Positions 1 to 64,000 of a stretch of DNA of 64,000 bases are shown piece after piece. Numbering within the stretch: position 1 is the stretch's first letter; each line of letters opens with the position of its first letter. A program made the translations under genes and the position numbers. Location: positions 1,178,001 to 1,242,000 of the forward strand of contig JBAIAA010000119.1 in the NCBI GenBank assembly GCA_037893245.1. Direction: 5' to 3'. This DNA is from Crossaster papposus. Lineage: Eukaryota > Echinodermata > Asteroidea > Velatida > Solasteridae. The notes beneath the pieces are model-generated. The model was given only the letters and a program-made list of their open reading frames with translations. It ran no database searches and was not told the origin of the DNA.

Positions 1-671
1 CTGATTGGCGGAGGTTTGTAGCTCATTACCTAATCGGATAAACGTCAGCTGCAGATCATTGGTGTTTGGTCTTTTTTTAAATTAAATGATGTCAAACGGA
101 ATGCACCACCGTATAAATAAAGGCATCTATAATTAGGAGGTAGCGTATACGTTCATATCCGAGTCAATTTCACGCTGGTTGATTTCATTCACACAATGTA
201 ATAAGCAATTCAAAGCAATTCAATCGTTCCAACAATAAGCGGCTTTACAAAATGTACTTGACAAAAATGTAGTTGCCAAATACATGTATCCCAACTCTCG
301 TAATTATTATGGACGTTTTCAGTGATGAAGACGATTCGAAAAGGAGTCTTTACCGTCAGTAGATTAAGAAATTATTAAGTTCCAGTGAACTGACAGCCTG
401 GAATTAAATAAAGTCACAAATATTGTGAGTTGCTTTCAAAAAAACTATTCTTTTGTACTAATTGTAACCTAGGTGGTTTGGTAACGATACATTTTTAAGA
501 AAATAAGGAAACAGAAGGGGTGGTGACAAAAGTGTTTAGTGTTCGTGAAGTATAGATTATTTTATTTAGTACGAACAATCTCCCGCGCAATATACCCCAA
601 ATTTACGATATAAAAGAATGACAGCCAAAGGTTTCTGCAAATAAATAAAGGAAATAGAAATACTATGTATA

Positions 672-774
672 GGAGAATACACGAGAAAGTGTGGATTCGT
701 AATTACGAATTCACGAGGCGCGAAGCGCCGAGTGGATTCTTAAATACGAATCCACACTTGCGAGTGTATTCTCT
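672..774. repeat. Palindrome P1 with GCGCGAAGCGC tip
   Basis: Imperfect inverted repeat with arms of about 46 bases, including GTGGATTCGTA and its complement, around a tip reading CGAGGCGCGAAGCGCCGAG. The right outer flank (GACTTAAACCATTGCGTCA) matches in reverse the start of palindrome P2, so P1 and P2 are related elements. Confidence 0.75.
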
Positions 775-2518
775 GACTTAAACCATTGCGTCAAAAGAGG
801 TATTGTCATTAACTACCCAGTTGAGTGGAGATGAAAAGGCATGCATGTATCGTGGCCATAGACGTAATTTACATAAGGCCAACTAAAAAAAAAAAGGGTT
901 TAGTGTCACCGCCCGCTTCTTTTTTTAGAGGCCGCCTCCTTTTTTTTCTTCACAACAATACTTTATTATCTTACAAAATAATAATAATAATAATAATAAC
1001 TAGAACTACGTCTGTTCGAGGAACAGAACATATAGGGCCTTTTCGCATTCCCCCCCCCCCCTTAAAAACCATTCAAAAGGAATGTTAAACACATTAAAAG
1101 TAATCAAAACGAATTTAGGTTATTTAAACAGATTAAAGGTAATTTAAAGTGATTAAAACGATAACGTCACACATTTGTAAACTGTTGGTAAACTACCTAA
1201 CCAACCCAATACACAATTATTTTTATTTTAGCATGATCCGTTGCTGATATATGGCTTCAAGGTCTTAAAACGTAATAAATCACATACAATTGAATGATGG
1301 CTTCAAGTCTTTTCATTCTAACTTCCGGTCTGGTGACGTCATATTTTTTTTCTTCCGGTCAAATTGTTTCTAACATGAAGCTATTATATACATCAATTAT
1401 AAAGTGATTCAGCAAACTTCGCCACACACATCAACTGAATATTAATTTTGAACCTGCCGCCAGAGGGTGCTATAACATGTTATGACGTCGCCGGTAATTT
1501 CTTTGAAAAGTACATCTAGCCAAACACTAACATCGTTTAAAGTAAGTTCATATCATTTTTCACTTTCAAATTATAAGGCACTTTCGGTTTGGACCGAAAG
1601 GAAGGGTCACGTGATTTCTCACACACGAGATAAAATGAAGATCCTGGATTATCCTATCAATTGCCACAAACCTAAGGTCCCGGTCTTTTGCGCGTGATTT
1701 GTTATTGATTTTCAAAGATTAAATAAATTGAACCTTTAATATGACGTCACGTTACCCCCTGATGACGTCACCATGATGTCTGTCTGCTAGACACGAGCTC
1801 ACTATAGGGTCTTCACTTGGGTAAAGTTTTGTTTGGATACGACTTGTTATGAAAAGTGCTTGTACGAAAGAACGTGTACAAAGTCTATTGCATTTTGGTC
1901 CCAAAAAGAAAAAAGAAAAAAGAATTAAAACAAAAATCAGAACAAAAACAAAGGCTTTTTTGCAAAATTGCGAAAAAGCCAATTAAAAAAGATAATACAA
2001 TTTTAAGATCGTAATTTGGACTTTAGCATCACTGTGTACATGCTGTGAAAATATATTTGTTTCTAATGGGAAGGCTAGGGTGTGACGTGTATGGTGCATA
2101 CATGATCGACCCACATGAATTTTGTTTTTATTCGTGGGTGAGACATGTTTTAATTTCAAATAGAAAGATAGGGCGTGACATGTTTACTACATGACCCATA
2201 TTAAAATGTGTCGAGCGGCTATTGAAAAAAAAAAAAAAAAAGGCCTCCTCCTTCCTATTAAAAAAAAGACAAACATGTTTTATTTTATTATTTGGCCTAA
2301 AGGGAGGTTCTCGAGGCTCTTACGTAATTAGGGTTGGATTAGGGTTGAGGAATTGAATAACCGTGGATTCGTAATTGTTACAAATGTAGGCAAGATAAAA
2401 ACCGTTCAGAACCCACACTTTACTAAAGATTCGTAGATACGAATCCACTGTTATTGTCCAAAGCGTTGATTCGTAGATACGAATCCACACTTTTAACAAT
2501 AGCGTGACGTCATAGCAA

Positions 2519-2650
2519 TGGTTTAAGTTAAGGAGAAATGACGAAAAAGTGGACATTCTTTGATTCGAATGGGCGAGGACGCGCAGCGTCCGAGCCCAAT
2601 TTGAATCAAAGAATGTCCACCTTTTGAGTCGTTTCTCCGACTTAAACTAC
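2519..2650. repeat. Palindrome P2 with GACGCGCAGCGTC tip
   Basis: Inverted repeat of about 130 bases: GGTTTAAGTTAAGGAGAAA at the left pairs with the right end, GTGGACATTCTTTGATTC pairs with its complement, and the tip reads CGAGGACGCGCAGCGTCCGAG. Just upstream (2362-2490) lie extra partial inverted pieces of the P1 arm, GATTCGTAGATACGAATC appearing twice. Confidence 0.75.
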
Positions 2651-4093
2651 GTCCCTTTTACACCCATTGTCAATATTTAAAAGGAACAACAAGTGTCAAT
2701 TCTTACTAATGCTTTAAAGTATGAGACGATTTAATTCCATTGTTCAGTGGTGCAAGCTACTAAGGAATGTGAAAGCTTTGTCCTGTCTAGTCTCCGTGTT
2801 GCGTAACCAAACAAGTGAATAAAAGTTGGGTAAAATGAGGGTGTTTAAAATGCCCAGTACATTCGACTTCGAAGTCATTTGATGCCATACATTGTTGTGC
2901 GTCGGGTGTGTCTCTGCTAACTCCGCTAATATGTCTTCCAGTGAGGATCCGTACATATTTTTGAGTAGGAATACGTTGGGAGATATGTTGTGTCACTTCA
3001 AGAACTGACTCGCCAATTTATTTTGATGGTGATTTACACCAGTATTTTGGGTCATATTCGATGAGGATTTTATACTCCAATGAGGATTTATACTAAAGCG
3101 GCAAATTCAGAGGTGAAGAAACTTCCTACTACTCGTGGCTGATTTGGACCCCTAACGGATCAGGTAATGATGGAAAATAAGCAAGAAAAGGAAACAAGAA
3201 CTTGTTATTCCCAACATTTGGCTTGGCTCTCATCAGCAGCTCATTTTGGCTTAATATTTTTACCAATTTTAGCCCTTTTTATGGTGTAACAATATCGTCA
3301 GTAGTCATTATTCCGTGTCGAAAGTATACCAGCCTTTTGTTAAACCCTGAACGGTTTCATTATCACACGTCAAACCAGACTCGGAACAAAACTAATTTCT
3401 GTTGGTTTTTCTGCCGTTTTTGCTACACAGGTATACGACAGGACAGGACAACATGGGCGAGTTAGCGAATGTAAAGTACATGTACGTGTTATACGTAAAC
3501 CAGCCATTTTAAAGTTGTGCATTAGTAGTACTTTTTAGGACCTTCGAACGTATGACATAACTATGACCTATCTCCGTCGAAAATTATTCCCATTTACAAG
3601 AAATGTACATATTTTAAATTGCAAACCATCGCTTCGACCTTGCTAATAAAAAGGTTTATCCTCCATTTGTTTTCTTAGTGGTAATAAGTTCTTGGGCCAT
3701 TTTCATTTTCGAATGTTTTAGACAAACCTTGATGCAATTTGTTACATGCGGTTTGGCGCATCCATCTTATTTTATTTTTGTTATTGTTGATATCCCAGGT
3801 TGTGGCAAATCTGTGCAACAAGGCTTTTGGACGAACCACTCCATACGATCGAGCATGGCAGCATCTCGTCTCTACAACAAGGGCTTCGGTGGCCAGAACC
3901 AGTGAGGATCATAGGAGAGCAGTCAGCCGGGCTTGAAACTGCATAAGCGCGTCGACACGGCAAAGAGACCTCCAAGACAATTAACTGTTGAAAGCTCTAA
4001 AGAAACTGTCAACATAGCTCTTACTAAGTTGTAATAAATATAACAATAGCAATTTCCGTGTCCACTGAGTCGTTCTTTTTCTGTTAATTCTTA

Positions 4094-4123
4094 AAAGAAT
4101 GTACAGTTAACTGTACATTCTTT
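4094..4123. repeat. Perfect 30-bp palindrome near the insertion end
   Basis: Two 15-base arms (AAAGAATGTACAGTT and its complement) meet with no spacer, 50 bases inside the right end of the unit 1 insertion. Confidence 0.8.
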
Positions 4124-4173
4124 AAAATAATCGACACTTTTCTGAATAGAGTGACGTCACAAGAGTAGTTTAA

Positions 4174-5551
4174 TAACACATATTTCTTTTCATTTGAGCA
4201 TTAATTTAACTTTATCGCAATATATCTAACAATTCTGTTTACTGAAATCTTGTGTACATTTTTAATATACATTCAATAAAAATAGCATCATCAAGTTAAG
4301 CCTGTATCGGAGCTAACCCAGGGTGAAACGGACAATGTCGACTTTAATTTAAACAAGTGTGACCAGTCGCCTTCCTCGACAGGCCCCAGGACTATTTTCC
4401 CATATATATATATATATAGAGTTTCAACTAGACTTCGCTATAAATATAGCTCCCTCTATAATTTAGGAAATACTGCCTTCTACAGCTTTAAAAACTTTGT
4501 TTTTAATTGCGCCCTCGCGTGCTACAACAATAGGCCCATTGTTGCATACTTTACATTCTTTTGCTTTGTTAATTGCTTGCTTAGTTTTCTTGTTGGCGCA
4601 AGGCAGTGTTTGGGGCATTGGTCCTTTGACTTTTGTTCTAGCCACACCTTAATACTGATACATTCGTACACGGGTTGTGTGGCACGAGCTTGGTCGGCCA
4701 ACGCGGTTGAGTACACACTGGTTTATTATATTTTTCAATTATCTTATTCTAAATGATTTTTGTTGAAGTCTTGTAAATACTTTCAATGATACTGACTTGT
4801 AATTTTAGAATAAGAAATTAATGAACTGTTCATTTTGTTATCTTTAATTTTAGACTTGATTACAGACATCCAATTGGCTGTCGTTCCTTCGGCGCCTTTT
4901 AGTTCTTTTGGAAATTTAAGTTTTTTTAATAAAATAACTGTAAATACAACTTCCCGTTCCACATCTTCATTTATTATTTGAGTAGCCTCGAGCACATTCA
5001 TGGAATTGCCCCAGTGGATTCCTCCTAATTTGGCTACACAAGTATTGGTATAAAAACACTGCTATCCAACTTGCACAATAATTACATTTCACAATTCAAG
5101 CTGCGCTTTATTTAAACGGTAAAGATCGCTTTACTTACCCTGTGACGTCCCCAACTCGTGCCAGCCAAGCTGTGCAAAACAGCACCGATAAATTAATGGG
5201 TACATGACATGTAAATAGGTAGCAATTGCATTAGCAGCTACATTTAATGGGCTATGTACATGTATTCAGGAAAGCAGAAGAGTTAACGTTAACTCGAGGG
5301 AGCTCACAAATGGAATGACTAAAAACCTAACGGTGCCCTAAATCTGATTTATGTTCCCTTCTTGCCTCAAGTTCAAGTTGTTATGTCACGCTAACCAACC
5401 ACCGTTGATGACAACTTGAAGGTTGGACATGGGCCGGCGAAGAATTAAAGGAAACGCAAACAATGTCCACTAGCAAATCTGCATCACAGTCAAAAGTAAA
5501 GTTGACAACCGCCGTACTATCTTGCGCGCGCGAGAGAGCGTGCACCCATAC
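4174..5551. other. Shared unit backbone, no convincing gene
   Basis: Common to units 1, 2, 4 and 6. Contains a TA microsatellite near 4402-4417 and, on the minus strand, eroded open stretches (4463-4716 and 4783-5001) whose counterparts differ in frame between units. A GC-rich CGCGCG/GAGAG run lies at 5522-5540. I see no intact gene. Confidence 0.5.
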
Positions 5552-5554
5552 TTA

Positions 5555-6407
5555 AGCCGTGTTCGCACTGGACATTTTTTTGGGAAGGTTTTACTGAGAC
5601 GATGGTAAAATAAAAAATGGTCAAATGTTACCACTGTTCGCACTTGGACTTTCGACAAGGGAAACTTTTACCGAGACCGTGGGAGAAGTAGCCAAGCTGT
5701 CATTATAATGACTCTTGAGGGCGCTTTGTGTGACCTTTTTGCACGTGCGAATGTGATCACGATGCGATTTGCATGTATCAGCGTGCCCGCCACTGACCTC
5801 TATACATGGACAGATCATCATTGTTTCATTTTGAAGTCGGCATGCGGAGAAGTGCAACATGGCGGACCCACGACGTCACTCTATGAGCCAATGAAATGTC
5901 CAGGTGTTGGTACGATACGTATTACGTAATGTTTATAAATACAAAATGTACAGAGTAAATCCACTGACCTCTACACCTGGACATTTCATTGGCTCACAGC
6001 AATGACGTCTCGGGTCCGCCATGTTGCACTTTCAGTTCGCGCCGACTTTAAGTGTTAGCACAGCAGAATATGGACAATGATCCGTCCAGGTGTAGAGGTC
6101 AGTGGTGCCCGCATGTAAACAATGCAAAGAGCGCATGCGCAGTGCCTTTTGTATAGCGTGACCTTGCACTGGAGGGCCGGGTGGGACGTTTTTACCGAGT
6201 CGCGCTGTTCGCACTGGACTTATCGTCTAGGGAAAAGTGACCAGGGACGTTTTCCCGAGCAGCAGTTGGCCGGTAGAAGTACCCACTGGACTCGGGAGAA
6301 GTACCTGAGAGAAAAACGTCCTAGGCTGTCCGCACTGGACTTAAAATGGGAAAAGGACCCATCGTCTAGGTATGTTTTATCATTTTAAGTCCAGTGCGAA
6401 CATGGCT
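5555..6407. mobile_element. Harbinger-like MITE with TTA target duplication
   Basis: Left end AGCCGTGTTCGCACTGGAC is repeated inverted at the right end (one mismatch). TTA flanks both ends (5552-5554 and 6408-6410), and units 2, 4 and 6 show the empty site with a single TTA. A 3-bp TTA/TAA duplication is typical of PIF/Harbinger elements. Subterminal copies of the GTTCGCACTGGAC motif recur inside (near 5635, 6206 and 6328). No transposase is visible. A hAT-like MITE is nested in it. Confidence 0.75.
5791..6104. mobile_element. Nested hAT-like MITE with 8-bp target duplication
   Basis: Ends are CACTGACCTCTA and its inverted copy. The 8-bp duplication GTGCCCGC sits at 5783-5790 and 6105-6112, the length expected for hAT elements. 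The body is itself an inverted repeat (for example GCAACATGGCGGACCC near 5857 against its complement near 6015), and an internal third copy of the end sequence lies near 5961. It inserted after the surrounding Harbinger-like MITE. Confidence 0.85.
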
Positions 6408-6789
6408 TTAGGGATTAACAGTGCGAGGACCCGGTCATTACTGCGTTATAATTGACCGGGTTGGGGGATGACAGCTTTTAATGGACCAGTTGTTTATTTG
6501 AATTGACAACAGAGGGCGCTATTCAGAATCGACGATCCAGTGTCAACAATATTTTCGAATTTGCTGCCAATGCTACGTGGAATCGCCTGTCTGGAATCAG
6601 GTGCCAACCCACCACATGCAACAGTACGTGATGCCATCATATTCCCAGAGCTTTTGTCATAATCTTCACTCATTTATGATGCCCAAGAAAGAACTGAAGA
6701 AGACATCAGCATTCCAGAGAGATGTGTTAAACCGCAACTTTCCGCTGTAGAGAGCCGTACCGTGAAGATTGATACTATAGGCTGAATCA

Positions 6790-7140
6790 AAGGCTTCCCC
6801 AGAGTTCATGCAGAAGGCATTGGAGAATGTTTTTCAGTTGACGTTTAATTTGTGAAAGTCAAAGTTACTTGTCTTCTAGATCCAAGGTCCCAAGTCACCA
6901 CCGTGGGAGAACGGTTCTTCAGTCGGTTTGTCGAACCGCTGGGCTTCAAACTTCAAGGTATACCAGAGCCGTTCACCCTTGTATCTGCTAACGGTGCTTC
7001 CACGCCCTACATCGGGTGTTATGACACTGATGTTGAAGCCGTCGGGCTAGTCATTCCGTCTCGGGTGGTGCTTGTAGTCCGAGAGAAGTACTCTTCCCTC
7101 CATACTTGGAAAAACGAGAGTGTGCAAGTTGGACAGGCAC
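6790..7140 (+). mobile_element. LTR-retroelement retropepsin fossil (unit 1)
   Basis: The plus-strand reading resembles the aspartic-protease (retropepsin) region of Ty3/Gypsy-type Pol proteins, including the stretches FTLVSANGAS and VVLVVREKYS. Only this small part of the element remains, without reverse transcriptase or terminal repeats. It is broken. Related pieces lie at 29385-29800 and 54958-55370, always next to the same FREP remnant, so the fossil predates the unit duplications. Confidence 0.55.
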
Positions 7141-7159
7141 GATTATTGACAACCTTTTG

Positions 7160-7347
7160 GGGCCTATCAGTTACACGAGATCTGATAATTTTAGTGAAGT
7201 ATCTAACCCTTTGAGTGCGCGATTTTCAGCAGCATAAAAAACATTTGTTTCTCTGCATAAGATAAAGTATTAAATCCAGAGACAGACGACCTGGAATATG
7301 ATGTATATTAGGTAAAACAATTTTGAACGTAAGATTGGTTTCGCCAT
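7160..7347 (-). pseudogene. FREP 5' remnant: signal peptide and start of PAN domain (unit 1)
   Basis: Minus-strand start MAKPILR then a hydrophobic stretch, followed by a region matching the HTFYAAENRALE part of intact copies. Homology stops where intact genes read RSRVICGREC; beyond lies the retropepsin fossil. A small internal deletion relative to the unit 3 and unit 5 remnants is visible around 7290. No FBG domain follows, so it is a dead fragment. Confidence 0.7.
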
Positions 7348-7815
7348 TGGTTTCTTTCTTATAATGTTTAATCGGTACATGTAGTTAAATTGCGCGGAAC
7401 AAAATTCAGCGATTTGTCATGTCTGGTTTTATTGTCGCCACGACTAAAGATTCAAGCCACACTGCTTACGGTAGCTGTCTTCTTTACACAACTGAATGAG
7501 TGGCTCTGGAAACACAGAGGCCTGACGATGATGGGATTTGGTAAAAATACACAAAGCAATGGGGTGAGGCAGACGATGTGTATTTCCCCAATTGGTTATT
7601 AAAGTTAATGCGTCTTAACATATTTAGTGTTTTCCCGCCAATCACAAACCGTTACGTCACAAACTGTTTCACGTTTTACCGTAGGCTTATAACATCATTG
7701 GTACAGTACGTAACAGATGGATTAACGTATGACATGAAGCGCATAAAGCCGGGGCTTCGTTTACGTCAATATCAAGATGCAGCGACTCCATGAAATCCAT
7801 ACTCAACACTTAAAA
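7348..7815 (-). other. 5' flank of the FREP remnant
   Basis: Matches the upstream region of intact FREP genes: the GATGATGGG, GGCAGACGATGTGTAT and ATTGGTTAT blocks are all recognisable near 7527-7600. The TATA-like box of intact promoters is not preserved here (GATTTGGTAAAAATAC instead). Confidence 0.5.
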
Positions 7816-7965
7816 AAAGAACGTCAGTGATAAATTATTAGGAATGGGTGGATGTAAAGGTAGGATACACCACTGATAAATGCTTGAATTATCAGGAATG
7901 GGTGGATTTAAAGATAGGATATACCATTATCAGGAATGGATGGATGTAAAGGTAGGATACACCCT
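7816..7965. repeat. Short tandem copies of MDAE-repeat end sequence
   Basis: Three tandem copies of about 50 bases with ATCAGGAATGGGTGGAT and AAAGGTAGGATACACCA. These strings match the ends of the MDAE-type MITE elsewhere in the window. Confidence 0.65.
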
Positions 7966-8431
7966 TGGTAATTCCCATATCTTATGTACTCATTCGTAAA
8001 ATTCTGTATTTTTTGAAAACTAAATTCGATTATACCAATTGTTCATGTTTCATGTATTAAGACTATTGTGTTACATACCTCAACCTTGTTCCTATGGTGT
8101 AAACAGTACGCTTCCATTACCCTACCCGCTCTTTTATTTTTACCCTGGTAATGAGTACGGGATCAAGACGGGGGTTCCACTTTGTTGTGCTCTATAGACC
8201 AGAAAGTGATGCTGAAAAACATTTCAGGGGTTTTCTAAATAAAAACATAAACAAATCTTTGACAAAATTAGCTAATCGACCAGAATGTTTTTCCCCCTTA
8301 CAATTTCAATGGACCGTTTTGGTTTCTTCCCTCCAAGTCAATTACGCGAATGTGCGCCTAAAAGGAAAATTATCAGTAAAAAAGGTCAATTCACCTCGTG
8401 GGGTCAAGTATTGAGAATCTGGTTGACAAAG

Positions 8432-9275
8432 ACAGGTCCATCGGGGCGAGGTCCATCGGGGCGAGGTCCATCGGGGCGAGGTCCATCGGGGCGAGGTCCA
8501 TCGGGGCGAGGTCCATCGGGGCGAGGTCCATCGGGGCGAGGTCCATCGGGGCGGGGTCCATCGGGGCGGGGTCCATCGGGGCGGGGTCCATCGGGGCGGG
8601 GTCCATCGGGGCGGGGTCCATCGGGGCGGGGTCCATCGGGGCGGGGTCCATCGGGGCGGGGTCCATCGGGGCGGGGTCCATCGGGGCGGGGTCCATCGGG
8701 GCGGGGTCCATCGGGGCGGGGTCCATCGGGGCGGGGTCCATCGGGGCGGGGTCCATCGGGGCGGGGTCCATCGGGGCGGGGTCCATCGGGGCGGGGTCCA
8801 TCGGGGCGGGGTCCATCGGGGCGGGGTCCATCGGGGCGGGGTCCATCGGGGCGGGGTCCATCGGGGCGGGGTCCATCGGGGCGGGGTCCATCGGGGCGGG
8901 GTCCATCGGGGCGGGGTCCATCGGGGCGGGGTCCACCGGGGCGGGGTCCACCAGGGCGAGGTTCATCAGGGCGAAGTCTACCAGGGGGAGGTCTATCAGG
9001 GCGAGGTCCATCAGGGCGAGGTCCATCAGGGCGAGGTCCATCAGGGCGAGGTCCATCAGGGCGAGGTCTACCAGGGCGAGGTCCATCAGGGCGAGGTCCA
9101 TCAGGGCGAGGTTTAGGGCGAGGCCATCAGAGTGCGAGGTCCAGGGTGAGGTCCAGGGCGAGGTCCAGGACGAGTACCAGGGCGAGGTCCAGGGCGTGTT
9201 CCAGGGGGAGGTCTCCCCCGAGGTCCAGGGCGAGGTCCAGGGCGAGGGCTAGAACGAGGCCAGGGCGCGGCCAGA
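8432..9275. repeat. 15-bp GC-rich minisatellite
   Basis: About 34 near-perfect copies of GGTCCATCGGGGCGA/G run to about 8940, then degenerate 15-mers (CATCAGGGCGA) to about 9115, then irregular pieces with AGGTCCAGGGCG to about 9275. The repeat length is a multiple of three, so several frames stay open (GPSGR repeats on one, DPAPM on the other strand); I read these as artefacts. Flanks match the unit 2 sequence near 20690, so the array grew out of a GGGCGCGGCCAGGGCG seed. Confidence 0.9.
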
Positions 9276-9562
9276 AGTTGTGAATCTACATCTGTAGAAT
9301 ACTTTGCAAATTCCTTAACTGCATATCCCATACAGAGACATGTGTTTAAAGCATAAACCCCAGTTGCCTTACACCTGCCAATCACGCTGCGATAATTACA
9401 CACTCGTAACTCAACACGAACAACCTAAATCAACTGAGACAAATTAATCGTGGATTGGTTCTTGTCGCTCAGTTTATTCAACGTCATTGGTCTTTTTGTA
9501 TTTGAACCATTTTTGTATCGCAATATACAAGCAAAAAGTAAAATGTTCTTATTAATTATGAT

Positions 9563-9644
9563 TAATAGGTTTAGGAATAGGAATAGGAATAGGTTTTCTC
9601 TAGATAGATGGCGCATTATAAATGCTTTATATTATTATTATTTT
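9563..9644 (+). mobile_element. SINE 3' tail with 13-bp target duplication
   Basis: Absent from units 2-5. It is flanked by the direct repeat TATTAATTATGAT (9550-9562 and 9645-9657). The insert contains GGAATA repeats, GATGGCGCATTATAAATGC and an A/T-rich TTATTATTATT end, typical of the 3' end of a tRNA-derived SINE. The 5' part is missing. Confidence 0.6.
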
Positions 9645-9657
9645 TATTAATTATGAT

Positions 9658-10439
9658 ATTGATGTGGTTTGTGTAATTTTATATGAATTTCAATTATAAG
9701 CACTCACTTAAGACAGCGAGCTCTAAACAAACCTTTATATTTTAAAATTGTGCAGACAAATAATAAGTAATGACATTAGAACAAATTAATATGTAAAATT
9801 CCGATTCTTTTGTGGTATAGAGTATTTTCGTGGGAAAGTAATAAGATGAATATTTTGAATGTTTTTTAATAAGAGGAATAACACTTGCCACAAATTCTAA
9901 GCTTATGCCATTTTGTGCAACATTCTATTCGCGCAATACAAACATTATCTATGTATACATGTACGAATAACACTTATTTTCTAAGCTGACAGCACTTGTC
10001 AAACTATAATTGTAATACCAGTAACATATTGTTTTCACATACGCTGTATTTATAATTTAGCAAGAACAGTTTTCACAACGTTCCGTTATTATGGACCTTA
10101 TTCAAAAAGAAGACATTTTGGTTGTGTTCCCTGGATGTATCTTATAAATTGTGAATTGTTGAATAAGATGGGTGCCAGACTATTTTTGAATTATAGCCTA
10201 ACTTTCAATATTTATTTTAAATGTGGCATAAAATATTAAGGTATGTTTAATTACAATTTTTTTATTATTCACTAGAGATGACTGGTGTTATTTGATATTT
10301 AACTTGAGGTCATTGCTTTAATTTCTATCTGCAAGTTCCCAAACTGAAGATTTTATCTCACTTTAAATGTATTATGGCCGATGTTCGTGAATAAATCTCA
10401 AAGTGACGGATGCTGTTCGTAGCCCTAATTCTAAATTTC
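9658..10439. other. Shared unit backbone, no gene seen
   Basis: A/T-rich sequence present in all complete units. It lacks about 190 bases found in unit 2 near 21110-21270. Nothing coding or structured was recognised. Confidence 0.5.
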
Positions 10440-10925
10440 AGTAATTGTTGTTATGTCGCCAATTACATAAATCTGCATAGGTTGACATTCAGCGATATAA
10501 TTATGTAGTATTTCAACAACTGTAAAAAGACTACAATTTCAAGGCACACTGTTACCCGTAGATGTCTTCTTGGCACAACTGCCAGATTGCACTCAGAAGC
10601 CTGGTGATGCTGGGACTTAGTAGTATACAAAGGAATGGGGTGACGCAGACACAAACTGTGGCGATATTGATTTAATTCCAGTGAATATAATGAGATTTAG
10701 ATGGAATTGTTCTTGAGGGGCACTTCTCTGGTTACCATGCAACTCTTGCCGATGGCCACAGGCTTACAAGCGTTAATTCAGCGATAGGAATAATCATATG
10801 AGGGGTCTTTATCGCCGTTGTAGCTTTAGAAATGACAACACTAACTGTCCATGGCATGAGGGTATTGATTTGGTACCAGTGAATCAAATGAGATTGGGAG
10901 GAAACAAATCGCTTAAGGCCATAAG
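10440..10925 (-). pseudogene. Orphan 5' flank of a lost FREP copy
   Basis: Matches the sequence just upstream of intact FREP genes (TACATAAATCTGCATAGG, the TGTCTTCTTGGCACAACTGCC block near 10563, and GGAATGGGGTGACGCAGAC near 10633), continuing as the longer unit 3 flank does (GCGATATTGATTTA). No coding part remains on its left side, so a whole FREP coding region appears to have been deleted. Confidence 0.6.
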
Positions 10926-10930
10926 CTTAA

Positions 10931-11236
10931 AGGTATGATACACCATTTCCAGATATCGAAAATATTTACTGCCAAATTATTAGGAAATATCTTACTCATC
11001 TGAAAGTAAATAATGATTCTAGGCATCCAGCAATGATTGCGCTAGATATCCTGTAATTCTAAAAAATAGACGGCGATCGCGAAAAACACAAACAACATAA
11101 AAATAACTGCTGGCGCTGGTTGAAAACAAACGCTGTTTTCACTTTAAACAGGTCAGTTAAACGATATTTACTGTAATATACAACCGCCCAAATCCACCCA
11201 TTCCTGATAATTTGAGCAGTTACCAATGGTGTCCTT
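10931..11236 (-). mobile_element. MDAE-type MITE (unit 1)
   Basis: Full-length copy, reversed relative to the unit 2 copy at 18538. Ends GGTATGATACACCATT and its inverse near 11230. Internal landmarks GGCATCCAGCA and GGTCAGTTAAACGATA match the other copies. The small ORF start is not preserved. Confidence 0.7.
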
Positions 11237-12258
11237 TAACGTGAACAATTACCAAACTTGAATTGACAGCCTGAAACAAAATTACGAATATTGTGAGTTA
11301 AGTTGCGTTTACAAGGTCTTTTGTGCCCATTAAGAGTGGGTCCACGTAAATTTTAACATGTGTCCTTGGTATTTTTTCTTTATTTCTTTGTAATATAAAA
11401 AGGACATGTTAAGCAAGTAACCAAAGTATAACTTATAATTCTTCTTTTCTAAGGCTCGTTGCCATGGTTAAAGACCATTTTGTGTTTTGGTAAATTTTTG
11501 CCAGTTTTGGGGCCGCAAAACTGGTTTTTAGCTTATTTAAAAAACAAACACACAGCTAAAATAAAAAATAATATCACAAAATCAACTATTACAAAGTATC
11601 ATCTTTGCCCTTACTTGAGAAAACAATGTTTTAAATGTCACCCTTATGTTATTTGAGATCATGCGTTAAGCATGTTTTTAGAACTTGTAAATTGAAAATC
11701 TTACCCTAAATTTGTTCCTGACAAAGTCAACTAGCCAGGGGTCTCAGAATATTTTTATTTTGGATTAGATTAGAGCCAACTTTGTTCTTTTCATATTTGG
11801 TGAGAAAGGTTTTGGGTTGTATCTTCTTTAGGCATTAGGCCTATACTGCATCAAAAATTGTCATTTTCAAAAGGAAAAAAAGAACAAATGACATTGGAGG
11901 CAGTTGTCGTTTAGTTTAAAGTAATATTACACAGAAAAAGAATACTTGCATGAATCTGGCGCCTTTTAAAATCATAGGAGTGAGTTGTAGGCCTGTGAAT
12001 TACTCCTTCTGATGGCGAAAATATAGAATAACCCCCTCCATAGCATTTCTTACTGTTCATTTTATAACATGTTATTAGTGGCATATAAAAAGAGAAAACA
12101 ATACTTGTTTACTAAATAACAGTGACAAATGCTGTTCGTAGCCCTGCAATATTGGCGAAAGTTATACCTCTTTAAAGGAGAATTTAACTTCAATTTTAAA
12201 AAGACCACCATGTCTTTTCTTGTTTAAATAATGCAACCGACAGGTTGTTGTATACATA
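11237..12258. other. Unit backbone, no gene seen
   Basis: A/T-rich stretch, partly private to unit 1, with short chance frames only (for example 11459-11656). Its right end, from about 12170, matches unit 3 near 32030. Confidence 0.45.
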
Positions 12259-12683
12259 TGTGACCTGTCATCACAAAATGAGCGTCAAGTCGCACGGAGT
12301 GATTTCCCAGTACGGCCAGTCAAAGTCAAAATTTGAAGGGGTGGTCGATTTTGAGATTACATGTATATGGTTTTTTTTTAAGACTAAATCCCCAACAATC
12401 AATTCCCAATTTTTCAGGACGATCAGATAAAAACAAAATTAGTTTTTGAGACAATTTTGACTATGCCTTTCTATGCCTTTCACACAATTTCTCGCAAGAA
12501 ATGCCCGTTTTCTCATAATCTCTTTATTAAGTCTCTAGACTAAAAAAAACTAAAAAAAAACAATATTGAGTATCAAACCTCCAAGTGTTATATACCATTG
12601 GAACGCTCTGTTTTCACAGAATTTAGAAATACCCACATTTCAATTTTGCCGACTTTACGCTCATTTTGTGATGACAGGTCACA
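12259..12683. mobile_element. TGTGAC-ended MITE, TA target (unit 1)
   Basis: Ends TGTGACCTGTCATCACAAAA and its inverse, with arms of about 26 bases. Unit 3 (near 32095) shows the empty site. The duplication reads as TA, or alternatively ATAT with shorter ends. This fits a Tc1/mariner-type non-autonomous element. No transposase is visible. Confidence 0.7.
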
Positions 12684-13049
12684 TATATCAGTGAACCCTT
12701 GTGTGTGTGATTGCGCCTACAACGTCGCTGTTAAAAATCGGAGTGAAAATAAACTTAGTCTAAATTCGAGGCAGCTTCGGTTAAACTCGGTAATAATTTA
12801 ACATTGCGATATGATTAAATGTAGCTGTTGTTTCGTCAGATGTACAAAATATAATGGGTATTCTGTAATAAGCAAAACAAAAACCAGTTAACCACTTAAC
12901 TTGTTGACAAAGTGATATTAACATTTCGATTAACTGCGAAACACATTTTGGGCAGTTTTATGGTTAATAATAAATAATATGGTTGTGCAATGATTTACAG
13001 GTGCTAACTGAAACAAGTACATTTCGAATAAATATTAACAGTGCAACCT

Positions 13050-14106
13050 TCATGGTCCAATTTCGCGCGTTTTCATGCTACATGCTTTCATGGAATAATC
13101 GTTTTTCCATGACGCCCATTGCACGCCTTGGCTACTATCTGCATTCTTGTCTGGGTAATATCGACCATTCAAGTGAGAATACCAACAGTTATTAAACCAC
13201 CAGGCTCCTGCGTACCTTTGTGCACAATTGCGCCCTAACCACGCATCGTTGTCACGATTCTTCGTTGAAAAGGGATATCCTTTTTGATAAAGGTACATAC
13301 TATTTCCCTGATACCCAAGAGAGTCGCCGGCAGTGCTGTTGGCATCGTATTGGTCATAATTCAGATTGTACTCGCCCGGGGATATTTGAAAATCTGAGTA
13401 TTTTGCCCATGCCGTGTTGCCCTCCCAGTCCTCTAAATCAACTCGTAGCTCCCATGTTGCACGTGAATCACCAGACGTCAGAGTCACCAAGTTGTCGTTA
13501 CCCAACCAGAACTCACCGGACAGATCGCCAAAGCCAGACTGGTAGTCGGCCCAGTTACGGTAAAAGTCCACGCTGCCATCTTGTCGCCTCTGAAACACGA
13601 TCCATCCCCCGCCGTCAGTTTCCATGTCACAGTAGACACGAAGACCGCAATTGCCGAATCCCTCTGGGAAGATTGTGTATACAGCTTGAACGATAACCAG
13701 CATCTAAGAGCATCTTGCAACTTCTGTAGCGATTCAAGGAACTATCAGCCAGTGAGTAGAGAGGTGTGTCCTCGTCTACTTCAAAGTACACGCTCCCTTG
13801 AGTTTCATTGAAGTCTTCGGGATGCTCTCGTCTTGTGGCAAGGTTCAACTCGCACATTTTACTGCAGTCGTTAAAGTTAAACGACCTGCAACGTTCATCC
13901 ATGCCGCATTCCCGTCCGCAGATGACACGAGATTGCACAGTTTTTGTTGCATACGCAAATTCTTCCAGTGCGCGATTTTCGGCGGCATAAAATGTATGTT
14001 TCTTTGTATATGAAGATGTTTCATACCCAAAGACGGGCGAGGTAGCTCCCTGGAAAATGATGAATATTATGTGAAATAGTTCAAAACAGATGATTTGTTT
14101 TGCCAT
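13050..14106 (-). pseudogene. FREP gene, PAN plus fibrinogen domain, frameshifted (unit 1)
   Basis: Reads on the minus strand from MAKQIICFELF (signal peptide) through a PAN/apple-like region with the five-cysteine pattern of its paralogues into the FBG domain (RSCKMLLDAGYRSS). Near 13680 it lacks two bases present in units 2, 3 and 5 (GTGTATACAGC instead of GTGTAGATACAGC), which breaks the frame. The rest of the FBG domain is open in another frame (13050-13703), with WIVFQRRQDGS, NTAWAKYSDF, FSTKNRDNDA and NCAQRYAGAWWFNNC intact. Apart from this shift it looks whole, so inactivation is recent, or the shift is a sequencing error. Confidence 0.85.
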
Positions 14107-14264
14107 CCCGTGAATTAAGTTAAGGCCACGTTATAACAGAAGATTTCAGTTTCGTTATGTTGCCAATTTCATAAAACTGCATAGGTCCACATTCAGCGAT
14201 TTATCATGTAGGATTTCAACAACGGTTGAAAAAATACTACAATTTCAAGGCACACTGTTACCCG

Positions 14265-14600
14265 TAGATGTCTTCTTGGCACAACTGCCAGATTGCACTC
14301 AGAGGCCTGGTGATGCTGGGACTTGGTAGTTTACAGAAAGGAATGGGGTGACGCAGACACAGACGGTGAACGATTACCAAACTTGAATTGACAGCCTGAA
14401 ACTAAATCACGAATTTTGTAAGTTAAGTTGCGTTCACAACAATCCGTATTCATTTGTACTCATGAAGAGTTTCCCATTTTGCGACCGAGTTTTTGCGTGT
14501 CTTCTTTACACCACTGGTTTGCTCTAGTGACAGAGGTCTGGCGATGATGGGGTTTTATAATTTACAGAAAGCATTGATGGTGAAGCAGACGAGGTGTATC
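14265..14600 (-). repeat. Duplicated ~110-bp block upstream of FREP
   Basis: Two diverged direct copies: about 14265-14370 (TGTCTTCTTGGCACAACTGCC, GAGGCCTGGTGATGCTGGGA, GACGCAGAC) and about 14500-14600 (TGTCTTCTTTACACCACTGG, GAGGTCTGGCGATGATGGGG, GAAGCAGAC). Only the distal copy has the TATA-like box. The same pair precedes the FREPs of units 2-5. Confidence 0.6.
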
Positions 14601-14684
14601 TCTCTGATTGGTTATCACAGTTAATACGTCATTCCAGATCAGTGGCTGGTAATTGGCTAGTCATAAACCGTAGCCCCTGATTGG
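14554..14684 (-). promoter_or_regulatory. Putative FREP promoter: three CCAAT boxes and TATA (unit 1)
   Basis: On the gene strand, CGCCAATCAG (14680-14684 core), GCCAATTACC (core 14652-14656) and AACCAATCAG (core 14607-14611) lead to TTATAAAAC (14554-14560). Two of the three CCAAT sites fit the NF-Y consensus. The arrangement is kept in all five complete units. It lies about 450 bases upstream of the start codon, implying a long 5' leader or a 5' untranslated exon. Not experimentally supported. Confidence 0.45.
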
Positions 14685-16961
14685 CGGAGGTTTGTAAAGC
14701 TCATTACCTAATCGGATAAACGTCAGCTGCAGACCATTGGTGTTTGGTCTTTTTTAAATTAAATGTCGTCAAACGGAATGCACCACCGTATAAATAAAGA
14801 CATCGATAATTAGAAAATAGCGTATACGTTCATAACCGAGTCAATTTCACGCTGGTTGATTTCATTCTCAAAATGTAATAAGCAATTCAAAGCAATTCAA
14901 TTGTTCCAACAATAAGCGGCTTTACAAAATGTACTTTACACAAATGTAGTTGCCAAATACATGTATCCCAACTCTCGTAATTATTATGGACGTTTTCAGT
15001 GATGAAGACGATTCGAAAAGGAGTTTTTACCGTCAGTAGATTAAGAAATTATTAAGTTCCAGTGAACTGACAGCCTGGAATTAAATAAAGTCACAAATAT
15101 TGTGAGTTGCTTTAAATAAAACCTATTCTTTTGTACTAATTGTAACCTAGAGGTGGTTTGGTAACGATACAATTTTAAGAAAATCAGGAAACAGAAGGGG
15201 TGGTGACAAAAGTGTTTAGTGTTCTTGAAGTTAGATTATTTTATTTAGTACGAACAATCTCCCGCGCAATATACCCACAATTTACGATATAAAAAATGAC
15301 AGCCAAAGGTGTCTGCAAATAAATAAAGGAAATAGAAATACTATTAACACATATTGCTATTCATTTGAGCATTAATTTAACTTTATTGCAATATATCTAA
15401 CAATTCTGTTTACTGAAATCTTGTGTACATTTTTAATATACATTCAATAAAAATAGCATCATCAAGTTAAGCCTGTATCGGAGCTAACCCAGGGTGAAAC
15501 GGACAATGTCGACTTTAATTTAAACAAGTGTGACCAGTCGCCTTCCTCGACAGGCCCCAGGACTATTTTCCCATATATATATATAGAGAGAGTTTCAACT
15601 AGACTTCGCTATAAATATAGCTCCCTCTATAAATACTGCCTTCTACAGCTTTAAAAACTTTGTTTGTAATTGCGCCCTCGCGTGCTGCATTCAACAATAG
15701 GCCCATTGTTGCATACTTTACATTCGTTTGCTTTGTTAATTGTTTGCTTAGTTTTCTTGTTGGCGCAAGGCAGTGTTTGGGGCAATGGTCCTTTGACTTT
15801 TTGTTCTAGCCACACCTTAATACTGATACATTCGTACACGGGTTGTGTGGCACGAGCTTGGTCGGCCAAGGCGGTTGAGTACACACTGGTTTATTATATT
15901 TTTCAATTATCTTATTCTAAATGATTTTTGTTGAAGTCTTATAAATACATGCAATGATACTGACTTGTAATTTTAGAATAAGAAATTAATGAACTGTCCA
16001 TTTTGTTATCTTTAATTTTAGACTTGATTACAGACATCCAATTGGCTGTCGTTCTTTCGGCGCCTGCACGTTCTTTCGGCGCCTTTTAGTTCTTTTGGAA
16101 ATTTAAGTTTTTGTAAATAACTGTAAATACAACTTCTAGTTCCACATCTTTATTTATTATTTGAGTAGCCTCGACCACATTCATGGAATCGCCCCATTGG
16201 ATTCCTCCTAATTTGGCTACACAAGTATTGGAAAAAAACACTGCTATCCAACTTGTACAAGAATTAAATTTCACAATTCAAGCTGCGCTTTATTGAAACG
16301 GTAAAGATTTTACTTACCCTGTGACGTCCCCAACTGATGCCAGCCAAGCTGTGCAAAACAGCACCGATAAATGCATGGGTACATGACATGTAAATAGGTA
16401 ACAATTGCAGCTACATTGTAATGGGCTATGTACATGTATTCAGGAAAGCAGAAGAGTTAACGTTAACTCCAGGGAGCTCACAAATGGAATGACTAAAAAC
16501 CTAACGGTGCCCTAAATCTGATTTATGTTCCCTTCTTGCCTGAAGTTCAAGTTGTTATGTCACGCTAACCAACCACCGTTGATGACAACTTGAAGGTTGG
16601 ACATGGGCCGGCGAAGAATTAAAGGAAACGCCAACAATGTCCACTAACAAATCTGCATCACAGTCAAAAGTAAAGTTGACAACCGCCGTACTATCTTGCG
16701 CGCGCGCGAGAGCGTGCACCCGAGAGCGTGCACCCATACTTAGGGATTAACAGTGCGAGGACCCGGTCATTACTGCGTTATAATTGACCGGGTTGGGGGA
16801 TGACAGCTTTTAATGGACCAGTTGTTTATTTGAATTGACAACAGAGGGCGCTCTTCAGAATCGACGATCCAGTGTCAACAATATTTTCGAATTTGTGCCA
16901 ATGCTACGTGGAATCGCCTGTCTGGAATCAGGTGCCAACCCACCACATGCAGCAGTACGTG
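14685..16961. other. Unit 2 backbone, no intact gene
   Basis: Counterpart of unit 1 positions 9-666 and 4174-6640 without the unit 1 insertions. Includes a TA microsatellite near 15573, a CGCGCG run near 16698 and the eroded minus-strand frames noted separately. Confidence 0.5.
16086..16274 (-). other. Possible eroded coding stretch on the backbone
   Basis: A 62-aa open frame containing SWIAVFFSNTCVAKLGGI and MNVVEATQIINKDVELEVVF. The unit 4 copy (42335-42523) is identical in length. In unit 1 the equivalent frame (4783-5001) starts later and extends further (TANWMSVIKSKIKDNK). I recognise no family. Frames differ between copies, which argues for a dead gene or chance. Confidence 0.2.
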
Positions 16962-18377
16962 TAGACCACAGGGCATGGCCGATTATCTTGCACCTTCTTG
17001 ACGCATATCGTGAATCTATATACATTTTACTTTAAACTACTTAGGAAGTTGTTGGGAAACTCACAAATAAAATCCCCAAACGGTCCGCGAACCAGTACTC
17101 GATAAAATCTCAATTTAAAATTCATGTTTTTCAACGACCAATCAACGACGCCCTTCTGTCGTGGTGCGGCACGTTTGTGCGAATAGTGGGAAAATGGACC
17201 AATAGCGGGCGTTGTGAAATAGAGCGAGCGTAGGCGCTGTTGACACGAGCTGCTCAGATGATAGCGATTTGAACAAAAAAAAGTGTATTATGCACGGTTC
17301 AGATGCAGATTCCAGGGTTTTGTTGTTCTCTGAAAAGAGTTTAAAAACATTCCACGCTTGTGCCGGTAGGTGGAAAAATGTACCCAAGCAAAAATCGCCG
17401 AAAAAGCGGAGATGATCATATCGGCATTCCAATCGTACACGCACTGGTTGATGTACCGCAGGAATCCGCATTGTCAACAGTACGTGATGTAGTTGAGTAT
17501 ATGCCGTTAAAAAATAGAACAGAGGTGGAGTTTGGACAAAAAACCCCGAACAACTGTCCTTGACAAACTTTCACAATGCCAGACGCTGACTGCAGGAAAG
17601 CTTCTGGAAGCAGCGAGGAAAAAAGAAGATCAGTGGCTGCTCTCACAGGTCGAAGGGAAGGATCTTGTCACCACAGAAACATTGTATCACACAGTCTGCT
17701 TTCCATCTGACTCTCCCTAATATAAATTCAGCTGGAAATGGGCAAAATGTTTGTTATAACAGAATTGTGTATTAAATGTAAATCGGTACGAGTTGTTGTT
17801 CACCCACTCACATGTACATTGTTAAAGACATGAACAAATTTCAGTTTTACCGTCACGAATAAACATGTATCAAAGACTAAAGCTAAACAAAAAATCTGGT
17901 CGTGTATATATTTTTTTCATACAATTTACATTTAGATTTTTAACCCCCCCCAAAAAAAAAACCAAATAAATTATAACACAAAAATCAAACAATAACAATA
18001 AAAAAATGACACTCTATTAAAATTATGGCAATGAACAAAATGAAAATTTGTATTAAGACATTAAAACACACCCTAATTCCTCTTTAATCGAATTCTGTCT
18101 GTGTAGAATCCCTTTTGAGCAAGCAACTGCAATAAGCAATCTTTTCCCATTGAAAATGTACACAGCTTTCCAATCCTGGTCAATAGAGGGCGCCCGTTAT
18201 ACACAGGTGATTAAAATGCAAATATTTAATTAACTGGTGAACTTGCAATTGGGGATTTTGTTTTTTCGTGATCCACATGATCCCAGCTAACATACTGCAG
18301 TGATTCCACTTAGATTCAAGAGGTGCGCCAAGGAAATTGATTTCTGAGCACATTTTGCAGCCATGCCCTGTGGTCTA
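16962..18377 (+). mobile_element. TAG-ended 1.4 kb element with 3-bp duplication (unit 2)
   Basis: Ends TAGACCACAGGGCATGGC and its exact inverse at 18360-18377. GTG flanks both sides (16959-16961 and 18378-18380); unit 6 near 63923 and unit 1 near 6625 show the empty site with one GTG. The TAGnCCA start and 3-bp duplication match the 4.87 kb element in unit 4. It contains decayed coding sequence at 17290-17720, followed by an A/T-rich tail with homopolymers (17950-18010) and AGAGGGCGC near 18186. Too short to be autonomous. Confidence 0.85.
17290..17720 (+). pseudogene. Decayed N-terminal Cys/His region of the FEN1-like transposon family
   Basis: Two readable pieces lie in different frames. 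MHGSDADSRVLLFSEKSL, then KTFHACAGRWKN (17290-17415), is followed by a piece from 17532 with KLLEAARKKEDQWLL, EGKDLVTTETLYHTVCF and a stop at 17720. The pattern of an AA-rich helix, then G-x-D-(L/M)-V-x-x-E-x-x-YH-x-x-C, is one I know from the N-terminal part of large uncharacterised metazoan proteins whose C-terminal part carries the EEADTR / SDTD / GCDT nuclease motifs. Here the frame is interrupted and the nuclease part is absent, so this is a broken fragment. The link rests on motif memory, not on a search. Confidence 0.55.
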
Positions 18378-18537
18378 GTGATGCCATCATATTCCCAGAG
18401 CTTTTGTCATAATCTTCACTCATTTATGATGCCCAAGGAACTTGAGAACTGATAGATGCAGTATCTAGATGCAGTGACTCCGTGAAATCCATACTCAACA
18501 CTTAAAAAAGAACATCAGCGATAAAGACGTTCATAAT

Positions 18538-18871
18538 AGATACACCATTGGTAATTGCTTGAATTATCAGGAATGGGTAGATTTGGGGGGTTGTATTTTA
18601 TCGTTTAACTGACCTGTCCGAAGTGTTACCATCATGGATGCCGAGCAAAATACACGAGAAACGGCGTTAGTTTTTAACCGGCGTCAGGCAGTTGTTCTTG
18701 TTCTTCTTTTTTGCGATCGCCGCCCGGCGATCGTCGATCGTTTGAAGAAAACAAAATCAGTTTTGTTCGCAACAATTTTATGGCTTAATCATTTGGTTGG
18801 ATGCCTAGAATCTATATTTAACAATTCGGTAGTCAACAATTATGATATATGCAAATGGTGTATTCTACCTT
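18538..18871 (+). mobile_element. MDAE-type MITE, fullest copy (unit 2)
   Basis: Begins AGATACACCATTGGTAATTG and ends GCAAATGGTGTATTCTACC, imperfect inverted ends. A small ORF starts at 18634 (MDAEQNTRETALVFNRRQ) and continues past the right end, with a hydrophobic VVLVLLF run. The other copies keep the ATGGATGCCGAG start or the flanking CGGCGTT...GTTGTTCTTGTT text with other downstream frames, so coding function is doubtful. Confidence 0.7.
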
Positions 18872-19198
18872 TAAGCGGGATCCTTTATAATAAGCAGCAT
18901 TAGAAGCAAACTGCGCACGATATTAATTTAGTTGAAGGGTCATTTTTTACTACACTTGGACGTCTGTATCTCTGGTTAGGAAGGCCGAACATAAATGATT
19001 AAAGCTCTTAATGTAAGAAGTTCCTCGACGTTAAATGAACGAAAACATATGCGAAATATAAGCATGACGTCACGTAAAAGTACTTTGACCTTGGACCCTG
19101 CGGGAGTCGCAAAATACTTTGTCTATGTGTTAGTATGTTAAAATAATCTCCATTGTTTTTTTCGTATGTATTCAACGAAAAATAGAAAAAAATAACAA

Positions 19199-19365
19199 CA
19201 AACCTACAAATTGTTCATGGTTCTTGTATTAATATTATTGCGCTATAGACCCCCACCTCGTTGCTATGGTTTCAACAACAACAAACCTACCAAATGTTCA
19301 TGGTTCATGTAATAATAATATTGTGCTATTATAGACCCAACTTTGTTGCTATGGTTTCAACCACA
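19199..19365. repeat. Two tandem ~85-bp repeats
   Basis: Direct copies share AACAACAAACCTAC, GTTCATGGTTC, ATTGYGCTAT and GTTGCTATGGTTTCAAC. A single related stretch is in unit 1 near 8040-8105. Confidence 0.75.
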
Positions 19366-19404
19366 ACAAACACACAGTACGCTTCCCTGGTACTAGCCAG
19401 CTTT

Positions 19405-19700
19405 CCATTCGGAACGGGAGACAAAGAGAATCGGACAGTAAGACGAGCGAAAACATCGATCCGCGCATGCGTGAAACCGAATTATGTCTCGCTTGTTGAG
19501 TTTGGGAACCCAGACACAGCGAGCTTTCGTCTCGAGACGGGAGACAAAGAGAACGGTAAGCCGAGCGAAAACATCGAGCCGCTCAAACGCGAAACCGAAC
19601 TCGTCTCTGTCCTGTTGTGTAATTGGAAATGGTTCTCGGGTGAAATAGCGTTCGGTCTGTAAGCACTACGGAGCGGTACATTGTGTACACTAGTTGGATC
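19405..19700. repeat. Tandem pair of a dispersed GGGAGACAAAGAG repeat
   Basis: Two copies of about 110 bases (GACAAAGAGAA, GAGCGAAAACATCGA, CGAAACCGAA, GTCTC, TTGAGTTTGGGA). Related copies occur inverted at about 20590-20690, direct at 27383-27445 and 28320-28400, and inverted at 29300-29360. A 133-aa frame (19261-19662) runs through it but is repeat-derived. An unclassified dispersed repeat. Confidence 0.65.
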
Positions 19701-22290
19701 CATTATGTCATCAGGTGTTTTCTAAGAACCAAAAGTGAGATGTAATAAGATTTAGAATGTTTAGGATTCTTTACATATTTTATGTTTCCTAAATTTCTTT
19801 GAGGATTTAGTTGTTTTTTTAGGATTTTGGAAATATTTCCACAGGAGTTTAAAAATGGTGAAAAATCATGTTTTATGTTTGAAAATAGCTTCTAAAAGAA
19901 GAAGGCCACGCCCCTTTTAGGGGTTTCCATGATTTTATCAGAGCCTATTTCAAACAACAGGCTCAGGTGTTTTCTAAGACCTGGAAGTGATATGAAAGCA
20001 GTTTGGGGATCCTCAAAAGCTAAATTTATATGAATTTACATGTTCTAAAATGTATGTTGGAAAACATCAATTTTGATATCATTTTGGGGGCGAAAACATT
20101 TGAAAATCAATAGCCGTCATTTTCACACTAGAAATACGGAATACTCGGTGCATTGATGTCATACAAAAAATCATCGTTCAAAATGTCGCAGAAATATGCA
20201 CTGACAAGGGTGTCTTCATAGGCCTTGTCCGAATTGCTGGCTTTGGCTGTGACTTCGGCCGTTGCTATGATGTTGCTTTGGGCGGTCATAGCCAAAGCCA
20301 ACAATTCGAACATGGCCCAGTTCTGTGTAGATTCGCCATGTTAATGTAGCCCTGTAGAATTGTGAACAGCGCCCTCGTACGGGCAGCCATCTTATTCAAC
20401 AACGTGTTCATGACTGTGATCTGAGATTAACAAGAGGCCAAAAGTTGTTTAGGGGCCAGATACAAGTAATTGCATTTTATCATCGTTGTGAAGTTGTGCA
20501 TGCTCGGTTTGTGTAGATGTGAGTGACACAGACAATGTTGGCTCTCAGGTTTTAACCAAAGAATTTCCCTGTCTGCTTGGGCCAGCTCCCGAGAATCGCT
20601 GGAGATCCACTTCGTCAACAGGCGAGACATGTTCGGTTTTACACATGCGCGGATCGATGTTTTCGCTCCCAAACTCAACGTCTAGGGCGCGGCCAGGGCG
20701 GCGAAGACGAAGTTGAGAATCTGCATTTGTATAATACTATGTAAACTCCTTAATGGCATATTACAAACAGGGACAGGTGTTTGAAGCATAAACCCCAGCG
20801 GCCTTACACCTGCCAATCACGCTGCGATAATTACACACTCGTAAACTCAACACGAACAACCTAAATAAACTGAGACAAATTAATCGTGGATTGGTTCTTG
20901 TCGCTCAGTTTATTCAACGTCATTGGTATTTTTGTATTGGAACCATTTTTGTATCGCAATATACAAGCAAAAAGTAAAATGTGCTTATTAATTATGATTA
21001 TTTGTTGCCCTCTTCCACGGTATTGATGTGGTTTTGGTAATATTAAATTAATTTCAATTATAAGCGCTCACTTAAGAGAAGGCGCTCCAAACAATGTATA
21101 ATGTTATAATTGCGATTTAGTGAAATTGTTTTAAATGATTACCACATTTCTTACTTGCGTTTTAAACAAATGACACGCCCATAATAAAACCTAGTTTCCC
21201 AAATGCAAAGAATAATGTAAAAAAGGAATTGTTTTTTAATTTCCTTTTTTTTTGTCACAAGGAACAACCATCAACTTTCATATTTTAAAATTGTGCAGAC
21301 ATATAATAAATAATGACATCAGAACAAATAAATAAATATGAACTTCAGATTCCTTTGTGGCTTTAGAGTATTTTCGTGGGGACGTAACTGGGGTAAAACA
21401 TTATGTGAATATTTATAATATTTTTTATAAGAGGAATAACACTTGCTACAAATTCTAAGCTGATGTCATTTTGTGCAACATATTCGTGCAATACAAATAT
21501 TATTAATGCATTCATGTACGAATAACACTTATTCTCTAAGCTGACAGCACTTGTCAAACTATAATTGAAATCCAAGTAACATATTGTTTTCACATACGCT
21601 GTATTTATAATTTAGCAAGAACAGTTTTCACAACGTTCCGTTATTATGGACCTTATTCAAAAAGAAGACATTCGGGTTGTGTTCCCCGGATGTATCTGTT
21701 GAACGGGATGGTGCCAGACTATTTTTGCATTCTAGCCTCACTTTCAATATTTATTTTGAAATGTGGCATCAAACATTAAGGTGTGTTTATTCACAAATGT
21801 TTAATTATTCATCAGAGACGACTGGAGTTATGTGGTAATTAAATGTAGGTCATTGCTTTCATTTCTATCTGCAAGTTCCAAAACTGAAGATTTTACCTCA
21901 CTTTCAATGTATTATAGCCGACTCGTGAATAAATCTCATAGTGACGGATGCTGTTCGTAGCCCTACAATGCTGAAAGTTATAGTACTTTAAAGAAGAATT
22001 TAAACAAGACCATCGTGTCTCTTTTGTTTAAATAATGCAATTGGCAACATGTTGTACATAATTATAATATCAGTGAACTGTGTGTGATTGCGCCTATAGC
22101 GTCGATGTTTAAAACAAGGAAAATCAGAGTGAAAATAAACTAAGTCTTACTCTCGGTTGAACTCGGCTATAATTTAACATTGCGATATGATCATAGCCGT
22201 TGTTTCGTCAGATGTACAAAATATAATGGGTATCCTTTTGTAATAAGCAAAATAAAACCACAAAAACAACAACAGATTTCGCCTCTTAAA
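19701..22290. other. Unit 2 backbone, no convincing gene
   Basis: Contains an imperfect direct repeat (GGTGTTTTCTAAGA near 19711 and 19968) and a 61-aa minus frame at 20128-20313 (MFELLALAMTAQSN) that I do not recognise and that is present only in types B and B'. From about 20700 onward the A/T-rich backbone shared by all units resumes. Confidence 0.45.
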
Positions 22291-22559
22291 GGTAGGATAC
22301 ATCATTAAAAAAGCAAGAAAAACGGCGTTCATTTTCAACCGGCGTCGGGCAGTTGTTCTTGTTGTTCTTGTTATTTCGCGAATGCCGTCTGGCGATCGTT
22401 TATTGTTTATAAAATTAAATTTGTCGGGTCAATTACATAATTTTTAGCGCAGTTATTTTGTTGGATGCCTTGAATCAATAATTACTTTCAAATAAAGGAG
22501 ATATTTCTAAATAATTTGGTAGTGAAATATTTCGATATCTGCAAATGGTGTATCCTGCC
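22291..22559 (+). mobile_element. MDAE-type MITE, shorter copy (unit 2)
   Basis: Begins GGTAGGATACATCATTAA and ends GCAAATGGTGTATCCTGCC, with the family text AACGGCGTTCATTTTCAACC and GTTGTTCTTGTTGTTCTTG. The ATG region is lost. Lies about 150 bases beyond the stop of the unit 2 FREP. Confidence 0.7.
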
Positions 22560-22710
22560 TCGCGTTGACAGAGTGAACATCCACACTGAAAATCACATTA
22601 TTCCATAGACACATATTTTGGCAGTTTTATAACAATTCTAAAAGACTCGAGGTATTAATGAATAATATGGTTGTGCAATGATTTCAAAATTTATATCAAC
22701 AATTGAACGT

Positions 22711-23775
22711 TCATGTTTCAATTTCGCGCGTTTTCATGCTACATGCTTTCATGGAATAATGACCTGGTTTCCACGAATACCATTGCACACCCTGGTCAGT
22801 ACCTGCATTCTCATCTGGGTAATAATATAGACCATTCAAGTGAGAATACCAACAGTTATTAAACCACCAGGCTCCTGTGAACTGCTGTGCACAGTTGCGC
22901 CCTGACGCCGCATCATTGTCATGATTCTTCGTTGAAAAGGGATGTCCTTTTTGATAATAGTTCATATAATCTCCCTGATGTCCAAGAGAGTCGCCGGCAG
23001 TGCTGCTGGCATCGTATTGGTCATAATTCAGCTTGTAATCACCCGGGGATATTTGGAAATCCGAGTATTTTGCCCATGCTGTGTTGCCCTCCCAGTCCTC
23101 TAAATAAACTCGTAGCTCCCATGTTCCATGTAAATCGTCAGACGTCAGAGTCACCAAGTTGTCATTACCCAACCAGAACTCACCGGACAGATCGCCAAAG
23201 CCAGACTGGTAGTCGGCCCAGTTACGGTAGAAGTCGACGCTGCCATCTTGTCGCCTCTGAAACACGATCCATCCCCCATCGTCAGTTTCCATGTCACAGT
23301 AGACACGAAGACCATCATTGCCGAATCCCTCTGGGTAGATTGTGTAGATATCACTTGAAAGATAACCGGCATCTAAGAGCATCTTGCAACTTCTGTAGCG
23401 ATTCAAGGAGCTATCAGCCAGTGAGTAGAGAGGTGTGTCCTCATCTGCATCAAAGTACACCATTCCTTGAGTTGCATTGAAGTCTTCGAGATGCTCTCGT
23501 CTTGTTGCAAGGTTCATCTCGCACATTTTATTGCAGTCGTTAAAGTTAAACGACCTGCAACGTTCATCCTTGCTGCATTCTCGTCCGCAGATGACACGAG
23601 ATCGCACAGTTTTTGTTGCATACGCCAATTCTTCCAGGGCGCGATTTTCGGCGGCAAAAAACGTATGTTTCCCTGTATATGAAGATGTTTCAAATCCAAA
23701 GACGGGTGAATTAGCTCCCTCGTAAATGATTAATATTATGTGAAATAGTTCAAAACAGATGATTTGTTTCGCCAT
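22711..23775 (-). CDS. Intact fibrinogen-related protein with PAN/apple-like domain
   Basis: 354-aa secreted protein in one uninterrupted exon. Residues 1-27 form a signal peptide (MAKQIICFELFHIILIIYEG). A PAN/apple-like region spans about 31-113 with cysteines 63, 67, 73, 81 and 85. A complete FBG domain spans about 127-348: SCKMLLDAG, VYCDMETDDGGW, WIVFQRRQDGSV, WLGNDNLVTLT, the calcium-site-like FSTKNHDNDA (280-289), and NCAQQFTGAWWFNNCWYSHL with cysteines 295 and 308. The length is normal for an FBG domain of about 215 residues. FBG lectins of invertebrates bind acetylated sugars on microbes and act in innate immunity; that role is inferred. The start is chosen because every paralogue begins MAKQ. 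The Mesh of neighbours is all transposon debris; a promoter-like block lies 450 bases upstream. Confidence 0.92.
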   Translation of the reverse strand: MAKQIICFELFHIILIIYEGANSPVFGFETSSYTGKHTFFAAENRALEELAYATKTVRSRVICGRECSKDERCRSFNFNDCNKMCEMNLATRREHLEDFNATQGMVYFDADEDTPLYSLADSSLNRYRSCKMLLDAGYLSSDIYTIYPEGFGNDGLRVYCDMETDDGGWIVFQRRQDGSVDFYRNWADYQSGFGDLSGEFWLGNDNLVTLTSDDLHGTWELRVYLEDWEGNTAWAKYSDFQISPGDYKLNYDQYDASSTAGDSLGHQGDYMNYYQKGHPFSTKNHDNDAASGRNCAQQFTGAWWFNNCWYSHLNGLYYYPDENAGTDQGVQWYSWKPGHYSMKACSMKTREIET

Positions 23776-24222
23776 CCCATCGATTGAGTTAAGGCCACGT
23801 TATAACAAAAAAATCAGTGTTTTGTTATGTTGCCATTTACATAAAACTGCATAGGTCGACATTCAGCGATTTATCATGTATGATTTCAACAACTGTTGTG
23901 AGAAGACTACAATTTCAAGGCACACTGTTACCCGTAGATGTCTTCTTGGCACAACTGCCAGATTGCACTCAGAGACCTGGTGATGATGGGACTTGGTAGT
24001 TTACAGAAAGGAATGGAGTGACGCAGACACAAACTGTGAACGATTACCAAACTTGAATTGACAGCCTGAAACTAAATCACGAATATTGTGAGTTAGGTTG
24101 CGTTCACAAAAATCCCTATTCATTTGTACTCATGAAGAGTTTCCCATTTTGCGACCGAGTTTTTGCATGTCTTCTTTACACCACTGGTTTGCTCTAGTGA
24201 CAGAGGTCTGGTGATGATGGGG

Positions 24223-24348
24223 TTTTATACTGAAAGCATTGATGGTGCGGCAGACGATGTGTATCTCTCTGATTGGTTATCACAGTTAATACGTCATTCA
24301 GATCAGTGGCTGGTAATTGGCTAGTCATAAACCGTAGCCCCTGATTGG
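24223..24348 (-). promoter_or_regulatory. Putative FREP promoter (unit 2)
   Basis: Gene-strand GTATAAAAC (24223-24230), a good TATA box, is preceded by CCAAT cores at 24272-24276 (AACCAATCAG), 24316-24320 and 24344-24348 (CGCCAATCAG). The same layout as in unit 1, with a better TATA match. Confidence 0.5.
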
Positions 24349-24581
24349 CGGAGGTTTGTAAAGCTCATAACCTAATCGGATAAACGTAAGCTGCAGACCA
24401 TTGGTGTATGGTGTTCTTTTTAATTAAATGTCGTTAAACGGAATGCACCACCGTATAAATAAAGGCACCGATAATTAGAAAATAGCCTATACGTTCATAT
24501 TCGAGTCAATTTCAGGCTGGTTGATTTCATTCTCAAAATGTAATAAGGAATTCAAGGCAATTCAATCGTTCCAACAATAAG

Positions 24582-24744
24582 TAGCCTTGGCGGTCACTAT
24601 ATAACGGCCTCAGAGTTCTAGTGGATTTGTATAGTGGCCGCGTGAGGTCGCTGTTCTCGATTTATGTTTGCACTTTCCAAGCCAAACTATTCCCGCGCAG
24701 GTGGATTTCGAACAAATACACGACAATGGCTTTGGCCAAGTCTA
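24582..24744. mobile_element. MULE-like MITE with 9-bp target duplication (unit 3)
   Basis: Ends TAGCCTTGGC and its imperfect inverse GCCAAGTCTA. The 9-bp duplication AACAATAAG lies at 24573-24581 and 24745-24753, and units 1 and 2 show the empty site. A 9-bp duplication is the Mutator-like hallmark. It contains ATAGTGGCCGCGTGAGGTCG, which recurs in the inverted-repeat block near 26915. Confidence 0.8.
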
Positions 24745-24753
24745 AACAATAAG

Positions 24754-26250
24754 CGACTTTACAAATGTCCTTTACAAAAATGTATTTGCCAAATACATGT
24801 ATCCCAACTCTTGTAATTTGTATCGACGTTTTCAGTGATGAAGATGATTTGAGGAGGAGTCTTTACCGTCGGAAATGATTAAGTTCCAGTAAACTGAGAG
24901 CCTAGAATTAAATATAGTCACTATTACTGATATTTCATTTCATTTGAGCTTTAATTTAAATTCCTCGCAATATATCTAACAATTCTGTTTACTGAAATCC
25001 TGTGTTCACTTTTAATATACATTAAATAAAAATAGCACCATCAAGACAATTAATCCTGTATTGGAGCTAACCCAGGCTCACACTGACAATGTCGACTTTA
25101 ATTTAAACAGGTAGTAGTATAAAATCAAGCTATCCAACTTGCACAATAATTAAATATCACAATTCAAGCTGCGTTTTATTGAAATAGTAAAGATCCTTTT
25201 ACGTCTCCAATTTGTGGCAGCCAAGGTGTGCAAAACAGCACCGATAAATGAATTGGTATATAACATGTAAATAGGTAGCAATTGCACTAGCAGCTACATT
25301 TAATGTGCTATGTACATATATTCAGGAGAGCAGAAGATAGCTCTATATGGGTGCACAACAACAAGTGCAAAACGTGTGGTCCTTTACATTGGCGCCCTCT
25401 ATGTCCAAACGTATCGCTCAAACCAACTGTTGCGTTACGTGCGTATCTAGGCGCAGTCTAATTTCACATACATATACTTTGCACGTGATTTATATTTTAT
25501 ATATTCATATATATAAAAACTTACAACCGTTGTAACTGTTTCAAACAACATTTCTAATTCACAAGATTAAGACAATTTAGATAAATCACATTATCACGTC
25601 GTTAGCTTGTGCATGATTGGTTTAATTCTGTCATTATTATGCACAATGCACAAAAGAGAGTTTTAATCAGAAATGTTGTGATATCTTTTTAGTTATTTTT
25701 TGACAACAGAGGGCGCTAATCAGAATCTTCTATTGGAAAGACGCGGCGCTTTTGGTCGGGCGACTCGGCGCCGTCCTTGTGTGCCGCCGGCGTCGGTGCG
25801 GCGGGGTGCCAGATCGTTCGCGACGACGAATCCCCCCGGGTATAAGATTAAAAAAAACACCTCATATTCGTCCGCGGTGAGATTTAGGATAAACAGACGT
25901 CGCTTTTCGATTGCCTGTTGATGTGGGTGGGCCTTTTTGCGTAAACTATTGCGTTATTTTTGCATTATCGATCCTTGCCGGAGTGCGGGCCGAAGCCTTC
26001 CCGAAATCGTATCCCGTTGCTTGGTTGCCGAATTGATGGCTGTTCGCGATTGGGCGGCAGATATTGTGTTACACAAAGCCTTCGCAAATTGTATCCATAG
26101 AGGTCAGTGATTGTATCCCTTGCTCGGTGGCCGAATTGTTGCCGAGTTGGTTGTTCGCGATTGGGCGGCGAATCGCGTGTTATTTGAGCTGGTGCCCCGC
26201 TTTATACTCTCTTGGTTATTGCGGAGTTTCCTGGAAACATAGTACCAGTT
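24754..26250. other. Unit 3 backbone and GC-rich tract, no gene seen
   Basis: The left part is reduced backbone. From 25735 the base composition changes abruptly to GC-rich (GACGCGGCGC, GCCGCCGGCGTCGG). Two direct copies of about 100 bases follow at about 25990-26085 and 26086-26185 (GTTCGCGATTGGGCGGC in both). No coding family or RNA gene was recognised. Confidence 0.45.
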
Positions 26251-26251
26251 A

Positions 26252-26610
26252 AGCGCCAGCTTCGTTTTCGGCTTCGAATTCCATGCGCGCCGACCACTTT
26301 TCAGTCACAGGTTCGGAACGTTAAAAAAATGATTTATTGCTTTCGTGTTGCCTTTTGGGCAAATTTCTTTGCTTCACATTGTCGATACTTAAATATTACA
26401 ACATTATCTCTCTAAAAACACTCCGAAACCTATCGCTTCTGCGCAAAATGTAACGTTCATCGTGCAAAAATGTCTCGAAATTGTAGGTCGATGGTGGATA
26501 TGAATATGCAATTTAGAAACGTGACTGCGTCTTCGGCTTCGGCTTTGCCTCCGAATTCCTGGGCTCCGACCATTTTTTCAGTCACAGTTTTGGAACGTAA
26601 AAACAATGAT
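26252..26610. repeat. Direct repeats of ~85 bases
   Basis: About 26252-26340 and 26527-26610 share TTCGGCTTCG, CGAATTCC, CCGACCA, TTTTCAGTCACAG and GGAACGTAAAAA. Repeated in unit 5 (about 51925-52010 and 52195-52278). Confidence 0.65.
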
Positions 26611-26846
26611 TAAGACCCCTCCTTTTTGAAAATCCCGGATGGATCCGTCTGATGAATACGGCCAGGTTGTGAATTGTACGTTAATTGTACGTTACTTTGA
26701 TTGTACAATGTACGATGTGCATACATACCCGATCGTATTTTTCGCGCGCGCTGTGTGAGTCTCCTTCGTATTTGTGAGTCTCCTTTCAAGAGTGGAATTG
26801 CCAGTGTTACGACAAAAAAACCTTTGCTGCGGTGGTAATCGGAGCT

Positions 26847-26950
26847 CAAACAACGACCTCATGCAGCCACTATTAGGGCCTATATGCAAGGCAAAAGTAG
26901 CTTCAGTTGATTTGCATAAATAGTGGCCGTGTGAGGTCACTGTTCGCGCT
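26847..26950. repeat. Inverted repeat related to the MULE-like MITE
   Basis: AACGACCTCATGCAGCCACTATT on the left pairs with AATAGTGGCCGTGTGAGGTC on the right. The right arm matches the inside of the MITE at 24582-24744. Confidence 0.55.
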
Positions 26951-26959
26951 GTATTTTTT

Positions 26960-27269
26960 TGCTGCGTTCCAATCGCGTCGTTTTTATTGTGTTCACCGTG
27001 AATTTCTCCATGTTCACGAGTGGGTTGCGTTCCAAACGCTACTTACCAAGACGCACGCGCACATCGAGTTAGTCGTGCGGTGAAGACATTCGTTATCGCG
27101 CAAGAACTCGTACGTGAACGAACACGCATGTGCGAGTATTTCATTTGTTATGAAGTCGTGAACATGGATAAATAAATCCACCTCGAGTTCAGCACTCGTG
27201 AACACGAGTTACCAGGCGATTAGAACGCCATTATACGACTCGTGAACACGACGCGATTGGAACGCAGCA
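26960..27269. mobile_element. Inverted-repeat MITE with GCTGCGTTCCAATCGCGTCG ends (unit 3)
   Basis: The 20-base end is exactly repeated inverted near 27249-27268. The body is rich in CGTGAACACG-type motifs in both orientations. A target duplication cannot be fixed because of the adjoining T run. No transposase is visible. Confidence 0.7.
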
Positions 27270-27453
27270 TTAGAACCGCGCGCTATGAGCGCAAGCTAGC
27301 ATGTGCAGGGCGCGCGTGGCGTGTATTTCTAGACGGACAACGACAGACGGATAACGACGAACGCGCCTTGACCTAAGCTAAGGACAAAGAGGGCGGTAAG
27401 CCGATCGGAAACATCGATCTGCGCATGCCCGAAACCGAACATGTCTCCGGCCC

Positions 27454-28278
27454 GCGATTTTTTTTCCGTACCACTAACGCGTCAATTTGCCCGTTTCATT
27501 CGAATTGGGCGATTTGAATAGAGACCAAAGCGCGCGCTTCAATACGAATCGATTTTGATACGCGCGGAACGTATGAAGACCAGCGACGTTGACAGCCATG
27601 AGCAAGTTCGGGCGCGAACTATAGTTAACCATAGTTCGACTAACGTCGCTCGAACGCAGAATGGTTGGACTATCTAGTCGACTATTTGGAACCAGACCCC
27701 GGAGCACGGTTGCCGCTGGTTGACAGTAGCCTCTTTTCATAGGAAAACATGGAGAGAACCAGTGACGTAGAAAAAGGTGAAAGGCACTACGTTAAGTGAA
27801 AATCTGGCGGGCCTAATGTAATTTTTGTCTTGTTTTTGGACCAACATGACTAACGTTATGGCTTATCCTACTTATATGCGTGGAAGAATAGTGGCAAAAC
27901 CCATTTCATTCATGTCGCAAATGTAAATAAAGCGGTTGCCATCTTTTGAACAATAGTTCGACTAGAGCCGTTCGAGCGAACTGCATTTGAGCATGCGCAT
28001 TGGTAAAGCAGATACTGACTAATGGTTAACTATAGTTCGCGCCCGAACTTGCTCCATAATTCACCAAAATTAATGGATACAGTCCCTAGTTAATTGTATA
28101 CAGTCCCTAGTTTTTCGTACACACGACTTTTATACCTTTTTCTATTAACCCAAATTATTGGTTAATAATCTCATCTAGATAGGGTCTTTGGAAAAAGGTA
28201 TAAAAGTCTCTATTCAAGTCGCCCCATTCCAATGAAACGGACAAATTGACGCGTTAGTGGTACGGAAAGAAAAATCGC
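27454..28278. mobile_element. 825-bp MULE-like element with long inverted ends (unit 3)
   Basis: Ends are inverted over about 75 bases (GCGATTTTT, CCGTACCACTAACGCGTCAA and onward). The 9-bp duplication CTCCGGCCC lies at 27445-27453 and 28279-28287. Long inverted ends with a 9-bp duplication indicate a Mutator-like non-autonomous element. A nested inverted repeat (27600-28054) and a small one (ACTTTTATACCTTTTTC near 28126 and its inverse near 28205) lie inside. Confidence 0.82.
27600..28054. repeat. Nested inverted-repeat element
   Basis: GAGCAAGTTCGGGCGCGAAC at the left and its inverse at the right; arms extend over about 33 bases through TATAGTTAACCAT. A second inner copy of CATAGTTCGAC occurs on both sides. 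Confidence 0.7.
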
Positions 28279-28930
28279 CTCCGGCCCGTACCTGTTGAGT
28301 TGTTAGCGAGGTTAGCGATTCGGGTCGGGAGACAAAGGCGGCGATCAGCCGAGCAAAAACATCGATCTGCGCGTGCGCGAAACCGAACATGTCTCCGTCC
28401 TGTTGAGTTTGGGAACGGTTCTCGGGTGAAATAGCTTCCGGTCTGTAAGCACGACGGAGCGGTATATTGTGTACACTAGTAGGCGGTCCTTATGTCGTCA
28501 GAAGTGAGCTGAAACAGATTTGAAATGCTTAGGACTTTTTACACATGTATATGTTTCCCAAAACCATTTTTTTTGTTTTTTTGGCGGCATTAAAAAAACT
28601 TCATAATGTCCATGGATAAATTATCTAAACTTGGTGGTTATGCAAATATTGAAGACAAAAATCACAAGATTTTTAAATAGTGACGAATTATGTTTTATCA
28701 TTGAAACTGTGCTTCTAAAAGAAGAAGACCACGCCCCTTTTAGTGGTTTTATTCGAGCCTATTTCAAACAACAGTCTCAGGTGTTTTCTAAGACCTAGAA
28801 GTGATATGAAACCAGTTTTGGGAATCCTAAAATCTCTATTTATATGAATTTGAATTTCTATAAAATTATATGAATTTCCAAATGTTCATGTTGGAAAACA
28901 TTTTACACATATGGACTGGCAATGAGCATT

Positions 28931-29103
28931 CACTAGAGCACGTCTATTCCCCCGATGGTCTGTGAGTGACCAAAAGGGGGGCCTATTTCCAGAGGCCGAA
29001 GGCCGAGGTAAATAGGCCCCACTTCTGCTCACTCATAGGCCCGAGGGGGGGGGGGGGGGGGGGGGGGGCGGGGGGGGGGGGGGGGATAGACGTGCTCTAG
29101 TGA
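28931..29103. repeat. Palindrome P3 with GGCCGAAGGCC tip and poly-G run (unit 3)
   Basis: Arms CACTAGAGCACGTCTATTCC and inverse enclose a second inverted segment (GGGGCCTATTT / AAATAGGCCCC) around the tip GAGGCCGAAGGCCGAGG. The right arm carries a G tract of 24 and 16 Gs split by one C (29045-29085). Confidence 0.8.
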
Positions 29104-29160
29104 CCGAATCATGCCTCAATTCATCCTAAACTAATCGCAATAAATGAGAAATACACCCCT

Positions 29161-29290
29161 GTGAAAAAATGGACTTGCCCCTTGAAAGAGAGAGACACAC
29201 GGTCTGAAAGAGAGATGGGCTACTGTGAAAGAGAAACACACCACCGCAAAAGAGAAACGCAGCTCTGTGAAAGAGAAAGAGGTACCTGGC
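29161..29290. repeat. Imperfect ~24-bp GAAAGAGA tandem repeats
   Basis: Five or so degenerate copies of a unit with TGAAAGAGAAAC. The 85-aa frame through it (KERDTRSEREMG) is repeat-derived. Repeated at 54734-54860. Confidence 0.6.
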
Positions 29291-29384
29291 CCTATTGGGC
29301 TTCCGTAGTTTTCGCTCGGCTTACCGTCCTCTTTTCTTCCGTCCCGAATCGAAAGCTCGCGACTGTAGGCTGGACTGGAGAGGC

Positions 29385-29800
29385 TTCCCCTGAGTTTATG
29401 CAGAAGGCTTTAAGATAATGTTTTTATGTTGACGTTTAATTCTCGAAAGTCAAAGTTACTTGTCTGCTGGATCCAGGGTCCCAAGTCACCACCGTGGAAG
29501 AACGGTTCTTCAGTCGGTTTGTCGAACCCCCGGGATTCAAACTTCAAGGTATACCAGAGCCGTTCACCCTTGTATCTGCTTACGGTGCTTCCATGCCCTA
29601 CATCGGGTGGTTTAAAACTGATGTTGAAGCCGTCTTGTCCCCATTCTTTGAAAAAACGAGAGTGTGCATGGCATTCTAGGAATAAATGTTCGCCAAGATT
29701 GCAGGGAGAGACTCGTGTCTACCAAACAACATTCCCCACTAAGAAAGATCCCATGGCCAACCCCAAATCCAGTTTGGCCGAAGGCAATTATGTAGACGAT
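29385..29800 (+). mobile_element. LTR-retroelement retropepsin fossil (unit 3)
   Basis: Same fossil as in unit 1 but retaining more of the segment after the protease core (ILGINVRQD-like text follows). Ty3/Gypsy-type Pol is the likely source. It is broken and no other parts of the element are visible. Confidence 0.55.
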
Positions 29801-29878
29801 TGATTGGCGGTTGACGTCGTTAGATGCTGAGGATGGACAAGGTGGACGGGCACGATTATGTGGACACCCTTTGGTGCT

Positions 29879-30067
29879 CTAAGTGACACGAGATCGGACA
29901 ATTTTAGTGGAATATACAAACCCTTTCAGTGCGCGATTTTTAGCTGCATAAAACATTTGTTTCTCTGCATCAGATAAAGTATTAAATCCAGAGACAGACG
30001 AGGTAACTCTCTGGAATATGATGGATATTATGTAAAACAATTTTAAACGTAAGATTTGTTTCGCCAT
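29879..30067 (-). pseudogene. FREP 5' remnant (unit 3)
   Basis: MAKQILRLKLFYIISIIFQ signal peptide followed by a PAN start (KQMFYAAKNRALKGF, TKIVRSRV), stopping where intact genes continue ICGREC. The break at GTGTCA is the same in unit 5. No downstream FBG sequence lies in the expected place. Confidence 0.75.
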
Positions 30068-31065
30068 TGTTTTCTTTCTTATGATGTTTGATCGGTACAT
30101 GTAGTTAAATTTCGCGGAACACAATTCAGCGATTTTGTATGTCTGGTTTTACTGTCGCCACGTTGTTAAACGACTAAAGATTCAAGCCACACTGCTTTCG
30201 GTAGCTGTCTTCTTAACACAACTGCTGAATGGCTCTGGAGACACAGAGGCCTGACGATGATGGGATTTGGCAATAATACACAAAGTAATGGGGTGAGGCA
30301 GACGATGTGTATTTCCCTGATTGGTTATTAAAGTTAATGTGTCTTTCCACATTTAGTGTTTAGTCTTCCCGCCAGTGAAACCGTTGCGTTACAAACTGTT
30401 TCACGTTTTACCGTAGGCTTATAACGGCAGTGGCACAGTACGGAAGGGATGGATTAACCTCCATGGATTAACGTATGACACGAAGCGCATAAAGCCGACT
30501 GTGCACACTCCTTAATTGCATATCCCATACAGGGGCAGGTGTTTGAAGCATAAACTCCAGTTGTCTTAATACACCTACCAGTCACGCTGCGATAATTACA
30601 CACTCGTAAACTCAACATGAACAACCTAAATAAACTGAGACAAATTAATCGTGGATTGGTTCATGTCGCTCAGTTTATTCAACGTCATTGGTCTTTTTTA
30701 TTGGAACCATTTTTGTATCGCAATATACAAGCAAAAATTAAAATGTGCTCATTAATTAAGATTATTTGTTGCCCTCTTCCGCGATATTGATGTGGTTTTG
30801 GTAATTTTAAATTAATTTCAATTATAAGCACTCACTTAAGACAACGCGCTCCTTCCAAACAATGCATAATGTCATAATTGCGATTTAGTTAGATTGTTAC
30901 AACCACATTTCTTACTTGGGTTTTAATGAAAATGACACACCCATAAAACCTAGTTTCCAAAACATGATCACTAGTGAACAAATTCTAACAAGGCAACGAA
31001 GAATGTAGAAAAGGAATTGTTTTTAATGTTTGTTTTGTCACAAGAAACAACTATAAACCTTCATA
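30068..31065. other. FREP-remnant 5' flank and backbone
   Basis: 30068-30500 matches the upstream region of FREP genes (GATGATGGGATTTGGC, CAGACGATGTG, TGATTGGTTAT) without a TATA-like box. The remainder is A/T-rich backbone without recognisable genes. Confidence 0.45.
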
Positions 31066-31290
31066 TGTGACACGGTCAAGCCGAATGAGTCGGATGTCGG
31101 GAAATCCCAAAAATGCACTGTGTTCTTCGTTGGTATTTAAACAAATTTACATAACTTGACAACAAAACATCGTATCAACAGGGGGTTTTCAGTTTTTAAA
31201 ACGTACAGATGCCCTCTTTGAAACTACATAAAAAAACCTCATTTTTTGACGGGGGCCGACATCCGACTGGATTCGCTTGATCGTGTCACA
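31066..31290. mobile_element. TGTGAC-ended MITE, TA target (unit 3)
   Basis: Ends TGTGACACGGTCAAGC and inverse (with a few mismatches), flanked by TA on both sides. Units 1 and 2 show the empty site (CTTTCATATTTTAAAATTG in unit 2). GAGTCGGATGTCGG near the left end pairs with CCGACATCCGACT at the right. A Tc1/mariner-type non-autonomous element is likely. Confidence 0.75.
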
Positions 31291-32505
31291 TATTTTAAAA
31301 TTGTGCAGACAACTAATAAATAATGACATCAGAACAAATAAATCTGCGAAATTCAGACTCTATTCATTTTGTGGTATCACAGCAGTATTTCCGTGGGAAA
31401 GTAACTGGAGTAAAACAATATGATGAATACTTTGAATATTTCTTTATAAGAGAAATAACACTGGCCACAAATTCTAAGCTGATGTCATTTTGTGCTACAT
31501 TCTATTCGTGCAATACAAATATTATTAATGCATACATGTACGAATAACACTTATTCTCATAAGCTGATATTATTTGTGAAACTATAATTGAAATCTAACA
31601 TATTGTTTTCACATACGCTGTATTTATAATTTAGCAAGAACAGTTTTTACAATGTTTCGTTATATGGACCTTATTCAAGAGAAAACCATTTGGGTTGTGT
31701 TCCCTGGATGTATCTGTTGAATAGGATGGTGCCAGACTATTTTTGAATTCTAGCCTCAATTTCAATATTTTTCTGAAATGTGGCATCAAACATCAAGGTA
31801 AGTTTAATCACAAATTTTTATTTATTTATCAGAGACGACTTGTGTTATTTGGTAATTAATTTGAGTTTATTGCTTTCATTTCTATCTGCAAGTTCCCAAA
31901 CTGAAGATTTTACCTCACTTTCAATGTATTATGGCCGACTCGTGAATACATCTCACAGTGACGGATGTTGTTCGTAGCCCTGCAATGCTGGCGAATATTA
32001 TACCCCTTTAAAGGGGAATTTAACTTCAATTTTAAAAAGATCATCATGTCTGTTTTTGTTTAAATAATGCAACCGACAGGTTGTTGTATACATATACCAG
32101 TGAACCCTTGTGTGTGTGATTGCCCCTATAATGTCGCTGTTAAAAATTGGAGTGAAAATAAACTTAGTCTAAATTCGAGGCAGCTTCGGTTAAACTCGGC
32201 TATAATTTAACACTGCGATATGATTAAATGTAACCGTTGTTTTGTCAGATGTACAACATATAATAAGTATCCTTTTGTAATAGCAAAACAAAAACCAGTT
32301 AACTTCTTAACGTGTTGAAAATGTGATAGGCCTAGTAACATTTCGATTAACTGCGAAACACATTATTCCATATATTTTTTGTTGGCAGTTTTATAACAAT
32401 TCTAAAAGACTCGGGGTATTAATAAAATATGAATATGGCTGTGCAATGATTTACAGGTGCAAATAAAAAAAAGGAAATTTAGAATAATTATTAACAATGC
32501 AACGT
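31291..32505. other. Unit 3 backbone, no gene seen
   Basis: A/T-rich. Two short plus-strand frames (31323-31547 and 31780-31977) have no recognisable domain and no conservation as frames in units 1 and 2. I treat them as chance. Confidence 0.45.
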
Positions 32506-32742
32506 TCACGGTTCAATTTCGCGCGTTTTCATGCTACTTGCTTTCATGGAATAATCACCTGGTTTCCACGAATACCAATGTACACCCCGGTCAGTACCTG
32601 CATTCTCATCTGGGTAATAATATAGACCATTCAAGTGAGAATACCAACAGTTATTAAACCACCAGGCTCCTGTGAACTGCTTTGCACAGTTGCGCCCTGA
32701 CGCCGCATCATTGTCATGATTCTTTGTTGAAAAGGAATGTCA
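32506..32742 (-). pseudogene. FREP C-terminal fragment (unit 3)
   Basis: The minus strand encodes the end of an FBG domain: FSTKNHDNDAASGRNCAK, GAWWFNNCWYSHLNG, then a stop. It is closest to the unit 2 gene rather than the unit 3 gene. Upstream (higher coordinates) it is cut by an MDAE-type MITE. No start or PAN part remains. Confidence 0.8.
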
Positions 32743-32759
32743 TATTTGGAAATATGAGT

Positions 32760-33088
32760 AATCCCCGTATTTAATTATTAAGAAATATCTTACTCATTTG
32801 AAAGTAAATAATGATTCTAGGCATCCAGCAAAATGATTGCGCTAGATATCCTGTAATTATTTCGAAAAATATAATTTTATAATATTTTTTTGAAAACGCC
32901 CCACGGCAATCGCGAAAAAAATAACAACATAAGAATAACTGCTCGAATGCTGTTTTTCGTGCTTTTTCTCGGCATCAATGACTGTAAAACTTCGGACAGG
33001 TCAGGTAAACGGTGTTTACTATAATACAATCCCCAAGTTTACCCATTCATGATAATTCAAACAATTACAAATGGCGTATCCTACCTTA
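32760..33088 (-). mobile_element. MDAE-type MITE (unit 3, copy 1)
   Basis: Landmarks GGCATCCAGCA, GCTTTTTCTCGGCAT and AGGTCAG, ending with AAATGGCGTATCCTACC. Inverted relative to copy 2 at 33663. Confidence 0.7.
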
Positions 33089-33218
33089 AAAAAAGAGGAA
33101 AATTTGAGTGAAATTAAACTTATTCTTAGTCTCGGTTAAACTCGGCTACAATTTAACATTTCGATATAATCAAATGTAGCCGTTGTTTTGTCAGATGTAC
33201 AAAATATAATGGGTATCC

Positions 33219-33662
33219 AATTTTTTTTTAAAATTTCAATTCACTTTATTTACCACATAACGTTGCACAATAAGCAAACACCACCACATAATTTAGGATA
33301 AATGTGGAAGGGGGTCCCTAGGAAGCAGAGCTTGTCGAGTAGGGGCCCCCCACATACATATACACACAACTTACACATTAAGACAAAACAGTTATTAAGT
33401 TAACACGATTATTCACACAAAAATAAGGAACTTACAAACAAAACCTGTGACCCGCGACCCCGTGAGAGTTAATCTTTTTCCAAATAATTATTTAACAAAT
33501 ATTTCTTATAGTTACATTTAAAGAGAGACAGGCTGGATGTAGTTTTCAAGGAAATGTCCAACGAGTTCCAAAGCTTAGGACCCTCATGCTTAACTGTTTT
33601 GGTTGAAAGTTTAGTACGTACCTTTTGTAAAAAAACACAAAAAAAACACACCAAAAAACTTT
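33219..33662 (-). mobile_element. 5'-truncated LINE, RT C-terminus and 3' UTR (unit 3)
   Basis: The minus-strand frame at 33469-33654 ends with VRTKLSTKTVKHEGPKLWNS, then SLFKCNYKKYLL and a stop. The GPKLWNSL...SL..FK..L K.YLL pattern is the usual end of reverse transcriptases of Jockey/CR1-like non-LTR elements. The 3' UTR follows and ends in an A-rich run (T run at 33220 on the plus strand). Only the last part of the element is present. Confidence 0.75.
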
Positions 33663-33973
33663 ATAGTAAATATCGTTAAACTTACCTGTTTGAAGTTTTA
33701 CAATCATGGATGCCGAGAAAAAAAGCGAAAGAAAACGGCGTTTATTTTCAACTATCGGGCAGTTGTTCTTGTTGTTCTTGTTATTTTTCGAATGCCTAGT
33801 GGCGATCGTAATTTTTGTTTATACAATTTAATTTTTCGGAACAATTACAGGATTTTTAGCGAAGTTATGTTGATAGATGCCTTGAATTATTATTTACTTT
33901 CAAATAAAAGAGCTATTTCTAAATAATTTGGTAATAAAATATTTTGATATCTGCAAATGGTGTATGCTACCCC
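33663..33973 (+). mobile_element. MDAE-type MITE (unit 3, copy 2)
   Basis: ATGGATGCCGAG at 33705 opens a 42-aa frame (MDAEKKSERKRRLFSTI, then LFLLLFLLFF and a stop), basic then hydrophobic. Ends GCAAATGGTGTATGCTACC. Confidence 0.7.
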
Positions 33974-34161
33974 GTGTTGACAAAGTGATAGTAACATTTC
34001 GATTAACTGCGAAACACATTATTCCATAGAAACATTTTTTTCCTCAGATTTATAACAATTCTAAAAGACTCGAGGTATTAATGAATAATATGGTTGTGCA
34101 ATGATTTACAGGTGCCAACTAAAACAAGTACATTTCAAAATTAATTTTAACAATGTAACGT

Positions 34162-35217
34162 TTATGGTTCAATTTCGCGCGTTTTCATGCTGCATGCTTT
34201 CATTGAATAGTCATATTTCCATGAGGACCATTGCACACCCTGGTAATCACCTGCTTTCTCATATGGGTAATAATATACACCATTCAAGTGAGAATAATAA
34301 CAGCTATTAAACCACCAGGCTCCTAAAAACTGTTGGGCACAATTTGTGTGGTACGCATCATTGTCACGATCCTTTGTTGAAAAGGAATGTCCTTTTTGAT
34401 AAAACCTACTATTTCCCTGATACCCAAGAGAGTCGCCGGCAGTGCTGCTAATATCGTATTGGTCATAATTCAGCTTGTAATCACCCGGGGATATTTGGAA
34501 ATCCGAGTATTTTGCCCATGCTGTGTTGCCCTCCCAGTCCTCTAAATCAACTCGTAGCTCCCATGTTCCAAGCGAATCGTCAGACGTCAGAGTCACCAAG
34601 TTGTCATTACCCAGCCAAAACTCACCGGACAGATCGCCAAAGCCAGACTGGTAGTCGGCCCAGTTACGGTAAAAGTCCACGCTGCCATCTTGTCGCCTCT
34701 GAAACACGATCCATCCCCCGCCGTCAGTTTCCATGTCACAGTAGACACGAAGACCGCCATTGCCGAATCCCTCGGGGTAGATTGTGTAGATACAGCTTGA
34801 ACGATAACCAGCATCTAAGAGCATCTTGCAACTTCTGTAGCGATTCAAGGAGCTATCAGCCAGTGAGTAGAGAGGTGTGTCATCATCTGCATCAAAGTAC
34901 ACCATTCCTTGAGTTGCATTGAAGTCTTTGGGATGCTCTCGTCTTGTTGCAAGGTTCAACTCGCACAGTTTACTGCAGTCGTTAAAGTTAAACGACCTGC
35001 AACGTTCATCCATGCTGCATTCCCGTCCGCAGATGACACGAGATCGTACAGTTTTTGCTGCATACGCAAATTCTTCCAGTGCGCGATTTTCGGCGGCATA
35101 AAACGTATGTTTTCCTGTAAATGAAGATGTTTCAAATCCAGAGACGGGCGAGGTAGCGCCCTGGAAAATGATGAATATTATGTGAAATAGTTCAAAACAG
35201 TTGATTTGTTTCGCCAT
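34162..35217 (-). CDS. Intact fibrinogen-related protein with PAN/apple-like domain (unit 3)
   Basis: 351-aa secreted protein in one exon. The start is chosen at the second of two adjacent ATGs (35217), matching MAKQ in the paralogues; using the first adds one Met. A signal peptide is followed by a PAN-like region (ICGRECSMDERC, FNFNDCSKLC), then an FBG domain from RSCKMLLDAG to the stop. It is near-identical to the unit 2 protein across the first two-thirds of the FBG domain but diverges after about residue 260: FSTKDRDNDAYHTNCAQQF, GAWWFNSCYYSHLNGVYYY, PYEKAGDYQGVQWSSW. Here the calcium-site-like run is the canonical DRDND. A secreted pattern-recognition lectin is the likely role, inferred from family. 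Confidence 0.92.
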   Translation of the reverse strand: MAKQINCFELFHIIFIIFQGATSPVSGFETSSFTGKHTFYAAENRALEEFAYAAKTVRSRVICGRECSMDERCRSFNFNDCSKLCELNLATRREHPKDFNATQGMVYFDADDDTPLYSLADSSLNRYRSCKMLLDAGYRSSCIYTIYPEGFGNGGLRVYCDMETDGGGWIVFQRRQDGSVDFYRNWADYQSGFGDLSGEFWLGNDNLVTLTSDDSLGTWELRVDLEDWEGNTAWAKYSDFQISPGDYKLNYDQYDISSTAGDSLGYQGNSRFYQKGHSFSTKDRDNDAYHTNCAQQFLGAWWFNSCYYSHLNGVYYYPYEKAGDYQGVQWSSWKYDYSMKACSMKTREIEP

Positions 35218-35931
35218 CACGTCGATCGAGTTAAGGGCACGTTATGACAGAAGATTTCAGTTTTTCGTTATGTTGCTAATTACAACTGTTGTGAAATAAC
35301 ACAATTTGTCAAGGCAAACTGTCACCCGTAGATGTCTTCATGAAACAACTGCCAGATTGCACTCAGAGGCCTGGTGACGCTGGGACTTGGTAGTTTACAG
35401 AAAGGAATGGGGTGACGCAGACACAAACTGTGGCGATATTGATTTAGTTTCAGTGAATCCAATTAGATTTAAATGGGATTGTTTATGAGGCGCAATTATC
35501 TGGTTACTATGCCAACTCTTTCTTGCCGATGGCCACAAGCTTAATACAAGCGTTATTCAGCGATAAAAATAATCCAATAAACCGCCATTATAGCTTTAGA
35601 ACTGACGACACAAACAGTCCAGGTTATTGATTTTGTACCAGTGAATATGACATATGGAGGGGACAATTCGCTGGTTACCATGCCCACTTCTACTGAAGAC
35701 CATAAGCTTAACGGTGAACAATTACCAAACTTGAATTAAGGCTGAAACTAAATCACGAATATAGTGAGTTAAGTTGCGTTCACAAAAATCCATATTCTTT
35801 TGTACTTTTGTCCTTTGTTTTCTATTTTGAGTATTAATTGAAGTCTTCGTTGTGACCGAGTTTTTCTTGTTAAGCGTGTCATCTTTACACCACTGGTTTG
35901 CTCTAGTGTCAGAGGTCTGGCGATGATGGGG

Positions 35932-36062
35932 TTTTATAATTTACAGAAAGCATTGATGGTGAAGCAGACGATGTGTATCTCTTTGATTGGTTATCACAGT
36001 AAATACGTCATCCAGAGCAGTGGCTGGTAATTGGCTATTCATAAACCGTAGCCCCTGATTGG
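35932..36062 (-). promoter_or_regulatory. Putative FREP promoter (unit 3)
   Basis: TATA-like ATTATAAAAC (35932-35938 core) with CCAAT cores at 35986-35990, 36030-36034 and 36058-36062. The intervening 5' flank is longer than in unit 2 (extra sequence around 35430-35710). Confidence 0.45.
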
Positions 36063-37156
36063 CGGAGGTTTGTAGCTCATTACCTAATCGGATAAACGTC
36101 AGCTGCAGATCATTGGTGTTTGGTCTATTTTTAAATTAAATGATGTCAAACGGAATGCACCACCGTATAAATAAAGGCATCTATAATTAGGAGGTAGCGT
36201 ATACGTTCATAACCGAGTCAATTTCACGCTGGTTGATTTCATTCTCAAAATGTAATAAGCAATTCAAAGCAATTCAATTGTTCCAACAATAAGCGGCTTT
36301 ACAAAATGTACTTTACACAAATGTAGTTGCCAAATACATGTATCCCAACTCTCGTAATTATTATGGACGTTTTCAGTGATGAAGACGATTCGAAAAGGAG
36401 TTTTTACCGTCAGTAGATTAAGAAATTATTAAGTTCCAGTGAACTGACAGCCTGGAATTAAATAAAGTCACAAATATTGTGAGTTGCTTTAAATAAAACC
36501 TATTCTTTTGTACTAATTGTAACCTAGAGGTGGTTTGGTAACGATACAATTTTAAGAAAATCAGGAAACAGAAGGGGTGGTGACAAAAGTGTTTAGTGTT
36601 CTTGAAGTTAGATTATTTTATTTAGTACGAACAATCTCCCGCGCAATATACCCACAATTTACGATATAAAAAATGACAGCCAAAGGTGTCTGCAAATAAA
36701 TAAAGGAAATAGAAATACTATTAACACATATTTCTATTCATTTGAGCATTAATTTAACTTTATTGCAATATATCTAACAATTCTGTTTACTGAAATCTTG
36801 TGTACATTTTTAATATACATTCAATAAAAATAGCATCATCAAGTTAAGCCTGTATCGGAGCTAACCCAGGGTGAAACGGACAATGTCGACTTTAATTTAA
36901 ACAAGTGTGACCAGTCGCCTTCCTCGACAGGCCCCAGGACTATTTTCCCATATATATATATAGAGAGAGTTTCAACTAGACTTCGCTATAAATATAGCTC
37001 CCTCTATAAATACTGCCTTCTACAGCTTTAAAAACTTTGTTTGTAATTGCGCCCTCGCGTGCTGCATTCAACAATAGGCCCATTGTTGCATACTTTACAT
37101 TCGTTTGCTTTGTTAATTGTTTGCTTAGTTTTCTTGTTGGCGCAAGGCAGTGTTTG
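36063..37156. other. Unit 4 backbone, no gene seen
   Basis: Counterpart of unit 2 14685-15777, ending at the transposon target. No intact gene. Confidence 0.5.
36197..36243. other. Inferred crossover window between type A and type B units
   Basis: Left of it, diagnostic bases match units 1 and 6 (GTAGCTCATT, CAGATCATT, GGAGGTAGCG). Right of it they match unit 2 (TTCTCAAAATG, CAATTGTTCC, TTTACACAAATG). The window itself is identical in units 2, 4 and 6, and is where an unequal exchange could switch templates. Confidence 0.6.
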
Positions 37157-37315
37157 TAGTCCAGGCTCCAGAATGCCAAAATCGCTTTATAAAAAAATTA
37201 CCCTACACTATTTGCTCCCCTTAATTTATTGTGTGTTTACGATTCGCATATTTTGTCTTATTAAGAATCTGGACGGTGTAAAAAATAATTCCCCGGCGAA
37301 AGTGCTTTTTTTTGA
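37157..37315 (+). repeat. Left terminal inverted repeat of the 4.87 kb element
   Basis: TAGTCCAGGCTCCAG is followed by CCCTACACTATTTGCTCCCC, then AATCTGGACGGTGTA and GGCGAAAGTGC. Each string has a match in the same order at the right end. Confidence 0.8.
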
Positions 37316-38786
37316 CAAAATTGTAGTGAAAATCCAACGTCAAAGATAAGAAAACGAAATGTCCCGGTGCCCTTTTCATAAGGCTCGTTTAACAACGCGT
37401 TAATTCGGGTACCAGTCTCTCTCCGAATGCATGCGGCCAACCTCGTTGTCATGGTCAGCGCGGCGAGTACGCCGATGGTACGTGTCGCTTCCCCAAATTA
37501 ACCGAGGAGCATAGTCATGGGGGAAAACGATCGGGAAAGAGGTTACTTTAAAATGGCGGTGCTGCATGCATGCTGAAGCAGACGAATTGCGAGCAGACGA
37601 TCGATATATTTGTACTTTTTAGGTGTTTTCGAGAGAAAGTTGAACAAGTATTTATGTCACATGAACCTTGCCGGCATAAATTAAAATAAATCTTTAAGAA
37701 AATGTCTTTTGTATTAAAACTGCGTTGAAAGAACGGTACAAACGAATAAGAATAAATTGATCCAGGTAAGTACGTACGGTCTGATGGTCTGACCGTGAAT
37801 TTGTCGATTTCTGGTCGAGGTTTCCGTAGCGACAATCGGTATGGTAATATCATGGTTATGTATACGTTAACGCGGTGCGCGCAGAGTTTGTATCGTACTT
37901 TGAATCATAATCTTGTGTGATTGTCAAACGCAAGTGACAAGAACACCTTTCTCTGAAGATTGAAGACCATACTTTACAACAAACGGGGTAAGAAATTATT
38001 TTCAATTAAATAAACTCTGTGTTGTCTGTAGTACTAGCTAGGAAAGAATCCCATGTTCAGACATCACATCTTGTTTTGCTGAGATTAGTTTCTTGTTTTG
38101 CTGAGAAGTTCCCAGCTTTTACCACAAAGGATGCTTACATTTTTGAAGTTTGAGAACACTGTTTAGGAATGAAAAAACTAACATTAAGTATCTCCTTGAC
38201 TACTTTTTTTCTGTATAGGTTTTGTACACAGGAACTTGGATGATGTCCACATATGGAATTCTTTCCAAGTTCTTTTTCCAAAATGTTAACTAAAAATTGA
38301 AAACCAGCTTTTAGGCCTACATATTGTTACTCACTCGTGTCGTGTTCTTTTTGTTCTATAGCCAGGCCTATTTAATTTCTTGCTCGATCAATCCACTAAA
38401 TAATGTTTTCATATGTTGGTGGGTATGGTTACAAATCATTTTAATATTTCATCACAAATTCATTTTGAAAATAATGCTAATTTTGTTTTAAAATGACCAT
38501 CTGGTTGAGTGGTAAATAAAATAGAGTGTAGTAGGCCTAACAATAGTTATTCTCAGTTAGGACGGAGTGGATGTGGTGTATTAGAGTAGACTCCTGTTGT
38601 TTAATTTGTCGTTTGTTCTTCGGTCCTCATTTTGTTAGAATGTCTTCAATCAGTCTTCAATTATATGAAGTTGGTGCCTAACTGCAGGACTACATCTCAT
38701 CAGGAAAAACTAGAAAACTTAAACTGCAAACATTTGATGTCCTAAATAAAAGCAAAAAGCCAAGAGAAAAGAAACAAAAGCAGTCG

Positions 38787-40379
38787 ATGACTGATGAGAT
38801 GGCCATACTTAAACGACTTGTCATTGAGACAGAACGAGGCTCTCTCAGTACCCCACTTGAAGACTTGCTGACACATGAGCTGCATGCGTATCCTCCTTCT
38901 ATAGCAGAAGTCGATTCCACCACAAAGAACATCAAACTTCGTAGCGGAAGCAAAGCAGCTCTACAGCATATCTGTAGAAAAAGAATAGGGCTTAAAGAAT
39001 GGCCGGTCACCATGTCTTCTACCACCCACAAAACAGGTGTCGTCGTTGATGTAATGGGGCTAATAAGAACGCACAAACCCTTTAATTACGAAGTTAGTGA
39101 GAAGTATGCAGCAAGACTCTTGCAGTCAGCTAAACAAGAATTATTCAGCACAGAGATCCATCTTGTTGCTGATAGATATGATGGCCTTCATGATGTCCAA
39201 GATGAAAATGGTAACAGTGTATGCTTAAAATCAGCCAGTGGTTGTAGAGATCGGCGTTCAGAATCAAGGGTTGAGTACCAAGTGTGCAAGAGCCTTCCGA
39301 TAAAGCACTGGGATGACATAATCACTAACAGCAAAAGCAAGTCCAACCTGCTGAGCTTTGTTTTTGATTGCTGGACACAGTACTCAACTCTTCTAGAAGA
39401 TGGCATAACTCTCACCCTTGCTGGTGGTTTCCAGAATAGGCAACATGTGACATCATTAAAGTCTGACAGACAACCTATCATCCCTGACGACATTGACCTA
39501 GCAAGCACCCATGAGGAGGCAGACACTCGTGTATTTTTACACACTGCAGCTTGTGTACACAGGGGGTGTACCCGGGTTGTTATAAGAGCATCTGATACCG
39601 ATATTGTGGTGATGGCGGTGTATTTTTATCAACGGCTTGCGGATGAAGGTTGCCGGGAACTGTATGTGCAAACAAAGGACTACTTCATTCCCATTCATGA
39701 TGTTGTCGCCTCTTTCAGTGTAAATGAAGCAAAGATGTTGCCCCTTCTTCATGCACTCAGCGGCTGTGACACAAACAGCTTCTTCTTTGGTAAAGGCAAA
39801 GTAAAATTTGTCAAGTCTTCAGCAAGTGTCTCTGCTCACCACGCTAACATTTGTGACCAGCTGGAACATCAGAGCAATGTTTCTAAGGACTTTGTTGTGC
39901 ACATCACAAAAATTGCGACCGATCTTCTAACTAAGGTGTATGGGCATAGTGATTTCTCTAGTTTGGACATGTTGAGACGTCACCTTTACGCAAGGGTCGA
40001 AGACATAAAGTCATTGCCTCCAAAAAATGATGCTTTCCAACAACATGTCTTACGTGCCATTTTCCAAACGAGTGTCTGGGTTAAGGCCATGCAGGCAAGA
40101 CCATCCCTTTCTGACCCCTTTAATTACGGATGGAGATCAACATCATCTGGAGTTGAACCTGTACTTGTGCAACGTAGTTATCTTCCACACCACCTTCGAA
40201 GCAAACTATTCTGCAAGTGTAAGAAGAATTGCAGAAGAAATTGCCCTTGTCTAAAGAAGAAACTAGCGTGCGATTACTCATGCTCGTGCAAAGGTCAAGC
40301 AGCTACCTGTGTGCGAGCAGATACTGAATTAGACGATGCTACTCCCGATGACGAGTCTGAAAGTGTCACAGAAGAGTAA
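38787..40379 (+). CDS. FEN1/XPG-like nuclease with C-terminal Tesmin/TSO1-like cysteine cluster
   Basis: 530-aa protein. I see the acidic residues of a FEN1/XPG (PIN-like) nuclease in order: VVVDVMG (D88), HLVADRYDG (D129, D132), STHEEADTR (E243, E244, D246), RASDTDIVV (D270, D272) and HALSGCDTNSFFFGKGK (D328). Their spacing resembles FEN1 D34, D86, E158/E160, D179/D181 and D233, and the GCDT...GKGK stretch sits where FEN1 has its helix-two-turn-helix start. Residues 476-508 hold nine cysteines (CKCKKNCRRNCPC, then C495, C499, C501, C508), like Tesmin/TSO1 CXC DNA-binding repeats. The tail is acidic. The frame stays open 33 codons upstream to a good splice acceptor (CTAACTGCAG, 38678-38687), and a donor-like GGGGTAAGA lies at 37985. 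Uncharacterised proteins with these motifs are common in marine invertebrates. The function in transposition is inference; it could instead be a passenger. Confidence 0.75.
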   Translation: MTDEMAILKRLVIETERGSLSTPLEDLLTHELHAYPPSIAEVDSTTKNIKLRSGSKAALQHICRKRIGLKEWPVTMSSTTHKTGVVVDVMGLIRTHKPFNYEVSEKYAARLLQSAKQELFSTEIHLVADRYDGLHDVQDENGNSVCLKSASGCRDRRSESRVEYQVCKSLPIKHWDDIITNSKSKSNLLSFVFDCWTQYSTLLEDGITLTLAGGFQNRQHVTSLKSDRQPIIPDDIDLASTHEEADTRVFLHTAACVHRGCTRVVIRASDTDIVVMAVYFYQRLADEGCRELYVQTKDYFIPIHDVVASFSVNEAKMLPLLHALSGCDTNSFFFGKGKVKFVKSSASVSAHHANICDQLEHQSNVSKDFVVHITKIATDLLTKVYGHSDFSSLDMLRRHLYARVEDIKSLPPKNDAFQQHVLRAIFQTSVWVKAMQARPSLSDPFNYGWRSTSSGVEPVLVQRSYLPHHLRSKLFCKCKKNCRRNCPCLKKKLACDYSCSCKGQAATCVRADTELDDATPDDESESVTEE

Positions 40380-40709
40380 ACTGAATACAAAAAGAGGATG
40401 TTATCATATCCAGCTCTTTTTTGCCTGTCAAGTTCTCTCAAAGTTAACATTCTTTATTAGGTGAACCGGGTTATTTTATTTCTAAGTCAACACAGGTGTT
40501 ATGAATCCAACATAGGCGCATAACAAGCTACTATGTAGTTAGTGAATTGTTTATCTGTCATTTGGAAAACATTCATAACAAATCTTAATATTAAAACAAG
40601 TCAACAAAAAAACTGTTTCACTTGACGAGGGGCTATTAATGTTGACTGAAATTTATTATTGGTCATGTTATTGATATGTTGTGTGACATAAACAAATTCA
40701 ATTTATTAA

Positions 40710-40874
40710 GGGAATAAATGTGTGTTCGAGAGGTTTTAATCACTCTGTTTAATACCGATTGGAGTCTGGGTGCTGATAATTACCCGAGCCGAAGGCGAGG
40801 GTAATTATCAGCACCCAGACTCCAAGAGGTATTAAACAGAGTGATTAATACCGACCGAACACACATTTATTCCC
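40710..40874. repeat. Palindrome P4 with GCCGAAGGC tip
   Basis: About 165 bases of inverted repeat: GGGAATAAATGTGTGTTCG pairs with the right end, TTAATCACTCTGTTTAATACC and GGAGTCTGGGTGCTGATAAT pair inward, and the tip reads CCCGAGCCGAAGGCGAGGG. It lies 330 bases after the stop codon. The AATAAA at 40713 could serve as a polyadenylation signal. It may be part of the transposon or a separate insertion. Confidence 0.85.
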
Positions 40875-41689
40875 ATTCATAAATACCTTTTTTTTTAAAT
40901 TCAGCCCAAAAAGCCCCGAAAATCCCGGAAAATTGTCGCAAGTAAATTTCGGTGTTTCGCCATTCTGTCTGTGTCAAATGACATGTTTCCGCCTCTGTCG
41001 CTCTCTACACAATACATGCAATAAAGCGTATTTACTGTGAACCAGACTATTACTGCCATTGGCAACCTCGTTCCCAAGGTGTCGAGCTGTACGCGCTCAA
41101 CACTACCCGCTCTTATTATTGGAGACGAGGTACGGTTCAGGGTTGGAAATAAAGTGAGCCCTGGGGACGGAATGTTGTTTTCAGCTATGTTTAAACACTT
41201 CCAGCCATGTCTTTATCGTCCGTTTAATACCGACCACGTGACGGGCTCTCGACCAATAGGAATGCCTAAACTGTCCCAGGTATTTATGAATAATTGTTGA
41301 ACAATAAACCTGTGTTTCAACTTTGTTTTACATTTGGATAACAAATACAACATGTACAGAAAGTTATTTTTCAATAAAACGGGCAAAAAGTACGAAATAC
41401 GCCCTATAATGGAGGATTCTTTTTTTATTTTGTCAATTTTGCCGATTGTGGTAAATGAAACATTCAGACAAAATTTGAGGAATATCGGCTGTAAACATTT
41501 GAAAATAGAGATTCTTTATCACAATGGGTTAGCCACCCATAAATTGAACCCCTGGCCATTTATTTTTATTTTATTTTTTATTTTTTTTGGGGGGGGGCAC
41601 TTTTAATGTCTGAAACTCAGTTTTGGCCAAATACTATTTTAAAATGAACGCTATTAAAAACGACGTTTTCTCTTTATTATTACACAAAA

Positions 41690-41895
41690 TGGCCGCCATT
41701 TTGGATTTTGCCAAATTTAAAAAATAGCCCGGATGTGAACTTTTGAACACATGCTTATTTATCGTAAGTCGCCCTCTGAGCCAAATTTGGGTTCATTCGA
41801 CCGATTAATGTTGAGTTTATTTAACAATTCATAGTTTTGATATTTTTGGGGGGAAATGGCGGCCATATTGGATTTTGGCCAAAAATGCATTTTCG
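41690..41895. promoter_or_regulatory. Repeated AAATGGCGGCCAT-type sites near the transposon right end
   Basis: CAAAATGGCCGCCATTTTGG (from 41685) and GAAATGGCGGCCATATTGG (from 41854), each followed by ATTTTG and CCAAA. The core fits the animal YY1 consensus (AANATGGCGGC). A regulatory role is only suggested. Confidence 0.3.
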
Positions 41896-42025
41896 CCTGG
41901 TCAAATTTTAATACACCGTCCAGATTCTGAATCAGCAGGGGTTACTACATAAAAAAACGTAAAAATATTATGGGGAGCAAATTGTGTAGGGTTAACTCAT
42001 TTTTTTGGGACTGGAGCCTGGACTA
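41870..42025 (-). repeat. Right terminal inverted repeat of the 4.87 kb element
   Basis: Read on the minus strand: TAGTCCAGGCTCCAG, CCCTACACAATTTGCTCCCC, AATCTGGACGGTGTA, AGGCGAAAATGC, in the same order as the left end with mismatches and small indels. Confidence 0.8.
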
Positions 42026-43210
42026 TTGGGGCAATGGTCCTTTGACTTTTTGTTCTAGCCACACCTTAATACTGATACATTCGTACACGGGTTGTGTGGC
42101 ACGAGCTTGGTCGGCCAAGGCGGTTGAGTACACACTGGTTTATTATATTTTTCAATTATCTTATTCTAAATGATTTTTGTTGAAGTCTTATAAATACATG
42201 CAATGATACTGACTTGTAATTTTAGAATAAGAAATTAATGAACTGTCCATTTTGTTATCTTTAATTTTAGACTTGATTACAGACATCCAATTGGCTGTCG
42301 TTCTTTCGGCGCCTGCACGTTCTTTCGGCGCCTTTTAGTTCTTTTGGAAATTTAAGTTTTTGTAAATAACTGTAAATACAACTTCTAGTTCCACATCTTT
42401 ATTTATTATTTGAGTAGCCTCGACCACATTCATGGAATCGCCCCATTGGATTCCTCCTAATTTGGCTACACAAGTATTGGAAAAAAACACTGCTATCCAA
42501 CTTGTACAAGAATTAAATTTCACAATTCAAGCTGCGCTTTATTGAAACGGTAAAGATTTTACTTACCCTGTGACGTCCCCAACTGATGCCAGCCAAGCTG
42601 TGCAAAACAGCACCGATAAATGCATGGGTACATGACATGTAAATAGGTAACAATTGCAGCTACATTGTAATGGGCTATGTACATGTATTCAGGAAAGCAG
42701 AAGAGTTAACGTTAACTCCAGGGAGCTCACAAATGGAATGACTAAAAACCTAACGGTGCCCTAAATCTGATTTATGTTCCCTTCTTGCCTGAAGTTCAAG
42801 TTGTTATGTCACGCTAACCAACCACCGTTGATGACAACTTGAAGGTTGGACATGGGGCAGCGAAGAATTAAAGGAAACGCCAACAATGTCCACTAGCAAA
42901 TCTGCATCACAGTCAAAAGTAAAGTTGACAACCGCCGTACTATCTTGCGCGCGCGCGAGAGCGTGCACCCGAGAGCGTGCACCCATACTTAGGGATTAAC
43001 AGTGCGAGGACCCGGTCATTACTGCGTTATAATTGACCGGGTTGGGGGATGACAGCTTTTAATGGACCAGTTGTTTATTTGAATTGACAACAGAGGGCGC
43101 TCTTCAGAATCGACGATCCAGTGTCAACAATATTTTCGAATTTGTGCCAATGCTACGTGGAATCGCCTGTCTGGAATCAGGTGCCAACCCACCACATGCA
43201 GCAGTACGTG
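42026..43210. other. Unit 4 backbone after the transposon, no intact gene
   Basis: Counterpart of unit 2 15775-16961, including the eroded minus frame at 42335-42523. Confidence 0.5.
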
Positions 43211-44625
43211 TAGACCACAGGGCATGGCCGATTATCTTGCACCTTCTTGACGCATATCGTGAATCTATATACATTTTACTTTAAACTACTTAGGAAGTTG
43301 TTGGGAAACTCACAAATAAAATCCCCAAACGGTCCGCGAACCAGTACTCGATAAAATCTCAATTTAAAATTCATGTTTTTCAACGACCAATCAACGAGGC
43401 CCTTCTGTCGTGGTGCGGCACGTTTGTGCGAATAGTGGGAAAATGGACCAATAGCGGGCGTTGTGAAATAGAGCGAGCGTAGGCGCTGTTGACACGAGCT
43501 GCTCAGATGATAGCGATTTGAACAAAAAAAAGTGTATTATGCACGGTTCAGATGCAGATTCCAGGGTTTTGTTGTTCTCTGAAAAGAGTTTAAAAACATT
43601 CCACGCTTGTGCCGGTAGGTGGAAAAATGTACCCAAGCAAAAATCGCCGAAAAAGCGGAGATGATCATATCGGCATTCCAATCGTACACGCACTGGTTGA
43701 TGTACCGCAGGAATCCGCATTGTCAACAGTACGTGATGTAGTTGAGTATATGCCGTTAAAAAAATAGAACAGAGGTGGAGTTTGGACAAAAAACCCCGAA
43801 CAACTGTCCTTGACAAACTTTCACAATGCCAGACGCTGACTGCAGGAAAGCTTCTGGAAGCAGCGAGGAAAAAAGAAGATCAGTGGCTGCTCTCACAGGT
43901 CGAAGGGAAGGATCTTGTCACCACAGAAACATTGTATCACACAGTCTGCTTTCCATCTGACTCTCCCTAATATAAATTCAGCTGGAAATGGGCAAAATGT
44001 TTGTTATAACAGAATTGTGTATTAAATGTAAATCGGTACGAGTTGTTGTTCACCCACTCACATGTACATTGTTAAAGACATGAACAAATTTCAGTTTTAC
44101 CGTCACGAATAAACATGTATCAAAGACTAAAGCTAAACAAAAAATCTGGTCGTGTATATATTTTTTTCATACAATTTACATTTAGATTTTTAACCCCCCC
44201 CCCAAAAAAACAAATAAATTATAACACAAAAATCAAACAATAACAATAAAAAAATGACACTCTATTAAAATTATGGCAATGAACAAAATGAAAATTTGTA
44301 TTAAGACATTAAAACACACCCTAATTCCTCTTTAATCGAATTCTGTCTGTGTAGAATCCCTTTTGAGCAAGCAACTGCAATAAGCAATCTTTTCCCATTG
44401 AAAATGTACACAGCTTTCCAATCCTGGTCAATAGAGGGCGCCCGTTATACACAGGTGATTAAAATGCAAATATTTAATTAACTGGTGAACTTGCAATTGG
44501 GGATTTTGTTTTTTCGTGATCCACATGATCCCAGCTAACATACTGCAGTGATTCCACTTAGATTCAAGAGGTGCGCCAAGAAAATTGATTTCTGAGCACA
44601 TTTTGCAGCCATGCCCTGTGGTCTA
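43211..44625 (+). mobile_element. TAG-ended 1.4 kb element with 3-bp duplication (unit 4)
   Basis: Duplicate of the unit 2 element, carried along by the segmental duplication (same site, same GTG flanks). It differs from the unit 2 copy by a few bases and homopolymer lengths, for example near 43757 and 44196. Confidence 0.85.
43539..43970 (+). pseudogene. Decayed N-terminal Cys/His region of the FEN1-like family (unit 4)
   Basis: Same two readable pieces as at 17290-17720 (FHACAGRWKN; EGKDLVTTETLYHTVCF), with one extra A in a homopolymer near 43757. Broken. Confidence 0.55.
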
Positions 44626-44785
44626 GTGATGCCATCATATTCCCAGAGCTTTTGTCATAATCTTCACTCATTTATGATGCCCAAGGAACTTGAGAACTGA
44701 TAGATGCAGTATCTAGATGCAGTGACTCCGTGAAATCCATACTCAACACTTAAAAAAGAACATCAGCGATAAAGACGTTCATAAT

Positions 44786-45119
44786 AGATACACCATTGGT
44801 AATTGCTTGAATTATCAGGAATGGGTAGATTTGGGGGGTTGTATTTTATCGTTTAACTGACCTGTCCGAAGTGTTACCATCATGGATGCCGAGCAAAATA
44901 CACGAGAAACGGCGTTAGTTTTTAACCGGCGTCAGGCAGTTGTTCTTGTTCTTCTTTTTTGCGATCGCCGCCCGGCGATCGTCGATCGTTTGAAGAAAAC
45001 AAAATCAGTTTTGTTCGCAACAATTTTATGGCTTAATCATTTGGTTGGATGCCTAGAATCTATATTTAACAATTCGGTAGTCAACAATTATGATATATGC
45101 AAATGGTGTATTCTACCTT
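44786..45119 (+). mobile_element. MDAE-type MITE (unit 4)
   Basis: Copy of the unit 2 element at 18538, with the same ATGGATGCCGAG start (44882). Confidence 0.7.
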
Positions 45120-45444
45120 TAAGCGGGATCCTTTATAATAAGCAGCATTAGAAGCAAACTGCGCACGATATTAATTTAGTTGAAGGGTCATTTTTTACTA
45201 CACTTGGACGTCTGTATCTCTGGTTAGGAAGGCCGAACATAAATGATTAAAGCTCTTAATGTAAGAAGTTCCTCGACGTTAAATGAACGAAAACATATGC
45301 GAAATATAAGCATGACGTCACGTAAAAGTACTTTGACCTTGGACCCTGCGGGAGTCGCAAAATATTTTGTCTATGTGTTAGTATGTTAAAATAATCTCCA
45401 TTGTTTTTTTCGTATGTATTCAACGAAAAATAGAAAAAAATAAC

Positions 45445-45950
45445 AACAAACCTACAAATTGTTCATGGTTCTTGTATTAATATTATTGCGCTATAGACCC
45501 CCACCTCGTTGCTATGGTTTCAACAACAACAAACCTACCAAATGTTCATGGTTCATGTAATAATAATATTGTGCTATTATAGACCCAACTTTGTTGCTAT
45601 GGTTTCAACCACAACAAACACACAGTACGCTTCCCTGGTACTAGCCAGCTTTCCATTCGGAACGGGAGACAAAGAGGATCGGACAGTAAGACGAGCGAAA
45701 ACATCGATCCGCGCATGCGTGAAACCGAATTATGTCTCGCTTGTTGAGTTTGGGAACCCAGACACAGCGAGCTTTCGTCTCGAGACGGGAGACAAAGAGA
45801 ACGGTAAGCCGAGCGAAAACATCGAGCCGCTCAAACGCGAAACCGAACTCGTCTCTGTCCTGTTGTGTAATTGGAAATGGTTCTCGGGTGAAATAGCGTC
45901 CGGTCTGTAAGCACTACGGAGCGGTACATTGTGTACACTAGTTGGATCCA
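45445..45950. repeat. Tandem repeats, as in unit 2 (19199-19700)
   Basis: The ~85-bp pair followed by the GGGAGACAAAGAG pair, near-identical to unit 2. Confidence 0.7.
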
Positions 45951-48537
45951 TATGTCATCAGGTGTTTTCTAAGAACCAAAAGTGAGATGTAATAAGATTT
46001 AGAATGTTTAGGATTCTTTACATATTTTATGTTTCCTAAATTTCTTTGAGGATTTAGTTGTTTTTTTAGGATTTTGGAAATATTTCCACAGGAGTTTAAA
46101 AATGGTGAAAAATCATGTTTTATGTTTGAAAATAGCTTCTAAAAGAAGAAGGCCACGCCCCTTTTAGGGGTTTCCATGATTTTATCAGAGCCTATTTCAA
46201 ACAACAGGCTCAGGTGTTTTCTAAGACCTGGAAGTGATATGAAAGCAGTTTGGGGATCCTCAAAAGCTAAATTTATATGAATTTACATGTTCTAAAATGT
46301 ATGTTGGAAAACATCAATTTTGATATCATTTTGGGGGCGAAAACATTTGAAAATCAATAGCCGTCATTTTCACACTAGAAATACGGAATACTCGGTGCAT
46401 TGATGTCATACAAAAAATCATCGTTCAAAATGTCGCAGAAATATGCACTGACAAGGGTGTCTTCATAGGCCTTGTCCGAATTGCTGGCTTTGGCTGTGAC
46501 TTCGGCCGTTGCTATGATGTTGCTTTGGGCGGTCATAGCCAAAGCCAACAATTCGAACATGGCCCAGTTCTGTGTAGATTCGCCATGTTAATGTAGCCCT
46601 GTAGAATTGTGAACAGCGCCCTCGTACGGGCAGCCATCTTATTCAACAACGTGTTCATGACTGTGATCTGAGATTAACAAGAGGCCAAAAGTTGTTTAGG
46701 GGCCAGATACAAGTAATTGCATTTTATCATCGTTGTGAAGTTGTGCATGCTCGGTTTGTGTAGATGTGAGTGACACAGACAATGTTGGCTCTCAGGTTTT
46801 AACCAAAGAATTTCCCTGTCTGCTTGGGCCAGCTCCCGAGAATCGCTGGAGATCCACTTCGTCAACAGGCGAGACATGTTCGGTTTTACACATGCGCGGA
46901 TCGATGTTTTCGCTCCCAAACTCAACGTCCAGGGCGCGGCCAGGGCGGCGAAGACGAAGTTGAGAATCTGCATTTGTATAATACTATGTAAACTCCTTAA
47001 TGGCATATTACAAACAGGGACAGGTGTTTGAAGCATAAACCCCAGCGGCCTTACACCTGCCAATCACGCTGCGATAATTACACACTCGTAAACTCAACAC
47101 GAACAACCTAAATAAACTGAGACAAATTAATCGTGGATTGGTTCTTGTCGCTCAGTTTATTCAACGTCATTGGTATTTTTGTATTGGAACCATTTTTGTA
47201 TCGCAATATACAAGCAAAAAGTAAAATGTGCTTATTAATTATGATTATTTGTTGCCCTCTTCCACGGTATTGATGTGGTTTTGGTAATATTAAATTAATT
47301 TCAATTATAAGCGCTCACTTAAGAGAAGGCGCTCCAAACAATGTATAATGTTATAATTGCGATTTAGTGAAATTGTTTTAAATGATTACCACATTTCTTA
47401 CTTGCGTTTTAAACAAATGACACGCCCATAATAAAACCTAGTTTCCCAAATGCAAAGAATAATGTAAAAAAGGAATTGTTTTTTAATTTCCTTTTTTTTT
47501 GTCACAAGGAACAACCATCAACTTTCATATTTTAAAATTGTGCAGACATATAATAAATAATGACATCAGAAGAAATAAACAAATGTGAAATTCGGATTCT
47601 TTTGTGGCTTTAGAGTATTTTCGTGGGGACGTAACTGGGGTAAAACATTATGTGAATATTTATAATATTTTTTATAAGAGGAATAACACTTGCTACAAAT
47701 TCTAAGCTGATGTCATTTTGTGCAACATATTCGTGCAATACAAATATTATTAATGCATTCATGTACGAATAACACTTATTCTCTAAGCTGACAGCACTTG
47801 TCAAACTATAATTGAAATCCAAGTAACATATTGTTTTCACATACGCTGTATTTATAATTTAGCAAGAACAGTTTTCACAACGTTCCGTTATTATGGACCT
47901 TATTCAAAAAGAAGACATTCGGGTTGTGTTCCCCGGATGTATCTGTTGAACGGGATGGTGCCAGACTATTTTTGCATTCTAGCCTCACTTTCAATATTTA
48001 TTTTGAAATGTGGCATCAAACATTAAGGTGTGTTTATTCACAAATGTTTAATTATTCATCAGAGACGACTGGAGTTATGTGGTAATTAAATGTAGGTCAT
48101 TGCTTTCATTTCTATCTGCAAGTTCCAAAACTGAAGATTTTACCTCACTTTCAATGTATTATAGCCGACTCGTGAATAAATCTCATAGTGACGGATGCTG
48201 TTCGTAGCCCTACAATGCTGAAAGTTATAGTACTTTAAAGAAGAATTTAAACAAGACCATCGTGTCTCTTTTGTTTAAATAATGCAATTGGCAGCATGTT
48301 GTACATAATTATAATATCAGTGAACTGTGTGTGATTGCGCCTATAGCGTCGATGTTTAAAACAAGGAAAATCAGAGTGAAAATAAACTAAGTCTTACTCT
48401 CGGTTGAACTCGGCTATAATTTAACATTGCGATATGATCATAGCCGTTGTTTCGTCAGATGTACAAAATATAATGGGTATCCTTTTGTAATAAGCAAAAT
48501 AAAACCACAAAAACAACAACAGATTTCGCCTCTTAAA
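45951..48537. other. Unit 4 backbone, no convincing gene
   Basis: Counterpart of unit 2 19701-22290 with scattered single-base differences; a small cluster of them lies near 47571-47600. No gene recognised. Confidence 0.45.
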
Positions 48538-48806
48538 GGTAGGATACATCATTAAAAAAGCAAGAAAAACGGCGTTCATTTTCAACCGGCGTCGGGCAGT
48601 TGTTCTTGTTGTTCTTGTTATTTCGCGAATGCCGTCTGGCGATCGTTTATTGTTTATAAAATTAAATTTGTCGGGTCAATTACATAATTTTTAGCGCAGT
48701 TATTTTGTTGGATGCCTTGAATCAATAATTACTTTCAAATAAAGGAGATATTTCTAAATAATTTGGTAGTGAAATATTTCGATATCTGCAAATGGTGTAT
48801 CCTGCC
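48538..48806 (+). mobile_element. MDAE-type MITE, shorter copy (unit 4)
   Basis: Copy of 22291-22559, with the same ends GGTAGGATACATCATTAA and CAAATGGTGTATCCTGCC. Confidence 0.7.
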
Positions 48807-48957
48807 TCGCGTTGACAGAGTGAACATCCACACTGAAAATCACATTATTCCATAGACACATATTTTGGCAGTTTTATAACAATTCTAAAAGACTCGAGGT
48901 ATTAATGAATAATATGGTTGTGCAATGATTTCAAAATTTATATCAACAATTGAACGT

Positions 48958-49476
48958 TCATGTTTCAATTTCGCGCGTTTTCATGCTACATGCTTTCATG
49001 GAATAATGACCTGGTTTCCACGAATACCATTGCACACCCTGGTCAGTACCTGCATTCTCATCTGGGTAATAATATAGACCATTCAAGTGAGAATACCAAC
49101 AGTTATTAAACCACCAGGCTCCTGTGAACTGCTGTGCACAGTTGCGCCCTGACGCCGCATCATTGTCATGATTCTTCGTTGAAAAGGGATGTCCTTTTTG
49201 ATAATAGTTCATATAATCTCCCTGATGTCCAAGAGAGTCGCCGGCAGTGCTGCTGGCATCGTATTGGTCATAATTCAGCTTGTAATCACCCGGGGATATT
49301 TGGAAATCCGAGTATTTTGCCCATGCTGTGTTGCCCTCCCAGTCCTCTAAATAAACTCGTAGCTCCCATGTTCCATGTAAATCGTCAGACGTCAGAGTCA
49401 CCAAGTTGTCATTACCCAACCAGAACTCACCGGACAGATCGCCAAAGCCAGACTGGTAGTCGGCCCAGTTACGGTA
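48958..49476 (-). pseudogene. FREP with 5' half deleted (unit 4)
   Basis: Matches unit 2 from TYRNWADYQ to the stop. Everything before it (signal peptide, PAN region and the first quarter of the FBG domain, 557 bases corresponding to 23230-23786) has been removed, joining ACGGTA directly to the 5' leader at AGTTAAGG. The remaining open frame has no in-frame ATG near its start, only a GTG. The promoter-like block 440 bases upstream is intact, so a transcript could still be made, but no secreted protein. Confidence 0.9.
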
Positions 49477-49912
49477 AGTTAAGGCCACGTTATAACAAAA
49501 AAATCAGTGTTTTGTTATGTTGCCATTTACATAAAACTGCATAGGTCGACATTCAGCGATTTATCATGTATGATTTCAACAACTGTTGTGAGAAGACTAC
49601 AATTTCAAGGCACACTGTTACCCGTAGATGTCTTCTTGGCACAACTGCCAGATTGCACTCAGAGACCTGGTGATGATGGGACTTGGTAGTTTACAGAAAG
49701 GAATGGAGTGACGCAGACACAAACTGTGAACGATTACCAAACTTGAATTGACAGCCTGAAACTAAATCACGAATATTGTGAGTTAGGTTGCGTTCACAAA
49801 AATCCCTATTCATTTGTACTCATGAAGAGTTTCCCATTTTGCGACCGAGTTTTTGCATGTCTTCTTTACACCACTGGTTTGCTCTAGTGACAGAGGTCTG
49901 GTGATGATGGGG

Positions 49913-50038
49913 TTTTATACTGAAAGCATTGATGGTGCGGCAGACGATGTGTATCTCTCTGATTGGTTATCACAGTTAATACGTCATTCAGATCAGTGGC
50001 TGGTAATTGGCTAGTCATAAACCGTAGCCCCTGATTGG
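49913..50038 (-). promoter_or_regulatory. Putative FREP promoter (unit 4)
   Basis: GTATAAAAC (49913-49919 core) with CCAAT cores at 49962-49966 and onward to 50034-50038, identical to unit 2, although the gene it served is truncated. Confidence 0.45.
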
Positions 50039-50271
50039 CGGAGGTTTGTAAAGCTCATAACCTAATCGGATAAACGTAAGCTGCAGACCATTGGTGTATG
50101 GTGTTCTTTTTAATTAAATGTCGTTAAACGGAATGCACCACCGTATAAATAAAGGCACCGATAATTAGAAAATAGCCTATACGTTCATATTCGAGTCAAT
50201 TTCAGGCTGGTTGATTTCATTCTCAAAATGTAATAAGGAATTCAAGGCAATTCAATCGTTCCAACAATAAG

Positions 50272-50434
50272 TAGCCTTGGCGGTCACTATATAACGGCCT
50301 CAGAGTTCTAGTGGATTTGTATAGTGGCCGCGTGAGGTCGCTGTTCTCGATTTATGTTTGCACTTTCCAAGCCAAACTATTCCCGCGCAGGTGGATTTCG
50401 AACAAATACACGACAATGGCTTTGGCCAAGTCTA
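50272..50434. mobile_element. MULE-like MITE (unit 5)
   Basis: Copy of 24582-24744 with the same AACAATAAG duplication. Confidence 0.8.
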
Positions 50435-50443
50435 AACAATAAG

Positions 50444-52585
50444 CGACTTTACAAATGTCCTTTACAAAAATGTATTTGCCAAATACATGTATCCCAACTC
50501 TTGTAATTTGTATCGACGTTTTCAGTGATGAAGATGATTTGAGGAGGAGTCTTTACCGTCGGAAATGATTAAGTTCCAGTAAACTGAGAGCCTAGAATTA
50601 AATATAGTCACTATTACTGATATTTCATTTCATTTGAGCTTTAATTTAAATTCCTCGCAATATATCTAACAATTCTGTTTACTGAAATCCTGTGTTCACT
50701 TTTAATATACATTCAATAAAAATAGCACCATCAAGACAATTAATCCTGTATTGGAGCTAACCCAGGCTCACACTGACAATGTCGACTTTAATTTAAACAG
50801 GTAGTAGTATAAAATCAAGCTATCCAACTTGCACAATAATTAAATATCACAATTCAAGCTGCGTTTTATTTACGTCTCCAATTTGTGGCAGCCAAGGTGT
50901 GCAAAACAGCACCGATAAATGAATTGGTATATAACATGTAAATAGGTAGCAATTGCACTAGCAGCTACATTTAATGTGCTATGTACATATATTCAGGAGA
51001 GCAGAAGATAGCTCTATATGGGTGCACAACAACAAGTGCAAAACGTGTGGCCTTTACATTGGCGCCCTCTATGTCCAAACGTATCGCTCAAACCAACTGT
51101 TGCGTTACGTGCGTATCTAGGCGCAGTCTAATTTCACATACATATACTTTGCACGTGATTTATATTTTATATATTCATATATATAAAAACTTACAACCGT
51201 TGTAACTGTTTCAAACAACATTTCTAATTCACAAGATTAAGACAATTTAGATAAAGCACATTATCACGTCGTTAGCTTGTGCATGATTGGTTTAATTCTG
51301 TCATTATTATGCACAATGCACAAAAGAGAGTTTTAATCAGAAATGTTGTGATATCTTTTTAGTTATTTTTTGACAACAGAGGGCGCTAATCAGAATCTTC
51401 TATTGGAAAGACGCGGCGCTTTTGGTCGGGCGACTCGGCGCCGTCCTTGTGTGCCGCCGGCGTCGGTGCGGCGGGGTGCCAGATCATTCGCGACGACGAA
51501 TCCCCCCGGGTATAAGATTAAAAAAACACCTCATATTCGTCCGCGGTGAGATTTAGGATAAACAGACGTCGCTTTTCGATTGCCTGTTGATGTGGGTGGG
51601 CCTTTTTGCGTAAACTATTGCGTTATTTTTGCATTATCGATCCTTGCCGGAGTGCGGGCCGAAGCCTTCCCGAAATCGTATCCCGTTGCTTGGTTGCCGA
51701 ATTGATGGCTGTTCGCGATTGGGCGGCAGATATTGTGTTACACAAAGCCTTCGCAAATTGTATCCATAGAGGTCAGTGATTGTATCCCTTGCTCGGTGGC
51801 CGAATTGTTGCCGAGTTGGTTGTTCGCGATTGGGCGGCGAATCGCGTGTTATTTGAGCTGGTGCCCCGCTTTATACTCTCTTGGTTATTGCGGAGTTTCC
51901 TGGAAACATAGTACCAGATAAGCGCCAGCTTCGTTTTCGGCTTCGAATTCCATGCGCGCCGACCACTTTTCAGTCACAGGTTCGGAACGTTAAAAAAATG
52001 ATTTATTGCTTTCGTGTTGCCTTTTGGGCAAATTTCTTTGCTTCACATTGTCGATACTTAAATATTACAACATTATCTCTCTAAAAACACTCCGAAACCT
52101 ATCGCTTCTGCGCAAAATGTAACGTTCATCGTGCAAAAATGTCTCGAAATTGTAGGTCGATGGTGGATATGAATATGCAATTTAGAAACGTGACTGCGTC
52201 TTCGGCTTCGGCTTTGCCTCCGAATTCCTGGGCTCCGACCATTTTTTCAGTCACAGTTTTGGAACGTAAAAACAATGATTAATTGCCTCAGGTTGTGAAT
52301 TGTACGTTAATTGTACGTTACTTTGATTGTACAATGTACGATGTGCATACATACCCGATCGTATTTTTCGCGCGCGCTGTGTGAGTCTCCTTCGTATTTG
52401 TGAGTCTCCTTTCAAGAGTGGAATTGCCAGTGTTACGACAAAAAAACCTTTGCTGCGGTGGTAATCGGAGCTCAAACAACGACCTCATGCAGCCACTATT
52501 AGGGCCTATATGCAAGGCAAAAGTAGCTTCAGTTGATTTGCATAAATAGTGGCCGTGTGAGGTCACTGTTCGCGCTGTATTTTTT
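50444..52585. other. Unit 5 backbone and GC-rich tract, no gene seen
   Basis: Counterpart of unit 3 24754-26959. It lacks short segments, for example about 15 bases near 50870, and carries a different short segment near 52280 where unit 3 has GGATGGATCCG text. Confidence 0.45.
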
Positions 52586-52895
52586 TGCTGCGTTCCAATC
52601 GCGTCGTTTTTATCGTGTTCACCGTGAATTTCTCCATGTTCACGAGTGAGTTGCGTTCCAAACGCTACTTACCAAGACGCACGCGCACATCGAGTTAGTC
52701 GTGCGGTGAAGACATTCGTTATCGCGCAAGAACTCGTACGTGAACGAACACGCATGTGCGAGTATTTCATTTGTTATGAAGTCGTGAACATGGATAAATA
52801 AATCCACCTCGAGTTCAGCACTCGTGAACACGAGTTACCAGGCGATTAGAACGCCATTATACGACTCGTGAACACGACGCGATTGGAACGCAGCA
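52586..52895. mobile_element. Inverted-repeat MITE (unit 5)
   Basis: Copy of 26960-27269, same GCTGCGTTCCAATCGCGTCG ends. Confidence 0.7.
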
Positions 52896-53079
52896 TTAGA
52901 ACCGCGCGCTATGAGCGCAAGCTAGCATGTGCAGGGCGCGCGTGGCGTGTATTTCTAGACGGACAACGACAGACGGATAACGACGAACGCGCCTTGACCT
53001 AAGCTAAGGACAAAGAGGGCGGTAAGCCGATCGGAAACATCGATCTGCGCATGCCCGAAACCGAACATGTCTCCGGCCC

Positions 53080-53904
53080 GCGATTTTTTTTCCGTACCAC
53101 TAACGCGTCAATTTGCCCGTTTCATTCGAATTGGGCGATTTGAATAGAGACCAAAGCGCGCGCTTCAATACGAATCGATTTTGATACGCGCGGAACGTAT
53201 GAAGACCAGCGACGTTGACAGCCATGAGCAAGTTCGGGCGCGAACTATAGTTAACCATAGTTCGACTAACGTCGCTCGAACGCAGAATGGTTGGACTATC
53301 TAGTCGACTCTTTGGAACCAGACCCCGGAGCACGGTTGCCGCTGGTTGACAGTAGCCTCTTTTCATAGGAAAACATGGAGAGAACCAGTGACGTAGAAAA
53401 AGGTGAAAGGCACTACGTTAAGTGAAAATCTGGCGGGCCTAATGTAATTTTTGTCTTGTTTTTGGACCAACATGACTAACGTTATGGCTTATCCTACTTA
53501 TATGCGTGGAAGAATAGTGGCAAAACCCATTTCATTCATGTCGCAAATGTAAATAAAGCGGTTGCCATCTTTTGAACAATAGTTCGACTAGAGCCGTTCG
53601 AGCGAACTGCATTTGAGCATGCGCATTGGTAAAGCAGAAACTGACTAATGGTTAACTATAGTTCGCGCCCGAACTTGCTCCATAATTCACCAAAATTAAT
53701 GGACACAGTCCCTAGTTAATTGTATACAGTCCCTAGTTTTTCGTACACACGACTTTTATACCTTTTTCTATTAACCCAAATTATTGGTTAATAATCTCAT
53801 CTAGATAGGGTCTTTGGAAAAAGGTATAAAAGTCTCTATTCAAGTCGCCCCATTCCAATGAAACGGACAAATTGACGCGTTAGTGGTACGGAAAGAAAAA
53901 TCGC
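53080..53904. mobile_element. 825-bp MULE-like element (unit 5)
   Basis: Copy of 27454-28278; CTCCGGCCC flanks at 53071-53079 and 53905-53913. Same length as in unit 3. Confidence 0.82.
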
Positions 53905-54522
53905 CTCCGGCCCGTACCTGTTGAGTTGTTAGCCAGGTTAGCGATTCGGGTCGGGAGACAAAGGCGGCGATCAGCCGAGCAAAAACATCGATCTGCGCGT
54001 GCGCGAAACCGAACATGTCTCCGTCCTGTTGAGTTTGGGAACGGTTCTCGGGTGAAATATTGTGTACACTAGTAGGCGGTCCTTATGTCGTCAGAAGTGA
54101 GCTGAAACAGATTTGAAATGCTTAGGACTTTTTACACATGTATATGTTTCCCAAAACCATTTTTTTTGTTTTTTTGGCGGCATTAAAAAAACTTCATAAT
54201 GTCCATGGATAAATTATCTAAACTTGGTGGTTATGCAAATATTGAAGACAAAAATCACAAGATTTTTAAATAGTGACGAATTATGTTTTATTTTTGAAAC
54301 TGTGCTTCTAAAAGAAGAAGACCACGCCCCTTTTAGTGGTTTTATTCGAGCCTATTTCAAACAACAGTCTCAGGTGTTTTCTAAGACCTAGAAGTGATAT
54401 GAAACCAGTTTTGGGAATCCTAAAATCTCTATTTATATGAATTTGAATTTCTATAAAATTATATGAATTTCCAAATGTTCATGTTGGAAAACATTTTACA
54501 CATATGGACTGGCAATGAGCAT

Positions 54523-54676
54523 TCACTAGAGCACGTCTATTCCCCCGATGGTCTGTGAGTGACCAAAAGGGGGGCCTATTTCCAGAGGCCGAAGGCCGAG
54601 GTAAATAGGCCCCACTTCTGCTCACTCATAGGCCCGAGGGGGGGGGGGGGGGGGGGGGATAGACGTGCTCTAGTGA
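54523..54676. repeat. Palindrome P3 with shorter poly-G run (unit 5)
   Basis: Same arms and GAGGCCGAAGGCCGAGG tip as in unit 3, but the G tract is 21 uninterrupted Gs (54638-54658). Confidence 0.8.
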
Positions 54677-54957
54677 CCGAATCATGCCTCAATTCATCCT
54701 AAACTAATCGCAATAAATGAGAAATACACCCCTGTGAAAAAATGGACTTGCCCCTTGAAAGAGAGAGACACACGGTCTGAAAGAGAGATGGGCTACTGTG
54801 AAAGAGAAACACACCACCGCAAAAGAGAAACGCAGCTCTGTGAAAGAGAAAGAGGTACCTGGCCCTATTGGGCTTCCGTAGTTTTCGCTCGGCTTACCGT
54901 CCTCTTTTCTTCCGTCCCGAATCGAAAGCTCGCGACTGTAGGCTGGACTGGAGAGGC

Positions 54958-55370
54958 TTCCCCTGAGTTTATGCAGAAGGCTTTAAGATAATGTTTTTAT
55001 GTTGACGTTTAATTCTCGAAAGTCAAAGTTACTTGTCTGCTGGATCTGGGGTCCCAAGTCACCACCGTGGAAAAACGGTTCTTCAGTCGGTTTGTCGAAC
55101 CTCCGGGATTCAAACTTCAAGGTATACCAGAGCCGTTCACCCTTGTATCTGCTTACGGTGCTTCCACGCCCTACATTGGGTGGTTTAAAACTGATGTTGA
55201 AGCCGTCTTGTCTCCATTCTTTGAAAAAAACGAGAGTGGGCATGGCATTCTAGGAATGAATGTTCGCCAAGATTGCAGGAAGAGACTCGTGTCTACCAAA
55301 CAACATTCCCCACTAAGAAAGATCCCATGGCCAACCCCAAATCCAGTTTGGCCGAAGGCAATATGTAGAC
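54958..55370 (+). mobile_element. LTR-retroelement retropepsin fossil (unit 5)
   Basis: Copy of the unit 3 fossil, with FTLVSAYGAS and HGILGMNVRQD readable. Broken, Ty3/Gypsy-type, protease region only. Confidence 0.55.
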
Positions 55371-55451
55371 GATTGATTGGCGGTTGACGTCGTTAGATGC
55401 TGAGGATGGACAAGGTGGACGGGCACGATTATGTGGACACCCTTTGGTGCT

Positions 55452-55640
55452 CTAAGTGACACGAGATCGGACAATTTTAGTGGAATATACAAACCCTTTC
55501 AGTGCGCGATTTTTAGCTGCATAAAACATTTGTTTCTCTGCATCAGATAAAGTATTAAATCCAGAGACAGACGAGGTAACTCTCTGGAATATGATGGATA
55601 TTATGTAAAACAATTTTAAACGTAAGATTTGTTTCGCCAT
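55452..55640 (-). pseudogene. FREP 5' remnant (unit 5)
   Basis: Same signal peptide and PAN start as the unit 3 remnant, same break point after RSRV. Confidence 0.75.
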
Positions 55641-56638
55641 TGTTTTCTTTCTTATGATGTTTGATCGGTACATGTAGTTAAATTTCGCGGAACACAATTC
55701 AGCGATTTTGTATGTCTGGTTTTACTGTCGCCACGTTGTTAAACGACTAAAGATTCAAGCCACACTGCTTTCGGTAGCTGTCTTCTTAACACAACTGCTG
55801 AATGGCTCTGGAGACACAGAGGCCTGACGATGATGGGATTTGGCAATAATACACAAAGTAATGGGGTGAGGCAGACGATGTGTATTTCCCTGATTGGTTA
55901 TTAAAGTTAATGTGTCTTTCCACATTTAGTGTTTAGTCTTCCCGCCAGTGAAACCGTTGCGTTACAAACTGTTTCACGTTTTACCGTAGGCTTATAACGG
56001 CAGTGGCACAGTACGGAAGGGATGGATTAACCTCCATGGATTAACGTATGACACGAAGCGCATAAAGCCGACTGTGCACACTCCTTAATTGCATATCCCA
56101 TACAGGGGCAGGTGTTTGAAGCATAAACTCCAGTTGTCTTAATACACCTACCAGTCACGCTGCGATAATTACACACTCGTAAACTCAACATGAACAACCT
56201 AAATAAACTGAGACAAACTAATCGTGGATTGGTTCTTGTCGCTCAGTTTATTCAACGTCATTGGTCTTTTTTATTGGAACCATTTTTGTATCGCAATATA
56301 CAAGCAAAAATTAAAATGTGCTCATTAATTAAGATTATTTGTTGCCCTCTTCCGCGATATTGATGTGGTTTTGGTAATTTTAAATTAATTTCAATTATAA
56401 GCACTCACTTAAGACAACGCGCTCCTTCCAAACAATGCATAATGTCATAATTGCGATTTAGTTAGATTGTTACAACCACATTTCTTACTTGGGTTTTAAT
56501 GAAAATGACACACCCATAAAACCTAGTTTCCAAAACATGATCACTAGTGAACAAATTCTAACAAGGCAACGAAGAATGTAGAAAAGGAATTGTTTTTAAT
56601 GTTTGTTTTGTCACAAGAAACAACTATAAACCTTCATA

Positions 56639-56862
56639 TGTGACACGGTCAAGCCGAATGAGTCGGATGTCGGGAAATCCCAAAAATGCACTGTGTTCTT
56701 CGTTGGTATTTAAACAAATTTACATAACTTGACAACAAAACATCGTATCAACAGGGGGTTTTCAGTTTTTAAAACGTACAGATGCCCTCTTTGAAACTAC
56801 ATAAAAAAACTCATTTTTTGACGGGGGCCGACATCCGACTGGATTCGCTTGATCGTGTCACA
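56639..56862. mobile_element. TGTGAC-ended MITE (unit 5)
   Basis: Copy of 31066-31290, one base shorter, same TA flanks. Confidence 0.75.
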
Positions 56863-58071
56863 TATTTTAAAATTGTGCAGACAACTAATAAATAATGACA
56901 TCAGAACAAATAAATCTGCAAAATTCAGACTCTATTCATTTTGTGGTATCACAGCAGTATTTCCGTGGGAAAGTAACTGGAGTAAAACAATATGATGAAT
57001 ACTTTGAATATTTCTTTATAAGAGAAATAACACTGGCCACGAATTCTAAGCTGATGTCATTTTGTGCTACATTCTATTCGTGCAATACAAATATTATTAA
57101 TGCATACATGTACGAATAACACTTATTCTCATAAGCTGATATTATTTGTGAAACTATAATTGAAATCCAACATATTGTTTTCACATACGCTGTATTTATA
57201 ATTTAGCAAGAACAGTTTTTACAATGTTTCGTTATATGGACCTTATTCAAGAGAAAACCATTTGGGTTGTGTTCCCTGGATGTATCTGTTGAATAGGATG
57301 GTGCCAGACTATTTTTGAATTCTAGCCTCAATTTCAATATTTTTCTGAAATGTGGCATCAAACATCAAGGTAAGTTTAATCACAAATTTTTATTTATTTA
57401 TCAGAGACGACTTGTGTTATTTGGTAATTAATTTGAGTTTATTGCTTTCATTTCTATCTGCAAGTTCCCAAACTGAAGATTTTACCTCACTTTCAATGTA
57501 TTATGGCCGACTCGTGAATACATCTCACAGTGACGGATGTTGTTCGTAGCCCTGCAATGCTGGCGAATATTATACCCCTTTAAAGGGGAATTTAACTTTA
57601 ATTTTAAAAAGATCATCATGTCTGTTTTTGTTTAAATAATGCAACCGACAGGTTGTTGTATACATATACCAGTGAACCCTTGTGTGTGTGATTGCCCCTA
57701 TAATGTCGCTGTTAAAAATTGGAGTGAAAATAAACTTAGTCTAAATTCGAGGCAGCTTCGGTTAAACTCGGCTATAATTTAACACTGCGATATGATTAAA
57801 TGTAACCGTTGTTTTGTCAGATGTACAACATATAATAAGTATCCTTTTGTAATAGCAAAACAAAAACCAGTTAACCTCTTAACGTGTTGAAAAAGTGATA
57901 GTAACATTTCGATTAACTGCGAAACACATTATTCCATATATTTTTTGTTGGCAGTTTTATAACAATTCTAAAAGACTCGGGGTATTAATAAAATATGAAT
58001 ATGGCTGTGCAATGATTTACAGGTGCAAATAAAAAAAAGGAAATTTAGAATAATTATTAACAATGCAACGT

Positions 58072-58307
58072 TCACGGTTCAATTTCGCGCGTTTTCATGC
58101 TACTTGCTTTCATGGAATAATCACCTGGTTTCCACGAATACCAATGTACACCCCGGTCAGTACCTGCATTCTCATCTGGGTAATAATATAGACCATTCAA
58201 GTGAGAATACCAACAGTTATTAAACCACCAGGCTCCTGTGAACTGCTTTGCACAGTTGCGCCCTGACGCCGCATCATTGTCATGATTCTTTGTTGAAAAG
58301 GAATGTC
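58072..58307 (-). pseudogene. FREP C-terminal fragment (unit 5)
   Basis: Copy of the unit 3 fragment (FBG end with GAWWFNNCWYSHLNG and stop), truncated at the same MDAE-type MITE. Confidence 0.8.
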
Positions 58308-58326
58308 ATATTTGGAAATATGAGTA

Positions 58327-58649
58327 ATCCCCGTATTTAATTATTAAGAAATATCTTACTCATTTGAAAGTAAATAATGATTCTAGGCATCCAGCAAAAT
58401 GATTGCGCTAGATATCCTGTAATTATTTCGAAAAATATAATTTTATAATATTTTTTTGAAAACGCCCCACGGCAATCGCGAAAAAAATAACAACATAAGA
58501 ATAACTGCTCGAATGCTGTTTTTCGTGCTTTTTCTCGGCATCCATGATTGTAAAACTTCGGACAGGTCAGTTGAACGGTGTTTACTATAATACAATCCCC
58601 AAGTTTACCCATTCATGATAATTCAAACAATTACAAATGGCGTATCCTA
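58327..58649 (-). mobile_element. MDAE-type MITE (unit 5, copy 1)
   Basis: Copy of 32760-33088. It keeps GGCATCCATGATTG (the inverse of the family ATGGATGCC start), where unit 3 has one changed base, and the frame from 58612 reads on the minus strand. Confidence 0.7.
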
Positions 58650-58784
58650 CCTTAAAAAAAGAGGAAAATTAGAGTGAAATTAAACTTATTCTTAGTCTCG
58701 GTTAAACTCGGCTACAATTTAACATTTCGATATAATCAAATGTAGCCGTTGTTTCGTCAGATGTACAAAATATAATGGGTATCC

Positions 58785-59228
58785 AATTTTTTTTCTTCAA
58801 TTTCAATTAACTTTATTTACCACATAACGTTGCACAATAAGCAAACACCACCACATAATTTAGGATAAATGTGGAAGGGGGTCCCTAGGAAGCAGAGCTT
58901 GTCGAGTAGGGGCCCCCCACATACATATACACACAACTTACACATTAAGACAAAACAGTTATTAAGTTAACACGATTATTCACACAAAAATAAGGAACTT
59001 ACAAACAAAACCTGTGACCCGCGACCCCGTGAGAGTTAATCTTTTTCCAAATAATTATTTAACAAATATTTCTTATAGTTACATTTAAAGAGAGACAGGC
59101 TGGATGTAGTTTTCAAGGAAATGTCCAACGAGTTCCACAGCTTAGGACCCTCATGCTTAACTGTTTTGGTTGAAAGTTTAGTACGTACCTTTTGTAAAAA
59201 AACACAAAAAAAACACACCAAAAAACTT
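58785..59228 (-). mobile_element. 5'-truncated LINE tail (unit 5)
   Basis: Copy of 33219-33662, ORF tail at 59036-59221 with EGPKLWNSLDISLK intact. Confidence 0.75.
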
Positions 59229-59541
59229 TATAGTAAATATCGTTAAACTTACCTGTTTGAAGTTTTACAATCATGGATGCCGAGAAAAAAAGCGAAAGAA
59301 AACGGCGTTTATTTTCAACTATCAGGCAGTTGTTCTTGTTGTTCTTGTTATTTTTCGAATGCCTAGTGGCGATCGTAATTTTTGTTTATACAATTTAATT
59401 TTTCGGAACAATTACAGGATTTTTAGCGAAGTTATGTTGATAGATGCCTTGAATTATTATTTACTTTCAAATAAAAGAGCTATTTCTAAATAATTTGGTA
59501 ATAAAATATTTTGATATCTGCAAATGGTGTATGCTACCCCG
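59229..59541 (+). mobile_element. MDAE-type MITE (unit 5, copy 2)
   Basis: Copy of 33663-33973 with ATGGATGCCGAG at 59272. Confidence 0.7.
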
Positions 59542-59728
59542 TGTTGACAAAGTGATAGTAACATTTCGATTAACTGCGAAACACATTATTCCATAGAAAC
59601 ATTTTTTTCCTCAGATTTATAACAATTCTAAAAGACTCGAGGTATTAATGAATAATATGGTTGTGCAATGATTTACAGGTGCCAACTAAAACAAGTACAT
59701 TTCAAAATTAATTTTAACAATGTAACGT

Positions 59729-60788
59729 TTATGGTTCAATTTCGCGCGTTTTCATGCTGCATGCTTTCATTGAATAGTCATATTTCCATGAGGACCATTG
59801 CACACCCTGGTAATCACCTGCTTTCTCATATGGGTAATAATATACACCATTCAAGTGAGAATAATAACAGCTATTAAACCACCAGGCTCCTAAAAACTTT
59901 TGGGCACAATTTGTGTGGTACGCATCATTGTCACGATCCTTTGTTGAAAAGGAATGTCCTTTTTGATAAAACCTACTATTTCCCTGATACCCAAGAGAGT
60001 CGCCGGCAGTGCTGCTAATATCGTATTGGTCATAATTCAGCTTGTAATCACCCGGGGATATTTGGAAATCCGAGTATTTTGCCCATGCTGTGTTGCCCTC
60101 CCAGTCCTCTAAATCAACTCGTAGCTCCCATGTTCCAAGCGAATCGTCAGACGTCAGAGTCACCAAGTTGTCATTACCCAGCCAAAACTCACCGGACAGA
60201 TCGCCAAAGCCAGACTGGTAGTCGGCCCAGTTACGGTAAAAGTCCACGCTGCCATCTTGTCGCCTCTGAAACACGATCCATCCCCCGCCGTCAGTTTCCA
60301 TGTCACAGTAGACACGAAGACCGCCATTGCCGAATCCCTCGGGGTAGATTGTGTAGATACAGCTTGAACGATAACCAGCATCTAAGAGCATCTTGCAACT
60401 TCTGTAGCGATTCAAGGAGCTATCAGCCAGTGAGTAGAGAGGTGTGTCATCATCTGCATCAAAGTACACCATTCCTTGAGTTGCATTGAAGTCTTTGGGA
60501 TGCTCTCGTCTTGTTGCAAGGTTCAACTCGCACAGTTTACTGCAGTCGTTAAAGTTAAACGACCTGCAACGTTCATCCATGCTGCATTCCCGTCCGCAGA
60601 TGACACGAGATCGTACAGTTTTTGCTGCATACGCAAATTCGCACCAGTGCGCGATTTTTGGCGGCATAAAACGTATGTTTTCCTGTAAATGAAGATGTTT
60701 CAAATCCAGAGACGGGCGAGGTAGCGCCCTGGAAAATGATGAATATTATGTAAAATAGTTCAAAACAGTTGATTTGTTTCGCCATCAC
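59729..60788 (-). pseudogene. FREP gene with one frameshift (unit 5)
   Basis: Near-identical to the intact unit 3 gene except at 60641-60643, where GCA replaces TT (AAATTCGCACCAG versus AAATTCTTCCAG). The net +1 shift separates the signal peptide and PAN start (60788 to about 60640) from the rest of the PAN and the whole FBG domain. Downstream the FBG is intact (FSTKDRDNDAYHTNCAQKF, GAWWFNSCYYSHL). With promoter and all other codons preserved, this is either a very young pseudogene or a sequencing/assembly error. Confidence 0.85.
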
Positions 60789-61499
60789 GTCGATCGAGTT
60801 AAGGGCACGTTATGACAGAAGATTTCAGTTTTTCGTTATGTTGCTAATTACAACTGTTGTGAAATAACACAATTTGTCAAGGCAAACTGTCACCCGTAGA
60901 TGTCTTCATGAAACAACTGCCAGATTGCACTCAGAGGCCTGGTGACGCTGGGACTTGGTAGTTTACAGAAAGGAATGGGGTGACGCAGACACAAACTGTG
61001 GCGATATTGATTTAGTTTCAGTGAATCCAATTAGATTTAAATGGGATTGTTTATGAGGGGCAATTATCTGGTTACTATGCCAACTCTTTCTTGCCGATGG
61101 CCACAAGCTTAATACAAGCGTTATTCAGCGATAAAAATAATCCAATAAACCGCCATTGTAGCTTTAGAACTGACGACACAAACAGTCCAGGTTATTGATT
61201 TTGTACCAGTGAATATGACATATGGAGGGGACAATTCGCTGGTTACCATGCCCACTTCTACTGAAGACCATAAGCTTAACGGTGAACAATTACCAAACTT
61301 GAATTAAGGCTGAAACTAAATCACGAATATAGTGAGTTAAGTTGCGTTCACAAAAATCCATATTCTTTTGTACTTTTGTCCTTTGTTTTCTATTTTGAGT
61401 ATTAATTGAAGTCTTCGTTGTGACCGAGTTTTTCTTGTTAAGCGTGTCATCTTTACACCACTGGTTTGCTCTAGTGTCAGAGGTCTGGCGATGATGGGG
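60789..61499 (-). other. 5' leader region of the unit 5 FREP
   Basis: Matches the unit 3 flank 35221-35931, including the proximal TGTCTTCATGAAACAACTGCC block and the extra GCGATATTGATTTAG segment. No coding sequence. Confidence 0.5.
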
Positions 61500-61630
61500 T
61501 TTTATAATTTACAGAAAGCATTGATGGTGAAGCAGACGATGTGTATCTCTTTGATTGGTTATCACAGTAAATACGTCATCCAGAGCAGTGGCTGGTAATT
61601 GGCTATTCATAAACCGTAGCCCCTGATTGG
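61500..61630 (-). promoter_or_regulatory. Putative FREP promoter (unit 5)
   Basis: ATTATAAAAC (61500-61506 core) with CCAAT cores at 61554-61558, 61598-61602 and 61626-61630, as in unit 3. Confidence 0.45.
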
Positions 61631-64000
61631 CGGAGGTTTGTAGCTCATTACCTAATCGGATAAACGTCAGCTGCAGATCATTGGTGTTTGGTCTATTTTT
61701 AAATTAAATGATGTCAAACGGAATGCACCACCGTATAAATAAAGGCATCTATAATTAGGAAGTAGCGTATACGTTCATAACCGAGTCAATTTCACGCTGG
61801 TTGATTTCATTCACACAATGTAATAAGCAATTCAAAGCAATTCAATCGTTCCAACAATAAGCGGCTTTACAAAATGTACTTGACAAAAATGTAGTTGCCA
61901 AATACATGTATCCCAACTCTCGTAATTATTATGGACTTTTTCAGTGATGAAGACGATTCGAAAAGGAGTCTTTACCGTCAGTAGATTAAGAAATTATTAA
62001 GTTCCAGTGAACTGACAGCCTGGAATTAAATAAAGTCACAAATATTGTGAGTTGCTTTCAAAAAAACTATTCTTTTGTACTAATTGTAACCTAGGTGGTT
62101 TGGTAACGATACAATTTTAAGAAAATAAGGAAACAGAAGGGGTGGTGACAAAAGTGTTTAGTGTTCTTGAAGTATAGATTATTTTATTTAGTACGAACAA
62201 TCTCCCGCGCAATATACCCCAAATTTACGATATAAAAGAATGACAGCCAAAGGTTTCTGCAAATAAATAAAGGAAATAGAAATACTATTAACACATATTT
62301 CTTTTCATTTGAGCATTAATTTAACTTTATCGCAATATATCTAACAATTCTGTTTACTGAAATCTTGTGTACATTTTTAATATACATTCAATAAAAATAG
62401 CATCATCAAGTTAAGCCTGTATCGGAGCTAACCCAGGGTGAAACGGACAATGTCGACTTTAATTTAAACAAGTGTGACCAGTCGCCTTCCTCGACAGGCC
62501 CCAGGACTATTTTCCCATATATATATATATATATATAGAGTTTCAACTAGACTTCGCTATAAATATAGCTCCCTCTATAATTTAGGAAATACTGCCTTCT
62601 ACAGCTTTAAAAACTTTGTTTGTAATTGCGCCCTCGCGTGCTACAACAATAGGCCCATTGTTGCATACTTTACATTCTTTTGCTTTGTTAATTGCTTGCT
62701 TAGTTTTCTTGTTGGCGCAAGGCAGTGTTTGGGGCATTGGTCCTTTGACTTTTGTTCTAGCCACACCTTAATACTGATACATTCGTACACGGGTTGTGTG
62801 GCATGAGCTTGGTCGGCCAAGGCGGTTGAGTACACACTGGTTTATTATATTTTTCAATTATCTTATTCTAAATGATTTTGGTTGAAGTCTTATAAATACA
62901 TGCAATGATACTGACTTGTAATTTTAGAATAAGAAATTAATGAACTGTCCATTTTGTTATCTTTAATTTCAGACTTGATTACAGACATCAAATTGGCTGT
63001 CGTTTTTTCGGCGCATTTCTGTTCTTTCGGCGCCTTTTAGTTCTTTTGGAAATTTAAGTTTTTGTAATCAAATAACTGTAAATACAACTTCCCGTTCCAC
63101 ATCTTCATTTATTATTTGAGTAGCCTCGACCACATTTACGGAATCGCCCCAGTGGATTCCTCCTAATTTGGCTACACAAGTATTGGTATAAAAACACTGC
63201 TATCCAACTTGCACAAGAATTACATTTCACAATTCAAGCTGCGCTTTATTTAAACGGTAAAGATCGCTTTACTTACCCCGTGAAGTCCACAACTCGTGCC
63301 AGCCAAGCTGTGCAAAACAGCACCGATAAATGAATGGGTACATGACATGTAAATAGGTAGCAATTGCATTAGCATCTACATTTAATGGGCTATGTACATG
63401 TATTCAGGAAAGCAGAAGAGTTAACGTTAACTCGAGGGAGCTCACAAATGGAATGACTAAAAACCTAACGGTGCCCTAAATCTGATTTATGTTCCCTTTT
63501 TGCCTCAAGTTCAAGTTGTTATGTCACGCTAACCAACCACCGTTGATGACAACTTGAAGGTTGGACATGAGCCGGCGAAGAATTAAAGGAAACGCCAACA
63601 ATGTCCACTAGCAAATCTGCATCACAGTCAAAAGTAAAGTTGACAACCGCCGTACTATCTTGTGCGCGCGCGAGAGCGTGCACCCGAGAGCGTGCACCAA
63701 TACTTAGGGATTAATTAACAGTGCGAGGACCCGGTCATTACTGCGTTATAATTGACCGGGTTGGGGGATGACAGCTTTTAATGAACCAGTTGTTTCTTTT
63801 TATTGACAACAGAGGGCGCTATTCAGAATTGACGATCCAGTGTCAACAATATTTTCGAATTTGCTGCCAATGCTACGTGGAATCGCCTGTCTGGAATCAG
63901 GTGCCAACCCACCACATGCAGCAGTACGTGATGCCATCATATTCCCAGAGCTTTTGTCATAATCTTCACTCATTTATGATGCCCAATGAACTTGAGAACT
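61623..64000. repeat. Tandem locus unit 6, start only (type A')
   Basis: Start of another type A unit, cut by the window edge. It matches unit 1 without the 3.5 kb insertion and without the Harbinger-like MITE, so it supplies the empty site for both (near 62287 and 63710). It also supplies the empty site of the TAG-ended 1.4 kb element (CAGTACGTGATGCC near 63923). No gene is visible here; short minus-strand frames around 62582-62835 are the same eroded stretch described for units 1 and 2. Confidence 0.85.

What the first reader, a model, noticed from the sequence alone, without database searches (positions are those of the whole stretch)
37157..42025. Possible undescribed DNA transposon group with a FEN1/XPG-like nuclease instead of a DDE transposase
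The element is mobile by direct evidence: empty site in the sister unit, 3-bp TTG duplication, perfect 15-bp outer ends and about 150 bp of imperfect inverted ends. Its only long ORF has the ordered acidic motifs of a FEN1/XPG-type nuclease (D88, D129/D132, E243/E244/D246, D270/D272, D328) and a CXC-type cysteine cluster that could bind the ends. None of the transposase families I know (DDE of hAT, Tc1, PIF, piggyBac, MULE, CACTA; tyrosine or HUH enzymes) is visible. Known superfamilies with 3-bp duplications (PIF/Harbinger, CACTA, Chapaev) have other ends and enzymes.
Basis: partly seen in the sequence, partly recalled or inferred. Interest (0 to 1): 0.88.

Follow-up and report, generated by a model that had tools for sequence, protein, structure and literature searches.

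The report
Recent transposon with repair-type nuclease gene
A freshly inserted 4.9-kb jumping gene carries a gene that looks like a DNA-repair-type nuclease but no recognisable transposase; it fits best as a stripped-down relative of a transposon lineage already in print (AcademX), although no relative could be fetched to prove that.

Summary
The element is real. 37157-42025 is a 4,869-bp insertion with 15-bp perfect ends inside about 150-bp imperfect inverted repeats (0 of 1000 random pairs score as well), a 3-bp TTG duplication, and three uninterrupted sister sites in the window; one matches the joined flanks over 800 of 800 bases. Its only long frame (38688-40379, first ATG 38787) is open from a possible splice acceptor.

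The FEN1/XPG reading is supported by motif order (0 of 50,000 shuffles, post hoc pattern) and a local profile match at GCDTN/GTDYN (0 of 700 shuffles). Whole-domain tests are weak, family libraries give no significant match, and structure prediction failed (pLDDT 39.6 and 33.9). A nine-cysteine CXC-like cluster ends the protein.

'Undescribed group with a nuclease instead of a DDE transposase' is not supported. The Academ superfamily (DDD/E transposase) already has a nuclease-encoding lineage, AcademX, with 3-4 bp duplications (passages of PMC10045372). This copy shows no uninterrupted frame for a DDE domain outside the ORF. Best reading: a transposase-less, trans-mobilised AcademX-like derivative. 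No relative was found in the collections searched; the host genome is not held.

The parts
37157..42025 (+). whole inserted element, 4869 bp
   Evidence: empty sites in three sister units
37154..37156 (.). TTG target-site duplication, left copy
42026..42028 (.). TTG target-site duplication, right copy
37157..37316 (+). left inverted end: 15 bp perfect, then imperfect blocks 37200-37230 and 37257-37311
41866..42025 (-). right inverted end, imperfect complement of the left end
38688..40379 (+). open frame of 563 codons plus stop, from a possible splice acceptor; first ATG at 38787
   Evidence: acceptor read by eye
39012..39836 (+). FEN1/XPG-like nuclease region (residues 76-350): VVVD85-88, EAD244-246, D270xD272, GCD326-328
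   Evidence: ordered motifs 0 of 50,000 shuffles; hhalign residues 293-339, 0 of 700 shuffles; positions
40212..40310 (+). nine-cysteine CXC-like cluster, residues 476-508
   Evidence: no Pfam match for 40170-40301 at E<=10
37172..38687 (.). 5' part of the element, apparently non-coding; two donors of a strict pattern at 37766 and 37988
   Evidence: longest plus-strand open stretch 58 codons
40710..40874 (.). palindrome, 81-nt arms 90% complementary, inside the 3' part
15777..15779 (.). empty target site (TTG) in sister unit, flanks 100% over 800 bp
62729..62731 (.). empty target site (TTG), second sister unit
4610..4612 (.). empty target site (TTG), third sister unit

Best explanation
A recently inserted terminal-inverted-repeat DNA transposon in a tandem array of PAN/fibrinogen-domain genes, probably of an animal. 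Shown: insertion, ends, 3-bp duplication, one intact long frame. Inferred: the ORF is the C-terminal, nuclease part (FEN1/XPG-like fold plus CXC-like zinc cluster) of an AcademX-type transposon protein; the DDD/E transposase part is absent from this copy, so the copy is non-autonomous and was moved in trans by a full-length relative elsewhere in the genome. A DDD/E enzyme would bind the inverted ends, cut the element out and join it to a 3-bp staggered target. The FEN1-like part would trim or process flaps or branched ends during excision, joining or gap repair, and the cysteine cluster would help to hold DNA or chromatin.
For: Ends, duplication and empty sites. Ordered FEN1/EXO1 motif set at residues 85-328, 0 of 50,000 shuffles. 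hhalign to a 7-sequence FEN1/EXO1 profile: score 29.06, 0 of 200 and 0 of 500 shuffles. hmmsearch to the same profile: 2 of 2000 shuffles reach it. AcademX: nuclease-encoding, 3 or 4 bp duplications (passages of PMC10045372). Academ is listed among the DDD/E superfamilies (passage of PMC9587614). A curated mollusc library held 100 Academ elements with DDE-profile hits, mean 5,565 bp (passages of PMC10294476), not far from this 4,869 bp. Outside the ORF the longest plus-strand open stretch is 101 codons. The frame is open 33 codons upstream of the first ATG to a possible acceptor, as expected of a 3' exon of a longer gene. Recalled, not tested: many unnamed animal proteins carry a longer N-terminal half before this same nuclease-plus-CXC half.
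Against: No Academ sequence was available to compare with, so homology to AcademX is not tested. No DDE transposase is seen in the copy. Pfam, NCBIfam and PDB sequence searches give no XPG match. An archaeal-only FEN1 profile was not significant (347 of 2000 shuffles as good), nor human EXO1 alone (163 of 2000) or two EXO1 together (41 of 2000). The profile match covers 46 columns only; the first 300 residues alone align to the profile in the wrong register. The fold predictions are unusable. Strict XPG-type strings VFDG, AP.EA[DE] and G.DY are absent. Academ terminal sequences were not seen.
Confidence: 0.6

Rival explanations
1. The element is autonomous as it stands: a DNA transposon group whose only enzyme is a FEN1/XPG-like nuclease that makes the cuts itself, with no DDE enzyme.
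For: Very recent insertion with an intact 563-codon frame; no other credible coding region; FEN1-like motifs.
Against: One copy only; trans-mobilisation explains the same facts; the frame seems to continue upstream of its first ATG; AcademX pairs a nuclease with a DDD/E transposase superfamily and the same duplication length. FEN1-family enzymes are not known to join DNA ends (general knowledge).
Confidence: 0.12
2. The ORF's acidic residues are themselves a divergent DDE (RNase H-fold) triad, so the protein is a conventional but unrecognised transposase.
For: The order D88, D129, E243/E244 would also suit a DDE triad; residues 242-258 are helical in a low-confidence model.
Against: The extra DxD and GCD motifs fit FEN1/EXO1 order; the local profile match lies at the GxD motif; no transposase family match for the 530-aa protein. 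A DDE_Tnp_1_3 match to the separate 108-aa exon-start fragment is sub-threshold (E 0.099).
Confidence: 0.1
3. A non-autonomous inverted-repeat element of another superfamily captured a host FEN1-like gene exon.
For: Exon-like start at a possible acceptor; 3-bp duplications also occur in other superfamilies (general knowledge).
Against: A single-copy host gene of this make-up is not known to me; the animal protein family with these motifs that I recall is highly repetitive, as transposon proteins are (recalled, not tested).
Confidence: 0.1

Closest known systems
AcademX (Academ superfamily of DNA transposons, nuclease-encoding lineage)
   Same: nuclease-encoding, 3-4 bp duplication (passages), similar size to Academ elements (passages)
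   Different: no DDD/E transposase seen in this copy; sequence relationship not tested
FEN1/EXO1/XPG nuclease superfamily
   Same: ordered acidic motifs and local match around GCDTN
   Different: no VFDG, no AP.EA[DE], GCDT instead of G.DY; longer stretch between the second and third motifs; CXC-like tail
KDZ/Zisupton transposons with CxC cysteine clusters
   Same: cysteine cluster in a transposon protein (passages of PMC12062965)
   Different: KDZ carry their own transposase; 8-bp duplications recalled for Zisupton; no Pfam match for the cluster here
Kolobok lineages with accessory nucleases (KolobokD/E/P)
   Same: DDD/E transposons carrying an extra nuclease (passages of PMC9587614)
   Different: other nuclease folds; TTAA duplication recalled for Kolobok, here TTG

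Membership tests
AcademX (Academ superfamily) | 3 or 4 bp target-site duplication | tested here: met
   TTG at both sides, single TTG in 3 of 3 empty sites
AcademX (Academ superfamily) | encodes a nuclease (XPG type, recalled) | tested here: inconclusive
   motif order and local profile match positive; family libraries negative
AcademX (Academ superfamily) | DDD/E transposase of the Academ type | tested here: not met
   in this copy no plus-strand open stretch above 58 codons upstream or 101 codons downstream of the ORF, minus strand at most 118; Pfam gives no significant family for the ORF
AcademX (Academ superfamily) | sequence relationship to Academ proteins and ends | not testable with these tools
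   no Repbase or eukaryote genomes held; Kojima 2020 not held
FEN1/XPG nuclease superfamily | ordered acidic motifs hhhD, E(A/G)(D/E), DxD, G(C/T)D with FEN-like spacing | tested here: met
   P0001 matches; 6 of 7 FEN1/EXO1 sequences match; 0 of 50,000 shuffles; pattern written after seeing P0001
FEN1/XPG nuclease superfamily | significant full-domain sequence match | tested here: not met
   best is 2.4 bits, 2 of 2000 shuffles
FEN1/XPG nuclease superfamily | FEN1/PIN fold | tested here: inconclusive
   models pLDDT 39.6 and 33.9; no PDB match at E<=0.001
Cut-and-paste TIR DNA transposon | inverted ends, duplication, empty site | tested here: met

The most novel reading that the evidence does not exclude
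A family of animal DNA transposons mobilised by a FEN1/XPG-type flap nuclease with a CXC DNA-binding tail and no DDE, tyrosine or HUH enzyme: flap or branched-end cleavage does the strand breakage and host repair does the joining.
Probability: 0.1. Interest if true: 0.88.

Novelty: new variant of a known kind. Interest (0 to 1): 0.35.

Why it matters
If the nuclease were the only enzyme of the family, it would be a new chemistry for cut-and-paste transposition. On the likelier reading it is a recent insertion of a nuclease-bearing transposon copy without a transposase. That gives a clean case for asking what the accessory nuclease of AcademX-type elements does, and whether nuclease-only copies spread in trans.

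Tried and rejected
Relatives: viral contigs, 7 scans; 0 loci each; 1 stretch, rejected by tblastn; 7 stretches, 2 loci, both judged chance: the L002 frame holds a stop and lies antisense to a 253-aa ORF, the L003 match is 16 residues antisense to a 153-aa ORF. Genome contigs, 2 scans, each by one exact degenerate DNA pattern: 0 and 1 locus, L001, judged chance (19 residues, tblastn E 0.095, stops in the frame nearby). Phages and plasmids by tblastn: no match at E<=1. These collections hold no eukaryote genomes as such, so the failures say little about the family's spread.

Structure: both AlphaFold jobs without relatives failed; their PDB searches gave no match at E<=0.001 and are not used as evidence for or against.

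Profiles that were weak: archaeal FEN1 only, EXO1 only and EXO1 pair, pairwise Smith-Waterman with 21 to 934 of 1000 shuffles as good, depending on the sequence. Sub-threshold Pfam matches (Mucin_bdg E 0.18 and 0.024, zf-C2H2_FBX41 0.32, DDE_Tnp_1_3 0.099) and NCBIfam (PRK05867.1 E 0.062 and 0.1) are taken as chance.

Upstream coding exons that would restore a transposase: none credible; donors were sought by one strict pattern only. Literature: the listings brought up no paper on a DDE-less FEN1/XPG transposon (one search listed 25 of 255 papers); the library lacks most subscription papers and the AcademH paper.

Full report
Observation. The window holds sister units in tandem, some over 99% identical (for instance 15777-23229 against 42026-49476, 99.7%), carrying PAN and Fibrinogen_C domain genes (of 3 ORFs scanned, 3 have PAN and 2 have Fibrinogen_C). 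One unit is interrupted by 37157-42025. Three other units cover the site without interruption, and in each the left-flank and right-flank matches overlap by exactly 3 bp. The joined flanks match the unit at 15380-16179 over 800 of 800 bases, so the insertion is young, or separates two nearly identical copies or alleles; either way it is an insertion difference. The ends are 15 bp perfect and about 150 bp imperfect (local score 51; 0 of 1000 random pairs as good).

Gene content. The only long frame in the element runs from a possible splice acceptor (AG at 38686-38687, read by eye) to the stop at 40379; the first ATG is 38787. Between the left end and this exon the longest plus-strand open stretch is 58 codons, and between the ORF and the right end 101 codons; on the minus strand 118 and 103 codons. 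I judged none of these to be a gene, by eye. This leaves no uninterrupted frame for a DDE domain outside the ORF, though several short exons cannot be excluded strictly. The two donors found by a strict pattern (37766, 37988) have no in-frame ATG upstream in the phase needed (read).

Protein. Pfam, NCBIfam and PDB sequence searches give nothing significant. Against FEN1/EXO1, archaeal FEN1 alone is not significant (347 of 2000 shuffles score as well), human EXO1 alone 163 of 2000, two EXO1 41 of 2000, all seven together 2 of 2000. Profile comparison with the seven by hhalign gives score 29.06, 0 of 200 shuffles and 0 of 500 more, reversed sequence 12.84. The aligned part is residues 293-339 only, with GCDTN on GTDYN; when the first 300 residues are taken alone, the alignment is in the wrong register. 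The ordered motif set [VIA][VAI][VIL]D, E[AG][DE], DxD, G[CT]D with FEN-like spacing is found in the protein and in 6 of 7 FEN1/EXO1 sequences, and in 0 of 50,000 shuffles; the pattern was written after seeing the protein, so the figure is optimistic. Structure prediction without relatives failed. I judge a FEN1/XPG-like fold likely (about 0.8) but not shown. Nine cysteines at residues 476-508 in a CXC-like spacing (family spacing recalled) end the protein; Pfam does not match them.

What it is. One lineage is in print: passages of PMC10045372 say that in the Academ superfamily AcademH makes 9 or 10 bp duplications and AcademX 3 or 4 bp, and tie this to the helicase and nuclease that they encode. 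PMC9587614 (passage) lists Academ among superfamilies with a DDD/E transposase. PMC10294476 (passages) built an Academ profile from DDE domains and curated 100 Academ elements with hits to such profiles, mean Academ length 5,565 bp. That the AcademX nuclease is of XPG type, and that animal proteins exist with a longer N-terminal half before this nuclease-plus-CXC half, I recall and did not test. The source paper (Kojima 2020) is not held. Because the transposase was looked for and not found in this copy, I do not file it as a member of AcademX; I read it as a derivative that works with, and likely descends from, such an element.

Mechanism, shown and inferred. Shown: insertion with a 3-bp stagger and inverted ends. 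Inferred: a DDD/E enzyme supplied in trans cuts and joins; the FEN1-like enzyme processes flaps or branches; the cysteine cluster binds DNA or chromatin. The copy is therefore read as non-autonomous, 0.6.

Limits. The host genome is not held and the collections searched are prokaryotic, viral, phage and plasmid, mostly by short exact patterns; the searches for relatives found none. That the host is an animal is inferred from the PAN/fibrinogen genes, not tested.

Noticed in passing
667-4170: A different insertion of about 3.5 kb in the first sister unit, absent from the units at 15342, 36719 and 62286, where flank matches again overlap by 3 bp; the duplication would be imperfect (TAT/TAA). By eye it holds fold-back palindromes near 674-775 and 2535-2645.
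   Followed up: partly
40710-40874: Palindrome with 81-nt arms, 90% complementary, inside the element; 40700-40884 folds at -81.4 kcal/mol as single-stranded DNA against a shuffle mean of -14.4. May be a nested fold-back element.
   Followed up: partly
8434-9240: Tandem array with a 15-base step, open in several frames (GPSGR-type repeats in one, PMDPA-type in another).
   Followed up: no
1-64000: Tandem array of PAN plus Fibrinogen_C genes; repeat units over 99% identical could also be unmerged alleles of one locus in the assembly.
   Followed up: partly
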